From positions 1-61,650 of the forward strand of contig JAXHVO010000098.1 in NCBI GenBank assembly GCA_034189135.1: a DNA stretch of 61,650 nucleotides. Direction: 5' to 3'. Position 1 is the stretch's first letter. Each line of letters opens with the position of its first letter. Positions 1-61,650 of the stretch are shown piece after piece. The position numbers were made by a program, and so were the translations under genes. Under the pieces are notes generated by a model, which was not told the DNA's origin, did no database searches, and was given only the letters and a program-made list of their open reading frames with translations. Source of the stretch: Thermodesulfobacteriota bacterium (lineage in GTDB: Bacteria; Desulfobacterota; Desulfobacteria; Desulfobacterales; JAUWMJ01).

Positions 1-110
1 TTAACGAGTTGCCAATGCAAGTAAATTATGCATTTTCTGGAAAATCTTCGTTTTACTTCTATGCGATTTTACATCGTAAATTCAAACAGTTTTCAATTGT
101 CGTTCAGACA

Positions 111-1331
111 CTAATTAAAGAAACTTTCAATGGCATTGAACTGGTGAGTGGCCAGGCGTATCACAGAATCAAAACAGCTCGGTGAAATGCCGAGGCGGCC
201 AAACGCCTGGTGGTCAAAATTTGGAACAAATCTTTCCCCACTGGTTCCAATTTCCAGGCTGTGGGCAATAATATCCGCCAGGTGAACAATGGTCGCATGT
301 GCCTGGTTATTTGCACCTGAGGGATTGTGATGATAGAATACATTGTTTCCAATGGAAAGGGGAATCTTCCATTTTTTTAATAAATCTTTGCCGATATCTG
401 TGTGTTTGCAGCCAAGGCCTTTCTTTTCTTGCGTATGAAGAAGTTCTTTTGAACTTTCAGCTCTGAATAATATTTGTTTAAACGGTTCAGGGTAATATTT
501 ATAAAGTACCAGCCTGCCAATATCATGCAGGAGTCCTGATACAAACAACTGTTCTGTTTGAGTTATATTTTTATATGCACATAAAACTCTGGAAATGATC
601 GCGCATATCAGACTGTGTTTTAAAAAAAGATGCATGTCAATCATGTCTTGAGGAATATCTTTAAAAATAGAAATAACGCTGATTCCTAATGCAAGACCCG
701 ATATTTCCTGGGTCCCGATGAGTGTTACCGCCCGCGAAATGGTATCTACTCGGGTGGGAAAGGCATAGACTGGCGAATTGACTATTTTCAGCAGGATTGC
801 TGTCAGGCTGGGGCTTTTGCTAACGACCCGGGCAATGTCGTCGGCAGAGGCCAAAGGGTTTGCAATAATTTCATTTAGCTCAAATACTGTTGAGGGGATC
901 TCTGGAAGTTTAATTTTTTGGTAAGCAATATTATTACGCAGGTCAGTTATTAATTTTTCTTTAGCATCCGCTATTATCCCCATTTTTTTCTTTTCGGATA
1001 TATAGGTATCTTGCTGAATCTTATATAAAACAGATAAGCGGAAAAGTTCTTGCATGGCCGGATGTTGAAGATCGACATGGCGGAATAGATGTTGTGTCCT
1101 TTTTTTTAATGTGTCCAGTGCTTCCGAGTCAATTTCCTTTGCGGGGGTCTCTGCAAAATCCGGTTCATCTGCCACTACCTTTACCTCGGCGATTCCCCAC
1201 ATTTTTAATATTCTAACATGCTTTGATTGTATTTTCAGGTTTTTTGCCAAAAGAAGTCTTGTGTTCAGATCTCTAACATCTTCTGCCAGCACCATATTTT
1301 CTTTTAAGCGATTTACGGGAATGGTACCCAT
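111..1331 (-). CDS. HDOD domain signalling protein
   Basis: A 406-residue cytoplasmic protein without signal peptide or membrane segment. Residues about 140-340 match the HDOD fold, an HD-related hydrolase-like domain that usually acts as a non-catalytic signalling platform. The landmarks are an LPEIPST entry, an IVNSPVYAF segment and a late GLLHDIGR motif. The first ~90 residues resemble the short N-terminal domain that precedes HD-GYP or HDOD modules (VNRLKENMVLAEDVRD). The ATG start has a modest AAGG upstream. It stands alone, with a 415-bp gap behind its start, so its partner is unknown. A role in c-di-GMP, chemotaxis or stress signalling is inference from the family. Confidence 0.85.
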   Translation of the reverse strand: MGTIPVNRLKENMVLAEDVRDLNTRLLLAKNLKIQSKHVRILKMWGIAEVKVVADEPDFAETPAKEIDSEALDTLKKRTQHLFRHVDLQHPAMQELFRLSVLYKIQQDTYISEKKKMGIIADAKEKLITDLRNNIAYQKIKLPEIPSTVFELNEIIANPLASADDIARVVSKSPSLTAILLKIVNSPVYAFPTRVDTISRAVTLIGTQEISGLALGISVISIFKDIPQDMIDMHLFLKHSLICAIISRVLCAYKNITQTEQLFVSGLLHDIGRLVLYKYYPEPFKQILFRAESSKELLHTQEKKGLGCKHTDIGKDLLKKWKIPLSIGNNVFYHHNPSGANNQAHATIVHLADIIAHSLEIGTSGERFVPNFDHQAFGRLGISPSCFDSVIRLATHQFNAIESFFN

Positions 1332-1746
1332 TTTTTTACCTTAAGTATGATCGATTGATTAATAGAATAGAACAGCTGCCTTTCCTCTTACTGCATGCAA
1401 GTTTCATACCGAGCAAACTGATAACATAACCTGCTGATATGACATATAATAATCAACTAAAAAGAGTCATTTGTCAAAAATAGTGGCAGTTCGATCAGCC
1501 AAACGTCAAGAAATTGTCGTTTTTGGATGTTTTAAAACGCTTTGCTGCCGTACGTTCATTTCCAGATAAGATGGTCAATTCGGGTACCGGGCAAACAGGC
1601 CATTTCCCGGACGAACCTCAGGTTTCATGCATTGTTGTGCCCAGTCGGGCATTAAAATTTATAAAAGGCGATATAAACAATTATTGAAAAAGAAGAAGTG
1701 ATTGAAAATGATAACGCAGAATATGACACCATAGACAGTCGGTGAT
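1332..1746. other. Gene-free stretch upstream of the HDOD gene
   Basis: About 415 bp with no convincing gene on either strand. It probably holds the promoter of the HDOD gene, which reads leftward, and the 3' region of the FHA gene. A coding-like run of acidic codons near 1680-1743 on the plus strand is closed upstream by a stop and has no start, so it may be a gene remnant. I saw no riboswitch, strong palindrome or terminator. Confidence 0.5.
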
Positions 1747-2130
1747 TCATTGTTTTTGCTTTTTAAGCATTTTCATATGCTTTTCAGTGGTAAGCTTCAT
1801 GGTATCATTCTTGACATAGTGGTTGGTATGGATATCCTCTTTTTTGGCAGTTTGAATTTCAAGCGCGTGTTTCCCAATAATAATAATATCGTTATTCTTT
1901 AAATCCTTTTTGGTAATCCTGACTTTATTAAGGTAGGTGCCGTTGGTACTGTTTAAATCTTCAATATAATATGCACCGCTCTGTTCAACAATCCTTGCAT
2001 GAAGCTTGGAAACCGCCAAATTTTCAATAACGATATCATTTTCTGCACTTCTGCCGATCGTTATTTCATTTTTTTCGGACTCAATGGTCTTGAGAACTTT
2101 TTCATTAAATTTTAGCGATATTGACAGCAT
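1747..2130 (-). CDS. FHA domain protein
   Basis: A 127-residue protein that is almost entirely one forkhead-associated domain, the fold that binds phosphothreonine peptides. The hallmarks are present in order: ITIGRSAEND (Gly-Arg pair), SKLHARI (Ser and His of the binding loop) and DLNSTNGTYLN (Asn-Gly turn). The last ~30 residues are a basic, lysine-rich tail. A strong GGAGGT site 5 bp before the ATG supports the start. No Ser/Thr kinase is encoded in the window, so its phosphoprotein partner lies elsewhere. Confidence 0.9.
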   Translation of the reverse strand: MLSISLKFNEKVLKTIESEKNEITIGRSAENDIVIENLAVSKLHARIVEQSGAYYIEDLNSTNGTYLNKVRITKKDLKNNDIIIIGKHALEIQTAKKEDIHTNHYVKNDTMKLTTEKHMKMLKKQKQ

Positions 2131-2404
2131 GACGTACCTCCTGATGTATGGTGATTATTTTAACCCAGTCCAGATAGAATTGTCAATCCAAACCGCATAC
2201 AAGCCGCTCAATACCCATTTCTTTTACAAAAAAATAAACTGATCGGGGAATTTTAAAACGTTTAATCACATGAATCCATTGGCCTGACGAAAATATCTGA
2301 CCGATAAGCCAAGAGCTTGAAATGGGGGTGGACAGTGACAGAATTCAGGGGTACAACACCTGAGTAGTAATAAAAAAGTGGCTGGTTATGATGGAGATGT
2401 CAGG

Positions 2405-2447
2405 CCCTTTCCTGCACGAGATTAAAATGGCTTCGGGCAGGAAAGGG
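2405..2447. terminator. GC-rich hairpin beyond the OmpA-like gene
   Basis: An 11-bp perfect stem (CCCTTTCCTGC pairing with GCAGGAAAGGG) encloses a 21-base loop. It lies 22 bases beyond the stop of the OmpA-like gene. The T-run (GGTTTTTC) follows the hairpin in the plus direction, while the gene ends in the minus direction. It could be an end-of-transcript hairpin or a plus-strand terminator. Confidence 0.4.
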
Positions 2448-2468
2448 GGTTTTTCAATATATATGAAT

Positions 2469-3221
2469 TTATTTTGAACGGGAAAGGATGATTTCTATTC
2501 TTCTATTCTGGCTGCGTCCCTCTTCATCATCATTAGACGCTACAGGTTTAAAGTAACTGAAGCCGATGGCTGACAGTCTTTCAGGCGCTATACTGCCTTT
2601 TTCCTGAAGGAAACGTACCACGGTTGAAGCTCTGGCAGTTGACAATTCCCAGTTGCTGGGAAATTTACTCTTAAGCGCCGCTCCCACCCCGACATTATCC
2701 GTGTGACCTTCAACCAGTATATTATGATCCTCATCTTCTACGATTGATTCGGCAAAAGTAAGCAGAATTTCTTTTCCCTTTTGGTTGATTTTGGTGCTTC
2801 CGGAGTTGAAAAGTATCTTATCAATAAAAGTTAGCTTTAGTTTGCCCTCTATTTCTTCAATTTTTACCTGCTGATTTGCTATCTGCTCTTTTAGGCTTAC
2901 TTCAATTTTATTTTTCGTGTCTTCAAGATGTGAAATGACCTTTGTCTTTTCTTCTACCAGTGCTTTTTCTTTTTGAAGTTTTAAATTTAAATCCCTGCTT
3001 GTTTGCACAAGATTTTGCTTTTCGTTTTCCAAGGCACTATGTTGGTTTTCCAGAGCCTTGTGTTTATCCTGCAGATCGGCCAGGTTCTTTTGGTTTTGTT
3101 CAAGCTTTTGTTGAGTATTTTGCAAGTCGGTTTCAAGTTCCAGATATTTGCCTTTTGAAACGCATGATAAAAACAACAGGCAAACAAAACACGAAATGTA
3201 AAATAAACGATTTTTTGACAT
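2469..3221 (-). CDS. OmpA-family peptidoglycan-binding lipoprotein with coiled coil
   Basis: A 250-residue envelope protein. The N-terminus is a lipoprotein signal (hydrophobic stretch ending LFLSC, Cys about 20). Residues about 25-120 form a charged, Gln/Glu/Lys-rich coiled coil. Residues about 130-250 form an OmpA C-terminal domain with the peptidoglycan-binding signature ILVEGHTDNVG and the late RSQNRRIEI. Such proteins tie the outer membrane or a periplasmic assembly to the cell wall. AGGAGA lies upstream of the ATG. Its neighbours do not form a Tol-Pal operon, so calling it Pal would be unjustified. Confidence 0.88.
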   Translation of the reverse strand: MSKNRLFYISCFVCLLFLSCVSKGKYLELETDLQNTQQKLEQNQKNLADLQDKHKALENQHSALENEKQNLVQTSRDLNLKLQKEKALVEEKTKVISHLEDTKNKIEVSLKEQIANQQVKIEEIEGKLKLTFIDKILFNSGSTKINQKGKEILLTFAESIVEDEDHNILVEGHTDNVGVGAALKSKFPSNWELSTARASTVVRFLQEKGSIAPERLSAIGFSYFKPVASNDDEEGRSQNRRIEIILSRSK

Positions 3222-3538
3222 GATAATTTCTCCTTTTTTAAGTTGTTTTACTACCCCTTTGCCCTAGTGGCATTAATTTATCTAGGTTTCCTTTTTAGCC
3301 CTAATGCCTTGTTAAAGCAGGGAGATAAACCCAACGGGAAGTTGCCTAATTTTTAAAAATATCACAAGGATATTGAACCTATAATACCTAGCAAAAATTG
3401 TTCCATAATAATTCTTTAATAAATATTAAAATGAATTCAAACAGTTAAGTTATATTGAATATATTAAACACCCACCCTAGGCAAAAATATGTCTAATTTA
3501 GTGCAAACATCCAGTACGTTTATGTGCAGTAAAAAGTA
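3222..3538. other. AT-rich intergenic region
   Basis: About 317 bp between the OmpA-like gene (start at 3221) and the TPR gene (stop at 3539), both leftward. It must hold the promoter of the OmpA-like gene. A GGGCAAAGGGG string on the minus strand recalls part of a c-di-GMP riboswitch, but the rest of that consensus is absent. I saw nothing else in it. Confidence 0.4.
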
Positions 3539-4414
3539 CTAATATTTGTTTATGCGTTTTTTATAACCTTTTGCTTTAAGCCATCTCTTTGCATTTCCAC
3601 TGCCAAGTTTGGCTGCCTTTTTTATATCCTTTAATCCCTTCTTTTTCTTTCCCATCTTTCTATAGGACAGGCCCCTTTGGAAATAAGCGTTTTTTGCTCT
3701 GGGCTTTATATTGATCGTTGCAGAAAAATCCTTTATTGCATTATGATATTGCTTTATTTTCATGTAAGCGATACCCCTTTGAAAGAAATGCATATACTTT
3801 GGATTTTGTTCTATCGACGTATCAAAAGCTGATATTGCTTTCTTATATTTACCCCGGTTAAGGAGATCCAGTCCGGTTTCAAATGATTCCCAGGAATTGA
3901 TAATTTTAGCTGATTTGGTGAAATCACGGTTGATGATTATTAAGTTTTCCTGAACTCTGGCCAATTCCTTTTTCAATTCCTGAATTTTTTCTATTGATTT
4001 GTCATTAATTGTCTCCAGCTGTTTTATTTTTTCTTCACCTTTACCCGCTCGTTTTAGTTCATTAATGGCTTTGGCAACACCGTTCGGATCGGCTTCAATT
4101 CTCGCGGTAAGAGAATATGTTTTCCCATTCCATTTCTCCCGCAAAATTTCTGTTTTAACAATTCCTGCGCTCAAGGTGACAATCTCGTCCTTTGTTAGCT
4201 GATGATTCACAATTTCTGTTTTGGCTTCAAGATATGTACCCAGCCTTTCCAATAACAACCTTTTGACTTGCAATAATGAAATGGCTCGACAGGTAATTTT
4301 ACTGTCTGCTTCGCTTGCATCATAAATATATTCTTCTTCAAAAGATAATATGCTTGCTTGGGTCACTACCGGAAAGAGAAAAATACATAAGTAAACCAGT
4401 AGATATTTTTTCAT
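3539..4414 (-). CDS. Exported tetratricopeptide-repeat protein
   Basis: A 291-residue protein with a cleavable-type signal peptide (MKKYLLVYLCIFLFPVVTQA). Residues about 25-115 contain a conserved-looking periplasmic segment with no assignment. Residues 120-165 are predicted coiled coil. Residues about 175-280 hold at least three TPR units (LLNRGKYKKAISAFDTSI; RGIAYMKIKQYHNAIKDF; RGLSYRKMGKKKKGLKDI) that end in a basic tail. TPRs are protein-binding scaffolds. AAGGAGGT before the ATG supports the start. The specific partner cannot be read from the sequence. Confidence 0.85.
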   Translation of the reverse strand: MKKYLLVYLCIFLFPVVTQASILSFEEEYIYDASEADSKITCRAISLLQVKRLLLERLGTYLEAKTEIVNHQLTKDEIVTLSAGIVKTEILREKWNGKTYSLTARIEADPNGVAKAINELKRAGKGEEKIKQLETINDKSIEKIQELKKELARVQENLIIINRDFTKSAKIINSWESFETGLDLLNRGKYKKAISAFDTSIEQNPKYMHFFQRGIAYMKIKQYHNAIKDFSATINIKPRAKNAYFQRGLSYRKMGKKKKGLKDIKKAAKLGSGNAKRWLKAKGYKKRINKY

Positions 4415-4493
4415 CTGGAACCTCCTTGAGGGGGAAAAATCATGTTATATTAAGTTATGGATGTAAGTGGGTTGTTTAGACTTCAGGTGGCAA

Positions 4494-5252
4494 TCAAAGC
4501 AAATGGGCAAAATCGTTTTTTATCACATCCAGCAATTCTTCACCTATGGCGAGCCCAATATCTATAAACTGTGGGCCATATTTTTTTCCAGTCTTTGTCC
4601 GGAAGGTGGTTTTTATTTTAGCAAGCCCATCCATTCCTTTTGGATAGCGGTCAATAAATGTAGAGAGAGGGGGGTTGTAAAACAGTACCATATCCCAGAC
4701 CGTATCCATAAAGTTATCCGGTCCCCACCTGAATTTATCCGCATCATACAAGCAGTCGGAGACAAGCGCACCATCAACGGTGTTTATGGCGGTATTTATT
4801 TTAAAGGCTTCATGATTATATATGGCATTGCATATATCATTCACCTCATCCGGCGAAACCGGATAGGTTTGAAGTAATTCCCTGGCAAAGATCGCTCCCT
4901 GTATGGCGTGATCTTTTCGTTTCCGCTTTATATCATGAAGGAGGCCGGCACATTGAACGATACACACTTTGCGGCGGATAAAATCTTCAGAATATTTTTC
5001 CAAAGCACCCTCAATGATCATCAAAACTCCGGAATCATGGGCGACCTTAATTGAATGTTTCATTCCATGACCAAAATCATCTTCAATATTCTCAGCGACA
5101 TATGATTTCAGCCTGGTAATCAATGGGTCGGTCTTAAAATAATGGCGGGACAATTCGATTTCTCCGGTAAAATCTTTGTAAAAGTCCGGAGTTGGAAAAC
5201 AGGAAACAATTTGACGGGCTCGTTTGCGAATACGAGCGTAGATAGGCACCAT
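4494..5252 (-). CDS. HD domain metal-dependent phosphohydrolase-like protein
   Basis: A 252-residue soluble protein with an HD-superfamily domain. The visible metal ligands are GHGMKHSIKVA (first His), LLHDIKRKRKDHAIQGA (HD pair, then His) and IYNHEAF (later His). The family hydrolyses phosphate esters of nucleotides or second messengers, but the substrate cannot be predicted here. The start has only a weak ribosome site. The gene lies 36 bp downstream of the NTF2-like gene and may be cotranscribed with it. Confidence 0.8.
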   Translation of the reverse strand: MVPIYARIRKRARQIVSCFPTPDFYKDFTGEIELSRHYFKTDPLITRLKSYVAENIEDDFGHGMKHSIKVAHDSGVLMIIEGALEKYSEDFIRRKVCIVQCAGLLHDIKRKRKDHAIQGAIFARELLQTYPVSPDEVNDICNAIYNHEAFKINTAINTVDGALVSDCLYDADKFRWGPDNFMDTVWDMVLFYNPPLSTFIDRYPKGMDGLAKIKTTFRTKTGKKYGPQFIDIGLAIGEELLDVIKNDFAHLL

Positions 5253-5288
5253 CTCTATGTGTCATTTATTTTAATCAAAGATAAAAAA

Positions 5289-5774
5289 CTATACCGGGAG
5301 TGAAAAAGCTTTGCCGCATACTTTCCATACGCCATCTTCTTTTATGATATTTAACGTCTCATCGACTTCATAGGTTTCGCCAATAAAGAATAATTTACCC
5401 ACAATGGTAAAAACCGGGTTTATTAAACGCTTTCTTTCACAGGTGATTCTTATTTTAGCCTCTGACTCATCTTGGCTTACGATTTCGGTTTTTACGTGGT
5501 ACAACCTGCTTCTCATATAACTTAGCTTAAAACCAAGCAACTGGGCCTCTTGGGCAACCTGATTGATATATTTTTCCACAATATTTTCTTCTTCCATAAG
5601 TTCATTACAGATATATTCTGACATGGAGGCATCAAGGCTGAAATATGCTTTGGTAAATTCAACAGCCGTTTTGCCGGGAGTACTACTTTGGTCTGCCATA
5701 CCCAGTATGAGTTGCAGGATTATTCCGAAAAACACCACCAGTATTACCCCTGTGATTCTGTTGTCTTTGGCCAT
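5289..5774 (-). CDS. Membrane-anchored NTF2/DUF4878-like protein
   Basis: A 161-residue protein with one N-terminal membrane segment (residues about 8-26, ITGVILVVFFGIILQLILGM) and a periplasmic remainder. The layout of a helical part (AVEFTKAYFSLDASMSEYICNELM) followed by beta strands ending in DGVWKVCG resembles the NTF2-like fold of DUF4878-type lipoproteins. This is inference from pattern only. GGAGGAAGG upstream supports the start. The function is unknown. Confidence 0.6.
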   Translation of the reverse strand: MAKDNRITGVILVVFFGIILQLILGMADQSSTPGKTAVEFTKAYFSLDASMSEYICNELMEEENIVEKYINQVAQEAQLLGFKLSYMRSRLYHVKTEIVSQDESEAKIRITCERKRLINPVFTIVGKLFFIGETYEVDETLNIIKEDGVWKVCGKAFSLPV

Positions 5775-6425
5775 CTATCCTTCCTCCTTTTAAAATCGGG
5801 TTCTGCATTACTCTTTAAGTCTTTGAGACCATTGCCAAACATCGCTTTTTTAAAGGTCTCTTTTTTACAAATGGTAAGGAAAAAAGCAACTGTGAAAATG
5901 CATAAATAGCATGGAAAAATATTTTAGACAAGGCCTTTTTCCGGTCTGAATTGCAGTTCAGACACCACAGCCGCGTATGTTGGCACGAAAGTGGTGGATT
6001 GGACCTTTGGGCAGATACGTAAACTTGTTTTCCCGCGGCCGACTTGATCATCAAACGGGTAGTACCGTAATCGGCCAGCACCGGCAAGTACTTCAGGTGT
6101 AAAAGAATGCTACACATACTGTTACGTATTGCATCAATTGCTTAACTTATTGATATTAAATAAATTATTGCTAAATCATTCTCTTCTGTTCTCCATGAGT
6201 GTAGCGATTTTAATCATATTTGTTTTTTTACCAGAAGCACGTTGAGAAACAACAGTATTCCCTTAATTTGTAAATTCAATAAAATCAACAGGATAAAGAT
6301 TTGTCAATGTAAATCGTCGCTGTTGGTATCATGATTGCAATTAAATCAAAGCAAACAGACTGCCAATTTAAAAAGCGTGTTGGAAATTTAATCTTCGGTA
6401 AAAAGAAGGAAGGGAGGTATGTAAA
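5775..6425. other. Gene-poor 650-bp region with a sigma-54 promoter at its right end
   Basis: Between the NTF2-like gene and the Cys-rich gene at 6426. It contains a GAGACC/GGTCTC inverted repeat followed by six T (5825-5866) and a perfect 7-bp hairpin, GTCTGAA/TTCAGAC, at 5944-5963. An open reading stretch of 100 codons lies on the minus strand at 5815-6117 and has no recognisable product or ribosome site. The right part is AT-rich and carries the sigma-54 promoter reported separately. Confidence 0.5.
6323..6340 (+). promoter_or_regulatory. Sigma-54 (-24/-12) promoter
   Basis: TTGGTATCATGATTGCAA matches the RpoN consensus YTGGCAC-N5-TTGCW in spacing: GG at 6325-6326, exactly ten bases, then GC at 6337-6338. 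The -12 element (TTGCA) is perfect and the -24 element has TTGG followed by two mismatches. Transcription would start near 6350, about 75 bp before the Cys-rich gene. A sigma-54 activator with a GAFTGA loop is encoded 2 kb away at 8267-9613 and is the obvious candidate regulator (inference). Confidence 0.65.
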
Positions 6426-6650
6426 ATGAGACCTTATATCGAAAACTTAAAAAAGAATTATCATGGAAAATCCCGTCTATGTCTTCATAACATTGTCGGG
6501 CGTACAATTGCTCCTAAAATCTGTATACTGAACTACGAATGCAGTCATTGCGCCTTTGATCAGTGGCTGGATCATCTGGATAATACTGAACGGACTCCAA
6601 TCACTAGAGAAAAAGACAGTTTAAGGGAGGGTCTACTTGCGGCTGCTTAA
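6426..6650 (+). CDS. Small Cys-rich protein related to the N-terminal part of the next gene
   Basis: A 74-residue protein whose residues 3-48 repeat residues about 76-122 of the GcvH-like protein just downstream. Both read WVEYL/PYIENL-KK-YHG-S-R-C-H, then APKIC-LNYEC-HC-FDQ. Four Cys (C-X18-C-X5-C-X2-C) suggest a zinc or iron-sulfur knot. GGGAGGT precedes the ATG, and a sigma-54 promoter lies ~75 bp before it. It looks like a partial duplication kept as a free-standing domain. No function is known to me. Confidence 0.7.
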   Translation: MRPYIENLKKNYHGKSRLCLHNIVGRTIAPKICILNYECSHCAFDQWLDHLDNTERTPITREKDSLREGLLAAA

Positions 6651-6727
6651 AAAGTATTGATCTGTTAAGTACGGTTTAGCATTTTTTTCTGGTTTGAGCC
6701 AGTTAAGGTCAACAAAGGGGGTATGCA

Positions 6728-7669
6728 ATGAAACAAAATACAGAAAGTGAAAAAACAAGAAGAAAAAAGAAGGTGATCGGATTTCAGGTACTGGAAAATG
6801 AATGTATCTGGATGAAGGCAGGAGTGGTCAATTTTCGGATTTGTGATTGCGCCTATGACTGCAACAGCTGTGCCTTTGATAAAGGGATGCGGCGTGCAAT
6901 GGGTTTAAAAGAGAGTTCTGGAGCGGAAAATGAATCACCGGCATGGGTGGAATACTTAAAAAAGAAATATCATGGTTCATCCCGGCCGTGCAGGCACGCC
7001 CTAACAGGACGTATCAATGCCCCGAAAATCTGTACGCTTAACTATGAATGCTACCATTGTTCCTTTGATCAAATGCTGGACGAAAGCGACCTTGTTCATC
7101 TGTCTGATACACCCGGCTACAAGCTGGCGTCGGGTTATAAACTGGCTGACGGTTATTATTACCATATGGGCCACAGCTGGGCACGTTTCGAGCATGGAGG
7201 ACGGGTACGGGTTGGATTTGACGATTTCCTGGTAAAGCTTTTCGGTGCGTTTGGGTCGGTTGGTCTTCCGCCGTTGGGTGGGATTTTGAAACAGAATCAG
7301 GTAGGATGGACAGTCGGACGGGATTCAAATCAGGCTGCGGCCTTATCTCCTGTAACAGGTACGGTTCTAGCCGTAAATCGCAAGGCCGAGGAACATCCTG
7401 AAATTACCCATGAAGATCCTTATCACCAAGGGTGGCTTTTTATGATAGAACCCCATTTTCCCAAAAAGGATTTAAAGGGACTGTATTTTGGAAAAGAAAG
7501 TTTTGAATGGATGGAGCAAGAAGGCCAAAAGTTGATGGGGCTCATGGGGCCTGAATATGAAAAGCTGGCAGCGACAGGTGGTGAACCCATCGGTGACGTA
7601 TTCGGTAATTTTCCGGAAATCGGATGGGAAAAATTGGTGGAAACATTTCTGAGGACAAAGAATATTTAA
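6728..7669 (+). CDS. GcvH-like protein with Cys-rich N-terminus, lacking the lipoyl lysine
   Basis: A 313-residue protein. Residues about 25-60 carry CDCAYDCNSCAFDK and residues about 76-122 a second Cys motif (CRHALTG, then CTLNYECYHCSFDQ). Residues about 155-300 have the biotinyl/lipoyl fold of glycine cleavage H protein (YYYHMGHSWARFE, VRVGFDDF, LSPVTGTVLAVN, DPYHQGWLFMI). In GcvH the lipoate-bearing Lys sits eight residues before the SP of the SPV motif (ESVKAA...SPV). Here that stretch reads GRDSNQAAALSPV with no Lys. It should therefore not carry lipoate and cannot act in glycine cleavage. Related proteins occur in sulfate reducers; their role is unknown to me. It is cotranscribed with the small paralog 77 bp upstream. 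Confidence 0.8.
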   Translation: MKQNTESEKTRRKKKVIGFQVLENECIWMKAGVVNFRICDCAYDCNSCAFDKGMRRAMGLKESSGAENESPAWVEYLKKKYHGSSRPCRHALTGRINAPKICTLNYECYHCSFDQMLDESDLVHLSDTPGYKLASGYKLADGYYYHMGHSWARFEHGGRVRVGFDDFLVKLFGAFGSVGLPPLGGILKQNQVGWTVGRDSNQAAALSPVTGTVLAVNRKAEEHPEITHEDPYHQGWLFMIEPHFPKKDLKGLYFGKESFEWMEQEGQKLMGLMGPEYEKLAATGGEPIGDVFGNFPEIGWEKLVETFLRTKNI

Positions 7670-7692
7670 GCAGGGCAACACCAAATGGGAAG

Positions 7693-8262
7693 TTAATCTA
7701 AAAGGGCATCTTTGAAAAAAGCGGTGCAGTACCTGCAAAAGTAAAGAGGTGTTTCATCCAGCTCCTGGAGCCCTCCTGAAAAATGCATCAGGCAGCGTTT
7801 ATCTTCGCAGTGGAAAAGATTATAAAGGTGGCCCAGTTCATGAAGGGCCACCTTTGCCGCCCGTTCATAAAAAATAGATGAAGCAGGAGCAGAACCGTCT
7901 GGATTTTTTTTTAGCCGGAACAATGACACCAGTGCGCATTTCCCCCCCTGTTTCGCCTCTCCGAAGACATAGGAAAAGATGGGAACAAAAAGATCGACGT
8001 CCACAATGCCGATCACCTTTTCATAACGGTTTAAATCACTTGCTTCAAGGTTCATAAGGATTGTCCCGGCATCATACTGAAGCCGTTTGTCGTCAAAAGC
8101 AAAGGCTGGATTTTTTGCCGGGGGGATCATTTTGGTCGAAAGGTTTAAATAGGCAATCATATTGCCCGCGATCACCTTGGAGACGATTTCAGGTATGTCT
8201 CCGAAGGGTAGGATCCCGACGGGTTTTGTTTTCGAGTCCATAGGAAAGAGCATTCTCCCCAC
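7693..8262 (-). CDS. amzA: Archaemetzincin-type zinc metalloprotease
   Basis: A 189-residue soluble protein with the archaemetzincin zinc site HELGHLYNLFHC (three His ligands, Glu base), then C-X4-C-M and a distal FCRYC. This matches the family pattern HEXXHXXGXXHCX4CXM-X17-CXXC, except that the Gly after the second His is Asn. These are peptidases of unknown natural substrate. The N-terminus (VGILPFGDI) is typical. The start is uncertain: GTG at 8262, ATG at 8253 or ATG at 8241. It follows the sigma-54 regulator by 4 bases and is surely cotranscribed with it, an unusual pairing. Confidence 0.87.
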   Translation of the reverse strand: MGRMLFPMDSKTKPVGILPFGDIPEIVSKVIAGNMIAYLNLSTKMIPPAKNPAFAFDDKRLQYDAGTILMNLEASDLNRYEKVIGIVDVDLFVPIFSYVFGEAKQGGKCALVSLFRLKKNPDGSAPASSIFYERAAKVALHELGHLYNLFHCEDKRCLMHFSGGLQELDETPLYFCRYCTAFFKDALLD

Positions 8263-8266
8263 ACGC

Positions 8267-9613
8267 CTAAATCTTTTCTTTCAAATGATACCGCTTTATC
8301 TTTTTATGAAGAGTCACCCGGTTAATATTTAGGATCCCGGCAGCCTTGGTGACATTCCAGTCACATTCTTCCAGGATTTGACGGATGTGTTGTTGTTCCA
8401 TTTCCACAAGTGATCGTGCCTTTGTAAAAGAAACCGAGGAGGGCTGGAGAAAAGAAAAGTCTTTGATTTCAAGCTTACGAGATTTGGAAAGGACCACCGC
8501 CCTTTCAATGGCGTTTTCCAGCTCTCTGACGTTTCCGGGCCAATCGTATTGTTTTAGTAGCTTAATCGTTGGGGGAGATACATGATCCACCCGCTTGGTA
8601 GTCTCCTGGCTGTATTTGTCCAGAAAATGTTGAATTAACAAAGGGATATCCTCTTTTCTTTCTCTTAAAGGAGGTATTTTGGTTTTGATTACGTTAATCC
8701 GATAAAAAAAATCCTCCCGGAAACTGCCAGCTGCAATCTTTTTTTCCAGATTCTCCCGGGTAGCTGAGATAAGCCGAAAGTCGACTTCGATGGGTTGACT
8801 GTTTCCAATCCTGGCAATTTTCTTTTCTTCCAAGACGCGCAGAAGATCGACCTGCATTTTTGGGCTGATCTCTCCGACTTCGTCAAGAAAGAGTGTTCCT
8901 CCGGAAACAACTTCCAGGTAACCTTTTCGTGAATGGGTGGCTCCAGTGAAAGCACCTTTTTGATGACCGAAAAGCTCGCTTTCCAGCAGGGAATCCGGCA
9001 CTGCACCGCAGTTGATTGCAATAAAGGGGAGGTTGGCTCGGCGACTTTTTGCATGTATGGCCTTAGCGACAAGTTCTTTTCCTGTACCCGTTTCACCTGT
9101 AAGTAGAATGGAAGAGTTGCTTAAAGCAATATCCGGGATCAGTTTGAATATTTCCTCCATGGCGGGAGATTGACCGATAATGTTGTCAAAACGGGTGATT
9201 TGTTCCAGTCGTCCTTTAAGGTAATTATATCTGGTTGCAAGTTTCTTCTGGTATGCCACCTTTTCCATCACCAGGGAGAGTTGTTCCGGCTTAAACGGCT
9301 TGAGCAGGTAGTCGGCCGCACCCATTTTCATGGCTTTAACCGCTGTTTCAATAGAACCGTAAGCGGTAATAATAATGACGGTTGTATCGGGATAATCAGT
9401 TTTTACACGTTCCAGCAGTTCAATACCATCCATTCCCGGCATTTTTATATCGACAAATAAAACCTCAAAGGGAAACGTCTCCAGCTTTTCCAGAGCTTCC
9501 GCACCTGAAGATGCCGCACCCACCACATGACCGTATTTTTCAAACCAGTGAAGAAATGATTCCCGGATAATCATTTCATCGTCCACGATCATAATGCTTA
9601 ATTTTTTGTCCAT
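8267..9613 (-). CDS. NtrC-family sigma-54 response regulator
   Basis: A 448-residue protein in three parts. A receiver (residues 1-125) has DD at 11-12, phospho-acceptor Asp55 in FVDIKMPGMDG, and Lys in YLLKPFKP. The AAA+ domain (about 145-375) has Walker A GETGTGKE, the sigma-54 contact loop GAFTGA and Walker B GTLFLDEVGE. A Fis-type helix-turn-helix is at the C-terminus (WNVTKAAGILNINRVTLHKKI). It activates RpoN promoters on phosphorylation. GGAGG precedes the ATG. It follows the kinase gene by 28 bp, so the two form a cognate pair. The sigma-54 promoter at 6323 is its likeliest local target. Confidence 0.96.
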   Translation of the reverse strand: MDKKLSIMIVDDEMIIRESFLHWFEKYGHVVGAASSGAEALEKLETFPFEVLFVDIKMPGMDGIELLERVKTDYPDTTVIIITAYGSIETAVKAMKMGAADYLLKPFKPEQLSLVMEKVAYQKKLATRYNYLKGRLEQITRFDNIIGQSPAMEEIFKLIPDIALSNSSILLTGETGTGKELVAKAIHAKSRRANLPFIAINCGAVPDSLLESELFGHQKGAFTGATHSRKGYLEVVSGGTLFLDEVGEISPKMQVDLLRVLEEKKIARIGNSQPIEVDFRLISATRENLEKKIAAGSFREDFFYRINVIKTKIPPLRERKEDIPLLIQHFLDKYSQETTKRVDHVSPPTIKLLKQYDWPGNVRELENAIERAVVLSKSRKLEIKDFSFLQPSSVSFTKARSLVEMEQQHIRQILEECDWNVTKAAGILNINRVTLHKKIKRYHLKEKI

Positions 9614-9641
9614 GGCTTTCCTCCAATGTCTTCCATGAAAA

Positions 9642-11177
9642 CTAACAGGAAGGAAAATTCAATATAAAGGAACTCCCTTTGCCTGTATGGCTGCTTGCTT
9701 TAACAGTTCCCCCGTGATTTTTGGTGACCCCATAAACAATTGATAGTCCAAGACCGGTGCCTTCTCCCTGCGGTTTGGTGGTAAAAAATGGATCAAATAT
9801 ATGGCCCAGATTTTCTTCAGCAATTCCAAACCCTGTATCCTGGATCTCTATGCGAATATTTTTACCGGATTTGTTCTTTTTTGAAACGATTTGAAGGCGA
9901 CCTCCATCCGGCATGGCTTCAATACTGTTGAAAATCAGGTTCAAAAAGCACTGCTTTAGGCTGCCGGCATCACCCATGGCCAGTAAAGGACTGGGAGACA
10001 GTTTAGTTATGAGGCGAATACTCTGCAGTTCCATCTTATGATGCGTCAATGAAATGACAGCCTGAAGAATATCATTAAGGTCGATGGTCGTTTTTGCAGG
10101 CGGGGGTTCCCTGGAAAAAGAAAGAAGTCCGGAAACTATATTTCCGCACCGCTCCAGCTCGTTTGACATGAGAGAAAGAAATTTATTAAACTTTTTCATA
10201 TCCTCCCGGCTTGGCTTATCTTGTTGCAAAATATTTTGCATAAGGCTGGTGAAGGTGATTAATCCCTGGATAGGGTTATTGATCTCATGAACACAGCTGG
10301 CCACCAGCTTTCCCAGGGAGATCATTCGATCCTCCTGTACCAGTTTGTTTAAGTTCGATTTTATCTCTTTTTCCCTATGTTCCCATTTAAACGAAATCGC
10401 TTTGGTGATATCCCTGCATATTTCGATCACCCTTAGAATTTCTCCGGTGGAATCTTTTAAGGGATAGGTGGTCATGTTACAGTACTGGGGCTTCTTTATT
10501 GAATCGGTTCGTTCGTGAATCACGTGGGCGGATTTTCCGGTTTTCATGGTCTCTAAAAAGGGACACCCCAATTCAGGCTGCAAACTTGAGCAAGGGGCTT
10601 CCAGTCCACGGAAGATTTCATAACAGTGCGCCCCGGTGGCTTCCTCTTTCGTCTTTTTTACAATTTTTAAGTAGGCATCGTTGGCATCGGCAATGGTAAA
10701 GTCGGTATTCAAAACCACAATGGCAGCGTTACTTTGCTGTATAAGAAAGTCGGAAGACATCTTTTCAAGGGCCATCTGGCGCTGAGCATGTTTGAGTTGC
10801 AGATTGATCATAAAAAAGGTTCTCAGCAACCTGCCGATGTTATGCTCAAAAATGCCCACCCTTTTGGGACGCAGCCGAATAAGATCAAGAAGGACTTCCT
10901 TGCTGTTGGTTAATTCGATGATACCGTCCAGGTCTTTTATCTTAAAAAAGTCCAGGAAATTATCGGTAGTGTAAATTCCCATCTCTTTAGCAATGAGAAG
11001 ACCTTCTGCCGTTGGTTCGATATCACAAACACCGACAATATTAACCTTTAGATAAGGGAAAGATTCCTCTTTAAGAAGATCTAAAAAGAATTTGCAAGCT
11101 CGGCCGCCGCCGACGATTGCCAAATTCAGGGACAACATGTCCGTCATACTTTCTTTGGTTTGATTATTTAGCTGCAT
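9642..11177 (-). CDS. Sensor histidine kinase with N-terminal Rossmann-like domain and Cys-containing PAS
   Basis: A 511-residue soluble kinase. Residues about 14-115 look like a dinucleotide-binding Rossmann fold ([19 protein letters not shown], then [11 protein letters not shown] after a second strand, as in NAD-dependent dehydrogenases). A PAS domain follows (about 145-260) with Cys185, Cys196 and Cys205 ([19 protein letters not shown]). A HisKA domain (His297 in CVHEINNP) and HATPase ([21 protein letters not shown]) complete it. GAGGA precedes the ATG. It could sense a nucleotide or redox cofactor in the cytoplasm (inference). Its partner is the sigma-54 regulator directly downstream. Confidence 0.92.
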
Positions 11178-11615
11178 GATTTATCCTCATAATGAGTGTG
11201 TGAAGCAAAAATCATGTTCAGGCAAAAGCCGAATATCATCCCGGCAACGCTGTGGATGTCAACTCAGGTCTAATTTTTCGACGGACATCCACTTGGTGAT
11301 GTCTTGGGCGGCGAGCTGGGAAGAATTCTATCTATCACAACAATGGGGCAATGGTGGCTTGAAATGCAAAGTATTATGGCCTAAAAGCCTTGTAATGTCA
11401 ATGAATTTTGGCTGCCATTTGAAATTCAAACGCGGCAGGTACATATTTTGGGCAGAAGGTGGCGGGTTGACCCTTGATGCATGTCATGAAGAATGTATGC
11501 AATCGATATTGCAGATAAAAACGCACTAGGCATCGTAAGTTATTACGCTTTCTATTGACCCATGGAAAAAAATGAACTATGTTCATTTCATAAAGCCTTT
11601 AACAATGGTGAAATA
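11178..11615. other. Divergent promoter region between two kinase genes
   Basis: About 440 bp between the leftward kinase (start 11177) and the rightward heme kinase (start 11616). A GG-N10-GC spacing occurs in AATGGGGCAATGGTGGCTT (11342-11360), but the flanking bases match the sigma-54 consensus poorly. A 117-codon open stretch on the plus strand (11176-11529) has no ribosome site and an unnatural composition, and I do not call it. Confidence 0.4.
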
Positions 11616-13901
11616 ATGTTCAAATATTTTAAAAATCTTCGCAACAGCCTGGTTTCAAAACTTATTATCACTGTGGGTATCACCATGCTGCTGGGCATAT
11701 CTATCTGGGCTTATTTTAGTATTAAATACCAGAAGGAAAAGATTACCGAAGGTGCAGTTTCAGGTGCCGACCGGTTAAGTACCACCATTAAACTCGGAAC
11801 CCATTATGCCATGATGCTGAATTCAAGGGATGATATCAACCAGATCATACAGAATATAGGCAAACAAAAGGAAATTGAAAATATACGAATCTATAATAAA
11901 GAAGGTGAGATTAAATTTTCCAATAAAACGGACGAGGTCAATGAGAGGACAAATATCAAAGCCGAGGCGTGTGATATCTGCCACCGGTCCGAGCCCCCCA
12001 CCGTCGATTTATCTCTGGATGAACGGATACGAATTTTCGATTCTAAAAAAGGCTATCGTCTGCTTGGAATTATCAGTCCCATTTATAATGAGACCGGCTG
12101 TTCAACCGGATGCCATGTTCATCCGGAAGATAAAAAAATCCTGGGAGCACTTGATTTGGTGGTCTCCCTTGAGGAATCTGATCGGGAGATTTATAACTTT
12201 GAAAAAGGAATCTTTGCCCTTAATGTATTTGTTTTTCTGCTGACCTCTGCAATCATATTTATTTTTGTGCTGAGATTCGTAAACCATCCCATAAAAAGGC
12301 TGATAAAAGGGACAAGGCTGATAGGAAAGGGAGATTATTCCACCCAGGTCATTGTGGACCAGGACGATGAAATGGGACAACTGGCTACCGCCATCAACAA
12401 GATGGGTTCTGAGATAAATGAAAAGCAGGTTGAGCTGAACAGACAGCGGGATGAATACCAGAATCTGTTTGAGCTTGTCCCCTGTCTGATTACGGTCCAG
12501 GATAAAAATTACAAGCTGCTCAAGTACAATCGGGAATTTTATGAAACATTCGGTCCTGAACCTGGAGACTTCTGTTATCATGCCTATAAGGGGCGGAATA
12601 AAAAATGCAAAAACTGTCCGGTTGAAGAAACATTTTTAACCGGCCGGTCATACTTCAGCGAAGAAACCGGTATTAATAAAGATGGGACCACCACTTATTG
12701 GTTTGTTAAATCTTCTCCCATCAGAAATGCACAAGGCGAAATTGTTGCCGCAATGGAAATAAGCCTGGATATTACATCCAGGAAACAGCTGGAAGAGAAA
12801 TTAAAACAATCTGAAAAAAAATATCACGATATTTTCAGTAATATGCCTGATCCTGTTTTTGTCCTGGATGCCGATACCTTTAAAATTCTCGATTGCAACG
12901 ACATGGTCGAGGATGTTTACGGGTATTCCAAGGATGAGATGCTGAATGAGTCCTTCCTTAGACTGTTTAAGGAAGAGGAAAAGGATCAATATGCAAGCAG
13001 ATTAAAGACGTCTGCGGTGATAAACCGTGCAAAGTGTATGAATAAAAATGGCGGTACGCTTTTTATCAGCGTGAGGATTTCAGCCTCCGAGTCTGAGGGG
13101 CAAAAGGTTCTGCTTGTTACCACCCCTGATATAACCAAGCGGCTAGAAACCGAACAACAGTTAATCCAGGCCGGTAAGATGGCTACCTTGGGCGAGATGT
13201 CCACCGGCGTGGCACACGAACTCAACCAACCTCTATCGGTGATTAAAACAGCGAGTAGCTTTTTTATCAAAAAGATTAGGAAAAAGGAGCGTATCAAAGA
13301 TGACATCCTTTTATCCCTGTCGGAAGAGATAGACAGCCATGTGGACCGGGCGGCAAAAATTATCAACCACATGAGAGAATTCGGCCGGAAGTCCGATATA
13401 AAGCTGGTAAAGGTACAGGTAAATGATGTGATTAAAAGATCTTTCGAAATGTTCAGCCAGCAGCTACGGGTCAGAGGAATCGACGTGGCCTGGGATATCA
13501 ACGAAGATCTTCCCATGATAATGGCAAACCCGGACCGCCTTGAACAGGTGTTTATCAATCTTCTGGTTAATGCAAGGGATGCCATTGAAGAGAAATGGAA
13601 ATTAAATTTACGCAAAAATGACAGCGGAAAAATAACTCTGATAACAAGAGCTGAAGAAAAAAGAGTGGTGACTGAGGTCTGTGATACGGGACTGGGAATT
13701 CCAGCAGCCATATCTGATAAGATATTTGAGCCTTTTTTCACCACCAAGGAAGTGGGTGAAGGCACAGGTCTGGGACTTTCCATCAGCTACGGCATTATAA
13801 AAGAATGTGGGGGGACCATAACGGTCGCTTCCAGCAAGGAAAAAGGCACATGCTTTACCATTGCGTTTCCCATACCGAAAGAAGAGAAACCAGAGGGCTG
13901 A
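11616..13901 (+). CDS. Membrane histidine kinase with periplasmic c-type heme motifs and two PAS domains
   Basis: A 761-residue kinase counted from the ATG at 11616; an ATG at 11562 is possible but adds a non-hydrophobic leader. Membrane helices are at about 14-34 and 199-220. The periplasmic loop between them holds CDICH (119-123), a c-type heme motif, and GCSTGCHVHP (about 161-170), a spaced CX3CH. HAMP (~221-272), PAS1 (~282-392, with C, KKCKNCP) and PAS2 (~404-517) follow. HisKA (VAHELNQPL) and HATPase ([11 protein letters not shown]) close it. Heme-bearing sensors of this type suggest detection of periplasmic redox state or gas. It lies 100 bp upstream of tmcDCBA and reads in the same direction, so it probably governs that complex (inference). 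No receiver is fused. Confidence 0.92.
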   Translation: MFKYFKNLRNSLVSKLIITVGITMLLGISIWAYFSIKYQKEKITEGAVSGADRLSTTIKLGTHYAMMLNSRDDINQIIQNIGKQKEIENIRIYNKEGEIKFSNKTDEVNERTNIKAEACDICHRSEPPTVDLSLDERIRIFDSKKGYRLLGIISPIYNETGCSTGCHVHPEDKKILGALDLVVSLEESDREIYNFEKGIFALNVFVFLLTSAIIFIFVLRFVNHPIKRLIKGTRLIGKGDYSTQVIVDQDDEMGQLATAINKMGSEINEKQVELNRQRDEYQNLFELVPCLITVQDKNYKLLKYNREFYETFGPEPGDFCYHAYKGRNKKCKNCPVEETFLTGRSYFSEETGINKDGTTTYWFVKSSPIRNAQGEIVAAMEISLDITSRKQLEEKLKQSEKKYHDIFSNMPDPVFVLDADTFKILDCNDMVEDVYGYSKDEMLNESFLRLFKEEEKDQYASRLKTSAVINRAKCMNKNGGTLFISVRISASESEGQKVLLVTTPDITKRLETEQQLIQAGKMATLGEMSTGVAHELNQPLSVIKTASSFFIKKIRKKERIKDDILLSLSEEIDSHVDRAAKIINHMREFGRKSDIKLVKVQVNDVIKRSFEMFSQQLRVRGIDVAWDINEDLPMIMANPDRLEQVFINLLVNARDAIEEKWKLNLRKNDSGKITLITRAEEKRVVTEVCDTGLGIPAAISDKIFEPFFTTKEVGEGTGLGLSISYGIIKECGGTITVASSKEKGTCFTIAFPIPKEEKPEG

Positions 13902-14001
13902 TATGGTGTTCTAATTATTATTGTTGAAATTTTGTTGAAAAGATGATAAGGCGCTTAGAATTTTCCAAAAAAATGGTCAATATACAAAAAGGAGAAGGTA
14001 C

Positions 14002-15261
14002 ATGGTAAATTCAGAGAGTTGGGATTGGGAAATCGGTGAAAAAAAGATTCCAACGGGCCATTGGAATGATAAATTTAAATGGGTTGAAGAACCTTATGCC
14101 AGTCCTGACGGAGAGAAGGTGGCTGCAATTGTTAACCTGGATGAAGGCGAATTCTCCGTATGTGTAAATGGAGAAATATGGAAAAGCGTTTTTGATAAAA
14201 TCTGGTACCTTCGATTTTCGCCAGATGGCCGTTTAACCGCTCTGGTGTCGGAAATGGCTGAATGGACGGTTGCGGTGGATGGTATTGCCTGGGAAAATAA
14301 ATTCGGCTACGCATGGGATACAGTTTTCAGTACGGACGGTAAAAATATTGCGGTTTCGGTTCAACAGGACATGCAGTATGGTATGGCAGTAAACGGTGTG
14401 GTTTGGGAAAAGATGTATCCCAATATGACCAATACAGCCTTAAGCCCGGATGGAAAAAGAACAGCTGCCGCAGTTCAAGTGGGAGAATTCGGCGAAGCTG
14501 AAATTCACAAATTTCAGGAAGGTGCATTCACTGCAACGATAGACGGTATAGCCTGGGACAAGAAGTTTGTCAATGTATGGAATATGGCCTTCAGTTCGGA
14601 CAGCAAAAAGCTTTCTGCTGAAGTCAGGCTCAATTTGTACGATTACACCGTTGCTGTTGACGGCGTGGTTTGGGATAAAACTTTCAGTTGCATCTGGGAG
14701 CCGATTTTCAATCCCCGGGGAAATGGCGTTGTTGCCCCGATACGGGTGGACGGAAAATGGACCCTGGCAGAAAATGGCAACCTGATATGGGATCAAAGGT
14801 TTTTTCAGCTGTGGCACCAGATGTACAGTCCTGACGGAAAAAAACTGGCAGCCATTGTGGCTCCAAAATACGGAAGATGGACACTGGCCGTGGACAGCAA
14901 GCCCTGGTCGGTCACTTTCAAGGATTTTGTTACCGATGCGGTTTTCAGCCCGGACAGCCAAAGGCTGGCAACCCTTGCCAAGGATGGTGATTCATGGAAA
15001 GTTGCCGTGGATGGCTCACTATGGTCAAACACCTTTGACATGGCATGGAAACCTGTTTTCAGCCCGGACAGCAAACGGGTGGCCACAAAAGTGGAAAAGA
15101 ACGGAAAATACACCATAGCGGTTAATGATAAGTTGTGGAATAAAGAATGTGGAAATGTGTGGGACCCGATCTTCAGCCCGGACAGCAGTAAGATTCTCCT
15201 CAGAACCATTGAAGATGGTGTATATTACAGACGTATTATTCCGGTCGGCGATATATGCTGA
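14002..15261 (+). CDS. tmcD: TmcD, tryptophan-rich beta-propeller-like subunit of the Tmc complex
   Basis: A 419-residue soluble protein made of about nine repeats of ~40 residues. Each has a pattern like W-D-K-F, W-x-x-x-F/Y-S-P-D-G/S-K-R, then A-V-x-V-D-G/N-x-x-W. This is the WD40/PD40-like propeller repeat seen in TmcD, the Trp-rich cytoplasmic-side subunit of the transmembrane complex in Desulfovibrio. No signal peptide is present. GGAGAAGG lies 6 bp before the ATG. It is the first gene of tmcDCBA, while Desulfovibrio has the order ABCD. Confidence 0.85.
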   Translation: MVNSESWDWEIGEKKIPTGHWNDKFKWVEEPYASPDGEKVAAIVNLDEGEFSVCVNGEIWKSVFDKIWYLRFSPDGRLTALVSEMAEWTVAVDGIAWENKFGYAWDTVFSTDGKNIAVSVQQDMQYGMAVNGVVWEKMYPNMTNTALSPDGKRTAAAVQVGEFGEAEIHKFQEGAFTATIDGIAWDKKFVNVWNMAFSSDSKKLSAEVRLNLYDYTVAVDGVVWDKTFSCIWEPIFNPRGNGVVAPIRVDGKWTLAENGNLIWDQRFFQLWHQMYSPDGKKLAAIVAPKYGRWTLAVDSKPWSVTFKDFVTDAVFSPDSQRLATLAKDGDSWKVAVDGSLWSNTFDMAWKPVFSPDSKRVATKVEKNGKYTIAVNDKLWNKECGNVWDPIFSPDSSKILLRTIEDGVYYRRIIPVGDIC

Positions 15262-15274
15262 TAAAGGAGGGAAA

Positions 15275-15934
15275 ATGCACGATCTTTATAATTTTGTAAC
15301 CGGCCCCCTCGCATGGGCAGCTTTCATCATCTTTATCGCAGGCGGCCTGTACCGACTGATAAACATGCTCTATCTTATTAATAAAAAAGAAAAATTCATT
15401 TATACTTACATGAGTTTCAAATACAGTCTGCGCTCTATTTTTCACTGGATCATACCTTTTGCCACCGTTAACTGGAAAAGGCACCCTGTGTTAACTATTG
15501 TGACCTTTGCTTTTCACCTGTGTCTTGTCATAACACCTGTTTTTCTTTTATCACACGCAATTCTTTGGGATGAATCCTGGAATATCCGCTTATGGACCCT
15601 TTCCGATGACGTGGCGGATATAATGACCCTTATCGTGGTCGGATCCTGCGTTTTTTTTCTCGTCCGCAGGCTGGTGTCCCCGGAGATTCAGTTCGTAACC
15701 ACGGTGTCAGACTACGCAATACTGGCTGTTGTGGCCGCACCGTTTATCACGGGGTTTATCGCTTATCATCAGTGGTTTAATTACCCGCTATTCATGATTC
15801 TCCATATTGTATCCGGAGAAATCATGCTGATTGCAATTCCCTTTACCCGCTTGAGCCATATGTTGTTCTCACCTTTCACCAGGGCATATATGGGATCTGA
15901 ATTCGGCAGTGTTAGAGGGGCAAAGGACTGGTAA
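15275..15934 (+). CDS. tmcC: TmcC, cytochrome b-like membrane subunit
   Basis: A 219-residue integral membrane protein, started at the ATG with AAAGGAGG 5 bp upstream. About five or six membrane helices are visible (LAWAAFIIFIAGGLYRLI; VLTIVTFAFHLCLVITPVFL; IMTLIVVGSCVFFLV; YAILAVVAAPFITGFIAY; FMILHIVSGEIMLIAIPF). His residues in the second and fifth helices (FHLC; ILHIVSG) could ligate heme b, as in the NarI-like family. It should carry electrons across the membrane and exchange them with the quinone pool. It begins 13 bp after tmcD. Confidence 0.9.
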   Translation: MHDLYNFVTGPLAWAAFIIFIAGGLYRLINMLYLINKKEKFIYTYMSFKYSLRSIFHWIIPFATVNWKRHPVLTIVTFAFHLCLVITPVFLLSHAILWDESWNIRLWTLSDDVADIMTLIVVGSCVFFLVRRLVSPEIQFVTTVSDYAILAVVAAPFITGFIAYHQWFNYPLFMILHIVSGEIMLIAIPFTRLSHMLFSPFTRAYMGSEFGSVRGAKDW

Positions 15935-15999
15935 GTCTAAGCAGTGATATGGATCACTCATTTTTTAATTGAAATTGGCTCATTGGGGAGATTATTAAC

Positions 16000-17355
16000 A
16001 TGGCAGAACCCGCAAAAATTGCAGAAAAAACGATCTCTGATATTGGGTTAGACGTAGGTAAGGCAAAACTTACCGATGACCGAATAGAAAAAGTGATAAA
16101 CAGCGTAATCAAAAATGAAACCGGTGCACGCTTGAAGACTTATGTTGAAACATGCATCCATTGTGGTCTTTGCAGCGAAGCGTGTCATTATTATCTTTCC
16201 CATGATAACGATCCTTCTTTTTCACCGGTGGGGAAAGTAAAGCAAACCATGTGGGAAATGTTGCGGAAAAAGGGGAAAGTCAGCCCCGATTTTATCAAAC
16301 GGGCCGCTGTGATTGCTCACACCGAATGTAATCTATGCAAGCGTTGCGCGCAGTATTGTCCATTCGGGATAGACATTGCTTACATAATGACGGTGGTCAG
16401 GCGGATTGTTCACCGACTGGGCTGCACCCCTCAGTATATTCAGGATACCGCCCACAGTCATTCAGTGACCCTGAATCAGATGTGGGTCAAGGGTGATGAA
16501 TGGCCGGATACATTGCAGTGGCAGGAAGAGGAAGCCCAGGCCGAAATTCCGACCTTAAGGATCCCTCTGGAAAAAGAGGGGGCAGACATCATGTACTCCG
16601 TAATCGCTCCTGAACCGAAATTTCAAGCGCAACTGATTTACCAGGCTGCTGTCATCCTGGATGTTGCAGGTGTGAACTGGACCATGCCTGCTACAATGGG
16701 TTGGGACAACAGCGATATGGCCATGTTTACCGGTGATAATGAAATTATGGGACGAATTAAACGGGCTCACTATGAAACAGCGGCCAGGCTTAAGGTAAAG
16801 AGAATTGTTATGGGAGAGTGCGGTCACGCTTTTCGTTCGGTTTACGATATGGGGAATCGCTGGCTCGGATGGCAGATGCCCCCCATACCCATCGTCCATG
16901 CGATCGATTTCTACTATGAAATAATAAAAGAAGGTAAAATAAAGATTAAGAAAAAATATGAAACCCCTGTGACCCTCCACGATCCATGCAATGTGGTCAG
17001 GGGGGGAGGGCTTCATGAAAAGGCCCGTTATGTGGTAAACGCAATTTGTGAGAATTTGATTGAAATGCATCCCAACCGTGAACACAACTACTGCTGCTGT
17101 GCCGGTGGTGGGGTGATCAACTGTGGGCCTCCATATAAAATGACACGAATTGACGGCAACCGGGTAAAAGCAGAGCAGTTGTTTGCGGCAAAAGCAAAAG
17201 GAGCCCAGACCCTTATTGCACCCTGCCACAACTGCCACAGTGGTCTTGAAGATATTAATCATCATTACGGCGTCGGGCAGGAGATAAAGTTCATAGGTGA
17301 TATCCTCTATGAAGTCATGGAGAAACCGGAAGTGGAAGAAGGAGAAAAAGAATGA
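16000..17355 (+). CDS. tmcB: TmcB, HdrD-like iron-sulfur subunit
   Basis: A 451-residue cytoplasmic protein. Two [4Fe-4S] binding motifs are present ([14 protein letters not shown] near residue 52 and [13 protein letters not shown] near 112). A C-terminal HdrD/CCG-type part follows, with [24 protein letters not shown] and APCHNCHSG, which in HdrB/HdrD builds a noncubane cluster for disulfide chemistry. In Tmc it is the cytoplasmic electron acceptor or donor. A weak GGGGAG precedes the ATG. Its stop overlaps the tmcA start (ATGA). Confidence 0.93.
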
Positions 17356-17732
17356 AAAAAGCGGCCGTATTTATTTTCGCCATAACAGTGGGTACCGCAT
17401 TTTTGTTTGTATCGGCATATTCTCAGGAAGAAATGACTTTCGTTGACAATAGTGTTTTTCCAAAACCGGAGAGAACCTCTTCTGTTTTTCGCCATGATGA
17501 GCATAATGAAAAAGCCGGAATTGAAGAATGCAACCAATGTCACCATGTATATGAGGACGGAAAGCTAATGCAAGACGAGTCTTCCGAGGACCGGCGGTGT
17601 TCAGACTGTCATGAATTGAAATCAACCGGCAGCGCACCGGATTTGATGAAAGCCTATCATATGAACTGTAAGGGATGCCATCTAAAACAAAAAAAAGGCC
17701 CGATCATGTGCGGTGAATGCCACCAAAAATGA
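17352..17732 (+). CDS. tmcA: TmcA, type II tetraheme cytochrome c3
   Basis: A 126-residue periplasmic cytochrome with a cleavable signal peptide ([21 protein letters not shown]). There are four c-heme motifs (CNQCH, CSDCH, CKGCH, CGECH), plus extra His for bis-His ligation ([17 protein letters not shown]). This is the heme count of the acidic type II c3 that accepts electrons from the periplasmic type I c3 and hydrogenases and feeds the Tmc membrane complex. AAGGAGAA lies upstream inside tmcB and the genes overlap by 4 bp. It is the last gene of the tmc set. Confidence 0.95.
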
Positions 17733-17805
17733 TTGCCGGAAATGATTCGATGAAGATATCTGCCTGTTGCTTCAATCCTACATCAACAACAAAGAGAGGT
17801 TTACC

Positions 17806-18156
17806 ATGGCAAAAAAGATTTTAATAATCGACGATGATCCTGTGGTTGTTAAATATCTCCAAGCTGTTTTCAGCGATAACGGATACGAAACATGCAGTGC
17901 CGGCAGCACTTCGGAAGGCCTGGAAGTTGTCAGACAGGAAAAGCCGGACCTGATCACACTCGACATTCAGATGCCGGACCAGTGGGGACCGAGGTTTTAC
18001 CGAAAATTAATTCAAGACAAAGAATTAAAGAAGATACCGGTCATTGTTATCAGTGGAATCGATGGTGACCATGCGATAAAAAATGCCGTGGCCTTTGTTA
18101 AAAAACCCTTTGATCCGGAAAAAGTGGTGGGGATAGTTAAAAACACAATCGGCTAA
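17806..18156 (+). CDS. Single-domain response regulator
   Basis: A 116-residue stand-alone receiver, started at the ATG preceded by AGAGAGG; an upstream in-frame ATG at 17767 lacks a site. The acid pair (IDDDP), phospho-acceptor Asp (TLDIQMP), Ser in VISG and Lys in FVKKPFDP are all present, so it should be phosphorylatable. There is no output domain. It sits 73 bp after tmcA and may relay phosphate from the heme kinase or the receiver-kinase that follows. Confidence 0.9.
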   Translation: MAKKILIIDDDPVVVKYLQAVFSDNGYETCSAGSTSEGLEVVRQEKPDLITLDIQMPDQWGPRFYRKLIQDKELKKIPVIVISGIDGDHAIKNAVAFVKKPFDPEKVVGIVKNTIG

Positions 18157-18343
18157 CCCGGTCCTGTCAAACCGGCTTCCAGTATTTTACAAGCCGAAAA
18201 TTTCCTCTGAATTCAATAAACGACTTTGCATGAACCTTATGCGGCAGAGCAAAGCGTTGTTCATAGACTTAAACCACCTGTTCTACTGGGGATGGGTGAT
18301 TGTCGCCAGCCACACGATTACCCTCCGAATGGAATACTAAGAT

Positions 18344-19501
18344 ATGGAAAAAAAAATATTGCTTGTAGATGATGAAGAAGGCATCAGAAAGGTTCTTGGT
18401 ATCACCCTATCCGATTCCGGATATCGGGTATTTCTGGCAGAAAATGGCCAGGAAGCTTTCCGTATTTTCAAAACCGAATCTCCCCCCATTGTCATGACCG
18501 ATATAAAAATGCCGGGAATGGACGGTATAGAACTGCTTAAGAATATCAAACGGCTAAACCCAGACACTGAAGTCATCATGATTACCGGTCACGGAGATAT
18601 GGATCTTGCGATCACCAGTCTGAAGCATAAGGCAACCGATTTTATCACTAAACCGATCAATGATGATATTATGGAAATTGCCCTTAAAAAAGCCCATGAT
18701 AATATCATTGTCAGAAAGCAATTAAGAGAGTACACGCAAAACCTCGAAGCTCTCCTACATGAAAAGTCGGCTTTGCAGGACCGCCTGTCATCTTTGGGTC
18801 TCAGAATAAGTTCCATTTCCCACGGCATAAAAGGCATGTTGACCGGCCTGGATGGGGGGATGTATCTTCTGGACTCGGGTATTGCAAAAAACGATCAGGA
18901 CCAGCTCAAAGAGGGCTGGGGGATTGTAAAGCAGATGGTTGATCGTATAAGGAAGATGGTTCTGGACATTCTTTTTTATGCCAAAGAACGGGAGCTGAAG
19001 ACTGAAAAGGTTGATGTATTAAGCTTTACCAGGGATGTGGCTTCGATGGTTGAACCAAAAATAAAAGAAAAACAGATTGAATTTGTACAAAATTTTGAAA
19101 AATCACTCGGTGAGTTTGAGATAGACCCGGGTTTTGTTAGGTCAGCCATTATAAATATCCTGGAAAACGCTATAGATGCCTGCATAAAACAGTCATCAAA
19201 AAATTATCATAAAATTGTTTTTGAAGTAAAACAGGATAAAAATGATATCAGGTTTGATGTGCATGATACCGGAATTGGTATGGACAGTGACACCAAGAAA
19301 AAGGTGTTTGATCTTTTTTTCTCATCCAAGGGAAGTCAGGGAACGGGGTTGGGTCTTTTTATCGCAAGCAAGGTCATCGGTCAGCATGGAGGATCAATAG
19401 AAGTGGCTTCCACACCCGGCCACGGATCACATTTTTGCATTAGACTGCCGAAAAAATTGCCGGAATTTATAAAAACAGCGTCTTCAAAGCAAGCTAAATG
19501 A
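18344..19501 (+). CDS. Soluble receiver-histidine kinase hybrid
   Basis: A 385-residue cytoplasmic protein. The receiver (1-120) has Asp53 in TDIKMPGMDG and Lys103 in FITKPIND. A short coiled coil (120-150) leads to a dimerisation/phospho-acceptor region with His160 (SSISHGIKGMLTG, an H-box variant). HATPase follows with NAIDA, DTGIGM and GTGLGLF. There is no sensor domain and no membrane segment, so its input is probably phosphorylation of its own receiver. It lies between the tmc and hdr sets, which makes it a candidate to act on either the lone receiver or the receiver inside HdrA (inference). Confidence 0.88.
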   Translation: MEKKILLVDDEEGIRKVLGITLSDSGYRVFLAENGQEAFRIFKTESPPIVMTDIKMPGMDGIELLKNIKRLNPDTEVIMITGHGDMDLAITSLKHKATDFITKPINDDIMEIALKKAHDNIIVRKQLREYTQNLEALLHEKSALQDRLSSLGLRISSISHGIKGMLTGLDGGMYLLDSGIAKNDQDQLKEGWGIVKQMVDRIRKMVLDILFYAKERELKTEKVDVLSFTRDVASMVEPKIKEKQIEFVQNFEKSLGEFEIDPGFVRSAIINILENAIDACIKQSSKNYHKIVFEVKQDKNDIRFDVHDTGIGMDSDTKKKVFDLFFSSKGSQGTGLGLFIASKVIGQHGGSIEVASTPGHGSHFCIRLPKKLPEFIKTASSKQAK

Positions 19502-19529
19502 GGAGTCGGAGAGTTATTCAATCTCTGTT

Positions 19530-20092
19530 CTGTCCGCCTGGGGAATAGGCTAATCGCCCGTTGCAATCCTTAACATTATTATTGGGGGACCGACCTACGG
19601 CAGCTATCTCGCTTCGATTATACTGTTTCTCATAAATATATTCCGTTTTAAACGATGAAAAACTCGTATATAAGAAATCGTAAAGAAAGAACTCACGGTC
19701 TCTATTATAATTAATTTCAGTATGACAACGACTACCATAAATTAACCATATTGCACTTAAGTTCTTTCTTAACGACTTCTATAGTGGTTGTCAAAAAAAC
19801 GTTCCGTTATCGAAACGTTTTTTTCTACAACCACTTATACCGCAATTCCATATTTCGGAACATATTTATGGCAAGCGGTATAATACACTCAGACAGTTTC
19901 CTCATTTAAAACGGAACATATTTATGAGAATTACTATAGATTTCAACCAGCCCCAGTAGACAGATCCCCACGGCGGCAATGATCGTCTCTGCCTGTATGA
20001 GTTTTATGCAATGGATAGGGGGCGGCTGCGGGGCATTGTAATCATTTGTTAAGGATTGCAACGGGCGATTAGCCTATTCCCCAGGCGGACAG
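19530..20092. repeat. 563-bp palindromic element with perfect 46-bp terminal inverted repeats (MITE-like)
   Basis: The left arm (19530-19575, beginning CTGTCCGCCTGGGGAATAGG) is an exact reverse complement of the right arm (20047-20092, ending CCTATTCCCCAGGCGGACAG). Nested inside is a 24-bp inverted pair with one mismatch (19629-19652 and 19905-19928), and weaker symmetry in between. The centre has further hairpins. One is GTGGTTGT...ACAACCAC (19785-19835), enclosing AAAAAAACGTT/AACGTTTTTTT. Another is the ATACCGC/GCGGTAT pair (19838-19881). There is no coding potential and no obvious target-site duplication. A nonautonomous transposon (MITE) is the simplest reading; a structured RNA or a protein-binding palindrome is possible. 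Confidence 0.75.
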
Positions 20093-20133
20093 ATGAAAAT
20101 CAGTAAAGCACTGACAGCTCACCAACAAGGCCT

Positions 20134-20152
20134 TTGGGGAGAAACCCCCCAA
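20134..20152 (-). terminator. Hairpin downstream of hdrB
   Basis: TTGGGG pairs with CCCCAA around a 7-base loop, 24 bases beyond the hdrB stop on the minus strand. No U-tract follows in that direction, so it may stabilise the 3' end or assist termination rather than being a classical intrinsic terminator. Confidence 0.35.
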
Positions 20153-20175
20153 CCCAATAGATAAGTAGTACCTGG

Positions 20176-21048
20176 TCACATTTCTTTAAGTTTTTTCCGA
20201 AAGTCTTTGGTAATGGCCAGGTTCAGATCAAGTCGCAGATCCTTTTCCGATAGACCAATGGCAAGCCCCAGCAATTGTGGAAGATAAAGAATTGTTATGG
20301 ACAGAGTTTCCTGATACTTCTTGGAAATCTTCTGTTGATAAGCCTCTAGGTTCATTTGACACATGGGGCAAACCGTAACAATGACATCCGCCCCCACGGC
20401 ACCATGTAAAATGGCATGAACGAGCTCCAGTCCGACCTCCATCTTGGTGTTCATGTGAGAGGCGCCGCAGCATTTTCCCCCCATCTCCCATGGATAAACC
20501 TTAGCACCTATTGCCTCAATGAGTGGTTCCATAGACTTGGGTTTTTCAGGATCATCAAAAACAGCATACGGTCGGAGACACTGGCATCCATAGTACGGTG
20601 CGATTTTAAGATCGGTCAAAGGCTTCTTTACCCGGTTCTTTATTTTACCCGGTCCTATATCTTGAGAAACAACGTCAAGAAGATGCCGGACGCGCAGTTT
20701 GCCCTGCAGACTGATTTTTTCCTCCTCCAGCACATCATTTAACTTTTGAAGAAGATCCGCATCCTTTTTGATTTTTTGTTCCACTTTTTTCAGGTTCAGG
20801 TAACAGGCACTGCATGGAACCATAATATCATTCGATCCGTCCATCTTTTCTGCCAGGGCTAAATTACGGGCCGGAAGTGCCAAAGATAAAAGATGACTGG
20901 TAGCCTCGGCTGCACTGGCTCCACAGCATGTCCAGTCGTCTATTTCCACAAGTTCTGCATCCACCGCATGCATGAAGGCTTGAGTAGAAATGTTATATTC
21001 AAGGGCCGTTCCCTCCAGAGAACAACCCGGATAGTATTGGTATTTCAT
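20176..21048 (-). CDS. hdrB: HdrB-like subunit (CCG domain protein)
   Basis: A 290-residue soluble protein with two CCG motifs, C-X31/39-CC-X35/36-C-X2-C. The first runs from YPGCS through WTCCGAS to PCSACYLN. The second runs from YYGCQCLRP through GKCCGAS to CPMCQMN. In methanogen HdrB each CCG binds a noncubane [4Fe-4S] cluster that reduces a heterodisulfide. In sulfate reducers the physiological acceptor is not established (DsrC trisulfide and related thiols have been proposed). It ends the six-gene operon and overlaps hdrC by 4 bp (ATGA). Confidence 0.93.
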   Translation of the reverse strand: MKYQYYPGCSLEGTALEYNISTQAFMHAVDAELVEIDDWTCCGASAAEATSHLLSLALPARNLALAEKMDGSNDIMVPCSACYLNLKKVEQKIKKDADLLQKLNDVLEEEKISLQGKLRVRHLLDVVSQDIGPGKIKNRVKKPLTDLKIAPYYGCQCLRPYAVFDDPEKPKSMEPLIEAIGAKVYPWEMGGKCCGASHMNTKMEVGLELVHAILHGAVGADVIVTVCPMCQMNLEAYQQKISKKYQETLSITILYLPQLLGLAIGLSEKDLRLDLNLAITKDFRKKLKEM

Positions 21049-21611
21049 GGCCTGTCCTCCAGTTCCTCTACCTTTCGAAATAATGGCTCTAACCGGCGTT
21101 TTCCTTTTGATGGAATCTCCACGGAAACTTTACCCTTACTCATCAGCTTCATCCCCAGTAGGGAAAAATTTAAAGGTAGAAAAGGATCCTTCATGGAAAA
21201 AAAATAAAGAGTCATGAACTCCATTTCCCTAACTCTGCCGTGACGGCGAACACTTTCCATAAAGCTTTTATAAAAGCGAACACTCTTCTTATAAAGCTTC
21301 AGGTTCTCCTTTGCAGCTATCTGCTTGAGTGCATCCATCGCTTCGGTTAGAAGAAGTCCTCGGGGGCATCGAAGCGTACAGTAATAACAGTCGGAACAAA
21401 GGGCAAAGGTTTTGCTTTGGAATATGGCATCTTTTTGCCCCATCATTACCATGCGCCAGAGCTTACGGGGTGTGGAATCCATGGCAAAGGCGTTCGGGCA
21501 CGAGCCTGTGCAGGTTCCGCACTGTATGCATGACTGGACCATTTCTCTGACCGGAGCCAATGGATCGGAAACAACGGCAAAATCATTTTCTTGTGGTGCA
21601 GGTTGATTCAT
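21045..21611 (-). CDS. hdrC: HdrC-like ferredoxin subunit
   Basis: A 188-residue protein, started at the ATG at 21611 with AGAGAGGG upstream; a longer frame runs back into hdrA and is not needed. There are two [4Fe-4S] motifs, CIQCGTCTGSCPN and CSDCYYCTLRCPRG, followed by a helical C-terminal part, as in HdrC. It passes electrons from HdrA to HdrB. It starts 15 bp after the hdrA stop. Confidence 0.92.
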   Translation of the reverse strand: MNQPAPQENDFAVVSDPLAPVREMVQSCIQCGTCTGSCPNAFAMDSTPRKLWRMVMMGQKDAIFQSKTFALCSDCYYCTLRCPRGLLLTEAMDALKQIAAKENLKLYKKSVRFYKSFMESVRRHGRVREMEFMTLYFFSMKDPFLPLNFSLLGMKLMSKGKVSVEIPSKGKRRLEPLFRKVEELEDRP

Positions 21612-21625
21612 TAAAATTCCCTCTC

Positions 21626-24600
21626 TTAGTATAATGTCTCCACCAGGGCTGCGTCTATGACATCCAACATCCGATGGATGGGAAATCCTTCGAGAATTGA
21701 AGCGCTGCTGGGGCAGACCGCTGCACACGAACCGCAGCCCTGACACATCACCGGATTAACCAGCACCTGTTCAAGGTCCTTATCGATTGTTCGCGCACCA
21801 TATGGACAGGCGTCAATACACAATTCGCACAGACTGCAGATACTATGACGTACTTTTGCCACCACTTTTCCTGCAGGCAGGTTCTTCTTTGAAAGAATTC
21901 TTAAAGCACGCTGTGCCGCGGCTTCAGCCGTTGCGATGGATTCAGCAATAGACCGCGGTGAATGCGCCAGACCACAGGCAAAAATGCCTTCTTTAAGCGA
22001 ATCTACCGGTCTCCATTTTGATTCCGCTTCCTGGAAAAAACCGTCCTGATCGACGTTCGCCCCAAAGGACTGTACCAATTCGTCTGGTAGACTGGGAACA
22101 ACACCGGTGGCCAGTACTGCAAGATCTGCGTTGATTTCGATATTTCGCCCCAGAATCGGGTCGAACGCACTTATCATAAGCGGCTTATCCGATCCGTCGA
22201 CCACATTCATTTCAGGTTTTTTATCGATATTGTACTGGATAAAAATAATACCCGCTTTTCGTGCCTGGGTGTAATAGGTTTCGGTAAATCCGTAAGTCAT
22301 CATATCCCGGTAAAAAATGTAAATAGCGATGTCGGGATTTTGCTCCTTTAATTTCAGGGCATTTTTTAATGCGGTTGCGCAGCATACACGGCTGCAATAG
22401 TTCCGCGGCTCCTGTCTTGAATCGACACACTGGATCATAACCACAGACTCGAGTTGGCCAGGATCGATCTTGTTTTCACTTAGCTTCATCTCCAGTTCCA
22501 TTTGAGTCACTATGGCCTCGCTGGAACCATAGCCATAAGAGGTCGTACCGGCTTCCCTCCCTCCGGTGGCAAGGATGGTGATGCCATGTTCAAGCGTATT
22601 TACAGCTCCATCTTCATCTTCCATGGTGGTATAAAATCGACCCACCTGGCCATATGCGCCCGTCAACCGGATACCGGTATGCACCTGTATCATAGGATGC
22701 TTTTCCACCTTCAAAAGTGTTTCATTCAGAAGGGCCTGGGTTGAATGGCCGTCGAGTGTCTGTTTGAGCCAGTTGAGATTGCCGCCAAGCACTTCGCCTT
22801 GCTCCAGAATATCCACTTCAAATCCATGATCTGCCACAGCTAAAGCGGCTGTCATGCCAGCAATTCCCCCTCCTACCACCAGTGCCCGCTGGGAAACAGG
22901 AACTGTAGCTAAGGGAGACGGATCAAGATGTTTCACTCCTGCAATTCCCATTTCAATAGCTGAAAGGCAAAAGCCAAAAGGATCAAAGCCGCCCTGGTCC
23001 TCATTCTCTGAAATTTCATTTTTCAGCAATGTGTGTATGTCCACCACATCGATAAGGGAAGGATTAAGACCGACCTTATGGCCCAGTTCCCTGATTTTTC
23101 GTGCGTATACATAGGGAAGACAAGCCGCGATCAGAATCCTGTTGGGTTCATGTTTTTTCACCTGCTCAACAAGAGATTCCCATCCATCGGCAGTGCAGGT
23201 TTGCTCAACAAAGACCACCTGGTCTACTTCAGGGTCCGTCATGAGACGTGTGCTAAGCTGGTCAGTATCTATGCTTTTTAACAGCACATCACCACAGGTA
23301 CAGACCGCCACCATGACCTTTGGTATGTCCATTGAAACATCAGTAAAGACCGTATCTGGTGGGGAATCAGACGAAAGGCTGCCACCTGCGGCATGGATGA
23401 CGCGGGATGCAGCCAACGACGCTGAAGAAGCCTGTATGACCGATTCGCTTATGTCCTTAAGTCCGGAAAAACTACCGCCAATCACGATACCTTCCTTAAC
23501 CGTTCTTGAGTATGAAAATGGTTCTACTTGGCAAAATCCCCATTCATTGAGATCAATCCCCAACGTTTCTGACAACTCTGCCGTACCGGAGGAAGGTCTT
23601 TGGCCAACGGCGAGTACTGCCATGTCAAATTTTTCATCATGGACTTTGCCGCCCATATCCATATATCGAAGTATTAAATCACCACTGGGTTTGTCCTGCG
23701 TATTGTCCGCTATCACCGAGTGGACACGCCCCCGTTTAAAACATACACCGTGATCAGTCTCCGCCCTGTCGCGATATCGTTGGAAAGATTTACCAAAGGT
23801 TCGCATGTCCATATAGAAAATGGTAGCTTCAAGCTTGTGGTTTGTCTTTTCTTTGGCAACCAGAGCTTCCTTGATGGCGTACATGCAACATATATTGGAG
23901 CAAAAATCTGCATCGGTCTGCATGTCTCGTGATCCCACACACTGAATCCATGCCACCTTTTTAATCGGTTTACCGTCACCTGGACGAACCAGTTTTCCCT
24001 GATACGGCCCGGTTCCGCTCATGATTCTTTCGAACTCCAGACTTGTCACCACATTGGGATACATCCCGTATCCGAAGGTGTCCTTTCCGGTGGCAGGATC
24101 AAAATAGTCGGTTCCTCCGCAAAGGACGATGGCTCCGACCTGAAGTTCACGTCCACGGGTGGCCTCTAATTTTTCATATATACCCAGTATTTTGGGGATA
24201 AGAGTATCCGGCTCAAACGGCTTAATCAGGTAATCAAGAGCGCCGATTTTCATTGCTTCAACGGCGGTCTCAACAGTCGCATATGCCGTCATCATCACCA
24301 CGTTCAGATCGGGGAAAGACTCTTTGGCCTTCTTAAGAACTTCAACGCCATCCATTCCCGGCATTTTTATATCCAGCAGCATGATATTATAGGTCGATTT
24401 TTCCAGCTGCTCAAGGGCTTCCGGTCCTGATCCTGCCGTGTCCACCGTGAAACCTTCCTCATCATCAAGCCAGGCTTTAAGCGAGTCGCGAAGAATTAAC
24501 TCATCGTCAACCACCAGAATGCGAAATTTTTTACGTTCCTGCTGGGATAAACGTATGGCCTGTGTGGGACAAACCTCTTCACAGGCTCCACAACGGGTAC

Positions 24601-25093
24601 AGGCAGTTACATCAATCACGTAAGAATTTGGGATGGAGTGGGGGACAGGAAGATAGATCGCCTTTCGAGAAGCCAGACCGGTATTGAAAAGATCCGGGAC
24701 TTCCACCGGGCATACCTGAACACAGGCTCCGCACCCGGTACAGAGTTCCTGATCCACCCAGGCTGGTTTTTGATCCAGCATCACCGCAAAGTTACCAGGC
24801 TCTCCTTCCACGGATGCAATTTGGGTGGAAAGCAGAATTTCTATGTTTCGATGGAAAAGCCCTTTACGAAGGCAATACTGGGAAGATGCATCCCTGTCCA
24901 CCAGGGGAAGCATTTTACACATACCGCATCGATCGGTGGGGAACTGATAATCGAGTTGGCTTAAGATTCCACCCAGGTGCGGTGCACGGTCTATGAGAGT
25001 GACACCATAACCGGTTTCAGCCAGATCGAGGGCAGCCCGAATACCGCTGATTCCTGCCCCAACCACCAATGCCTTGCCGATCTTTTTGTTCAT
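21626..25093 (-). CDS. hdrA: Tandem HdrA flavoprotein with an embedded response-regulator receiver domain
   Basis: A 1155-residue protein counted from the ATG at 25093 (GGAGGT upstream; a TTG 12 bp earlier is unlikely). Order of parts: FAD-binding HdrA core (ALVVGAGISGIRAAL) and two ferredoxin motifs (CTGCGACVQVCP ~118, CTRCGACEEVCP ~165). Then comes a complete receiver (~190-311) with VVDDE, Asp241 in LLDIKMPGMDG, Thr269 in MMTAYA and Lys291 in LIKPFEP. The rest of the HdrA core resumes at VGAIVLCGGTDYFDP. A second HdrA follows with its own N-domain (VAVCTCGD, ILIAACLP), FAD motif (ALVVGGGIAGMTAAL) and C-terminal ferredoxins (CSLCELCIDACP, CQGCGSCAAVCP). The first copy lacks the usual N-domain. 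The receiver resembles that of the NtrC-type regulator at 8267. Phospho-control of electron bifurcation is inference. Confidence 0.93.
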   Translation of the reverse strand: MNKKIGKALVVGAGISGIRAALDLAETGYGVTLIDRAPHLGGILSQLDYQFPTDRCGMCKMLPLVDRDASSQYCLRKGLFHRNIEILLSTQIASVEGEPGNFAVMLDQKPAWVDQELCTGCGACVQVCPVEVPDLFNTGLASRKAIYLPVPHSIPNSYVIDVTACTRCGACEEVCPTQAIRLSQQERKKFRILVVDDELILRDSLKAWLDDEEGFTVDTAGSGPEALEQLEKSTYNIMLLDIKMPGMDGVEVLKKAKESFPDLNVVMMTAYATVETAVEAMKIGALDYLIKPFEPDTLIPKILGIYEKLEATRGRELQVGAIVLCGGTDYFDPATGKDTFGYGMYPNVVTSLEFERIMSGTGPYQGKLVRPGDGKPIKKVAWIQCVGSRDMQTDADFCSNICCMYAIKEALVAKEKTNHKLEATIFYMDMRTFGKSFQRYRDRAETDHGVCFKRGRVHSVIADNTQDKPSGDLILRYMDMGGKVHDEKFDMAVLAVGQRPSSGTAELSETLGIDLNEWGFCQVEPFSYSRTVKEGIVIGGSFSGLKDISESVIQASSASLAASRVIHAAGGSLSSDSPPDTVFTDVSMDIPKVMVAVCTCGDVLLKSIDTDQLSTRLMTDPEVDQVVFVEQTCTADGWESLVEQVKKHEPNRILIAACLPYVYARKIRELGHKVGLNPSLIDVVDIHTLLKNEISENEDQGGFDPFGFCLSAIEMGIAGVKHLDPSPLATVPVSQRALVVGGGIAGMTAALAVADHGFEVDILEQGEVLGGNLNWLKQTLDGHSTQALLNETLLKVEKHPMIQVHTGIRLTGAYGQVGRFYTTMEDEDGAVNTLEHGITILATGGREAGTTSYGYGSSEAIVTQMELEMKLSENKIDPGQLESVVMIQCVDSRQEPRNYCSRVCCATALKNALKLKEQNPDIAIYIFYRDMMTYGFTETYYTQARKAGIIFIQYNIDKKPEMNVVDGSDKPLMISAFDPILGRNIEINADLAVLATGVVPSLPDELVQSFGANVDQDGFFQEAESKWRPVDSLKEGIFACGLAHSPRSIAESIATAEAAAQRALRILSKKNLPAGKVVAKVRHSICSLCELCIDACPYGARTIDKDLEQVLVNPVMCQGCGSCAAVCPSSASILEGFPIHRMLDVIDAALVETLY

Positions 25094-25130
25094 AATGACC
25101 TCCAAATATATTCAGCGACTCATCTGTTTG

Positions 25131-26273
25131 TTATGATATTCCCACCACATCGGCAAGCTCATTTTCCATAAACACAGACAGGGGTGGATCTTCCTCGATA
25201 CTTCTTCCCGCCTCATACTCAAATGCTTTTTGGGTTTGCTGAGATATCGTACGGAACAGCTCCATGACCGGAATGTCGTTGGGACAAGCATTGGAGCATT
25301 GCCCGCATCCAATACAGGCGGTACTCATATGAGCCAGACGTGTAATGTGATAAAAAACAGTATCTGTGGGCATCTTTATCGCCCCTTTTCTCTTGGCCCA
25401 CTTCAGATACTGGGATGGCTCATGGTTAAAGACATCCGTAACAAACACACACTCCTTGCAGTAACAAACCGGACAGGCCACCCTGCAGTTGTAGCAGTTA
25501 ATACAATTGGCAAGATATTGGGTCAGCTTTTCCAGGGTGTTGGTTGCCGAGGTGGTTTCCGCAAACATTTTATCGCGATAGTCCATGTGCTGGGTGATAA
25601 GTGATTCAACGGCATCTCTTCGAGCCTGGGGTTCTTCCATTCTGGAAAGATCCAGTCTGTTTAATATTTCTTCTCCCCTGGAATTTTTGGCCTGAACCAG
25701 AAGCTGATTATTTGTATCCAGACCAAAAAGCCCGATAATAATATCAGCGCTTTCGGGAACAGGGTGTTCACATGCTTTGCAGGCTGTTGCAATGTCAACG
25801 CCATCAATGGCTGGTTCTCCTCCGGAGAGTACATTTTGGTAAAACTTTTTAGTCGATTCGGTACCGTCCTCTCCGACAAATTTAAAATAATCTCTGTTTT
25901 TATAAGCGCCAAGGCAATCGATTCCTATGATTACCAGTTCATCCAGGTAACCCTGCTTGAGTTTCACCAGTTCGATGAACGCGCGTATCTCGCATGAACG
26001 CAACACCACCGCTACCTTTCCTCCTGCCGGTTTGCGTGTGAGTTTGGAAACAAGCTTGGCTGTATTTGCAGGGAACATCGGTGCTAAGGGGTCAACACCG
26101 TCCAGACGTTCAGGGTCTGTGATAAGGGTGGGCATGACAACATTCTTCATGGGAAGGTGTTGTGGGACCAGAATTGCGCTGACATCTTCCAGTTGGAGGA
26201 TGGATCGGAAAAAATCCTTAAGTGATGTTAAAAGATTCTGGTCTGTTACGTTAAGTTTTGCACTGATCGCCAT
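25131..26273 (-). CDS. FrhB/FdhB-like iron-sulfur flavoprotein of the Hdr operon
   Basis: A 380-residue protein, started at the ATG at 26273 with GGAGG upstream. The N-terminal two thirds resemble the FrhB/FdhB (F420 hydrogenase/formate dehydrogenase beta) domain: KVAVVLRSCEIRAFIELVKL, IIGIDCLGAY and a Cys pair in ACKACEHP. The C-terminal third is a ferredoxin-like part with CINCYNCRVACPVCYCKEC and CIGCGQCSNACPN. In methanogens such subunits pass electrons between a flavin and Fe-S clusters. Here it lies between mvhD and the receiver-HdrA and probably links a donor such as NADH, formate or ferredoxin to HdrA (inference). No hydrogenase or formate dehydrogenase large subunit is nearby. Confidence 0.82.
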   Translation of the reverse strand: MAISAKLNVTDQNLLTSLKDFFRSILQLEDVSAILVPQHLPMKNVVMPTLITDPERLDGVDPLAPMFPANTAKLVSKLTRKPAGGKVAVVLRSCEIRAFIELVKLKQGYLDELVIIGIDCLGAYKNRDYFKFVGEDGTESTKKFYQNVLSGGEPAIDGVDIATACKACEHPVPESADIIIGLFGLDTNNQLLVQAKNSRGEEILNRLDLSRMEEPQARRDAVESLITQHMDYRDKMFAETTSATNTLEKLTQYLANCINCYNCRVACPVCYCKECVFVTDVFNHEPSQYLKWAKRKGAIKMPTDTVFYHITRLAHMSTACIGCGQCSNACPNDIPVMELFRTISQQTQKAFEYEAGRSIEEDPPLSVFMENELADVVGIS

Positions 26274-26323
26274 AGTGTCCTCCAAAATTAGCTGTTAAGC
26301 TGGTTGGCAGATAATCCAGCTTA

Positions 26324-26746
26324 CTAAATAACCATCTTTAACTTGGCATCGTTTGGGCCGAGGGTTTTGATCTGAGTAACCAGATCCCGCATTGTTTCAG
26401 CGAATTGGATTCCATCGCTTGCTCCAATCCAGGTTAATCTCAGCCGTTTATCGTCAAAACCGAATTGAGGAAGGATCTCCTTTAAAAGCTTGATCCTTCT
26501 TCGAGCCTTATAATTTCCATTGATATAATGACAGTCACCGGGGTGGCATCCGCTGACAAGGACGCCATCAGCTCCTTCTAAAAATGCCTTGATCACATAT
26601 TGGGGGTCGACCATTCCGGTACACATCACCCGAATCAGTCTGACATTTTTTGGATAGCTCAATCTGGAAGTTCCGGCCAGATCGGCGGCAGTGTATGTAC
26701 ACCAGTTACAAACAAAAGCGATGATGGTTGGTTCAAAATCTTCCAT
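26324..26746 (-). CDS. mvhD: MvhD/FlpD-like electron transfer subunit
   Basis: A 140-residue protein, started at the ATG at 26746 with GGAGGAG upstream. It matches the MvhD/FlpD delta-subunit family, which binds a [2Fe-2S] cluster and connects hydrogenase or formate dehydrogenase to HdrA. The features are AFVCNWCTYTAADLAG, a central VMCTGMVDP and SGCHPGDCHY, with all expected Cys. It is separated from the upstream hdrA-GltD gene by 200 bp containing a long hairpin. Confidence 0.93.
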   Translation of the reverse strand: MEDFEPTIIAFVCNWCTYTAADLAGTSRLSYPKNVRLIRVMCTGMVDPQYVIKAFLEGADGVLVSGCHPGDCHYINGNYKARRRIKLLKEILPQFGFDDKRLRLTWIGASDGIQFAETMRDLVTQIKTLGPNDAKLKMVI

Positions 26747-26777
26747 GATCTCCTCCAAGACTATTAAAATTCGGGTA

Positions 26778-26880
26778 AGCTTTCACAGGCACCGCATCTG
26801 AACGTGCTCAGGGCAACCAGCATAGCAGACTATAGCTGGTCGCCCTGAGCACGCACATCTGCAGCACCGGTGAAGGCTTA
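26778..26880. repeat. Long intra-operon hairpin
   Basis: A core stem CGTGCTCAGGGC-ACCAGC pairs with GCTGGT-GCCCTGAGCACG over 19 positions with one mismatch (26804-26822 with 26836-26854) around a 13-base loop. Imperfect pairing extends outward to 26778 and 26880. It lies between hdrA-GltD and mvhD in the direction of transcription. No U-tract follows, so an intrinsic terminator is unlikely. An mRNA-processing or stability element, or a REP-like repeat, is more plausible. Confidence 0.7.
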
Positions 26881-26948
26881 CAGAACTGAAATTATGCGAC
26901 CTTTTTTTCCGAATGGGCATATTCGGTAACATTTTAGCCGCATTCAGA

Positions 26949-29900
26949 CTATTGGCCTACCGCATGCAGGGCATCCATGATACCATCCAGTTCTGCAAAA
27001 ATTTGCTTTTCTTTAAAATGTCTGACCTGCGCAGCGCCACTTGGGCAAAATCCACTGCAACTTCCGCAACCTTTGCAGATAGCCTCATTTACCACCGACA
27101 CCCCTCTACGCTCATCAAACTCAATGGCAGTATAAGGGCAAAGGTTGATACATGTTTGGCAACCGGCGCAAACATCCGGATCTATCCAGGAAATGGTTGA
27201 AGGGACCTGGACATATCCCTTTGTCGCTAAAGCAAGAGCTTTTGCGGCCGCCCCTGATGCCTGGGCGACTGCATCAGGTATATCTTTAGGGGACTGGCAG
27301 GCTCCGGCGAGAAATACTCCGTCCGTAGCCGTATTGAGTGGCCCCAGTTTTGGATGCTCTTCCAGAAAAAAACCGTCTGCGCCAATATTGACTCCAAAAA
27401 CCCTTCCCACATCGATGGCATCTTTTCTAGCCTCCATGGCCACACACAGGATAACCATATCCACCGGAACGCGTAAACGGCTGGCCAGCAGCGTATCTTC
27501 AGCAATGGCGATAAGTTTGCCCTCTTCTTCAGGCGTTGTGGCCTGATCGGAAATTTCAGCCACTTTGCCTCTTATGAAATTAGTGCCTTCCTTCTGGCAC
27601 CTTTCGTAAAATTCTTCGTACCCTTTACCGAAGCAACGCATATCAATGTAAAAATCATAAACTTTTGTATCGTGCCCAACCTTTTCTTTTATCAGGTGAG
27701 TATATTTTAGGGCGTACATACAGCAGACCCTCGAACAATAATCATGATAATTCACATCTCGGCTTCCGATACAATGAAGCAGCGCAACACTTTTTGGGGC
27801 TTTAGTCAATTCCCCGTTTTCATCTCTAATCAGAATCTGTCCGCCGGTGGGGCCGGTGGCATTGCTCAAACGTTCGAACTCAAGGCTGGTAAAAACATTC
27901 GGATATGTGCCGTAGCCGAACTGTTTCATTGGTGTAGGATCCATTACATCATATCCTGTCGCCAGGATGATGCTGCCCACCTGAACCTCTATTTCTTCTT
28001 CCTTCATGGTGTGGTCTATGGCCTGTGCCTCGCAGACTTTGACACATTCCATACACTCACAGCATATACCGCAGTTCAAACAGCGCAAAGCTTCCATCCG
28101 GGCTTCTTCTTCAGAAAATCCGAGGTCCACCTCCTCAAAGGAATGGATCCTTTCCTGCGGGTCTTTAAACTGTGACCGGACCCTTACACCTGTTGAAATG
28201 TCTTTTCCAATTTCCTTCCAGTCCTGGCCCGGAGGATTCTCCGCCTCCATTTGTTCCGCATACAGTTGAAGATCTTCGCCTTCGATGAACTGGCAAATAG
28301 CCTCAACAGCTTTATGTCCTGATGCAACTGCTTCAATAACCGTTGCGGGACCGGTAACCGAATCACCACAGGCGAACACATGGGGGATTGAGGTCTGCAT
28401 CGTATAAGGCTTTACCTCAATCGTGTTCCGCGAAGTCCATTTCAATTCAGGTTCCTTGTCCATCCAGGACGAATCTATTCTCTGGCCAATGGCCGGAATG
28501 ATCGCATTACAGTCAATAATAAACTCAGAGCCTTCCACAGGGACTGGTCGACGTCGTCCACTGACATCAGGCTTTCCCAGTTTCGTCTTTATGCACTCAA
28601 ATCCTGTGACCTTCCCGTCTTTTTCCACTATTCTGACCGGAGCGGTGAGATAGTGAAAATTTATCCCTTCCTCTACTGCACCGTGAACTTCTTCTTCATA
28701 AGCCGGCATTTCACGTTCTGAGCGTCGATAAACCAATGAAACGGCCTGTGCGCCTAGGCGTTTTGCAACACGGGCCGCATCAATGGCGACATTTCCACCA
28801 CCAACGATCACCACTTTATCTCCAGGACATTTTTTATTGCCCAGATTTACATCCCGGAGAAAACTAACCGCATCAATGACGCCAATAGTCTCATCTTCAC
28901 CGGAAACACGCATTTTCATGGAACCGTGAGCCCCAATTCCAAGGAAAACGGCGGAAAATCCTTGGTCCTCAAGATCCTTAAGAGTAAAGTCCGAGCCGAA
29001 TCTAACATCGGTCTGGGCTTCTACACCCAAGCTGAGAATATGGTTTATCTCCTTATCCAGAATTTCCGGAGGCAGACGGTAATCAGGAATGCCCACGCGA
29101 AGCATGCCGCCCAAAATAGGCAGGGCTTCAAAAATGGCTACCTGAAAACCTTTCAACCGCAAATAATAGGCCACAGTCAAGCCTGCCGGACCTGAACCTA
29201 CCACAGCCACTTTTTCAGGGCGATCCTTTATTTCAGGCACGGTCAAGTCATCCGGGTTTACCTGATCTGCAGCGAAACGCTTTAAATCTCTGATGGCAAT
29301 CGCGGTGTCGACCTCCATCCTGCGGCACTGAAATTCACAGGGATGAGGGCAAACCCGACCAAGCACACCGGGAAGCGGAAGTCGTTCCATGATCAGCTGA
29401 ACAGCCTCAAGATATTTACCTTGGCCGATCAGCTGAACATATCCATGCACATTGATACCGGCCGGGCAGGTAATCACACAGGGTGCCCGATCTTTTTTTT
29501 CTATACAAAATGTAATGGGAACCGCCTGGGGAAAGGATCGGTAAATAGCATTTCTATCTCCAAGCCCTTCGTCCCATGCGCTCGGTACAGTCACCGGACA
29601 GACCTTGGTACATTCACCACATCCTGTGCACACACCTTCTTTTATATATCGGGGTTTTCGACGGATCTTGACCGTGTAGTTGCCGATATAACCGGATACT
29701 TCCTGTACTTCGCTGTAAGAGAGCAGTTCAATGTTCGGGTTCTGGGCGACATCAACCATTTTAGGGGTGCCAATACAGGCCGCGCAGTCGAGAGTGGGAA
29801 AGGTCTTGTCAAACTGGAGCATATGTCCCCCGATGGTGGTTTCTTTCTCCACCAGATATACTTTATGACCTGAGTTGCCGATATCCAGCGCCGCCTGCAT

Positions 29901-30359
29901 TCCGGATATGCCTCCACCCACCACCATGATGTCCGGCAGAACATTCACTTCACGGGTTTCAAGACTGTAGTGATGCTTCACGCGGTTGATGGCTGCGGCT
30001 GCCAGTGTCTTTGCCTTCCTTGTTGCTTCATCCTCGTCTTCCGTCACCCATGAAACCTGTTCCCGCACCGAAGCCATCTGGAAAAAATAGGCGTTCAGCC
30101 CGGCCCGCTGGCAGGCCCCCTGGAAGGTCTTTTCATGCAATCTTGGTGAACAGGAAGCGACCACAACTCTATTCAGACCATATTCTTGAATATCTTTTTC
30201 AATCATCTCCTGTCCGGGATCGGAGCACATGAACTTATAATCCCGAGAGACTACCACATCGTTAAGTTTACGGGCAAAGTCCGCCACTTCCTCCACCCGG
30301 ACTTTATAGGCGATGTTTATCCCGCAGTGGCAAATGTAAAAGCCTATTTTGATAGACAT
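26949..30359 (-). CDS. hdrA: HdrA fused with a GltD/NfnL-type NAD(P)H-flavin module
   Basis: A 1136-residue protein. The HdrA N-domain (ICHCGINI, MCSDPGQ, VVVASCSPRLHE) leads to the FAD motif IMVVGGGISGMQAAL and CTGCGECTKVCP (~244). Then from ~290 to ~755 a glutamate-synthase-small-subunit (GltD/NfnL)-type module is inserted. It has CPHPCEFQC, an FAD motif VAVVGSGPAGLTVAYYL, an NAD(P)H motif VVIVGGGNVAIDAARVAKRLGA and FACGDSVTGPATVIEAV. HdrA resumes with CLNCGICCECMECVKVC, VGSIILATGYDVMDP and the C-terminal ferredoxins CAGCQTCINLCP and CKGCGSCSGFCP. It should take electrons from or deliver them to NAD(P)H and bifurcate at the HdrA flavin (inference). It is the first gene of the Hdr operon. 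Confidence 0.93.
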   Translation of the reverse strand: MSIKIGFYICHCGINIAYKVRVEEVADFARKLNDVVVSRDYKFMCSDPGQEMIEKDIQEYGLNRVVVASCSPRLHEKTFQGACQRAGLNAYFFQMASVREQVSWVTEDEDEATRKAKTLAAAAINRVKHHYSLETREVNVLPDIMVVGGGISGMQAALDIGNSGHKVYLVEKETTIGGHMLQFDKTFPTLDCAACIGTPKMVDVAQNPNIELLSYSEVQEVSGYIGNYTVKIRRKPRYIKEGVCTGCGECTKVCPVTVPSAWDEGLGDRNAIYRSFPQAVPITFCIEKKDRAPCVITCPAGINVHGYVQLIGQGKYLEAVQLIMERLPLPGVLGRVCPHPCEFQCRRMEVDTAIAIRDLKRFAADQVNPDDLTVPEIKDRPEKVAVVGSGPAGLTVAYYLRLKGFQVAIFEALPILGGMLRVGIPDYRLPPEILDKEINHILSLGVEAQTDVRFGSDFTLKDLEDQGFSAVFLGIGAHGSMKMRVSGEDETIGVIDAVSFLRDVNLGNKKCPGDKVVIVGGGNVAIDAARVAKRLGAQAVSLVYRRSEREMPAYEEEVHGAVEEGINFHYLTAPVRIVEKDGKVTGFECIKTKLGKPDVSGRRRPVPVEGSEFIIDCNAIIPAIGQRIDSSWMDKEPELKWTSRNTIEVKPYTMQTSIPHVFACGDSVTGPATVIEAVASGHKAVEAICQFIEGEDLQLYAEQMEAENPPGQDWKEIGKDISTGVRVRSQFKDPQERIHSFEEVDLGFSEEEARMEALRCLNCGICCECMECVKVCEAQAIDHTMKEEEIEVQVGSIILATGYDVMDPTPMKQFGYGTYPNVFTSLEFERLSNATGPTGGQILIRDENGELTKAPKSVALLHCIGSRDVNYHDYCSRVCCMYALKYTHLIKEKVGHDTKVYDFYIDMRCFGKGYEEFYERCQKEGTNFIRGKVAEISDQATTPEEEGKLIAIAEDTLLASRLRVPVDMVILCVAMEARKDAIDVGRVFGVNIGADGFFLEEHPKLGPLNTATDGVFLAGACQSPKDIPDAVAQASGAAAKALALATKGYVQVPSTISWIDPDVCAGCQTCINLCPYTAIEFDERRGVSVVNEAICKGCGSCSGFCPSGAAQVRHFKEKQIFAELDGIMDALHAVGQ

Positions 30360-30700
30360 TTATGCCCCCTTTTGAGTTGAAACCATTGATTTTTTAAGTT
30401 GTGTGAGTCTACGAACATAATGGAGAAGCTCCTCGGCATCCGGATAATTTTACAGAAAGGTCTGGACTCTTACCATGAATGCCTCGGCTGGATGCGTTGT
30501 ATCTTCTGGTATTGAAAAAAAATTTTGATAGCTGGTAGCACCAATATATCAATAAAATTCTGTATCATATCCTAAATGAACTTACAAGGAAATTATTTTA
30601 CCGTTGGAATTCGTTGGTGGCTTAAAGGGCTTTTATGCCGGCTATTTTCGGTCATCATCGCATGTATAATCATGCGGGTGGGATTCATTTTACTACCATT
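30360..30700. other. Promoter region of the Hdr operon
   Basis: 341 bp between the stop of the receiver-PAS-kinase and the start of hdrA-GltD, both leftward. The only candidate sigma-54 spacing on the minus strand (near 30428-30442) matches poorly in both elements. The centre (30515-30590) is AT-rich. I saw no riboswitch and no terminator for the kinase gene, so read-through from the kinase is possible. Confidence 0.4.
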
Positions 30701-32245
30701 TCATACAGGAAGCTGTATGGTAAATATGGCTCCTTTACCTGGGGGGCTTTCCGCCGTTACGGTTCCCTTGTGATGTTCTATGATGCCATAAACGGTAGAA
30801 AGACCCAAACCGACTCCATATCCCTCATCCTTTGTGGTAAAAAAAGGTTCAAAAAGGTGAGGAATATCTTCTTTGCGGATTCCCGGTCCCGTATCGCTTA
30901 CCTTTAGTATAACAAGATTTTTTTTGGAATCGTAACTTCCTTCAAGGTAAAGAGACCCGCCTTCAGCCATGGCATCAATGGCATTGAAAATCAGGTTAAT
31001 GATACATTGCTGCAACTGGTTGGCATCTCCTTTAACCAGGGGGATATCCGGCTCGATACGAGGCTCGAGGCGAATATTGCTCAGTTCGAGTTTATGCTGA
31101 CACAGGAGAATACTCCGCTGTAACAGATCTCCCACATTGACCTGATCGAAGGAAATCGGTGCTTTGCGGGAAAAGGTCAAAAGATTTGAAACAATCTGGG
31201 AGCACCGGCTGGTCTCGCTTTCCACAAGGTCGAGATATTTACGGAACTTTTCCCGCTGGTCTTCCGCCAAAGCGCCACGCCCTAATACTCGAACCATCAG
31301 GCGGATATAATTGAGGATCCCGGCAAGGGGATTGTTGATTTCGTGGACCACGCTTGCCGCCAGCCTTCCCAGAGACATCATTTTATCCTGATGGAGTATC
31401 CTGGCCTGATCCGCAACCTCTCGTTCCAGTCTTCGAATTTCCTGAAGATCCCTAAAAAAACATACCAGCCCGGTTTTCCGATCTCCCTCAAACAGAACGG
31501 AAGCTGAAAGCTGAACCGGAATTTTACGACCGGATGGCCGCAACAGGGTGGTTTCGTATAAAAAAAGAAAGTTTTTTCCTCCATATCCTGGGCCATTTAG
31601 CTTTTCCTTAAGCCGTTTTTCTTCTCCTGGAGGAAAGAATTGCCCCAGGTTCATTTGGCTGAGAACCTCTTTCTTGGAGTACCCGAGCATATGCTCCATG
31701 CTTCTGTTATAGGTAACTATATGGTCGTTTTCATCACATCCTATAATTCCGTCCATGGAGCTTTGGATTAGATTTTCTTGAAAGGAAAAGGTCCTGATCA
31801 GTTCCTGGGTGGTTTGTGCCCAGCCCATTTCAAGGAGGGTGGTATGATCTCTGAGCTGTTTTCTGGCAGTGAAGCGCTCCTGAGCACGGTTTAAGGCAAG
31901 AAAAAGAATTTCATCGTTTATCGGCTTTATGATAAAATCAGAAGCGTCAAGCTGGAGCGCCCGTATGGCAAGATCGATCTCTCCGAATGCGGTGGCAACG
32001 ATCACTTCGATATCCGAATTGAGCTTTTTAACCGCTTCCAGAACCTGAATTCCGTCCATCTTAGGCATTCGGACATCGGTGATGACGATATGCGGCGACA
32101 CCTCTTTACACAATCGCACCCCGTTTTCGCCATCGTGTGCGGTCGCAACTTCATATCCTGCGTCTTCCAGGGTTACGCGCATGACCTTGCGGATACCCTC
32201 TTCATCATCTATAAAAAGGATTTTCCAGTCAAAAGAAGGCGCCAT
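30701..32245 (-). CDS. Soluble receiver-PAS-histidine kinase
   Basis: A 514-residue protein without membrane segments. The receiver (~1-125) has IDDEEG, VITDVRMPKMDG and FIIKPIND. PAS (~155-280) has GIIGCDENDHIVTYN and FFRDLQEI. HisKA has SVVHEINNPLAGIL, and HATPase has NLIFNAIDAM, DTGPGI and GVGLGLSTVYG. An N-terminal receiver without output means the kinase can be tuned by another kinase. It lies upstream of and codirectional with the Hdr operon. Its receiver closely resembles that of the receiver-kinase at 18344, so the two kinases that bracket the Hdr genes may be paralogs. Confidence 0.93.
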   Translation of the reverse strand: MAPSFDWKILFIDDEEGIRKVMRVTLEDAGYEVATAHDGENGVRLCKEVSPHIVITDVRMPKMDGIQVLEAVKKLNSDIEVIVATAFGEIDLAIRALQLDASDFIIKPINDEILFLALNRAQERFTARKQLRDHTTLLEMGWAQTTQELIRTFSFQENLIQSSMDGIIGCDENDHIVTYNRSMEHMLGYSKKEVLSQMNLGQFFPPGEEKRLKEKLNGPGYGGKNFLFLYETTLLRPSGRKIPVQLSASVLFEGDRKTGLVCFFRDLQEIRRLEREVADQARILHQDKMMSLGRLAASVVHEINNPLAGILNYIRLMVRVLGRGALAEDQREKFRKYLDLVESETSRCSQIVSNLLTFSRKAPISFDQVNVGDLLQRSILLCQHKLELSNIRLEPRIEPDIPLVKGDANQLQQCIINLIFNAIDAMAEGGSLYLEGSYDSKKNLVILKVSDTGPGIRKEDIPHLFEPFFTTKDEGYGVGLGLSTVYGIIEHHKGTVTAESPPGKGAIFTIQLPV

Positions 32246-32423
32246 TATATAACCCGATGAAGTTTCACTTAAAATCTAACAAATAAGCGGTGATGAAAAT
32301 AAAAAAAGGGAATTTATTGCTCAATCCGGCTTCCAAAATACAATCGCTGTTTATAATTGAACATAAATATTAGATTTTTGTAAAGTTTTTTTTGGTGATG
32401 GAACAATAAAGATGTTTGATCGA

Positions 32424-33122
32424 TCATCTGATAATACAGGTTTGAACCCATGGTTGGGCAATCGATTTAAAACTCAAAAGTTCATCATGGTCATAAGATT
32501 TTTCGTTTTCCTGAAAAAATTCGGGGTGGAGTACATCCGTATTTTGAAATTGCTGAAGGGCATACAGCATCGCTCCTTTGATGCGGCGGGAAATATTCTC
32601 AATCACGGTTTTATTTACAATCGGTTTGATACAGGTGGTTTTGAATTCATAGGGCGAATCTGCTTCCATAATGAGTTGAATGCTTGAAATAATGTTATCC
32701 GGATTACAGTTCTTTTTGATTAACGGAGAGTAATTAAAAGGATCTGTTTTGATATCCATGGCAATATAATCGACAAGCCCGTGGTCTATAAGCTGCTTTA
32801 TCACCCGGGGTTTGCTTCCGTTGGTGTCTATTTTTACCGGGTAACCCATATTCTTTATTTTTTCGCAAAGTAAAACAAGATCTTTTTGCAAAGTAGGTTC
32901 GCCACCGGAAATGACCACACCGTCTAAAAATCCCTTTCGACTGTCAAGAAAGTCATACACCCCATTCTCCGTTGAAAATGGAGGATACTTTGCACAGCCG
33001 GTTGCGAGATCAGGATTATGGCAATACGGGCAGTCAAAATTACATCCTGAAGTAAACAGGACGCAGCTTATTTTTCCTGGGAAATCTATCAGCGAATTTT
33101 TCTGCAATCCACCCCATACCAT
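32424..33122 (-). CDS. nrdG: Anaerobic ribonucleotide reductase activating enzyme
   Basis: A 232-residue radical SAM protein with the cluster motif CNFDCPYCHN (CX3CX2C) close to the N-terminus and SGGEPTLQ. It uses S-adenosylmethionine to generate the glycyl radical on NrdD. Its length and opening (WGGLQKNSLIDFPGKISCVLFTSGCNF) match the NrdG2-type activase found with archaeal-like NrdD. It lies 22 bp downstream of nrdD. Confidence 0.93.
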   Translation of the reverse strand: MVWGGLQKNSLIDFPGKISCVLFTSGCNFDCPYCHNPDLATGCAKYPPFSTENGVYDFLDSRKGFLDGVVISGGEPTLQKDLVLLCEKIKNMGYPVKIDTNGSKPRVIKQLIDHGLVDYIAMDIKTDPFNYSPLIKKNCNPDNIISSIQLIMEADSPYEFKTTCIKPIVNKTVIENISRRIKGAMLYALQQFQNTDVLHPEFFQENEKSYDHDELLSFKSIAQPWVQTCIIR

Positions 33123-33144
33123 TTTATCTTATCTCATCCATGTG

Positions 33145-35340
33145 TTATGCACGCAATTCTTCAGCTCTTTCTTTAAAGCCGCAGGGTTTATCTTTAGCTA
33201 CAGCGCACGTTGTGTCCACGGCAGCAGGTGTATCTTCATCAATATTGTCCTGCTTAATATCGAATGTCTCCCTCATGCCAAATTCGGCCTGCTTGCCGTC
33301 ATTCCACTGCTTGACAGGTCTTAAATATCCCACCACCCTTGAATAGACTTCTGTTTCCTGCTGGCAGACAGAACACTTTTTCTGTTCACCGTTAAGATAA
33401 CCATGGGTGGGGCATACACTGAAAGTCGGTGATATGGTAAAATAGGGAAGCCGGTAGTTATTGGCAATCTTTTGGATCAGTCTTTTGAGTGCCGTGGTGT
33501 CACTTACCAGCTCTCCAAGGAAAATATGCAGTACCGTTCCACCGGTATATTTTGTCTGCAGATTATCCTGCAGCATAAGGGTTTCAAAAATATCGTCGGT
33601 ATAGTTTACCGGAAGCTGAGTGGAATTGGTATAATACGGTGCTCCTCCTTTTTGGTAGTCATCTTCATTGGCACAGATAATGTTGGGGTACATTTTTTTA
33701 TCAAGCAGGGCCAGGCGATAGGTGGTCCCTTCCGCTGGTGTGGCCTCGAGGTTAAAAATGTCCCCGGTTTCTTCCTGCAGCTGTGAAATCATGTCACGCA
33801 TGAAATCCATCACCTTAAGTGAGAAGGCCTGACCAGACGGACTGGTAATATCCGTTCCTAGAAAATTGAGGCATGCTTCGTTCATGCCGATAATACCGAT
33901 AGTGGAAAAATGGTTTTTCCAGTAAAGACCGCTGTTACTTTTAATTTCTCTTAGATAAAACTTTGAGTAAGGATAAAGGTTCTTGTCGGTAAATTTTTCC
34001 AGGACTTTACGTTTGATGGCAAGGCTTTTAACGGATAAAAGCACTTTTTCTTTTAAGTGGCTAAAAAAATCTGCTTCATTTTTTGAAACATAACCGATTC
34101 GCGGAAGGTTGATGGTGACCACACCGATGGACCCGGTGAGGGGGTTTGCCCCAAAAAGCCCGCCGCCTCTTTTTAAAAGTTCCCTGTTGTCCAAGCGGAG
34201 ACGGCAGCACATGGATCTGGCATCGTCTGGAGACATGTCTGAATTCACAAAGTTGGAAAAATAAGGAATTCCGTACTTTCCGGTCATCTTCCAGATCATT
34301 TCAAGGTTTGGATTTTCCCAGTCAAAGTCGGCGGTAATATTATAGGTGGGAATGGGGAAGGTAAAAACTCTTCCTTTTGCATCCCCTTCCATCATCACTT
34401 CGGCAAAAGCCTTATTGATCATGTCCATTTCCCGCTGGAATTCGGCATAGGTTTCCTCTTTCTCAACCCCGCCGATGATTATGGGATTGTCCTTGAGAAT
34501 CACCGGTACATAAAGGTCCATGGTGATGTTGGTAAAAGGGGTCTGAAACCCAACACGGGTAGGAATATTGATATTAAAAACAAATTCCTGCAGTGCCTGC
34601 TTCACCTCCTTGTATGTCAGGTGATCATGGCGTACAAATGGAGCAAGAAGTGTGTCAAAGTTGGAAATAGCCTGAGCACCCGCCGCTTCACCCTGCAAGG
34701 TGTAGAAAAAATTAACGATCTGTCCCAAAGCGGATCTGAGGTGCTTGGGAGGGGCGCTTTCAACTTTTCCCTCAACGCCCTTAAATCCACTTTTAAGCAA
34801 ATCCTGCAGGTCCCACCCGACGCAATATACGGAAAGGAGACTTAAATCGTGCACATGAAGATCACCTTTTTTATGTGCACGTCGAATTTCAGGGGGATAT
34901 ATTTGCCCAAGCCAGTATTCGGTGGTTACATCTGAAGATATATAGTTGTTAAGCCCCTGGAGCGAATAGCACATATTGCTGTTTTCTTTTATTTTCCAGT
35001 CCAGCTTTTTAATATAGTGTTCCACCAGGTCGATATGGGCCTTGGTTTCTATTTTTCTTATCTGGGCATGCTGTTCCCGGTATAAAATATATGCCTTGGC
35101 GGTTTTGTAAAACGGGGAGTCCAGCAGCACCCTTTCCACCACATCCTGAATTTCTTCCACCTCAAGAATGTTACCCATGCAGGTTTCATGGGCCAGAGTA
35201 AGAGCACGAAGTGTCAGCTTTTTGGCTTCTCTTTCCTCAAATTCCCCGGTTGCGTTTCCAGCCTTGGCAATGGCGGCTGTAATCTTGGATGAGTCAAATT
35301 TTACGATTCTTTCATCTCGTTTTTTAATCTCTTGAAACAA
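33145..35340 (-). CDS. nrdD: Class III anaerobic ribonucleoside-triphosphate reductase
   Basis: A 731-residue enzyme that makes deoxyribonucleotides without oxygen. An ATP-cone regulatory domain is at the N-terminus (KRDERIVKFDSSKITAAIAK). The catalytic barrel follows. A zinc site of four Cys (CPTHGYLNGEQKKCSVC) and the glycyl radical loop RVVGYLRPVKQW (Gly671) are near the end. About 40 residues, including C-X7-C, follow the radical site. Translation starts at TTG, with GAGGAGGT seven bases upstream and no better codon nearby. It leads nrdDG and is preceded by two NrdR-type boxes. Confidence 0.97.
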   Translation of the reverse strand: MFQEIKKRDERIVKFDSSKITAAIAKAGNATGEFEEREAKKLTLRALTLAHETCMGNILEVEEIQDVVERVLLDSPFYKTAKAYILYREQHAQIRKIETKAHIDLVEHYIKKLDWKIKENSNMCYSLQGLNNYISSDVTTEYWLGQIYPPEIRRAHKKGDLHVHDLSLLSVYCVGWDLQDLLKSGFKGVEGKVESAPPKHLRSALGQIVNFFYTLQGEAAGAQAISNFDTLLAPFVRHDHLTYKEVKQALQEFVFNINIPTRVGFQTPFTNITMDLYVPVILKDNPIIIGGVEKEETYAEFQREMDMINKAFAEVMMEGDAKGRVFTFPIPTYNITADFDWENPNLEMIWKMTGKYGIPYFSNFVNSDMSPDDARSMCCRLRLDNRELLKRGGGLFGANPLTGSIGVVTINLPRIGYVSKNEADFFSHLKEKVLLSVKSLAIKRKVLEKFTDKNLYPYSKFYLREIKSNSGLYWKNHFSTIGIIGMNEACLNFLGTDITSPSGQAFSLKVMDFMRDMISQLQEETGDIFNLEATPAEGTTYRLALLDKKMYPNIICANEDDYQKGGAPYYTNSTQLPVNYTDDIFETLMLQDNLQTKYTGGTVLHIFLGELVSDTTALKRLIQKIANNYRLPYFTISPTFSVCPTHGYLNGEQKKCSVCQQETEVYSRVVGYLRPVKQWNDGKQAEFGMRETFDIKQDNIDEDTPAAVDTTCAVAKDKPCGFKERAEELRA

Positions 35341-35487
35341 TTGTACGACCTCCTCTGCTGTGAAAGAATTCCATTTTGGGCCACTTTAATTGTTAAAATG
35401 AGTGGCTTTTTATGGGATCATTTGTTTGAAAATCAGCCCGGTGAAGTTAGTGCGACTTTGGTTTACTTAAAAACGGGCCTTTTCCTA

Positions 35488-35534
35488 TCACAACATATTG
35501 TAGTGTGTCAATAAGAAAAATCAATATATTGTGT
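35488..35534 (-). promoter_or_regulatory. Two NrdR boxes upstream of nrdD
   Basis: Two near-palindromes, TCACAACATATTGTAG (35488-35503) and AATCAATATATTGTGT (35519-35534), match the NrdR box consensus ACACWATATATWGTGT. They lie 31 bp apart. Paired boxes three helical turns apart are the known arrangement for the ATP/dATP-responsive repressor NrdR. They are ~150 bp upstream of the nrdD start. nrdR itself is not in the window. Confidence 0.8.
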
Positions 35535-35681
35535 TAATAAGTGGGTGTGATTCTAGTGATGGTTTAGCAAAAAGGCGAAATTGCCACAGAATATACGGAG
35601 CTCATCGAGATAACTAATGAATAAAACATGATGTTTTGTGTGCTATGGGCGGATTCAACGGAAAAATGGATTCTTTTCAAG

Positions 35682-35718
35682 TGTCTCAATATGAGCCAAA
35701 GTGTCTCAGTATGATACA
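35682..35718. promoter_or_regulatory. Tandem 17-bp palindromes (unknown regulator)
   Basis: TGTCTCAATATGAGCCA (35682-35698) and TGTCTCAGTATGATACA (35702-35718) share the dyad TGTNTCA-N3-TGANACA with one mismatch in the first. They are exactly 20 bp apart, so two dimers would bind on the same DNA face. The form resembles upstream activator or repressor sites. The regulated gene is uncertain: nrdD, 340 bp away, is the nearest correctly oriented start on the minus strand. Confidence 0.6.
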
Positions 35719-35770
35719 AGAAGAGAGAGGTTCGGTAGGCGCTTCGCGTCGATTGAAAAAGATCTTAGGA

Positions 35771-35785
35771 CCAACCTTTGGTTGG
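35771..35785 (-). terminator. Hairpin just after the ChaN-like gene
   Basis: CCAACC-TTT-GGTTGG, a perfect 6-bp stem, lies five bases beyond the stop codon of the leftward gene. On the minus strand a T-rich tract comes only ~11 bases later, so it is a weak terminator candidate. Confidence 0.4.
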
Positions 35786-35789
35786 GTTG

Positions 35790-36692
35790 TTAAGGTGTGA
35801 CCCAGATGTAGTCGGCATATGAAAGCTCAACTTCGGACCCTTGGGGGGCCGGATAAATGGTCTTAAAAGGCGCCTTGATCCTGGAAAAAACCCGATTGGG
35901 AATGCCGAATTTACGAATGATATGACCATTTCCGGTGAGAACAATCATCTTGTCGTTTTTTATACCACGGGTGATTGACTGGGCCATAATTTCTTCCCAT
36001 ACGCACTGGGCCTCATAAAAATATTCAAAACTTTTTCTTATTTTATGAGGGTGGCGTTTATATACAGATTCAACATAATTCCGATGCGCTGTGTTTGAAG
36101 TATTTATTTTGTCGGGGAGGTGCTGTTTATCATTGCTGGATAGGCTTTTAATACCGCCCACGCGGATTCTTGATTGAATATAAAAAGGTATATTAAGCCC
36201 AACCAGCCTTATTTTTTTTTCCTGTATAAAATCGAGAATATTTTTATACAAAGCAAAATCATACCTCCAGTTGGCATACCAGTGAGTCTTTTCTACAAAT
36301 TCTTTTTGGTCAAGCTTGCCGTCAGACCACTGATCCAGCACATCCTGGTAAGTGTAATCAAACATTTCCATGCCTACGGCAAGACCCGGATTGGTTTTAA
36401 AAAGTTGTTTGATTACCTTCAGCTGAATTTCATGGTGGACCGGGTCTGTGTGTTTTTCACCAACAAATACAACCCGGGCAGTGTTCAGGTCAGCCAAAAG
36501 TGCATCGAATGGAACAGGTGACCGGGTTTTGGCAGAAATGATGGTCCCTTGCTCAAAAGATCTTTTAAGGTCTTTAATGAATAGTTTCTTTGGAGTCACT
36601 GCACAGCCTGCAATCATGCCGGTAAGAACGATAGAAAAAACAAGCTGACCCAAACACTTTGGATTAAGAAATATTTTTTGGGTGGTTATCAT
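35790..36692 (-). CDS. ChaN-like lipoprotein
   Basis: A 300-residue envelope protein with a lipoprotein signal (LVFSIVLTGMIAGC, Cys about 30). The ChaN/DUF399 family domain follows. Visible motifs are VVFVGEKHTDPVHHEIQLKVI, GMEMFDYTYQDVLDQW, HWYANWRYDFALYKNIL and a late LTGNGHIIRKFGIP. In Campylobacter ChaN binds heme and is iron-regulated; whether this one does is unknown. No Fur-like box was seen before its ATG (AGGGAA upstream). Confidence 0.87.
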   Translation of the reverse strand: MITTQKIFLNPKCLGQLVFSIVLTGMIAGCAVTPKKLFIKDLKRSFEQGTIISAKTRSPVPFDALLADLNTARVVFVGEKHTDPVHHEIQLKVIKQLFKTNPGLAVGMEMFDYTYQDVLDQWSDGKLDQKEFVEKTHWYANWRYDFALYKNILDFIQEKKIRLVGLNIPFYIQSRIRVGGIKSLSSNDKQHLPDKINTSNTAHRNYVESVYKRHPHKIRKSFEYFYEAQCVWEEIMAQSITRGIKNDKMIVLTGNGHIIRKFGIPNRVFSRIKAPFKTIYPAPQGSEVELSYADYIWVTP

Positions 36693-36737
36693 TTTCCCTA
36701 GCTTGATTTTTTTTTAATACCCAAGTAAGATGCCGAC

Positions 36738-37004
36738 ATGCGTTATGATGAAAAACCGATATATCGGAGACTGATTGTTCCCTGGTATGACTCATTGTCT
36801 GCCTGCTGTATCGTCCTGATCTTCATGATTATCGTCTTTTTGTTTGCCCTCACAGGACTGTATGTGGCATGCGAGAAAGATGAACATATCGCGCACATAT
36901 GGGTTCCTTCCCTTCTTATGCTGATGAGCACATGGGTTTTCGTGTTAACCTCAATCCGGCTGATCAAACGATACAAGCGCCAGGCTTCCAAATATTTTGT
37001 TTGA
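36738..37004 (+). CDS. Small two-helix membrane protein
   Basis: An 88-residue protein with two membrane segments (ACCIVLIFMIIVFLFALTGLYVA and HIWVPSLLMLMSTWVFVLTSI) and a basic C-terminal tail (RLIKRYKRQASK). The ribosome site is weak. It starts 45 bp from the divergent ChaN-like start. No family was recognised. The composition and helix pattern favour a real gene. Confidence 0.6.
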   Translation: MRYDEKPIYRRLIVPWYDSLSACCIVLIFMIIVFLFALTGLYVACEKDEHIAHIWVPSLLMLMSTWVFVLTSIRLIKRYKRQASKYFV

Positions 37005-37030
37005 AAAACCTGAGCCCGTTGTCAAACGTT

Positions 37031-37468
37031 TTAATCCTGCTTCTTTTCCCCCATGTCCTCTTGGATTGCTTTCAGAATTTTTATAAATATATCAGGTGGG
37101 ATATAACCTTTGCGGCGCCCGATTCTATCGCCGTTTTTAAAAAGAAACCAGTTATCCGGGATGGCGGTCACACCGTACTTATATGATATTTTTGTTTCTT
37201 TTTCCGTATCGACCTTTATGGAAATAAAATGCTCATTCAGATACGCAATCACCGCAGGATTTGTAAATGTCTTCTTTTCCATATATTTGCAGGGACCGCA
37301 CCAGTCGGCATGGAAATTGATATATATTTTTTTCCCTTCCGAATATCCATTGGCCACTCCTTCATCATGGGAGTACCATTTAATGCTTTTGGAAAAGGCA
37401 AAGGTATCCGGCAGTAACGCCATCAGAATAACCGCCGAAATGGCAAAGCCAATCAGTTTTTGTTTCAT
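37031..37468 (-). CDS. Exported thioredoxin-fold protein
   Basis: A 145-residue protein with a signal peptide (LIGFAISAVILMALLPDTFAF) and a thioredoxin fold with the active site WCGPCKYMEKKTF. This matches the DsbD-gamma/thioredoxin_7 group (FHADWCGPC, then VDTEKET, YGVTAIPDNWFLF with the cis-Pro). It should act on disulfides in the periplasm or at the membrane. No partner DsbD-like membrane protein is adjacent. Confidence 0.88.
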   Translation of the reverse strand: MKQKLIGFAISAVILMALLPDTFAFSKSIKWYSHDEGVANGYSEGKKIYINFHADWCGPCKYMEKKTFTNPAVIAYLNEHFISIKVDTEKETKISYKYGVTAIPDNWFLFKNGDRIGRRKGYIPPDIFIKILKAIQEDMGEKKQD

Positions 37469-37500
37469 ATGTCATATCTCGTAAATAAAAGTTTATTTTT

Positions 37501-38343
37501 TTAATCCTTGTTAAAGTTTTTCATCATCATTTCGCCCAGTTCTTTGGATCGAGTGGTTGCGGCTTCCACTGCATTGATGAGGGTGGTACGAAGTCCGCCC
37601 TTTTCTAAAGTATGAATGCCTGCAATTGCCGTGCCACCGGGTGAGGTGACTCTGTCTTTTAATTGTCCTGGATGCTCTTTGGTTTCCATTAATAGTTTGG
37701 CCGCTCCCAGAACGGTTTGGGATGAAAGAAAAAGAGCATCTTTTCGGGAAAGACCCATCTTTACTCCCGCATCGGCAAGCGCATCGACAATTAAGAAAAT
37801 ATATGCCGGCCCGCTGCCGCTTAACCCGGTGATGGCATCCATCAGAATATTTTCTTCGATAAAAACGCTCTTACCCACAGAGTCGAAGATGGCCTCGGCC
37901 AGTTTGATATCATCCTTGTGGGTGTGCGTCCCTGCAGCAATGGCAGTGGCACCTTCTTTCACAAAAGCAGCGATATTCGGCATCACCCGAACAAGACGCA
38001 GTTCTTTATTTACACAAGATGCGATGGCTGCCAGGGGAACACCCGCAGCAATTGAAATGACCAGTTTGGACATATCCAGACAGGAAGCCGTTTCTTTTAA
38101 TACCGAAGACAGAATCTGGGGTTTCACGGAATAAATTATAATCTCAGACTGTTTGATCGCCTCCGGGTTGTCAGTGGTGGTCATAACCCCGTATTTGCCC
38201 CTGATGGACTCCAGAGAGTCTTCTCGAACATCCGTACAGATAATATTCTGAGGACTTGATTTTTGGGAAGACACAAGACCGCTTACCAAGGCTTCCCCCA
38301 TATTTCCAGTACCGATAATGGCTATTTTTTTGTCTTTCAGCAT
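37501..38343 (-). CDS. proC: Pyrroline-5-carboxylate reductase
   Basis: A 280-residue enzyme for the last step of proline synthesis, reducing 1-pyrroline-5-carboxylate with NAD(P)H. The Rossmann motif IAIIGTGNMGEAL is at the N-terminus. The family signature (SGSGPAYIFLIVDALADAGVKMGLSRKDA, then SPGGTAIAGIHTLEKGG) is in the C-terminal half. Length is standard. AAGGAG precedes the ATG. Confidence 0.97.
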   Translation of the reverse strand: MLKDKKIAIIGTGNMGEALVSGLVSSQKSSPQNIICTDVREDSLESIRGKYGVMTTTDNPEAIKQSEIIIYSVKPQILSSVLKETASCLDMSKLVISIAAGVPLAAIASCVNKELRLVRVMPNIAAFVKEGATAIAAGTHTHKDDIKLAEAIFDSVGKSVFIEENILMDAITGLSGSGPAYIFLIVDALADAGVKMGLSRKDALFLSSQTVLGAAKLLMETKEHPGQLKDRVTSPGGTAIAGIHTLEKGGLRTTLINAVEAATTRSKELGEMMMKNFNKD

Positions 38344-38634
38344 GTCTTGAATTCTCCTTAAATTTATGATTTAATTTTTATCTTTCGGTGCAAGAAGCCA
38401 AAATTACCTCTTTCCTTGTCTAAGGCTCGTTTCAGTGAACGGGAAGGGGAAATCAGATTTTTTGCAAGATCATCCGCACCTTAGAGTTTGATTTTTTTTT
38501 AGTCAAGTAAAAACAAAAACATATCTGCTTGATCCGTTACCAGGAGCTTTATTTTTTAACCCTTTTCTTTTTTCACCGGGAATGATATTCAGTAACTACC
38601 CGTCTATTTCAAAACAAAACGCAGGAGTGAAATT

Positions 38635-40770
38635 ATGACAGAATTAAAATTTAAAGAGGTTAAAACCACAAACTATAAAAGACCGGACATTGAAAAAGGA
38701 TATTCAAATCAGACGCTGCATATTGATATCTCTGATGGTGCTGTTTCAATTAAGCCGGTTGGCAAAAAAATGAAAGACGTGTTTATCGGAGGGAAAGGCT
38801 TTGACCTTTGGCTGTTGTGGAATGCAGTTAAGCCGGATACCAAATGGAATTCAGCGGAAAATGAGATATGTATCGCATCCGGTCCTCTGGGCGGAACCCC
38901 CGTTTACCCGGGTTCAGGGAAAAGTATCGTCACCACCATTTCTCCAACCACCGGATCTGTGATGGATTCCAACGTGGGGGGATATTTCGGCCCTTATCTT
39001 AAATTCGCCGGATTCGATGCGCTGGAAGTTCAGGGCAAAACTTCCGGGAATGTGGTCATTTTCATAGACGGCATAGAGGAGAAAATTCAAATTTTACAGG
39101 CCGACGGACTGCCTGAAGATGCCTATGAGACATCATCCATTTTGACCAAACACTTTGGAAAGGAAAAACCCCGCAATATTTCCGTGGTTTCCACCGGGCC
39201 CGGAGCAAAACACACCCTTATCGGATGCCTGAACTTTTCATGGCACGACGCAAAGCGTAAACAGACAAGATATAAGCAGGCAGGACGCGGCGGAATAGGA
39301 ACCGTCTTTGCTGATAAGGGAATAAAGGCTATTGTGGCAAGATGGGATACCGTAACCGTGGATACAAACAATCCGTCGGATAAAGCGGCATTAAAAGAAG
39401 TTGGAAGAATGCATTCCCGTGAGATCGTGGAACTGGATCCAAAACAAAATGAAATGGCTAAAATCGGAACCACACACCTGGTTACGATTATGAATGACCA
39501 TGATCTGCTTCCCACTAATAATTTCAGATATGGTCGGCATCCGCAAGCGATCAACCTGGGGCAGGAGGTGTACCGGCATATTTTTCACAAGGGGTTTGAC
39601 GGGTGTTGGATGGGATGCACGGTGGCATGCTCACACGGTGTTAAAGATTTCGTGCCCCTCACCGGACCTTACCAGGGAAAGAAAGTCTTTGTGGATGGGC
39701 CCGAGTACGAAACCATTGCAGGTTGTGGATCAAACCTGGGAATTTTCGATCCGCATTTTGTAATCGAAATGAATTTTTATTGCGACGCCTACGGCCTTGA
39801 TACCATTTCAGTGGGAACCGGAATTGCTTTTGCCATGGAATGTTTTGAATCCGGTATGATTAATGAGTCTCATACCGGGGGTTTGGATCTTTCATTTGGA
39901 AATCGACCGGCAGCTCTCACTTTGGTGCACCAAATGGCCGAAGGAAAAGGTTTTGGTCGAATTGTCGGCCAGGGTATTCGTAATATGAAGCGGATTTTCA
40001 ATAAAGACTACGGTGCCGATAAAACTGAAATGGAAGACATCGGCATGGAAGCCAAGGGGCTTGAGTTTTCCGAGTATATGACCAAAGAATCGCTTGCCCA
40101 GCAGGGAGGCTATGGCCTTGCCCTGAAAGGCCCGCAGCATGATGAAGCCTGGCTGATCTTTCTTGACATGGTGCATAATTTTATGCCGACCTTTGAGAAA
40201 AAGGCGGAAGCCCTGCACTGGTTTCCCATGTTTCGTACGTGGTTTGGCCTGTGCGGCCTTTGCAAGCTTCCGTGGAACGATATTGTGCCGGAAGACAATA
40301 AAGACACACCGGAGCCCGCAAAAGTGATGAAACATGTGAAGTGGTATGCAGACTATTTTGCTGCGGTGACCGGCAGACCGACGGAGCCGGACGATATAAT
40401 ACCCATGAGTGAAGCCGTATATAACTTCCAGCGAATTTTTAACTTAAAGATGGGTTTTGGCCGGCGCAGCCATGACAAAATTCCATACCGTGCCGTGGGA
40501 CCGGTCACAGAGGGTGAGTATGAGTCACGCATGGAGCGGTATGACAAGCAATTGACGGAGCAACACCAGGTCGAAATCTCAGACAAATCCACCAAACAAA
40601 AAGTGGCCCTGTTGCGGGAGATACGCGAAAAACAGTATGAAAAATTAACAGATTCAGTTTACCAGCGCAGGGGATGGACCAAAGACGGTATTCCGAGTGT
40701 TGAAACCGTAAAGCGTCTGGGTATCGATTTTCCCGAGGTATTGGATTTGCTCAAATCTCACGAGGCATAA
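38635..40770 (+). CDS. Aldehyde:ferredoxin oxidoreductase family protein
   Basis: A 711-residue tungsten/molybdopterin-dependent family protein, longer than the ~605 of the Pyrococcus enzyme. The N-domain has GGKGFDLWLLW, SGPLGGTPVYPGSGKS and FGPYLKFAGFDALEVQGK. The C-terminal half contains the cluster Cys in GCWMGCTVACSHG (Cys324, 328, 332) and LCGLCKLPW. The usual spacing is CX2CX3C, while here it is CX3CX3C. Candidate reactions are aldehyde/acid interconversion with ferredoxin, or a BamB-type role; the substrate is not known. AGGAG precedes the ATG. It is followed after 3 bp by a sulfur-carrier-like gene. Confidence 0.9.
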   Translation: MTELKFKEVKTTNYKRPDIEKGYSNQTLHIDISDGAVSIKPVGKKMKDVFIGGKGFDLWLLWNAVKPDTKWNSAENEICIASGPLGGTPVYPGSGKSIVTTISPTTGSVMDSNVGGYFGPYLKFAGFDALEVQGKTSGNVVIFIDGIEEKIQILQADGLPEDAYETSSILTKHFGKEKPRNISVVSTGPGAKHTLIGCLNFSWHDAKRKQTRYKQAGRGGIGTVFADKGIKAIVARWDTVTVDTNNPSDKAALKEVGRMHSREIVELDPKQNEMAKIGTTHLVTIMNDHDLLPTNNFRYGRHPQAINLGQEVYRHIFHKGFDGCWMGCTVACSHGVKDFVPLTGPYQGKKVFVDGPEYETIAGCGSNLGIFDPHFVIEMNFYCDAYGLDTISVGTGIAFAMECFESGMINESHTGGLDLSFGNRPAALTLVHQMAEGKGFGRIVGQGIRNMKRIFNKDYGADKTEMEDIGMEAKGLEFSEYMTKESLAQQGGYGLALKGPQHDEAWLIFLDMVHNFMPTFEKKAEALHWFPMFRTWFGLCGLCKLPWNDIVPEDNKDTPEPAKVMKHVKWYADYFAAVTGRPTEPDDIIPMSEAVYNFQRIFNLKMGFGRRSHDKIPYRAVGPVTEGEYESRMERYDKQLTEQHQVEISDKSTKQKVALLREIREKQYEKLTDSVYQRRGWTKDGIPSVETVKRLGIDFPEVLDLLKSHEA

Positions 40771-40773
40771 ACA

Positions 40774-40971
40774 GTGGTCAGTGTGGGAGGAAAAAACATT
40801 CCCTGGTACGAAAATATGACGATCGCAGATCTGCTAAATGACATAAACGATCCATATGAGTATGTCGTTGTTCGCATAAACCAAAAATATATTTCTCGAC
40901 CCGATTTTAGTAAAACCCTGGTACCTGACGATTCAACCGTGTTTCTTATCCCGATGATTTCCGGCGGGTAG
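40774..40971 (+). CDS. MoaD/ThiS-like ubiquitin-fold protein
   Basis: A 65-residue protein ending in the Gly-Gly tail (FLIPMISGG) that MoaD/ThiS carriers use as thiocarboxylate. The fold pattern (VSVGGKNIPWYENMTIADLL, VVVRINQKYISRPDF, VPDDSTVFLI) fits. It likely starts with GTG three bases after the AOR stop, so translation is coupled. Its position suggests a dedicated sulfur carrier for the tungstopterin cofactor of the AOR protein (inference). Confidence 0.85.
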   Translation: MVSVGGKNIPWYENMTIADLLNDINDPYEYVVVRINQKYISRPDFSKTLVPDDSTVFLIPMISGG

Positions 40972-41089
40972 CTTGCTCATCAATTGTTGCTTTCGCACGA
41001 AATATCTTGACTTATGTTAAATAATATAATTTAATTACATGGTTAAATAAGATGAACCTCTAAAAAGTGAATGTAAGGTTTTTATCTAG

Positions 41090-41389
41090 ATGTATATTGT
41101 CGGTTATTTTTTAATGGCTGTGGCAAACGTTCTTAACTTTGTGTTGCTTTTTTTTATGTGGATCGTTATTGCGCGGGCGGTTTTATCCTGGGTGAATCCT
41201 GATCCCTATAATCCCATCGTACGTTTTATTCATAATGTCACAGAACCTGTTTTGTACCAGGTGCGAAAAAGAATACCAATTAATTTCGGCGGGATAGATT
41301 TTTCTCCCATTATCGTTATTCTGGTCATTTACTTTTTACGGGATTTTGCGGTAAACAGCCTGGTTCGGTTTTCACAATCTTTACTATAA
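41090..41389 (+). CDS. yggT: YggT family membrane protein
   Basis: A 99-residue protein with two membrane helices and the YggT repeat landmark (RAVLSWVNPDPYNPIVRFIHNVTEPVLYQVRKRIP, then FGGIDFSPIIVILVIYFL). The family is implicated in membrane or cell-division-related functions and is often next to divIVA, as here. Confidence 0.93.
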   Translation: MYIVGYFLMAVANVLNFVLLFFMWIVIARAVLSWVNPDPYNPIVRFIHNVTEPVLYQVRKRIPINFGGIDFSPIIVILVIYFLRDFAVNSLVRFSQSLL

Positions 41390-41437
41390 ACATAAGAAAC
41401 CGACCCATTTATTAATCACAGAAGACAGGGAAAAATT

Positions 41438-41941
41438 ATGAAAATTACACCTCTTGATATTCAACAGCAAAAATTTAAAACCAGATTCAGGGGCTTTGAT
41501 GTCCAGGAAGTGGATATCTTTCTGGAACAGATGGCTGACGCATTTGCGTTTCTGCTGCGGGAAAACGAAAATCTGAAGGAAGATATCCGGCGGCTTCGAG
41601 TCGAAAGTGACGGATATAAGAACCGTGAAGATACGTTTAAACGCGCCTTGCTCAATTCTCAGAAAGTTCTGGAACAGATGAAGGAAAATGCCCGAAAGTC
41701 GGCGGAGCTGGTCGTTGCAGAAGCGGAAGTTAAAGCGGAAAAAATCTTAAGCAAAGCCCACAACAGACTTTCACAATTGCACGAAGATATCTCGGAACTT
41801 AAACGCCAGCGCATGCAGATCGAAGTGCAAATCGGATCTGTCATCGAAGCCCATACCAAACTGCTGAAGATCGGAAAAGAGGCGATGAGAGCAACGGATG
41901 AAGAAGATTCGAAGTTAAAACTTCTGCAGCAGTCAAAGTAA
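41438..41941 (+). CDS. divIVA: DivIVA domain protein
   Basis: A 167-residue protein. The N-terminal membrane-binding DivIVA motif (ITPLDIQQQKFKTRFRGFDVQEVDIFLEQ) is followed by a long coiled coil (residues ~35-150). DivIVA proteins sense curved membrane and position division or polar factors. It starts 48 bp after yggT, and the two form a conserved pair. Confidence 0.92.
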   Translation: MKITPLDIQQQKFKTRFRGFDVQEVDIFLEQMADAFAFLLRENENLKEDIRRLRVESDGYKNREDTFKRALLNSQKVLEQMKENARKSAELVVAEAEVKAEKILSKAHNRLSQLHEDISELKRQRMQIEVQIGSVIEAHTKLLKIGKEAMRATDEEDSKLKLLQQSK

Positions 41942-41982
41942 GTTAAGGGCCTAGACTAATTTACTAATCCCCGGAGCTGATA

Positions 41983-43065
41983 ATGGCAAGAATAGATGCT
42001 TTTTTTAAATTAATGAATGAACAGGGCGCATCTGACCTACATCTTATTTCAGGACAACCCCCTGCCCTTAGAATAAGGGGTGATATTGAACGGGTAAAGT
42101 ATAAAGTTCTGGATGATGATGACTTAAGAAGTATGCTCTATGAAATTTCACCTGAAGAGAAAGTAAAAATATTTGAAGAATCAGGTGATGTTGATTTTGG
42201 TTACGAGATACCCGGACTGGCCAGATATCGCGCCAATTTCTTTATGCAGAAAAATGGTATTGGAGCTGTTTTCCGGGAAATTCCCAGTACAATCATGACG
42301 GTGGAACAGCTGGGCCTTCCTTCTGTCGTATCCAAACTGGCAACGCTTCCAAGAGGGTTGGTTCTGGTGACCGGGCCAACAGGAAGCGGCAAATCCACAA
42401 CCTTGGCGGCAATCATAGATGTGGCAAACCGCAGCCGTAAAGACCATATCATTACTATCGAAGACCCCATAGAATTTGTTCACCAGAGTCAAAGTTGTAT
42501 TGTGAATCACCGCGAAGTGGGAATCCATACAAATACATTTGCCGCCGCCCTGCGTGGTGCACTTCGTGAGGATCCCGACATAATCCTGGTTGGAGAAATG
42601 AGAGACCTTGAAACCATCGCCCTGGCCATAGAAGCGGCATCCACCGGACACCTTGTTTTCGGCACTCTCCATACCACCAGTGCACCAAAAACCGTGGACA
42701 GAGCAATCGAAGTTTTTCCTTCGAGCGAACAAGCGCAGATTCGTTCCACCTTAGCCGATGGACTCAGGGCCATTATCGCCCAGGTGCTTTTTAAACGCAT
42801 TGATATCAAAGCCCGCTGTGTGGCACTTGAAATACTGATTGCCAATGCAGCTGTGCGAAATCTGGTTAGAGAAGGAAAAACCCATCAGATTCCATCCATG
42901 ATTCAAACGGGGAAGAAATACGGGATGCAGCTTTTAGATGACGCAATAATGGAGCTGTATAATAAGGGGTGGATCAGTGCAGATGAAGCTTATATGAAGG
43001 CAAATGAAAAGCCCAAATTCCGACCGCTGTTAACTGCACCACCTGCGGACTTTACTGAAGTATAG
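41983..43065 (+). CDS. pilT: PilT twitching-motility ATPase
   Basis: A 360-residue hexameric secretion ATPase. N-terminal PAS-like half (GASDLHLISGQPPALRIRGD), Walker A (GPTGSGKSTTLA), Asp box (ITIEDPIEFVH), Walker B (DPDIILVGEMRD) and His box (TGHLVFGTLHT) are all present. Also present is the AIRNLIREGK-like C-terminal segment (AAVRNLVREGKTHQI) that marks retraction ATPases. It powers type IV pilus retraction. GGAG precedes the ATG. No pilus structural genes are in the window. Confidence 0.96.
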   Translation: MARIDAFFKLMNEQGASDLHLISGQPPALRIRGDIERVKYKVLDDDDLRSMLYEISPEEKVKIFEESGDVDFGYEIPGLARYRANFFMQKNGIGAVFREIPSTIMTVEQLGLPSVVSKLATLPRGLVLVTGPTGSGKSTTLAAIIDVANRSRKDHIITIEDPIEFVHQSQSCIVNHREVGIHTNTFAAALRGALREDPDIILVGEMRDLETIALAIEAASTGHLVFGTLHTTSAPKTVDRAIEVFPSSEQAQIRSTLADGLRAIIAQVLFKRIDIKARCVALEILIANAAVRNLVREGKTHQIPSMIQTGKKYGMQLLDDAIMELYNKGWISADEAYMKANEKPKFRPLLTAPPADFTEV

Positions 43066-43170
43066 CATTCGATAGTTGAAAACTGGCGGATAGAATAAGT
43101 GAGCCCTAGAGATCATTGATAAAAGCACCCAAACGATACGGTTTGAGGCAAAGCTTCGATAGGATCTATT

Positions 43171-44340
43171 ATGAAAAAACAGGAAATTGACCTTATTCTT
43201 ACCAGGATGCTTGATGCCCATAAAAGCGTTTCCGATCTTAATCTTACGGTTGGAAAGTCCTTTCAGGTGGAGAGTGACGGAGAACTGGTCGCCGTTAAGA
43301 TGAGACCCAGTTTTAAGGAGCTGACACCGTTTCAAACAGAGATTTTTGCACTTAACCTGATTAATAACGATCGCCGTCTGAGCGAGAACCTTTTATCCCA
43401 GGGATCATGCGATTTGTCATACAGCCTTCCCGGTAAAGCACGATTCAGGGTTAATATTTTTTCCCAGTCCGGATATCACTCCATAGTCCTGCGAAAACTT
43501 GAATCTAAAATACCGACCATTGAAGAGTTGAACCTTCCGGATGCCATGTACAAGATTGCCCAGGAAAGAAATGGCATTGTTTTTATTACCGGTGCCACCG
43601 GATCAGGGAAAACGACCTCTCTTGCCGCCATCTTAAATGAAATAAATGAAAATAAATCCGTTCATGTGGTCACCCTTGAAGATCCTGTTGAATACCAACA
43701 TCCCCATAAAAAATCCACATTCAATCAAAGAGAACTCGGTATCGATTTTGATACCTATGCCAATGGACTCAGAGCCGCACTCAGGCAGGCACCAAAGGTA
43801 ATTTTGGTGGGTGAAATGCGTGACAGGGAGACAGTGGAAATCGGACTGAACGCTGCTGAGACAGGGCATCTGGTGTTGACCACCCTTCATACCATTGATG
43901 CCGGATCAACCATTAATCGTATTCTGGGTATGTTTCACATTGAAGAGGAGCACCAAGTGAGAATTCGTCTTGCCGATTCTGTCAGGTGGGCTGTGAGCCA
44001 GCGGTTACTCCCCAAAATTGGCGGCGGTCGTGTCGCAACGTTTGAAGTCATGGGGGCAAACCTGCGTGTTCAGGATGTTATTCTTAATGGCGAGTCTGAA
44101 GGAAAGACTTTTTACAATATTATGAAGGACGGCACCGCTTTTGGCATGACCACATTCGACAATCATATCATCGGCTTGTATGAGCAGGGGCTTATCACTC
44201 GGGATATGGCCATATCCTTTTCCTCCCGTAAGGGAGTGGTGGGACGCGGGATTGATCTAATAGATAGTGCCCGTGGTAAATCCACCACGATGGAAAAACC
44301 TAAAGTGGACTGGAATTATTCAAGGAAGGCACACAACTAA
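43171..44340 (+). CDS. Second PilT-like ATPase (PilU-like)
   Basis: A 389-residue paralog of the preceding ATPase with Walker A (GATGSGKTTSLA), Asp box (VTLEDPVEYQH), Walker B (APKVILVGEMRD) and His box (TGHLVLTTLHT). Its N-domain and C-terminal tail diverge from PilT. A PilU-type accessory role in retraction is the likely reading from gene order and divergence. It begins 105 bp after pilT. Confidence 0.9.
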   Translation: MKKQEIDLILTRMLDAHKSVSDLNLTVGKSFQVESDGELVAVKMRPSFKELTPFQTEIFALNLINNDRRLSENLLSQGSCDLSYSLPGKARFRVNIFSQSGYHSIVLRKLESKIPTIEELNLPDAMYKIAQERNGIVFITGATGSGKTTSLAAILNEINENKSVHVVTLEDPVEYQHPHKKSTFNQRELGIDFDTYANGLRAALRQAPKVILVGEMRDRETVEIGLNAAETGHLVLTTLHTIDAGSTINRILGMFHIEEEHQVRIRLADSVRWAVSQRLLPKIGGGRVATFEVMGANLRVQDVILNGESEGKTFYNIMKDGTAFGMTTFDNHIIGLYEQGLITRDMAISFSSRKGVVGRGIDLIDSARGKSTTMEKPKVDWNYSRKAHN

Positions 44341-44369
44341 ATAAAAAAGGGGGCTTGCGGTCATCTCTT

Positions 44370-45008
44370 ATGGATATCATATGCGAGAAATGCAAAAGTA
44401 AGTTTACCATACCTGATGAAAAGATACCGGACGGCAAAGTCCTATCCACACCATGCCCCAAATGTAAAAATGTTCTTTACATAGATTCTACTGAGAAGCA
44501 AGGGGCTCCGGCCGGTGGAGAATTTTACCCGGATCCTTCCGGTAATGCTGAAAAATCCTTTGATTTTATTGAGGAAGAAGGTAATACCGCCCTTGTATGC
44601 GAACAGGACTCCGATATCAGAAAAAAGGTAATCGACACGCTTGATATAATGGAATACCATGTCACTGTTGCGGAAAGCGGCAGAGATGCATTAAAAAAGA
44701 TGCGATACCATCTTTATGATCTGATTGTAATTAACGAAACCTTTAACTCCGACAAACCTGACTCAAACATGGTGATGTTATACCTTGAGCGTCTTCCCAT
44801 GTCCGTGCGTCGAAATACTTTTGTGATAATGATAAGCTCCAGATTTCACACCATGGATCGAATGCTGGCCTTCAGGTACAGTGTCCACATTATATTAAAT
44901 TCAAAAAACATTGATGATTTCGGTAAGATCGTAAGCCGGGGATTAACAGACAATGAGCTGTTTTACCAGGTGTTCAATGAATCTCTTAAGGCCGTAAATC
45001 GTATGTGA
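44370..45008 (+). CDS. Zinc-ribbon protein with a degenerate receiver domain
   Basis: A 212-residue protein counted from the ATG at 44370; a TTG at 44355 is too close to the GGGGG site. Residues 4-35 are an MJ0042-type zinc ribbon (CEKCKSKFTIPDEKI, TPCPKCKNVLYID). Residues ~75-200 fold like a receiver (ALVCEQDSDIRKKVIDTL, DLIVINETF, FVIMISS). The phospho-acceptor position is Asn (VINET) and the Lys region reads ILNSKN, so it should not be phosphorylated. It follows the PilT pair by 29 bp and may be a regulator of them (inference). Confidence 0.82.
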   Translation: MDIICEKCKSKFTIPDEKIPDGKVLSTPCPKCKNVLYIDSTEKQGAPAGGEFYPDPSGNAEKSFDFIEEEGNTALVCEQDSDIRKKVIDTLDIMEYHVTVAESGRDALKKMRYHLYDLIVINETFNSDKPDSNMVMLYLERLPMSVRRNTFVIMISSRFHTMDRMLAFRYSVHIILNSKNIDDFGKIVSRGLTDNELFYQVFNESLKAVNRM

Positions 45009-45031
45009 CTATTATTTTGCGGTGATAGCAC

Positions 45032-45190
45032 ATGGAAAATATACAAACATATACATGCCACCAATATAGACAGGAAATGATGCTTTTGAGCCTTAAAAAT
45101 CGCTTATCCGCTGGAAATCTGTCTGATGAAGAAAAGCAAAACCTTATCCAAGAGATTAAAAAACTGGAAGCGGTTATGTGTATGGATTAA
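45032..45190 (+). CDS. Small hypothetical protein (52 aa)
   Basis: A short frame from ATG 45032 to TAA 45190 that encodes MENIQTYTCHQYRQEMMLLS and then a charged helix, SDEEKQNLIQEIKKLEAVMC. GGTGA lies 8 bp upstream. It starts 23 bp after the pseudo-receiver and ends 50 bp before the MBL gene. Composition and amphipathic helical pattern look natural. No family was recognised. Confidence 0.55.
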   Translation: MENIQTYTCHQYRQEMMLLSLKNRLSAGNLSDEEKQNLIQEIKKLEAVMCMD

Positions 45191-45240
45191 ACCTGACAAT
45201 CTGGTAAATATTGAACGACCAAAGGCTTTAACAGGTACAG

Positions 45241-46158
45241 TTGTTGGATGCAAACATTACCCATGTTTCAAACGACCTTTTTCTTATCACCCTTACTCCG
45301 CCGATACCGGGATTTGATGATTTTATCGGATGCTGGCTGTACAGGGGAAATACATCATTTATTGTCGATCCCGGACCTTCGGTAACTTCAAAGGCGTTGG
45401 CAAGCGCTTTACAACAGCTTAAAATCAGCCGTCTCGATTATATTTTCCTTACCCATATTCATATCGATCATGCAGGCGGTGTGGGAAATATTGCCGCACT
45501 TTTCCCTGAATCCCCCGTTATCTGTCATAAAAGCGGAATTCCGCACCTGGCCGATCCTTCTCGCTTATGGGAAGGATCAATAAAAACCCTTGGAGACACG
45601 GCAAAAGCCTATGGCCCGATTAAACCGGTCTCTTGCAACCGTTTGATACCGGCCGATGAATTCAAGTCTGACCTTATCACACCGGTCTTTACTCCAGGGC
45701 ATTCCCCCCACCATGTCAGCTACCTGACAGAAAAATATCTGTTTGCCGGTGAAGCCGGGGGGGTATTCCTGTCCCTTGATTCCGGCAGCGAATATCTGCG
45801 CCCGGCAACTCCCCCCAGATTTTTTCTTGAAATATCTACTGACAGTATTGATACCCTCATAGAAAAAAAGCCCCGGAATATATGTTACGGCCACTATGGG
45901 ATCAAAGAAAATGCTGTGGAAATGCTAACCAAACATCGAAAGCAGCTTTTGCGGTGGGAAAAAATTATCAGAAGAGAAATTCAAAATAGCAGTAACGACT
46001 TTCGGACGTCCTGCTTTAACATACTTTTAAAAGAAGATCCCCTCCTGGCCGGTTTTTCCCATATGAGTCAATCTGTGCAAAAAAGAGAGCGGAGATTTAT
46101 TCTAAACAGCATCAAAGGATATGAGGGGTATTTTAAATCTATGGAAAAGCAGCGTTAA
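45241..46158 (+). CDS. Metallo-beta-lactamase-fold hydrolase
   Basis: A 305-residue soluble hydrolase with the metal-binding signature THIHIDHAGG (HXHXDH), a third-strand His (TPGHSPHHVSY), Asp/Glu in LFAGEAGGVFL and a final His in CYGHYG. The frame is closed by a stop at 45229, so it must start at TTG 45241 (or TTG 45244). The substrate is unknown; glyoxalase II-like or flavin-free MBL esterases look similar. Confidence 0.87.
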   Translation: MLDANITHVSNDLFLITLTPPIPGFDDFIGCWLYRGNTSFIVDPGPSVTSKALASALQQLKISRLDYIFLTHIHIDHAGGVGNIAALFPESPVICHKSGIPHLADPSRLWEGSIKTLGDTAKAYGPIKPVSCNRLIPADEFKSDLITPVFTPGHSPHHVSYLTEKYLFAGEAGGVFLSLDSGSEYLRPATPPRFFLEISTDSIDTLIEKKPRNICYGHYGIKENAVEMLTKHRKQLLRWEKIIRREIQNSSNDFRTSCFNILLKEDPLLAGFSHMSQSVQKRERRFILNSIKGYEGYFKSMEKQR

Positions 46159-46248
46159 TATGAATTGCAAAATAAACCGAGGGTAGGTTTTTAAAAATTT
46201 TTCCTATCTACATGATGAAAACCATCCAGCCCTTGTTGACCCGGTTCT

Positions 46249-46824
46249 TTATGATGTGTAGGCATTAAAAGTGGCCCTGTTTTTTGTTAACATTTCCCCT
46301 GTCAGAAGATCTTCCAGTGCATCATCGTAATTTTCTTTTTTTACGCCAGGAATGAGCCTGTGCTTTGCCACCGTTCCCAACAGAGCCATATTCTGCATCC
46401 TTGAATCTTCCACTGCTTGGGTATCTACCTTGATGTCGGTTACAAAAACGGTTTTGCATGCATTTTTAATATCATTTGCAGCAATCTCACTGTTAAGATC
46501 CAGACGAACCGGAAGAGGTTGCCAGGAGACATCCAGATAGACCAGGGTGCCCCCGGTTTTTAGTGCCAGATCCAGTCCCCGCATGGCTTCATGAACCTCC
46601 ATAGCCAGAACAAGATCCGCACTATTTTTCATGATTAAGGGGGAATGGACCTGCTCTCCACACCGAATCCTTGAAACCACGGTGCCCCCTCTCTGGGCCA
46701 GTCCGTGGGTGTCTACGGCAATGGCATTAATTCCGGCATGATCTATTCCTCGTAACAAAGCCTGGCTTAACAATCCAATACCCTGACCGCCAACACCTGT
46801 GATATAAATATTAAACGCCTTCAT
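46249..46824 (-). CDS. iorB: Indolepyruvate:ferredoxin oxidoreductase, beta subunit
   Basis: A 191-residue gamma-type domain of the 2-oxoacid:ferredoxin oxidoreductase family (YITGVGGQGIGLLSQALLRG, DTHGLAQRGGTVVSRIR, SADLVLAMEVHEAMRGLDL). With IorA it oxidatively decarboxylates arylpyruvates from aromatic amino acids to acyl-CoA and reduces ferredoxin. It overlaps the iorA stop by 4 bp. Confidence 0.95.
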   Translation of the reverse strand: MKAFNIYITGVGGQGIGLLSQALLRGIDHAGINAIAVDTHGLAQRGGTVVSRIRCGEQVHSPLIMKNSADLVLAMEVHEAMRGLDLALKTGGTLVYLDVSWQPLPVRLDLNSEIAANDIKNACKTVFVTDIKVDTQAVEDSRMQNMALLGTVAKHRLIPGVKKENYDDALEDLLTGEMLTKNRATFNAYTS

Positions 46825-48674
46825 TTTACTCCTTTATCAAAACCGATGGCCTGTTCCGGACACGAGGGCCTGCATGATCCATCCCCGATACATAGATCAA
46901 GATTGATATCAACACTCCCATCCGGTTGTCGCATAAATGTCGGGCAGCCGAACTGCTCCACACAGACATGGGTTCTGGCACAGGTTTCCTGGTCAATGGC
47001 AATATGCTTTTGCACATACCCGGGCTTTTTTCGTTGAAGCCTTGTAAGCTTCAGCATACAGGGGTGTCTGGCAATGACCACACTGATGCCTTTGATTTTC
47101 ATGGATGATTTCACCAGATCCGTTAATTTGGCTTGGCTGTATGTATCACATGAAAAGACATTTTCAATGCCCAACCCCTTTAAAAGATTCTCGATGGGAA
47201 TTTTGATGCCCGCATGATCCTGGTGCCCGGTCATGGCGGTGGTGCCGTTGTCCATAATAATCAGAGTAATATTGTGGTTATTAAATATGGTATTGATTAA
47301 TCCCGGCAGACCGGCGTGAAAAAAGGTTGAATCGCCTAAAAAAGCCACCACCCTTTTGTTATCATTAAACAGTGAGAGCCCGGAAGCCATAGCGGAAGAA
47401 GCACCCATGCACATTAAAACCTCGCCCAAATTATAAGGCGGCATGTATCCCAATGTGTGACAGCCGATATCCGCGACTGTAACATCTTCTTTTTTCAAAG
47501 CTTTTTTGATGGCAAAAAAGGCGCTTCTGTGGCCGCAACCGGGGCATAGCTGGGCGGGTCTCGTAGGGACTTGAAATGGCGGCACCAAAGCGTCGGTTTC
47601 ACCGCCTATGATGTCCGGCCATACGGCTGCAAGTTTGTCCTTTACTTTATCCGGGGTATACTCACCCACATAATCTTCATCATCCGCTTTTCCGATCAAT
47701 CTGGTATTCAGTTGGGAATCATAGGCCAGGGCTTTTATCTGAATTTCAAGAATGTCATCCAGTTCCTCCAGAATCAGAACCTCGTTATGAGCCCTTAAAA
47801 ACGAGAGAATACCGTCTTTCGCAAGTGGATTAATAGCACCCAGCTTTAAGATATCCGGTTTGTAATGGGTCTTTTCCAGCACATCCAGTAATGATAAATA
47901 GGTCAATCCGGAGGTAATAACCCCCTTTCCCCGATGGCTATTCGAGTTTAATTCTCTATTTAAACCGGTATCTTTAATATACTGTTTGGATCGATGGAGT
48001 TTTTTAATTGATTTTCGTTTCATCTCCAGCGCCAATGTAGTCAAGGCGATATATGGACCATTTTCCGAGTTAAAATTCGCTAAATAAGGGGTGGTATTTT
48101 TATAGCTGGCGAATGATATTTTTTGTCTTGCATGGCAGACATGGGTGGTCAGCCTTAATACCACGATGGTTTGCTGTTTTACTGCAAGCGCTGCTGCATG
48201 TTTATAATATGCATAGGCTTCTGTTGGGGAAGCTGGTTCAAAAACCGCTACCCTGGACATTTTATAGACATTCCTGTTGTCCTGCTCATTCTGGGACGAG
48301 TTCGCTCCCGGATCATCTCCTACAACAACTACCATACCGCCGATGATATTCATCAATCCCAGCTGAACAAAGGTATCAAGGGCCACATTCAACCCCACGC
48401 TCTTAAAAAATACGCAGGACAGGTTACCGTTTAGCGCCGCCCCGAAGGCCACTTCGGTGGCAACTTTTTCATTGACTGAAAATTCAAAATAAAAGGGGAG
48501 TTTATCACTGGGGATGCTTTGGATGGCGGTTGCGATCTCAGGGGTGGGTGAACCGGGATAAGATGTTACCACCTTTGTTCCTGTTTCCACCATTGCCCGG
48601 ACAACCGCCTCATTCCCCATTAAAATTTCTTCAAATGAATTTTCACCGATAAGGATATCACCTAATTTTTTCAT
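46821..48674 (-). CDS. iorA: Indolepyruvate:ferredoxin oxidoreductase, alpha subunit with altered Fe-S ligands
   Basis: A 617-residue protein. The pyrimidine domain is N-terminal (GNEAVVRAMVETGTKVVTSYPGSPTPEI). The TPP-binding domain is central (CPGCGHRSAFFAIKKAL, VADIGCHTLG, MDNGTTAMTGHQDH). The C-terminus is a two-cluster ferredoxin. Normal IorA has CX2CX2C-X4/5-CP and CX2CX2CX3CP. Here they read CARTHVCVEQFGCP and CIGDGSCRPSCP. The second Cys of each motif is thus Thr568 and Asp598. Asp at that place is a known cluster ligand in Pyrococcus ferredoxin; Thr is not a usual one. Confidence 0.93.
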   Translation of the reverse strand: MKKLGDILIGENSFEEILMGNEAVVRAMVETGTKVVTSYPGSPTPEIATAIQSIPSDKLPFYFEFSVNEKVATEVAFGAALNGNLSCVFFKSVGLNVALDTFVQLGLMNIIGGMVVVVGDDPGANSSQNEQDNRNVYKMSRVAVFEPASPTEAYAYYKHAAALAVKQQTIVVLRLTTHVCHARQKISFASYKNTTPYLANFNSENGPYIALTTLALEMKRKSIKKLHRSKQYIKDTGLNRELNSNSHRGKGVITSGLTYLSLLDVLEKTHYKPDILKLGAINPLAKDGILSFLRAHNEVLILEELDDILEIQIKALAYDSQLNTRLIGKADDEDYVGEYTPDKVKDKLAAVWPDIIGGETDALVPPFQVPTRPAQLCPGCGHRSAFFAIKKALKKEDVTVADIGCHTLGYMPPYNLGEVLMCMGASSAMASGLSLFNDNKRVVAFLGDSTFFHAGLPGLINTIFNNHNITLIIMDNGTTAMTGHQDHAGIKIPIENLLKGLGIENVFSCDTYSQAKLTDLVKSSMKIKGISVVIARHPCMLKLTRLQRKKPGYVQKHIAIDQETCARTHVCVEQFGCPTFMRQPDGSVDINLDLCIGDGSCRPSCPEQAIGFDKGVK

Positions 48675-48853
48675 ATGCTTTTCCAGGGAAAATGTTGAAG
48701 TTTAATCACTACCATACCATAAAGTTAGTTGATAAACACTAAAATAGTTTTAAGCCAAGGATCATTTTTCAGGGACTGCCGGACTGGTGTCGTTGAATCG
48801 GTTGCATATTTCTTCATGCTTTTTTCAGCTGCTTTAGGGGCCCGGTCAGGTTG

Positions 48854-50227
48854 TTAACGAGGGGTTTGGTTGGTATATCCTTTCATAAAGCCCAAAAGCT
48901 TCAGCAGCAGCAATGAGCCGGAGAGAATACCGGCAAAAACAAGCACTGTCAGTCCGACACTCCATTCCCACCACAACGGCGCATTTACCAGAAGTGTGCA
49001 CCCGCCGACAATGGGAAGGACAAATATATTCATCACTGCGATCTCAAATGCCACCGGGGTTTTGAATTCAGGATCTACCATTCGAAGGAGTAACAGACCA
49101 CAGGATACCGTTCCGGTTACCGTACCAAATATGGCCGCCGAACGCTCCAGCCCGAAGGCATCCAGCTTTTTACCGAAGTGGAAAACGAGAAGCGTTGTCA
49201 GCACCCCGTTGGTGATTGCGATCAGACCGATGGGCAGTATGTAATCCCAGATGACCTGGAGTTGAATGGCGGCAACGGTGGCAACAATAAGATAATCCAC
49301 CGACCAGCCCGTAATTCTTCTCTGGATACCCGGATCGGCCAGGTAATCGGTACCGGTCAACTTCATCAGCCATTTTACGATCAAAGCGATTCCCAATCCG
49401 AAAAAAAAGAAAAACCCCCACAGGATCGTTGCCACGTCAGGCGAAAACATCGTACCGAGGATTGTTATAAACGCATAGGTCATTCCGTAGACCACTCCCA
49501 CCAGGGCTGCCTGGAACGCAAGGGTATCCGCATTGCCGGTGTGAATCGTCAGACGGCCGGCTGTCTCATTTTGGCTGCCTTTCGGTAAAAGGCCGATCAT
49601 AAAATCTCTGGAAAGCTTCCCTGAGCCGCAAGTTGCGTGACCTTTGCGAATGCCGAAATTGACCATAGGGACCCCCACGAAAAAGGCGATAAAATAACCC
49701 ACCGCAGCGAAGGTAAGCCCGATGGTGGCTGCGTTGGTAAACCCCAACAATTCCCAGGTCTTGCCGATTGAGAGTGCCTGGCCGGGACCTTCGTTGAATC
49801 CAAGGGGCACCAAAAATCCAAAAGTGGGAAACAGCTCAAGCCCGACAATCCCGAAGGCAATGACAAAAAGCCCTCCCACCATGGCCTGCATCGGAAAGGT
49901 CAGGCCCTGTATCAGGGCCATCCAGGCCGGTCCTTTGAGCTTCTGCATGCCGGATACCGGGTGAATCGGGTCGTCGTTTCGGGAAAGTCCCACGGAAATA
50001 AAAGAGATATTAAAAAAATGATAGGCAAAGGTCTCAATGTTGGAGACCTTAATATCTATCACTCCGGTGTGGATAAAAACCAATCCCAACACTCCTCCGA
50101 TCAGGCAACTGGGGAAAAGGAACTTCTGTAAAAATCCTACCTTTGCGCGTAGGCCAACTCCCACCACCAGCAGGCAGGATAAAAATACGAATACCAGCAT
50201 TGAATCAAATGGAAACGGGCTGTTCAT
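48854..50227 (-). CDS. GltS-family sodium:glutamate symporter-like carrier
   Basis: A 457-residue membrane protein, started at the ATG at 50227 with GGAG upstream. About 10-12 helices are visible, with the GltS-type opening (LVVGVGLRAKVGFLQKFLFPSCLIGG), a Gly-rich hairpin (GFNEGPGQALSIG) and the inverted second half (GTVTGTVSCGLLLLRMVDPEF). The substrate is inferred from the family as glutamate or a related acid. It follows the PLP decarboxylase by 68 bp in the same direction. Confidence 0.87.
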   Translation of the reverse strand: MNSPFPFDSMLVFVFLSCLLVVGVGLRAKVGFLQKFLFPSCLIGGVLGLVFIHTGVIDIKVSNIETFAYHFFNISFISVGLSRNDDPIHPVSGMQKLKGPAWMALIQGLTFPMQAMVGGLFVIAFGIVGLELFPTFGFLVPLGFNEGPGQALSIGKTWELLGFTNAATIGLTFAAVGYFIAFFVGVPMVNFGIRKGHATCGSGKLSRDFMIGLLPKGSQNETAGRLTIHTGNADTLAFQAALVGVVYGMTYAFITILGTMFSPDVATILWGFFFFFGLGIALIVKWLMKLTGTDYLADPGIQRRITGWSVDYLIVATVAAIQLQVIWDYILPIGLIAITNGVLTTLLVFHFGKKLDAFGLERSAAIFGTVTGTVSCGLLLLRMVDPEFKTPVAFEIAVMNIFVLPIVGGCTLLVNAPLWWEWSVGLTVLVFAGILSGSLLLLKLLGFMKGYTNQTPR

Positions 50228-50295
50228 GTTGATCTCCAAAAATTAGTGGTAAACGGTGATTGAACCGTTATATAAAATGATTTCAGTGAACCCAA

Positions 50296-51735
50296 TCATT
50301 GCACAAATAAATCATTGACGTAGCTGACCAGGATTTTTTCCCGGGCTTCAGCCGGGAGTTCATCCAGCACGCCGTTGATATCCGCCATACGTTCGGGCAA
50401 TCCCTGGCCTTCAAGACCGGCCATGGCCAGCAGGGCCTTAATATCGGCATCCGAGATATTTGACAGGTCTACTTCCTCCAGCCCGGTTCTGACCATCTTC
50501 ACGAGGTTGCCCTCCGGAAGCCCGGCAGCAGTTTCAACAGACGCTGCAAGGTCGCTCAGAAACTCGTCTTCCCAACCGATGTTGGAGGCAGTAATGGACA
50601 GGTGGATGTGAGCCGGGGAATTGTCATAGGACAAAGCCGGCTGTATGTACCACCCGCGGGTGTTCATTTCATCTATAATATGAAATACATTGATCGTATC
50701 AGAAGTAAAGGCCACCAGGCTCATCTGTGGCTCGGCCAGAATCCGGATGCCGTCAATCTTCTCTATGCCGGCCGCAATCTTTTTAACAGCCGTCAGCTTT
50801 TTGCGTGCGATTTCCAGGTACCCTTGGTCGCCCAGGTAATTTAACACCGCCCATGCGGCTGCCATGGGTCCACCCGATTTACTGCTCTGAACGGCGTTGT
50901 TGATAATCGTGTAGCCTATCCAGCCGGAGCATGCAAATATCTGATGTCTGCGGAGCTCCTTGTTCCGGTACAACACCAGTGAAGCCCCCTTGGGGGAGTA
51001 TGCATACTTGTGTAGATCCATAGAGATGGAAGATACTCCGGGCAGCCTGAAATCAAAATCCGGTACCGGCTCTCCCAGCCTTCTAAAGTAGGGCAACAGA
51101 AAACCGCCCATGCAGGCATCGGTGTGCAACCACAAATCTTTTTCCAGAGCGATGTCACTCAGCTCCGCGATGGGGTCGATGATACCCAGGGCGTAGGACG
51201 GCGCGGAACCCACCAGCATGATGGTGTTCTCCGTTATGGCCCGTTTTACCTTGTCCGTATGAACTTTGAAGGTCTGAGGGTCTACCCCGACCGTGACCAC
51301 TTTTACGTCAAGGTAATGCGCCGCTTTGTGAAACGCAGCATGGGCGGTGGTGGGCAATATCATTTCCGGCTTTTTGACCGCCGGTCTTTTTTCACGATAA
51401 TAGTCCCGGGCTGCTTTCACGGCCAGGATGATGCTTTCCGTACCGCCGCTGGTAAAATTTCCCACCACGTTTTGATCACCCCTCAGGTGCTGTGCTCCCG
51501 CAGCCGCAAGGTCTTTCTCCAGTCTTTGCAAACTTTGAAATACGGTAAAATCGAGCCCGTTTTCGGAAAGAAAGGCGCTGTAGGCTTTTTTGCCCACCGC
51601 CATCACATCCTTGCCGGGATCAAACACGTACCCGAATGCCCGGCCTTCCTGCCATTTTAAATCATTTTTCCTGAATACTTCCAGTTGTGCAAGTACTTCT
51701 TCCTCTGTCATTCCCTTTGCTGAAATCTTCACCAT
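50296..51735 (-). CDS. PLP-dependent group II decarboxylase / sphingosine-phosphate-lyase-like
   Basis: A 479-residue enzyme, started at the ATG at 51735 with AAGGAG four bases upstream; a longer frame to 51819 lacks a site. The fold type I PLP pattern is clear: TSGGTESIILAVKAARDYY, TTAHAAFHKAAHYL, WLHTDACMGGFLLPY and the Schiff-base Lys in SISMDLHKYAYSPKGAS. The family includes glutamate, tyrosine and aspartate decarboxylases and sphingosine-1-phosphate lyase, and the sequence alone does not decide. Pairing with a GltS-type carrier favours an acidic amino acid (inference). Confidence 0.85.
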   Translation of the reverse strand: MVKISAKGMTEEEVLAQLEVFRKNDLKWQEGRAFGYVFDPGKDVMAVGKKAYSAFLSENGLDFTVFQSLQRLEKDLAAAGAQHLRGDQNVVGNFTSGGTESIILAVKAARDYYREKRPAVKKPEMILPTTAHAAFHKAAHYLDVKVVTVGVDPQTFKVHTDKVKRAITENTIMLVGSAPSYALGIIDPIAELSDIALEKDLWLHTDACMGGFLLPYFRRLGEPVPDFDFRLPGVSSISMDLHKYAYSPKGASLVLYRNKELRRHQIFACSGWIGYTIINNAVQSSKSGGPMAAAWAVLNYLGDQGYLEIARKKLTAVKKIAAGIEKIDGIRILAEPQMSLVAFTSDTINVFHIIDEMNTRGWYIQPALSYDNSPAHIHLSITASNIGWEDEFLSDLAASVETAAGLPEGNLVKMVRTGLEEVDLSNISDADIKALLAMAGLEGQGLPERMADINGVLDELPAEAREKILVSYVNDLFVQ

Positions 51736-52076
51736 TTTCTCCTTGGAGTCATAATCCGTTGTTTTTTTTAGTTCAAATCCCAGGCCGGTTATCATTTTTA
51801 TATTTGGGCACGATACCATTAACTGCGTTTATTTCAAAACAAATTTTTATTATACAGAAGCACTGCCTAGGATTAAACTTTTTTATCAGTAAGTACAAAC
51901 AGAGAAAAACAGTTCTTTCGCATCTGTTCTGGTATAGGTTCATGTGAAATTTAAAAATCAACTTTTGTTTATTCCGGGAGTGTCTGTTTTATAAATAGTA
52001 TTTCTTTGCCATTTATGCTATACTTATTTTTAAAAGAAATATTAATATTTATATAATATAATCAGGTGAATATGAC

Positions 52077-53111
52077 ATGAAAACAATGAAGGCGCTTGTA
52101 AAAGCAAAACCTGAAGAAGGCTTATGGCTTCAGGATGTTCCAATCCCTGATATCAGTTATAATGACGTGCTGATAAAAATCATTAAAACGGCAATTTGCG
52201 GAACGGATGTCCATATCTATAACTGGGACAAATGGTCGCAGGAAACCATCCCCGTTCCCATGCACATCGGGCATGAATTTGTGGGAACAATTGAAAAAGT
52301 CGGTTCCCATGTGGTCGATTTTAAACCGGGAGACCTGGTTTCCGGCGAAGGCCACCTGGTTTGTGGTCGCTGCAGAAACTGCCTGGCCGGGCGACGTCAC
52401 TTATGTATGAACACAAAAGGGGTAGGGGTAAACAGACCGGGTGCCTTTGCCGAATACCTTGCCATACCGGTCACCAATGTCTGGTATTGTGATAAAAAAA
52501 TCCCCCTGGACGTGATTGCCTGTTTTGACCCCCTTGGTAATGCGACGCACACGGCGCTTTCCTTTGATGTTCTAGGCGAAGATGTTCTGATTACCGGTGC
52601 CGGTCCCATCGGGTGTATGGCCACCGCCATCGCCAAACATGCCGGTGCCCGGTATGTGGTGGTGACAGATGTCAATCCATACAGACTTGATTTAGCTAAA
52701 AAGGCGGGTGCCACCTTAACCCTTGATATTAGAAAACAGAAAATTGAGCAGGCCCAGAAAGACCTCGGCATGAAAGAGGGGTTTGATGTGGCCATGGAAA
52801 TGTCAGGCAACCCTTCCGCCTTACAGTCAATGATTGATAACCTGTGTCATGGTGGAAAAGTTGCTCTTTTGGGGATCATGCCTGAAAATGCTGAAATTGA
52901 CTGGAACAAAGTGGTGTTTAACATGCTGACCATTAAGGGCATCTATGGCAGGGAAATGTATGAGACCTGGTATAAAATGACCAGCATGATTCAAACCGGA
53001 CTTGATATTTCTCCATTAATTACCCACCAATTCCATTACACGGAGTTTGAAAAAGGATTTGAGGTAATGAGGTCCGGTAAATCAGGAAAAGTCATACTTG
53101 ACTGGAGTTAA
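52077..53111 (+). CDS. tdh: L-threonine 3-dehydrogenase
   Basis: A 344-residue zinc-dependent medium-chain dehydrogenase. Catalytic zinc ([21 protein letters not shown]), structural zinc with four Cys ([15 protein letters not shown]) and NAD-binding ([18 protein letters not shown]) are present. The WDKW signature and length are those of Tdh, which oxidises threonine to 2-amino-3-ketobutyrate. The usual partner kbl is not adjacent. AGGTGA precedes the ATG. Confidence 0.93.
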
Positions 53112-53131
53112 TCCCGAAGGTTTATGGTATC

Positions 53132-53920
53132 ATGAGCCGGATTGAAGAAAAAGTACAGGTCAATATCCCCTTTAGCATGCTTTGGGATTCCTATATTGAG
53201 CTGTTTATCAAAAACAGGCTGAATCCTGAAATAGGACTTGATGCCATTTCGCTGAAGCAGTTTTCTAAAGATGATTTCAAGAAAATTGCCCGTCGACTTC
53301 ATAGACAGGGTTTGACCATCACATTGCATGCGCCCTTTATCGATCTTTCTCCCGGATCTTTGGATCCGGATGTGATGGAATTAACCCGGTATCGTTTTAA
53401 GCAACTGGTTGAACTGGTTCCACTTTTCAAGCCAAAAACGGTGGTCTGCCATGCCGGCTATGACTGGAAAAGGTATGGCTATTTTAAAGAAGAGTGGGTT
53501 GAAAAAAGCCTTCAAACATGGTCCTGGTTGGGTTCGCTTATCGCAGGCGAAGGCGGGCAGTTGATGCTGGAAAATGTGTATGAGCACTCACCGGAGGATA
53601 TTCGTGTACTGTTTGAAAATCTGGAAAACCAGCATGTCGGGTTTTGCCTGGACACCGGCCATCAATACGCTTTCAGCCGGACTTCCCTTAAAGGATGGCT
53701 TGACTCACTTGGGCCCTATCTTGGCCAGCTTCATCTACACGACAACAACGGAAAATTTGATGACCATCTGGCCATGGGAAATGGCAAGATAAACTTTGAG
53801 GCATTTTTCAGCGCCTTAAAAGAAATTAAAAAAACCCCTCCGGTGATTACCCTTGAGCCACACCAGGATAAAGCCCTGTGGCCCAGCCTCGAATTTCTTG
53901 AAAAAGCCTGGCCGTGGTAA
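53132..53920 (+). CDS. Xylose isomerase-like TIM barrel (sugar phosphate isomerase/epimerase)
   Basis: A 262-residue protein of the AP endonuclease 2/xylose isomerase-like superfamily. Metal-site segments are visible: ITLHAPF, VCHAGYDW, LMLENVYEHSPE, GFCLDTGHQYA, LHLHDNNGKFDDHLAMGNG and ITLEPH. The substrate is unknown. It begins 20 bp after tdh, so the two are cotranscribed. Confidence 0.85.
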   Translation: MSRIEEKVQVNIPFSMLWDSYIELFIKNRLNPEIGLDAISLKQFSKDDFKKIARRLHRQGLTITLHAPFIDLSPGSLDPDVMELTRYRFKQLVELVPLFKPKTVVCHAGYDWKRYGYFKEEWVEKSLQTWSWLGSLIAGEGGQLMLENVYEHSPEDIRVLFENLENQHVGFCLDTGHQYAFSRTSLKGWLDSLGPYLGQLHLHDNNGKFDDHLAMGNGKINFEAFFSALKEIKKTPPVITLEPHQDKALWPSLEFLEKAWPW

Positions 53921-54004
53921 GGATGTTGATTCTCAAGGAAATTTATACACCTTACAACAATCCGTCAGCCTGCGTGATAGAAAATGAATGGAATCAGAAA
54001 CAAA

Positions 54005-54026
54005 GGGTCAACCGTGGCCTTGGCCC
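54005..54026 (+). terminator. Possible terminator after the tdh operon
   Basis: GGGTCAA pairs with TTGGCCC (one T-G wobble) around an 8-base loop, followed by CATTTTCTTT. It lies 85 bp beyond the TIM-barrel gene and just outside the convergent LolA-like gene. Confidence 0.4.
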
Positions 54027-54056
54027 CATTTTCTTTCCAGTTCTTTAAGATTATAA

Positions 54057-54794
54057 TCATCGCCTCAATGCCGCCTTGGAAAAAAGGTGCTTTGGGATGG
54101 GGACGTTGAATTCAATGGATTCGGTGACAAATTCTGTTCCCTCGCCGGTTTTGAGGACATCCTTGAAAATCATGCGCAAGGGAAACCAGCGATGGCCTAT
54201 CCGTGAGAAATCCTTTAAATCGACTTTCTTCAGCAATTTTCCGCTCTTGGCGTACAGTTCTTCTTTGAGTGGAACATAGCGCTCCCGGTCGACCCACATG
54301 GTTCGTGAGTGGTAGGCCACATCGGTTTTCTTTGCCACCAGCCGGACCACCCAGCATGAACGGTTGTCGATGATTTCCGTTCCGGTTAAGTTCGCGTCAT
54401 AGACTTCCAACAAACGGGGGTTTTCCATCATGTCTTCATAGGACAGGTCGGAACCCATTACCGACTGCCGGAGCATATGCCCGGATATTTTTATGATCCT
54501 GTCGGTGGCGGGAGAATATATCCAGAGCCGATCCTCCAACTTCAACATTTTTGTGCCCTGTTCCCGCGCTGGAGCAAGATACTCGGTAAACGCCCTTCGG
54601 TCGCCCTGGGTCCATGATTTGGACTGTACAGTTCTCGTATTGCGGCGGTTATGGATGATCATTTTTGAAGTGACCACGCGGGTTTCGGAGGATATATTTT
54701 CGTCCACCTTCTTAATAATCATCGCCCCGGAAGGAGTTTCCGCCTGCGCGGTCGCATTCAACAGCAAAAACGCGATACATAATAATTTTTTCAT
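54057..54794 (-). CDS. LolA-like outer-membrane lipoprotein-sorting family protein
   Basis: A 245-residue exported protein with a signal peptide (LLCIAFLLLNATAQA) and the PF17131-type LolA-like beta fold (MIIHNRRNTRTVQSKSW, LKLEDRLWIYSPATDRIIKISGHM, MGSDLSYEDMM, RTMWVDRERYVPLKEELY). It probably carries a lipid or lipoprotein across the periplasm for the ABC exporter encoded upstream. Its start overlaps the stop of the permease by 4 bp. Confidence 0.9.
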   Translation of the reverse strand: MKKLLCIAFLLLNATAQAETPSGAMIIKKVDENISSETRVVTSKMIIHNRRNTRTVQSKSWTQGDRRAFTEYLAPAREQGTKMLKLEDRLWIYSPATDRIIKISGHMLRQSVMGSDLSYEDMMENPRLLEVYDANLTGTEIIDNRSCWVVRLVAKKTDVAYHSRTMWVDRERYVPLKEELYAKSGKLLKKVDLKDFSRIGHRWFPLRMIFKDVLKTGEGTEFVTESIEFNVPIPKHLFSKAALRR

Positions 54795-56065
54795 GTTTCC
54801 AGTTCCTTGAAAAGTTGCGCAGTCTGCCGCCTATAGATGCCAATGCCGGATAAGGCGGCACCCAGAACGGTGGAGAACATACCAGGTATAAAACCGATGT
54901 AAAATGATACATGGGTGATTTCGGCGCGTACGGTATTCGACATCATCATGGTTGAGTTCTTCATCATGGAACCGATATCCACGCCGTGGACCTGAAGATA
55001 CCAGGCCGACGCGAGGCCGAGGGCAGTTCCAATAATGGAACCGGTAATGCCGACGAACAGGGCTTCAATAACAAGGGATCCATACACATGGCGTTTATCC
55101 TCACCAATTGCCAATCGAAGGCCCATTTCACCGTAACGGCGCAGACCGCCGATCAACCCCACGTTCCATAACACGATGGACATAGCAGCGACGAAAATGC
55201 CGGATGCGATGAACGAAAAATAATTGGCCATATCCATATATTCGCCCAGACCATTCTGATCCCGCAAGGCGTGCATCACCGGCGCATAAATATCGTCGGA
55301 GGCAGCGAATTGTTTATTAAACACCTGTGCGACCTGAATGGCCGCTGCATCATGGTAAAGCCCGTCTCTAAAATAACCGAGCAGCTCACCGGCTGCATTT
55401 TTCATATCCAGTGCGCGGCGGATATCGGCAATATCTATCACAAGGGCGCCTCTATCCATTGCAGCTACACCGAAGCGAATCGTGCCGGCGATGGTGAAAT
55501 TCTGCATACTCATGCTGCCATTCATGGTGGTGCTCAGCAACGTGGTTGTATCACCGGGATTTACCTTGAGCTTGTCGGCGAATTCCTCACCGATAAGTAT
55601 CTCGCCGGATTTGACGGGCAGCCGCCCGCGTACAATGGACTTTCCAATATTCAAGGTTTCAATTTCCGGGCTTTGGGTCGACAGCAAATCTACCGCAAGA
55701 CCGGCGGCCGGGCCTTGCGCGCGGGTTTGACCCTGTTCATCCGGTATGTCCAGCAGACCGCCAAAGCGGATGCGGTCGACCCATACCATGTCAGAGTGGG
55801 TGTCGCGCAAGGTGAATAGCAGTTCCTCGACGCCCATTAGCGCCAGGTCGTTGGGTATTTGGGATTTATTTTCCGCGTAGGCCTTGCTCATGATTTTCAC
55901 ATGTCCGGTGGAAAAGCCGGCATTGGAACGCACCACATCGCCCATCGCCCCTTTTAGCCAGGTTTGCAGAAAGACGGTCAGCATCACGCCGATGCTTACG
56001 ATCAATACCGGAAACAGGCTCCGGGAAGGGTCACGTAACAGGCCTTTGAATAGAAACCGTATCAT
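54791..56065 (-). CDS. FtsX/LolE-type ABC transporter permease
   Basis: A 424-residue permease of the MacB/LolCE type. One N-terminal helix (SRSLFPVLIVSIGVMLTVFL) and a large periplasmic domain (~45-270) are followed by three C-terminal helices (ASGIFVAAMSIVLWNVGLI; LVIEALFVGITGSIIGTALGLASAW; FIPGMFSTVLGAALSGIGIY). It overlaps both neighbours by 4 bp. Such permeases extract lipoproteins or other lipids from the inner membrane. Confidence 0.92.
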   Translation of the reverse strand: MIRFLFKGLLRDPSRSLFPVLIVSIGVMLTVFLQTWLKGAMGDVVRSNAGFSTGHVKIMSKAYAENKSQIPNDLALMGVEELLFTLRDTHSDMVWVDRIRFGGLLDIPDEQGQTRAQGPAAGLAVDLLSTQSPEIETLNIGKSIVRGRLPVKSGEILIGEEFADKLKVNPGDTTTLLSTTMNGSMSMQNFTIAGTIRFGVAAMDRGALVIDIADIRRALDMKNAAGELLGYFRDGLYHDAAAIQVAQVFNKQFAASDDIYAPVMHALRDQNGLGEYMDMANYFSFIASGIFVAAMSIVLWNVGLIGGLRRYGEMGLRLAIGEDKRHVYGSLVIEALFVGITGSIIGTALGLASAWYLQVHGVDIGSMMKNSTMMMSNTVRAEITHVSFYIGFIPGMFSTVLGAALSGIGIYRRQTAQLFKELET

Positions 56066-57234
56066 GCCAGCTTCCCCTTTATGGCATCGGTGGGGTTCAG
56101 TTTGGTGATTCTGCGTGTGGGCATAAAGCTTACAATGGTAACGGCAATCAGCACGATGAGTGTGGTACCGATGACCAGGCCTGCGCTGTAGACGGGGTAT
56201 ATCCTTTCGGCAATGGCAAGGCCGAAGCTGTCCGCTGCCTCCGGCATGGCAAAACCTCTGACCGTCTGTAGGCTTAATAATGGAATTCCATACACTGCCG
56301 CAAATATGGCGGCAAGAATACCGTGCATGGCTCCCTCGAAGGTAAACAGACGGATCACCGCACCGCGGGTCATGCCCAGGGCAATCAGCGTACCGATTTC
56401 CCTGCTGCGGCGGAAAATCGCCAGCACCTGTGTATCGAAAATGGCCAGTAATGCTAAAGAGAGCAAAACGATGTAAAAAATATAGCCGCCGGCTTTTTTC
56501 ATCCGAATCATATCGGCGAGGTCCTGCGATAGAAAATTACGATCGCGAAATATCCAGCCTGGCAGCAGATCTGTTTTTTTTGCCGCTTTACTCGTGACGA
56601 TGATGGTGGCCTCACCGGGCATCTGCATCATCTTTTGCAGACGTTTTATCGGCAGCCATAGCTGGCCCTGTTCAACCGTTGCTACAGTCGTTTTCATGAT
56701 GCGCACGACTTTTGCCTCGGCAGCATCAAAGGTACCATTCGCATCTCGCCAGCGGACGGTGAATCGATCGCCCATGTTCAGATTGGCGCTTTTTGCCATT
56801 CGGGTGCCGATGAGCACAGGAATTTCAGAGATATCAGTTTTTAGATCTGCCGTTGGTAGCTTAAGCACCGTTTGACCGGGTTCGATCCCCTTGAGAAGGC
56901 AGCTTTGCATGCGTCCCTGCGGGTAAATGGTCGCCTGGGCAATGAGAATGGGTGCAACGGGTTGACCGGTGTGGAATCCGGTCAACGATGCAGGCACGGT
57001 TGCATGGCTTTCTTCAATGGAAAAACTGTCATACGGATCATACTGCTGGTGCCAGTATTGCCCGCTGCCAATTTCCCATTCGATCATGTCGCGTAACGCC
57101 TGCCGGTTCCACCCGTCCAGAAAGCCCTGCTGCCAGATGATAATCACGTAGGCCATGGACAGAACGATGATGTTCAGCCAGGTGCGCAACTTTGCACCCA
57201 TCAGGTTACGGTAAGCCAGCTTGGGAGCAATCAT
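56062..57234 (-). CDS. Second FtsX/LolC-type ABC transporter permease
   Basis: A 390-residue permease with the same plan. There is an N-terminal helix (NIIVLSMAYVIIIWQQGFLDG) and a periplasmic domain ending ~235, then three helices (YIFYIVLLSLALLAIFDTQVLAIFR; GAMHGILAAIFAAVYGIPLL; LVIGTTLIVLIAVTIVSFM) and a PTRRITKLNPTDAIKG tail typical of the family. With its neighbour it would form the heterodimeric membrane part of a Lol-like exporter. Confidence 0.92.
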   Translation of the reverse strand: MIAPKLAYRNLMGAKLRTWLNIIVLSMAYVIIIWQQGFLDGWNRQALRDMIEWEIGSGQYWHQQYDPYDSFSIEESHATVPASLTGFHTGQPVAPILIAQATIYPQGRMQSCLLKGIEPGQTVLKLPTADLKTDISEIPVLIGTRMAKSANLNMGDRFTVRWRDANGTFDAAEAKVVRIMKTTVATVEQGQLWLPIKRLQKMMQMPGEATIIVTSKAAKKTDLLPGWIFRDRNFLSQDLADMIRMKKAGGYIFYIVLLSLALLAIFDTQVLAIFRRSREIGTLIALGMTRGAVIRLFTFEGAMHGILAAIFAAVYGIPLLSLQTVRGFAMPEAADSFGLAIAERIYPVYSAGLVIGTTLIVLIAVTIVSFMPTRRITKLNPTDAIKGKLA

Positions 57235-57977
57235 GTGTGACCTCCCCCGGCTGTCGATGGCAGATTTGCCAGGTGCACCGGATGCTCGACGAGTTCGTCA
57301 CTAACGGCCTTGCCGTCGTTTAACGTGATCTTGCGACGCAGATAACCGATCACCTTCTCGTCGTGGCTGGCAAAGATAAAGGTGGTGTTAAACGCTTGGT
57401 TCAGTTTTACCATGGTCTGCAAGATGTGATGCGAATTCTTGGCATCGAGGTTGGCGGTGGGCTCGTCGGCCAGAACGATTTTCGGCGATTTGACCATCGC
57501 ACGTGCGATGGCGACACGCTGACTTTCACCACCGGACAGTTGGGCGGGACGTGATTGGACCTTGTCGGTTAATCCAACGGCGTCCAGGGCATCCAATACC
57601 GCTTTACGCCTTTCTGTTGCAGGCATCTTGAGCAGCAGCAGGGGAAATTCGACGTTTTCAAAAACCGTATACACCGGCAACAGGTTGTAGGTCTGGAAAA
57701 TAAATCCAAGATTCTGGTTACGCAATCGAGCCGCCTGTCGGTGACTCAGTTCGCCGATAGATTGCCCCAGTACAACGGCACTTCCTTCCGTGGGCGCATC
57801 CAGTGAGCCGATGATGTTCAACAGCGTTGTCTTGCCGGAGCCACTGGGTCCAATCAGTCCGGCGAATTCACCTTTTCCGAAGGTCAGGTCTATGCTTTCA
57901 AGAGCGGTAAATTGGCCGCCGCCGATGGAAAAACGCTTCACCAGGCCGTTGATCGACACAATTGCAGAATTAGTCAT
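57231..57977 (-). CDS. LolD/MacB-type ABC ATPase
   Basis: A 248-residue ATPase with Walker A (GPSGSGKTTLL), Q-loop (FIFQTYNLLPVYTVFENVEFPLL), signature (LSGGESQRVAIARAM), Walker B (IVLADEPTANLD) and H-loop (FIFASHDE). The LLPVYTVFENV segment is characteristic of the LolD/MacB subfamily. AAAGGA precedes the ATG. It overlaps the permease by 4 bp. Confidence 0.96.
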   Translation of the reverse strand: MTNSAIVSINGLVKRFSIGGGQFTALESIDLTFGKGEFAGLIGPSGSGKTTLLNIIGSLDAPTEGSAVVLGQSIGELSHRQAARLRNQNLGFIFQTYNLLPVYTVFENVEFPLLLLKMPATERRKAVLDALDAVGLTDKVQSRPAQLSGGESQRVAIARAMVKSPKIVLADEPTANLDAKNSHHILQTMVKLNQAFNTTFIFASHDEKVIGYLRRKITLNDGKAVSDELVEHPVHLANLPSTAGGGHT

Positions 57978-58010
57978 AAGTCAGTCCTTTAAATTTAACC
58001 ATTATTCATT

Positions 58011-59186
58011 TCAGTGGTTAAACACCAGCATAAGCTGTGCACCGTTACCCGAGAAACTGTTGGCCGTTGTCGTATCCTGGGCTATGGAAGCCCGGTCCGG
58101 GTTCCGAAACGCACTCACATGTATTTGCCAATGATCATAGGAGCGTCGCCAGGTAAGAAATCCCGACCAGTCATCGTTTTCCCAGTCGTAGTATACAATG
58201 GCCGATACGGTATCGAGCAAGCTCAGAGGATAGTCGGCTGACAGGGCTGAAATGGATTGACTGTCCCCGGAGCCGAACAGGTTTTTCGTTTCAACGCGCA
58301 TAAATTGCTCCAAGAGAAGATGCGGTCCATTGCCGATATCAAAGGTGTAATCCGTGCCCACCGTGAGAAGCTTTTGGTAGCGAGACTCCGGTACGTCCAG
58401 ATCCTGACGGGTCACCGTGCCCTCCAGCCACAGGCCGACACCGACATCCCATTTCCCATCAATTCCGATACGCTGTTCCGAAAAGTTACCCTGATCAGGA
58501 TACTGCGCGCCAAAACCGGTGCCTTCCGGGTTTACCCGTCGATGGTGATAAGAAAGTCCCATTTCGCCCTCGGGAGCCGGTACCTGTACACGTCCGCCAA
58601 ACTCAATTTCCCGTTCATAGCTGGGTAACCTTTCCCAGCCTTTGAGGTCATCGTTTCCGTATAGCCCCCACACCCAGATATTGGCGTTGTTCAGAAAATA
58701 GTACCGACCCAGCAGGCCGTATACGCCATCGGTCAACTGCAGGGGATCCCTCGGGTCAATGCTGTCGAACCACATTAAAGGCCTTAGCAGGGTAGCAGAA
58801 CCAAAGTTGATTTTCTGCAGGCCTGCACGCAGTTCGTATTGCGATGAAGATAAGCGTACCCACAGACGATAGGAATCCATCTCCGAGTCGCTTTCAATAT
58901 GGTCCCAGTCATCGTCGTACCAGCTGAACCACTGGGCTTTGACTGCCGCCTCTGCGCTTATTTCGTAGGTTTTCCAAAATTGTCTGGCAAAAGACAGTTC
59001 GGGTATGTACCGCAAACCGACTTGCGCATCGTCGCGCTTTACCGTTCCCCATGCAGACATCTGGCCCGAAAGATCCACTGTCTGGGCGTGAGTGGATACA
59101 CACCAGGTGATAAGTAAGGCGCTTAACAGCAGAATTTCACGAAATCTGACCAGGCAAGCCTCCAATCTGCAGACTTTTAAAAACAT
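58011..59186 (-). CDS. Outer-membrane beta-barrel protein of the Lol-like operon
   Basis: A 391-residue protein with an N-terminal signal (REILLLSALLITWCVSTHAQ). The rest is rich in alternating aromatic and polar strands with terminal aromatic F-N-H, as in beta-barrels (LRAGLQKINFGSATLLRPL, WVWGLYGNDD, LSYHHRRVNPEGTG, AIVYYDWENDDWSGFLTWRR, AQLMLVFNH). It leads the five-gene set and starts 33 bp before the ATPase gene. It might receive the exported lipid or protein at the outer membrane (inference). The start is poorly supported: no clear ribosome site. Confidence 0.75.
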   Translation of the reverse strand: MFLKVCRLEACLVRFREILLLSALLITWCVSTHAQTVDLSGQMSAWGTVKRDDAQVGLRYIPELSFARQFWKTYEISAEAAVKAQWFSWYDDDWDHIESDSEMDSYRLWVRLSSSQYELRAGLQKINFGSATLLRPLMWFDSIDPRDPLQLTDGVYGLLGRYYFLNNANIWVWGLYGNDDLKGWERLPSYEREIEFGGRVQVPAPEGEMGLSYHHRRVNPEGTGFGAQYPDQGNFSEQRIGIDGKWDVGVGLWLEGTVTRQDLDVPESRYQKLLTVGTDYTFDIGNGPHLLLEQFMRVETKNLFGSGDSQSISALSADYPLSLLDTVSAIVYYDWENDDWSGFLTWRRSYDHWQIHVSAFRNPDRASIAQDTTTANSFSGNGAQLMLVFNH

Positions 59187-59555
59187 GCTGAATGCTACTC
59201 ATGCTTATAGCATGGCTCAGCATGCACCCTCTTCCTGAAAATCTAAAATCATGCACTTTGCTTTATACACAATTTTTATATAAAGTTCCATTTAATAATT
59301 TTATGGTCAAAATACTGTATTCTCTTATTTTGGAATGAATTTGAATCATGATGTAACTACCAAGTTTTCACGACTGCATTAATTATTCTAATGTTTTCAA
59401 GGTGTAAAACCATCTAAAAATAAAAATATGACTTGTCCAGTACAAGATTTAATGGTACTTAACTATAAACCATATTACGATGAAGTGGCTTAATCTGCTC
59501 GTTATGTCATTAACGCAAATCATCATCTATGAATGGAAATAAATAGGAGTCTTTT
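59187..59555. other. AT-rich divergent region
   Basis: 369 bp between the leftward barrel gene and the rightward gene at 59556. It is very AT-rich (for example 59262-59310 and 59420-59450) and has no gene. It probably holds promoters in both directions. I see no clear -24/-12 or operator pair. Confidence 0.4.
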
Positions 59556-60170
59556 ATGCCCAATCAAGATGTTAAAGAAATGTTGCATATGCATCAATTT
59601 TACACAGAAGAGGCTCGCCATCAACGAAGCATGATGTGGGAAACTGTAAAATGGTTTACACCAATTTTAACCCTAATAGCTGGCGGGTGGGCGAAATACT
59701 ATATTGATGAATATTTGCCGTGCAAAAATTTTTCCATCTGGTTACTATTGATAACCTTTTCGATCTTAGGCATATGCTTATGCATTTGCTGTATTTTACT
59801 TTTGAGATCCTTTTACCGCACTAACCTTAAATATATTTCGATGTTTGCTAAGGTTGAAGAAGAAATTGAATTTGACTTAAAAGAAAGAGGAGATTCAAAA
59901 TATTTTCCAGGAGATAAGCATTTTACTTGGGAGAAATGGCGAGATGAAAGACGGTATGGAAAGAGGAGTTCAAAACAAAAAGAGGAAAATAATTTAAATG
60001 CAAAACAATACACAAGTGTGGATTATCTTAATAATAAACTTACTGGAATTGGTTGGAAAAACCTATTCAAAAAAGTGACGATTTTAAGCCTAATGCAATC
60101 AGTATTTATAATATTTGGTCTTATCTTTCTTGGTTCTAGTTTACTATTGATTATAAATATCTCGACATAA
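59556..60170 (+). CDS. Hypothetical membrane protein
   Basis: A 204-residue protein with AGGAG before the ATG. Membrane segments are near residues 30-46 (weak), 58-82 (SIWLLLITFSILGICLCICCILLL) and 178-201 (LMQSVFIIFGLIFLGSSLLLII). A charged cytoplasmic domain (FDLKERGDSKYFPGDKHFTWEKWRDERR) lies between. No family was recognised. The base composition is more AT-rich than the flanking operon, which suggests recent acquisition. Confidence 0.65.
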   Translation: MPNQDVKEMLHMHQFYTEEARHQRSMMWETVKWFTPILTLIAGGWAKYYIDEYLPCKNFSIWLLLITFSILGICLCICCILLLRSFYRTNLKYISMFAKVEEEIEFDLKERGDSKYFPGDKHFTWEKWRDERRYGKRSSKQKEENNLNAKQYTSVDYLNNKLTGIGWKNLFKKVTILSLMQSVFIIFGLIFLGSSLLLIINIST

Positions 60171-60302
60171 CATGCTCTTTCAGCGGAATTAAACAAAAAT
60201 TTTCGTATAACAGCTGCATACACCCAACCATGCCCGCTGTTTGTTCCTAACTTTGGGCATAGCGGGTGATGTCGGCGACATCCAAATTGAAAAGATAAAA
60301 AG

Positions 60303-60785
60303 TTGGTACATAATCCATACAATCGAAAATTATTTTTTATACTTGCAGTAGTATTTATTTTGCTTGCTAAGGAGGCCGGCTTGGCAGACGAGTCGAAGTA
60401 TCATGAATTCGTTAAGAGGATTTCAAATGAAATTATAAAATTGAAGAAAATGTATCCTCAACTTAAGGAATTCTCCATTAATAAGAACGTTGATACTGAA
60501 AACCTAAAGATTGACTATAACTACCATACCCACAAGTCTGAACGCACTGGTGGTTGGACATCCGGTGTGCCAAATCCTGACACAGATGGGATTTGGTTTT
60601 ATATTGACCTTCATGATAAGGATTCAACAGCACAAATACACACACAACCTATTACGGGGACTTCCCTACAATTTGGCAATAGAAGTATATGTTTCCTTAT
60701 TCTCGAAGGTGCAGCAACTAAATCGGTGTCAGGTAAAATTACATCAATACTTAAACGGAACGGTGCCAAAATAGCACAGCCATAA
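60303..60785 (+). CDS. Hypothetical exported protein
   Basis: A 160-residue protein with a signal-like N-terminus (KLFFILAVVFILLAKEAGLA) and a soluble remainder that contains a conserved-looking centre (NYHTHKSERTGGWTSGVPNPDTDGIWFYIDLHD). The start appears to be TTG at 60303, with AAAAG upstream only. No family was recognised. It lies in the AT-rich right-hand island, after a hairpin-containing gap. Confidence 0.6.
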   Translation: MVHNPYNRKLFFILAVVFILLAKEAGLADESKYHEFVKRISNEIIKLKKMYPQLKEFSINKNVDTENLKIDYNYHTHKSERTGGWTSGVPNPDTDGIWFYIDLHDKDSTAQIHTQPITGTSLQFGNRSICFLILEGAATKSVSGKITSILKRNGAKIAQP

Positions 60786-60888
60786 TAAACCGGGGATAAT
60801 AAATATTTACGGCGGATATTTTTCGTCGCTATGCTCTTCAAAACACCGCTGAAACAGACGATAGCAATTTTATCAGATATACATACGT

Positions 60889-61509
60889 ATGGATATAATT
60901 TTACAGGCCTGGGGAGGATGTTTTTATCTTTTAAATAAGATCTTTTTTGCTCTTGCGGAAGGGAAAAAACAAAAAACCAAGAGAAAGCTAAAAATCTTAG
61001 GATGGTTTGTTTATATATTAGGTGTTCCAGCATGGGTGATTATTCTTATCAGCAAGCACGACTGGATAGCAGCTTCAATAGAGGCCGGAGGGCTTCCTTC
61101 AATGCTGTTTGGGCTATTCACTGCATATCAAAATGCAGACTCTCCAAATAAATTCTTTGATTTAACGGCTTCATTATTTACATATGGTTTTTTGATTATT
61201 GGCGTTTGTTATAGCCTGTATGACTATGGAGGCATCACAGCAGCGACCCAAGTACTTGAAATAGGCGTAATGATCGGCTTCCTGACAGGAAGCTACTTAT
61301 TGGCCAAGAGCAATTTATACGGTTGGGTATTTTTCATGCTCATGAACGGAAGTATGGCCGCGTTGATGATAATTCAGTACAAACCACTTTTAACAATTCA
61401 GCAGCTAATTTCGCTGTGTTTTGTAATCTATGGTTTCGCAATTTCACTTAGATCGAAGCGGCATAATGCTAATCCTTCAAGGGCGGCGGGCGAATTCCAT
61501 GGGCGTTGA
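60889..61509 (+). CDS. Hypothetical multi-pass membrane protein (PnuC-like layout)
   Basis: A 206-residue protein with about six membrane helices (LGWFVYILGVPAWVIILIS; GLPSMLFGLFTAYQ; FTYGFLIIGVCYSLYDYGG; VLEIGVMIGFLTGSYLLA; WVFFMLMNGSMAALMIIQY; LISLCFVIYGFAISL). The helix layout with Trp and YGG turns recalls PnuC-type vitamin carriers, but the PnuC signature is not evident. No ribosome site precedes the ATG. The function is unknown. Confidence 0.6.
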   Translation: MDIILQAWGGCFYLLNKIFFALAEGKKQKTKRKLKILGWFVYILGVPAWVIILISKHDWIAASIEAGGLPSMLFGLFTAYQNADSPNKFFDLTASLFTYGFLIIGVCYSLYDYGGITAATQVLEIGVMIGFLTGSYLLAKSNLYGWVFFMLMNGSMAALMIIQYKPLLTIQQLISLCFVIYGFAISLRSKRHNANPSRAAGEFHGR

Positions 61510-61611
61510 AAGGCTGAGATGACTTTTTTTAATATAACCCCAATTGAGCGAAAAAAAGTAGTAATAACCATCTAAAAAAGCTGGAAAAGCCTTTAGAATA
61601 AGGGTATACAG

Positions 61612-61650
61612 ATGGTGACGAAACCAAAAACCCAAATTCTGAAAGGCTTT
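61612..61650 (+). CDS. First codons of an ORF cut by the window end
   Basis: ATG at 61612 with AGGG about 11 bases upstream opens a frame of 13 codons (MVTKPKTQILKGF) that runs off the window. The preceding 100 bases are AT-rich and carry AAAAGCCTTT, mirrored by AAAGGCTTT inside the ORF. It could be the start of a transposase or an ordinary gene; the fragment is too short to tell. Confidence 0.3.
   Translation, partial: MVTKPKTQILKGF

Follow-up and report, generated by a model that had tools for sequence, protein, structure and literature searches.

The window analysed here is a stretch of 61,650 nucleotides in which a block lying between two gene clusters is approached from both sides by converging genes: a receiver/histidine-kinase gene on the forward strand and an open reading frame with an HdrB-like CCG domain on the reverse strand, which ends at position 20176. 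The block carries perfect inverted arms of 47 bp, 100% complementary; a random sequence of 61,650 bases would be expected to hold about 1e-19 such pairs. Inside them lies a second inverted pair of 42 nt at 86% (19619-19660 and 19897-19938), which is the terminal repeat of an element that we call B, and the centre holds extra inverted repeats, among them a T-rich hairpin at 19793-19824. The frame list offers no convincing gene inside the block, only one spurious 61-aa frame overlapping its left edge, and a search of the block against Rfam gave zero matches. A scan for terminators and promoters found none, and we therefore claim no terminator role for the central element, C. A preliminary description had given the block perfect outer arms of 46 bp, a nested 24-bp pair with one mismatch, further central hairpins including a T-rich one, no genes, and flanking units that converge on it. 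All of this was borne out, the outer arms being slightly longer and the 24-bp pair being contained in the real 42-nt pair.

When the block is compared with its own genome (4.63 Mb in 140 contigs), separate parts of it match separate sets of loci, which makes it a mosaic. Identity to these loci is 94-100% for the central part of about 100 bp, 85-94% for the part that surrounds it and 72-85% for the outer part, and each of them occurs alone. The block consists of three non-autonomous miniature transposons (MITEs) nested by age, with C inserted in B and B inserted in A (Table 1). The preliminary description had taken the arms as the bounds of a single element at 19530-20092; aligning copies of A with their flanks showed that A extends beyond those coordinates on both sides and is enclosed by target duplications. 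A MITE had been one of the alternatives proposed, and the multicopy nature of the block agrees with a MITE in kind; however, there are three MITEs and not one, and the arms are internal, not terminal.

Table 1. Features of the block and of the gene at its left edge (positions in the window)
Feature	Position	Strand	Remarks
Receiver/histidine-kinase gene	18344-19501	+	385 aa
A left target duplication, 8 bp, AGCTAAAT	19492-19499	+	6/8 identical to right copy
Element A (MITE)	19500-20158	+	341 bp without B and C; TIR GAGGAGTCGGAGAGTTATTC / degenerate right end
A left internal arm, 47 bp, subterminal	19529-19575	+	
B left TA duplication	19619-19620	+	empty site in A copies L031 and L035
Element B (MITE-like)	19621-19936	+	215 bp without C; terminal repeats TACTGTTTCTCATAAATATATTCCG... 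/ TAGTAATTCTCATAAATATGTTCCG...
C left TA duplication	19780-19781	+	empty site in B copies L003, L005, L006, L008 and L012
Element C	19782-19880	+	99 bp; ends TAGTGGTTGTC... / TACCGCTTGCC...
C right TA duplication	19881-19882	+	
B right TA duplication	19937-19938	+	
A right internal arm	20047-20093	-	perfect complement of left arm
A right target duplication, 8 bp, AGATAAGT	20159-20166	+	6/8 identical to left copy

Element A is short and non-coding, has terminal inverted repeats (TIRs) and duplicates a fixed 8 bp of its target, as MITEs do. Its TIR, GAGGGGTCGGGGAGTTTTTC, has 84 matches in the own genome with up to 3 mismatches, compared with 5 for the reversed pattern, and copies of A are multicopy and dispersed there and are also found in a second genome, G001. 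The TIR pair was present in 48 of the 62 loci examined, with ends mostly 338-349 bp apart, and the 14 loci lacking it were dropped; the window copy, once its insert is subtracted, comes close to the family's typical length. Of the 48 own-genus loci, 15 are flanked at the standard boundary by an exact 8-bp duplication, with the consensus ANNTANNT, in which position 4 is T in 15/15 and position 5 is A in 14/15. Since the duplication of the window copy is imperfect and its right end degenerate, the exact right boundary of this copy rests on the alignment. A similarity search of A against plasmids gave no match.

The place where A lies also bears on the neighbouring gene. The stop codon of the kinase gene, TGA, is made of the last T of the left duplication and the first GA of A. 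When the flanks are joined with either copy of the duplication, the frame ends in TAG and still encodes 385 aa; the insertion of A has swapped the stop codon from TAG to TGA and perhaps one residue, and has kept the length. This insertion history would imply a pre-insertion site reading CAAGCTAAATAG or CAAGATAAGTAG. An empty site for A was sought through a kinase orthologue in G001 and in a third genome, G002, and the best matches there were distant. Thus, the check proposed in the preliminary description, namely multiple copies together with empty sites, gave many copies in the genome and empty sites for B and C, and did not yield that of A.

For the two inner elements the history can be read directly, as each of the three elements has copies elsewhere in the own genome that stand apart from the other two. 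The A copies without B read GATTAGATTT or AATTAGATTT at the site that B occupies in the window, and five B copies without C read CTAATACAC (TTCTAATACAC) at the site of C. These uninterrupted copies show that each of the two insertions duplicated a TA. The order of insertion is matched by the divergence of the families: within the own genome, 28 copies of A (compared over arms and interior) are on average 79% identical to one another, 14 copies of B 91% and 20 copies of C 96%, the oldest layer thus lying outermost and the youngest innermost. Element A landed at the last codons of the histidine-kinase gene, followed by B in A and then by C in B. It had been suggested that the perfect arms betray recent movement. 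The arms' identity is no such sign, because A was the first of the three to arrive, its family shows the greatest divergence and the duplication of the window copy has decayed to 6/8.

Element C consists of two adjacent hairpins, the T-rich one first, and shares with B the terminal core CATAAATATGTTCCG. In two other copies of A (L032 on contig C130 and L033 on C107) C occupies one shared TA; these A copies are 78% identical to each other and the C copies within them 97%, from which we conclude that C probably hit the same TA of A twice. At another locus (L002, 1444-1664) a B copy has a right end resembling that of C (TATGGCAAACAGTATA) and is a possible B/C hybrid. C is also abundant in two genomes from other families of the order, G026 and G029 (loci L078, L079, L087, L088, L095 and L096), with dozens of copies among the matches listed, at 83-89% identity.

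What needs explaining is that A decays as a whole while its arms stay perfect. We aligned the arms of 46 copies, leaving out L032 and L033, which have C inside. Over the arm columns, bases form Watson-Crick pairs in 95.2% of comparisons when both arms come from one copy and in 70.8% when they come from different copies. None of 10,000 permutations exceeded 77.9%, and a control that gave each left arm the right arm of its nearest relative scored 88.8%. Partners have been swapped repeatedly: at columns 47 and 257, for example, G-C is found in 22 copies, T-A in 17, A-T in 2 and C-G in 2. The remaining mismatches on the fixed alignment columns are G-T in 25 cases and A-C in 22 (binomial p 0.77). 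When the arms were found individually in each copy, leaving out L116, a copy with a deletion whose arms were not found, 61 of 1928 positions were mismatched, with 16 G-T and 21 A-C (binomial p 0.51). We take the fixed-column test as the main one, since arms picked by best score favour matching, and a per-position count at fixed offset (509/1892) was discarded because indels at the tip put copies out of register. As G-T and A-C are equal within error, exchange at the level of DNA is the simplest account of the matching, and the pairing seems to be kept up in the DNA and not in an RNA. The perfection of the arms is better explained by homogenisation between the two arms within each copy.

The segment between the arms has a second peculiarity. 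When the interior of every copy is turned the same way, the left and right spacers between arm and element end come to about 33 and 69 in one set of copies and to about 69 and 33 in another, and BLAST of the window A against copies of the G001 type finds, in some of them, tips and interior matching in opposite directions. In the own genome 16 copies have the 33/69 form and 14 the 69/33 form, L116, with its undelimited arms, being counted among the latter; G001 has 10 and 6, and G002 1 and 0. On a tree built from arms plus interior of 44 of the 47 copies, window included (L116, L121 and L158 excluded), orientation changes at least 13 times, and shuffled labels give a mean of 14.5. Orientation is thus distributed almost as randomly as if the labels had been shuffled; this agrees with frequent flipping and also means that the count of changes depends on a weakly resolved tree; the well-supported branches alone force 6 changes, and the sister copies L151 and L152 (support 100/99) lie in opposite orientations. 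Duplications of at least 7/8, taking the best of nine boundary shifts, are kept by 18 of 26 copies of one form and 11 of 20 of the other, which argues against crossover between copies at different sites. Comparing the flanks of the fetched loci for A sites common to the own genome and G001 gave only other repeats. No site was seen in both orientations, and inversion in place is inferred from the tree.

One process would be enough to homogenise the arms and to invert the segment between them, and the likeliest agent would be replication template switching, or recombination, between the arms of A. Homogenisation together with spacer inversion, the pair of traits expected of inverted repeats that undergo template switching, is what A displays; homologous recombination predicts both as well, so the two are inseparable here. 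No cellular function would be needed for the block. We therefore regard it as highly probable that the block is an age-ordered nest of A, B and C in which the arms of A have been homogenised copy by copy and its interior inverted through template switching or recombination.

Other explanations have to be weighed against this one. The preliminary description had raised a structural RNA, and if A were a transcribed structured RNA or a regulatory hairpin, its arms would co-vary through selected RNA pairing. The arm covariation is indeed strong, and the predicted fold of the whole block is very stable on both strands (z about -18 and -20). However, selection on RNA should spare G-U pairs, yet G-T mismatches are about as frequent as A-C in either set of arms; no Rfam family matches, a flipped interior would alter any loop, and the copies carry target duplications and have invaded many sites. 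We consider such an RNA very unlikely. Even less likely is an origin of the arms in a hairpin misjoin, which had been named as the observation that would overturn the preliminary description. The genome is a draft in 140 contigs, so misjoins deserve a thought; however, the internal architecture is repeated in 48 loci of three genomes and the nested pieces join at exact TA duplications. As the architecture recurs in dozens of independent copies, we see no sign of a misjoin, and this explanation can practically be set aside.

The orientation data invite two further readings. In one, a dedicated enzyme, either the transposase of A or a site-specific recombinase, inverts the interior at the arms and makes A a switchable element. 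Near-equal numbers of the two isomers in the own genome and in G001, their near-random distribution on the tree and the fixed distances of the arms from the ends of A (33 and 69) are all compatible with such an enzyme. Nevertheless, the sequence of the arms varies along most of their length, A encodes no recombinase, and homology-based exchange explains the matching of the arms without further assumptions, which leaves the enzyme improbable in our judgement. In the other, orientation and matched arms were fixed when the element was copied, by hairpin-primed synthesis during amplification, and not in place. Palindromic elements can be copied through snap-back intermediates, which speaks for this idea; against it, the duplications around A indicate an ordinary insertion made by a transposase, and we think it rather unlikely.

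A would be moved by a transposase recognising GAGGGGTCGGGGAGT. Open frames around its ends were judged by reading and comparing them, and no autonomous partner was found between TIR pairs or downstream of unpaired TIRs in the stretches of the own genome, G001, G020 and G022. The 17-mer at the end of A occurs exactly in at least 120 public genome stretches, and the titles among the matches listed include Desulfobacterota, Omnitrophota, Sumerlaeota and others; in 120 of these stretches no transposase was recognised between ends up to 4 kb apart or beside unpaired ends, and viral contigs gave 0 matches to the end. Transposases of the IS1595 (PF12762), DDE_Tnp_1 (PF01609) and IS256 (PF00872) types were considered as the mover of A and rejected, as their loci, in five genomes, have no matching end pair. 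Since many assemblies break near A-type ends, the absence of a partner here is not an absence everywhere. In the public genomes the A-type end often lies 90-150 bp from a contig end (L207, L224, L226, L239, L255, L265 and others), as if assemblies broke inside a repeated element. An exact 8-bp duplication surrounds 40 of 70 end pairs, 121-439 bp in size, in the public stretches and those of G001, G020 and G022, Omnitrophota included. In G022 (L177-L194) the related end GAGGTGTCGGGGAGTTT delimits elements that lack genes, fall into two sizes (about 140-153 and 265-270 bp) and are flanked by 8-bp duplications.

B and C were probably moved by an IS630-type transposase. They resemble IS630/Tc1-mariner-type MITEs in their TA target duplication and short terminal repeats. 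The single DDE_3 (PF13358) transposase gene of the own genome lies on contig C130 at 58350-59372 (L159, 1402-2506; Pfam E 8e-37), and the 3' end of its locus, TA-TAGTATTTGTCAAAATAACGTTCCG, matches the left end of C at 24 of 28 bases, at that one end only. Unlike such MITEs, C is made of two adjacent hairpins with unequal ends. At E<=1e-60 the C130 transposase is found in 1 of 146 genomes of the order, namely the own one, and it is therefore a candidate partner of B and C only; G026 and G029 are full of C, yet lack it at the same threshold.

A fuller reading, to which we give an even chance, makes A an invertible MITE. The interior would flip again and again at its site between the arms of 44-47 bp, each flip or failed flip copying one arm onto the other; moreover, the end sequence of A, with the same ANNTANNT duplication, is used by gene-less elements of other sizes in both Desulfobacterota and Omnitrophota, and a widespread transposase would stand behind them. 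In the open-access literature searched we found no MITE with an invertible interior. By description only, A can be likened to Chunjie, a MITE of Geobacter uraniireducens: according to a review (PMC10969869) that element is likewise a few hundred bp long and non-coding, with TIRs and direct repeats, and has tens of copies, AT-rich targets and a neighbouring gene left intact. In contrast to Chunjie, A has an internal arm pair of 44-47 bp, an interior in two orientations and two further elements aboard. Both signatures of A are shared with template switching as portrayed for RNA stems (PMC8794818) and for yeast (PMC8604942), where arm homogenisation and spacer inversion between inverted repeats form a joint signature. 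The yeast spacer inversions concern a few bases, whereas in A the arms measure about 44 bp and the interior about 150 bp; moreover, unlike those systems, A is a family of mobile elements in bacteria and offers natural replicates by the dozen.

A nest of three MITEs is ordinary as such, and it is the internal arm pair of A that lifts the finding. Perfect inverted arms are easily read as recent movement or as selection on an RNA, and here they are most simply kept by exchange between the arms. This calls for caution, as covariation alone is insufficient to annotate hairpins as RNAs. The A end, which occurs together with its duplication in distant groups where no transposase was recognised with it, is a concrete target for searches. 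Finally, the A family offers natural data for tallying homogenisation and inversion copy by copy and, if A is indeed invertible, it would be a natural experiment on bacterial template switching or recombination, repeated at dozens of independent loci.

Follow-up and report, generated by a model that had tools for sequence, protein, structure and literature searches.

Gene content of the locus

The DNA analysed here (the window) comprises 61,650 nt of contig JAXHVO010000098.1 (assembly GCA_034189135.1, Thermodesulfobacteriota bacterium; GTDB Desulfobacterales; JAUWMJ01). It carries an Hdr operon on the minus strand together with candidate kinase genes and genes for a transmembrane redox complex:

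11562..13901, plus strand: HK_A, a membrane protein with a periplasmic CXXCH (c-heme) sensor, HAMP, PAS, HisKA and HATPase domains; candidate kinase (locus comparison, domain searches)
14002..17732, plus strand: tmcDCBA-like transmembrane redox complex genes (locus comparison)
18344..19501, plus strand: REC-HK_B, a kinase core joined to a receiver; member of the HdrA-REC-linked subclade and candidate kinase or relay protein (profile search, tree)
20176..21048, minus strand: HdrB-like CCG-domain subunit (profile searches, locus comparison)
21045..21611, minus strand: HdrC-like iron-sulfur subunit (profile searches, locus comparison)
21626..25093, minus strand: HdrA-REC, a fused type II HdrA with an internal receiver and two FAD/thioredoxin-reductase-like domains (translation, domain searches, alignment, model)
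25131..26285, minus strand: FrhB/FdhB-like flavin and Fe-S subunit (profile search, locus comparison)
26324..26758, minus strand: FlpD/MvhD (profile searches, locus comparison)
26949..30359, minus strand: HdrA-GltD fusion (type III HdrA/HdrL-like), NAD(P)H-binding candidate (profile searches; PMC12054007, PMC2702500)
30701..32245, minus strand: REC-PAS-HK_C, candidate kinase, linked in 19 of 51 orthologous loci (profile search, locus comparison)

The order HdrA-GltD, FlpD, FrhB-like, HdrA-REC, HdrC, HdrB is kept in most of the 51 orthologous loci, where these genes are present 42, 45, 46, 51, 41 and 38 times, respectively. The listed ORF of the HdrC-like gene (21045-21746) overlaps the end of HdrA-REC, and an internal start is likelier. 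FlxABCD-HdrABC systems have flxABCD genes next to hdrABC. HdrA-REC is accompanied by HdrB, HdrC and FlpD, and its remaining partners are HdrA-GltD and the FrhB-like subunit. The HdrA-GltD protein resembles HdrL, the type III HdrA of Desulfobacterium autotrophicum, and stands in an operon with mvhD (PMC2702500). The accessible part of that report describes no receiver in HdrL and places response regulator, histidine kinase and CheY-like genes next to hdr loci as separate genes; in the window, by contrast, the receiver belongs to the operon's second HdrA.

A receiver domain inside a fused HdrA

HdrA-REC is encoded on the minus strand, a correction to the preliminary description of this locus. 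The frame spans 1155 residues with zero internal stops and starts at an ATG (25093) preceded by GGAGG; a TTG lies 12 bases before the ATG. Its domains are as follows:

24536..24763, minus strand: inserted 2x[4Fe-4S] ferredoxin domain, residues ~111-186, Cys 118/121/124/128 and 165/168/171/175 (profile search, alignment)
24158..24526, minus strand: receiver domain, residues ~190-312, with D196, D197, E198, D241, T269 and K291 (Pfam Response_reg at 192-301, E 5e-31)
23384..24145, minus strand: first flavin domain resumes, residues 317-570, from VGAIVLCGG; cluster Cys 385/398/402/403 and K408 (alignment)
21629..23332, minus strand: second half, residues 588-1155, with an HdrA N-terminal domain (C598/C600/C633), flavin domain and C-terminal ferredoxin (alignment, model)

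Known HdrA types include GltD fusions, MvhD fusions and fused twins (PMC12054007, PMC9012536, PMC2702500); the fused, type II proteins occur in methane-metabolising archaea and in Moorella MetFV-HdrABC (PMC12054007; PMC9012536). HdrA-REC is of this type, with two thioredoxin-reductase-like FAD domains in one chain: the first carries the inserted ferredoxin domain, and the second lacks the insert and is followed by the C-terminal ferredoxin. The flavin-proximal [4Fe-4S] cysteines and lysine are found in both halves (C385/398/402/403 with K408; C889/900/904/905 with K910), as in type II HdrA. The halves are otherwise complementary, with C56 in half 1 and the N-domain cysteines C598/C600/C633 in half 2, which has zero Cys between 709 and 889; this is the type II arrangement, in which the N-terminal domain belongs only to the second half and the Cys197 equivalent only to the first (PMC9012536). 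What sets HdrA-REC apart is the receiver after the ferredoxin domain, which the accessible parts of the type II reports do not mention (PMC12054007, PMC9012536). The HdrA2 equivalog NF040770 matches HdrA-REC with 687 bits in 4 stretches, under its curated cut-off of 1100 bits; HdrA-REC is a relative that lies outside this equivalog. We infer that its complex performs flavin-based electron bifurcation.

The preliminary description had placed a full receiver with all its phosphorylation residues between the second ferredoxin motif and the VGAIVLCGG strand, and each part of that claim was borne out. The Response_reg score is 107.5 bits (gathering threshold 30.2), HdrA family matches flank the receiver on both sides, and the acid pair D196 D197, followed by E198, the acceptor D241, T269 and K291 are all present. 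In the alignment to the HdrA of 5ODC, query residue 185 corresponds to residue 313 and query residue 316 to residue 318, so that ~130 residues stand in for ~4 right after the inserted ferredoxin domain. The insertion point is thus a four-residue turn where the ferredoxin domain gives way to the flavin domain. Receiverless paralogues on contigs 48 and 90 of this genome match the query over 4/6-188 and then from 316 onward within a few bases, and the aligned receiverless relatives have a clean gap at the receiver site. HdrA of the HdrABC-MvhAGD and Elp-Hdr complexes (5ODC, 8RVU, 7BKB) shows the same domain order and folds as HdrA-REC, and the model of half 1 superimposes on 7bke_A with Z 27 (2.0 Å over 409 residues). 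Unlike HdrA-REC, however, the 5ODC-type protein has a single flavin domain per chain and only the four-residue turn.

The fusion is conserved and has a single origin

How widespread is this architecture? A genome-collection search returned ~20 orthologues (50-68% identity), each of which carries the receiver. Within the window's order, a junction-spanning query matched 155 of 389 sampled genomes (71 of 150 genera); the fusion proper is present in ~145 of the 389, once ~10 matches are set aside that are either weak and unlisted or come from universal-stress proteins bearing this receiver. A phylum-wide sample gave 15 matches in 395 genomes, 7 of them in the window's order, and among the matches listed in a class-level search all genomes belong to that order. 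Could the gene be a frameshift, misassembly or chimera, as the preliminary description had considered? No supporting evidence was found, the frame is uninterrupted, and because the identical architecture is conserved across the whole order, in ~145 genomes from many assemblies, we reject this explanation as having practically no chance of being correct.

D241, T269 and K291 are invariant in 88 of 88 aligned receivers, a set of HdrA-REC proteins and three universal-stress proteins in which some rows are overlapping fragments of one gene, and they remain invariant (56/56) in a non-redundant alignment. The acid pair DD is kept in 86 of 87. The routine loss of Asp or Lys that would have spoken against a phosphorylated receiver is therefore not seen. 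With an identity to the window protein of 0.67, the receiver is more conserved than the flavin domains (0.57-0.58); the N-domain stands at 0.35.

In a tree of receivers, all those of HdrA fall on one branch apart from every other sampled receiver (support 100/99), which indicates a single origin; universal-stress-protein receivers nest among them, and since the tree is built on few columns its inner forks are weak. The receiver had initially been likened to that of the NtrC-type regulator at 8267. The two share motifs and 48% identity, but the HdrA branch excludes the regulator, so that a special kinship is rejected and the common blocks are ordinary receiver motifs.

HdrA-REC loci are enriched in histidine kinases

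Orthologues of HK_A and REC-HK_B are linked to HdrA-REC in 38 and 35 of the 51 loci, usually directly downstream, a frequency comparable to that of HdrB (38/51). At five loci (L044, L046, L048, L161, L173) no HdrBC stands at the usual position, and HdrA-REC is immediately followed by the kinases. Considering only loci flanked by 6.5 kb or more, a histidine kinase lies within 8 kb at 33 of 39 receiver loci versus 6 of 17 receiverless HdrA loci (Fisher p = 0.0005, indicative only, as related species are non-independent), with a mean of 2.1 versus 0.5 kinases within that distance. The preliminary description had named the kinases at 18344, 30701 and 9642 as possible phosphate donors. The first two are recurrent neighbours (35/51 and 19/51), but the gene at 9642 is linked in only 2 of 51 loci and is rejected as main partner, and the most often linked kinase, HK_A at 11562, had been missed.

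HK_A has two membrane helices and a periplasmic segment with the CXXCH motif, followed by HAMP, PAS, HisKA and HATPase domains. The motif is present in 49 of 49 full-length relatives, and the sensor gives a partial, sub-threshold match to the sensor family of the chemotaxis transducer Mcp40H-20. In the REC-HK_B tree, HdrA-REC-linked copies form one group (support 95/92), with L039, L046 and L235 as exceptions; the linkage label changes 6 times on this tree versus 14.9 times in shuffles (0/500). Tmc/Hmc-linked copies are its sister group, and unlinked members of the HdrA-REC-type subclade occur in three HdrA-REC genomes (G055, G115, G171). In other genomes, relatives of HK_A and REC-HK_B also adjoin Tmc- and Hmc-like operons that lack HdrA-REC, so HdrA-REC may not be their sole or main target.

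Does the signal flow from the kinases to the enzyme? Alternatively, the flavoenzyme would be the sensor, its redox state altering phosphate uptake or release by the receiver, so that HdrA-REC would compete for phosphate or report to the kinases and sigma-54 regulators nearby. The occurrence of kinases and NtrC-type regulators at the locus fits this idea, as does the service of several redox complexes by a single kinase-pair family, and a receiver within a redox enzyme could sense the flavin state. However, only 9 of the 51 loci have a clearly linked NtrC-type gene and HK_A has a predicted heme sensor of its own, and we regard reverse signalling as improbable.

Natural variants of the receiver and of the enzyme

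In family f112 (L188-L190; 46-47% identity), operon and enzyme core are retained, but 3 of 3 members have a decayed receiver, with D197P, T269A and K291H in 2 of 3 and an identity to the window of 0.28 versus 0.49 for the flavin domains. These orthologues fit the description of pseudo-receivers, which have lost phosphotransfer residues (PMC12632262), whereas the window protein and the 88 receivers of the main set retain the Asp, Thr and Lys. The f112 loci are without linked HK_A/REC-HK_B orthologues and have a different kinase/NtrC pair nearby; one of the genomes (G434) retains a Tmc-linked HK_A despite the decayed receiver. In another genome (G220), neither kinase was matched genome-wide at the thresholds used and the receiver carries D197E, E198A and Y271C, whereas a congener (G239) has the kinases and an intact receiver. 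Decay in the absence of the kinase orthologues fits phosphorylation by HK_A/REC-HK_B as the reason why the receiver is kept. The rule is not strict: five loci with adequate flanks (L036, L147, L174, L175, L178) have an intact receiver and no kinase within 8 kb, the first three of which suffice to reject an obligatory decay. Unlinked kinases are found elsewhere in the source genomes of L175 and L178 (G115 and G055) and an HK_A elsewhere in that of L147 (G341). At such loci, therefore, either kinases encoded elsewhere must act on the receiver or no kinase is required.

The f112 proteins show that an HdrA core can be retained with a decayed phosphorylation site, as expected if the receiver were a folded spacer whose phosphorylation is irrelevant in vivo. 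This is very improbable as a general explanation, given the invariance of D241, T269 and K291 (88/88), the conservation of the receiver above that of the enzyme core, and the kinase linkage.

What would phosphorylation act upon? Electrons leave the methanogen enzyme through the inserted ferredoxin domain, where polyferredoxins dock, and arm movements have been proposed to gate bifurcation (PMC12350162). Together with the N-terminal cluster domain, this ferredoxin domain would constitute the low-potential route, as judged from methanogen structures. Four genomes of one genus (L139-L142) have lost both domains, but their receiver is perfect and the kinases are still present. Thus, the receiver cannot act solely on the low-potential ferredoxin branch, and a specific gate on that branch, weakened by these variants, is unlikely.

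The same variants bear on a second possibility, that receiver phosphorylation selects a partner (a ferredoxin or polyferredoxin, the Tmc complex or another Hdr module) and does not govern internal electron transfer. The receiver adjoins the domain that serves as docking site for MvhB/FmdF in methanogens (PMC12350162), and in some species a universal-stress protein beside the operon carries the same receiver type, like a portable interaction module. Since L139-L142 keep the receiver without the ferredoxin exit, docking there is not its general role, and we give a pure docking or assembly switch a minor chance.

A model for direct control of the Hdr flavoenzyme

An integral, conserved receiver beside a largely dedicated kinase subclade makes control without transcription the natural reading. 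The suggestion in the preliminary description that phosphorylation gates the enzyme non-transcriptionally thus gains from the single origin of the receiver and from the kinase subclade, and loses the ferredoxin branch as only target. From these comparisons we consider it reasonably probable that HdrA-REC is under direct aspartyl-phosphate control by a redox-sensing kinase pair. The parts of this reading differ in strength: (i) the receiver is very likely a working phospho-acceptor; (ii) the linked kinases are likely its phosphate source; and (iii) phosphorylation acts, with somewhat better than even prospects, upon the enzyme itself, which is probably controlled directly by signalling and not by gene expression alone.

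In this model, HdrA-REC is the flavoprotein of a soluble Hdr complex. HdrA-GltD, FlpD and the FrhB-like subunit would provide the NAD(P)H-type input of the complex, and HdrC-HdrB its output. The candidate phosphate donors are HK_A, with its periplasmic c-heme motif, and REC-HK_B, and the signal may be the redox state of a periplasmic cytochrome or of the quinone chain. Upon phosphorylation of D241, the receiver would shift against the flavin domain, so as to switch activity, electron distribution, partner docking or assembly post-translationally and to match cytoplasmic electron allocation to respiration. In the predicted structure (mean pLDDT 80; low confidence at 45-79 and 271-292), the receiver ends in a helix (295-312) that is nearly continuous with the first flavin-domain strand (315-324), so a rearrangement of the receiver could pass mechanically to the flavin domain. 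Through this junction, the state of the receiver would be tied to the geometry of flavin and ferredoxin or to a surface for docking.

CheB, RssB and similar proteins are response regulators with enzymatic output in which the receiver is a separate N-terminal domain. HdrA-REC likewise joins an intact receiver to an enzyme but differs in that its receiver lies inside an oxidoreductase. In the part of the open-licence literature on HdrA and electron bifurcation that was covered, we found no published description of a receiver-HdrA fusion. Both the enzyme family and the signalling domain are known; the internal position of the receiver is apparently undescribed.

Flavin-based electron bifurcation determines how much energy many anaerobes have to spend, and its control on short time scales is, to our knowledge, an open question. 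A phosphorylatable receiver in the flavoprotein, with candidate heme-sensing kinases next to it, brings direct control within reach of assays on purified proteins, for which the natural variants (a decayed receiver, or a receiver kept without the ferredoxin domain) are ready-made controls. If the model is correct, HdrA-REC would represent an unusual two-component output, a receiver within a redox enzyme. Tentatively, and with somewhat less confidence than in direct control as such, we suggest that the c-heme kinase family common to Tmc/Hmc complexes phosphorylates the HdrA receiver; the state of the respiratory chain would then directly govern cytoplasmic electron allocation, with no transcriptional step, throughout an order of sulfate reducers.

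Variants of the receiver-containing HdrA

The receiver-containing fused HdrA (HdrA-REC) of four loci, L139 (8828-11714), L140, L141 and L142, was found to be missing the inserted ferredoxin domain together with the N-terminal cluster domain; the receiver, both flavin domains and the C-terminal ferredoxin are retained, as are the kinases. In the more distant family f112 (L188, L189 and L190), the receiver is a decayed pseudo-receiver and the remaining HdrA is conserved; at 682-722 aa, its HdrA-GltD-like partner is reduced in length as well.

Receiverless HdrA paralogues of the same genome (contigs 48, 57, 82, 90, 94, 106 and 130; L010-L014, L016 and L018) contain an in-frame TGA, as known selenocysteine HdrAs do. 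This TGA lies in the first-half segment matching residues 4-188 of HdrA-REC, within which HdrA-REC itself has Cys56 and Cys59. Separately, an in-frame TGA breaks the HdrA-REC of one genome (G055, L178:8766-10071) downstream of the receiver and may be a sequencing error, a real break or selenocysteine.

Neighboring kinases and operons

Genes next to kinases of the window:
GcvH-like protein plus M54 peptidase-like gene (6728-7669 and 7693-8262), adjoining the NtrC/PAS-kinase pair 8267/9642
14002-17732, tmcDCBA-like operon, flanked on each side by one member of the kinase pair (11562-13901 and 18344-19501)
17767, single-domain receiver, after the tmcDCBA-like operon

Parts of the GcvH-like/M54 peptidase-like/NtrC/PAS-kinase set also adjoin HdrA-REC in L168, L169 and L195. 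The sensor kinase at 11562-13901 carries a periplasmic CXXCH motif (CDICH), conserved in all full-length relatives (49/49), and is predicted to be a c-heme sensor kinase. The operon company of this kinase type is Hdr, Tmc and Hmc-like.

Related receivers in universal-stress proteins

Receivers falling inside the HdrA receiver group were also found between universal-stress domains (USP-REC-USP):
L033:16500 (-), USP-REC-USP protein
L158:13695 (+), USP-REC-USP protein
L047:2831 (+), USP-REC-USP protein

In L033 and L158, the gene lies near an HdrA-REC operon. The USP-REC-USP proteins look like cases of receiver transfer, in at least two groups.
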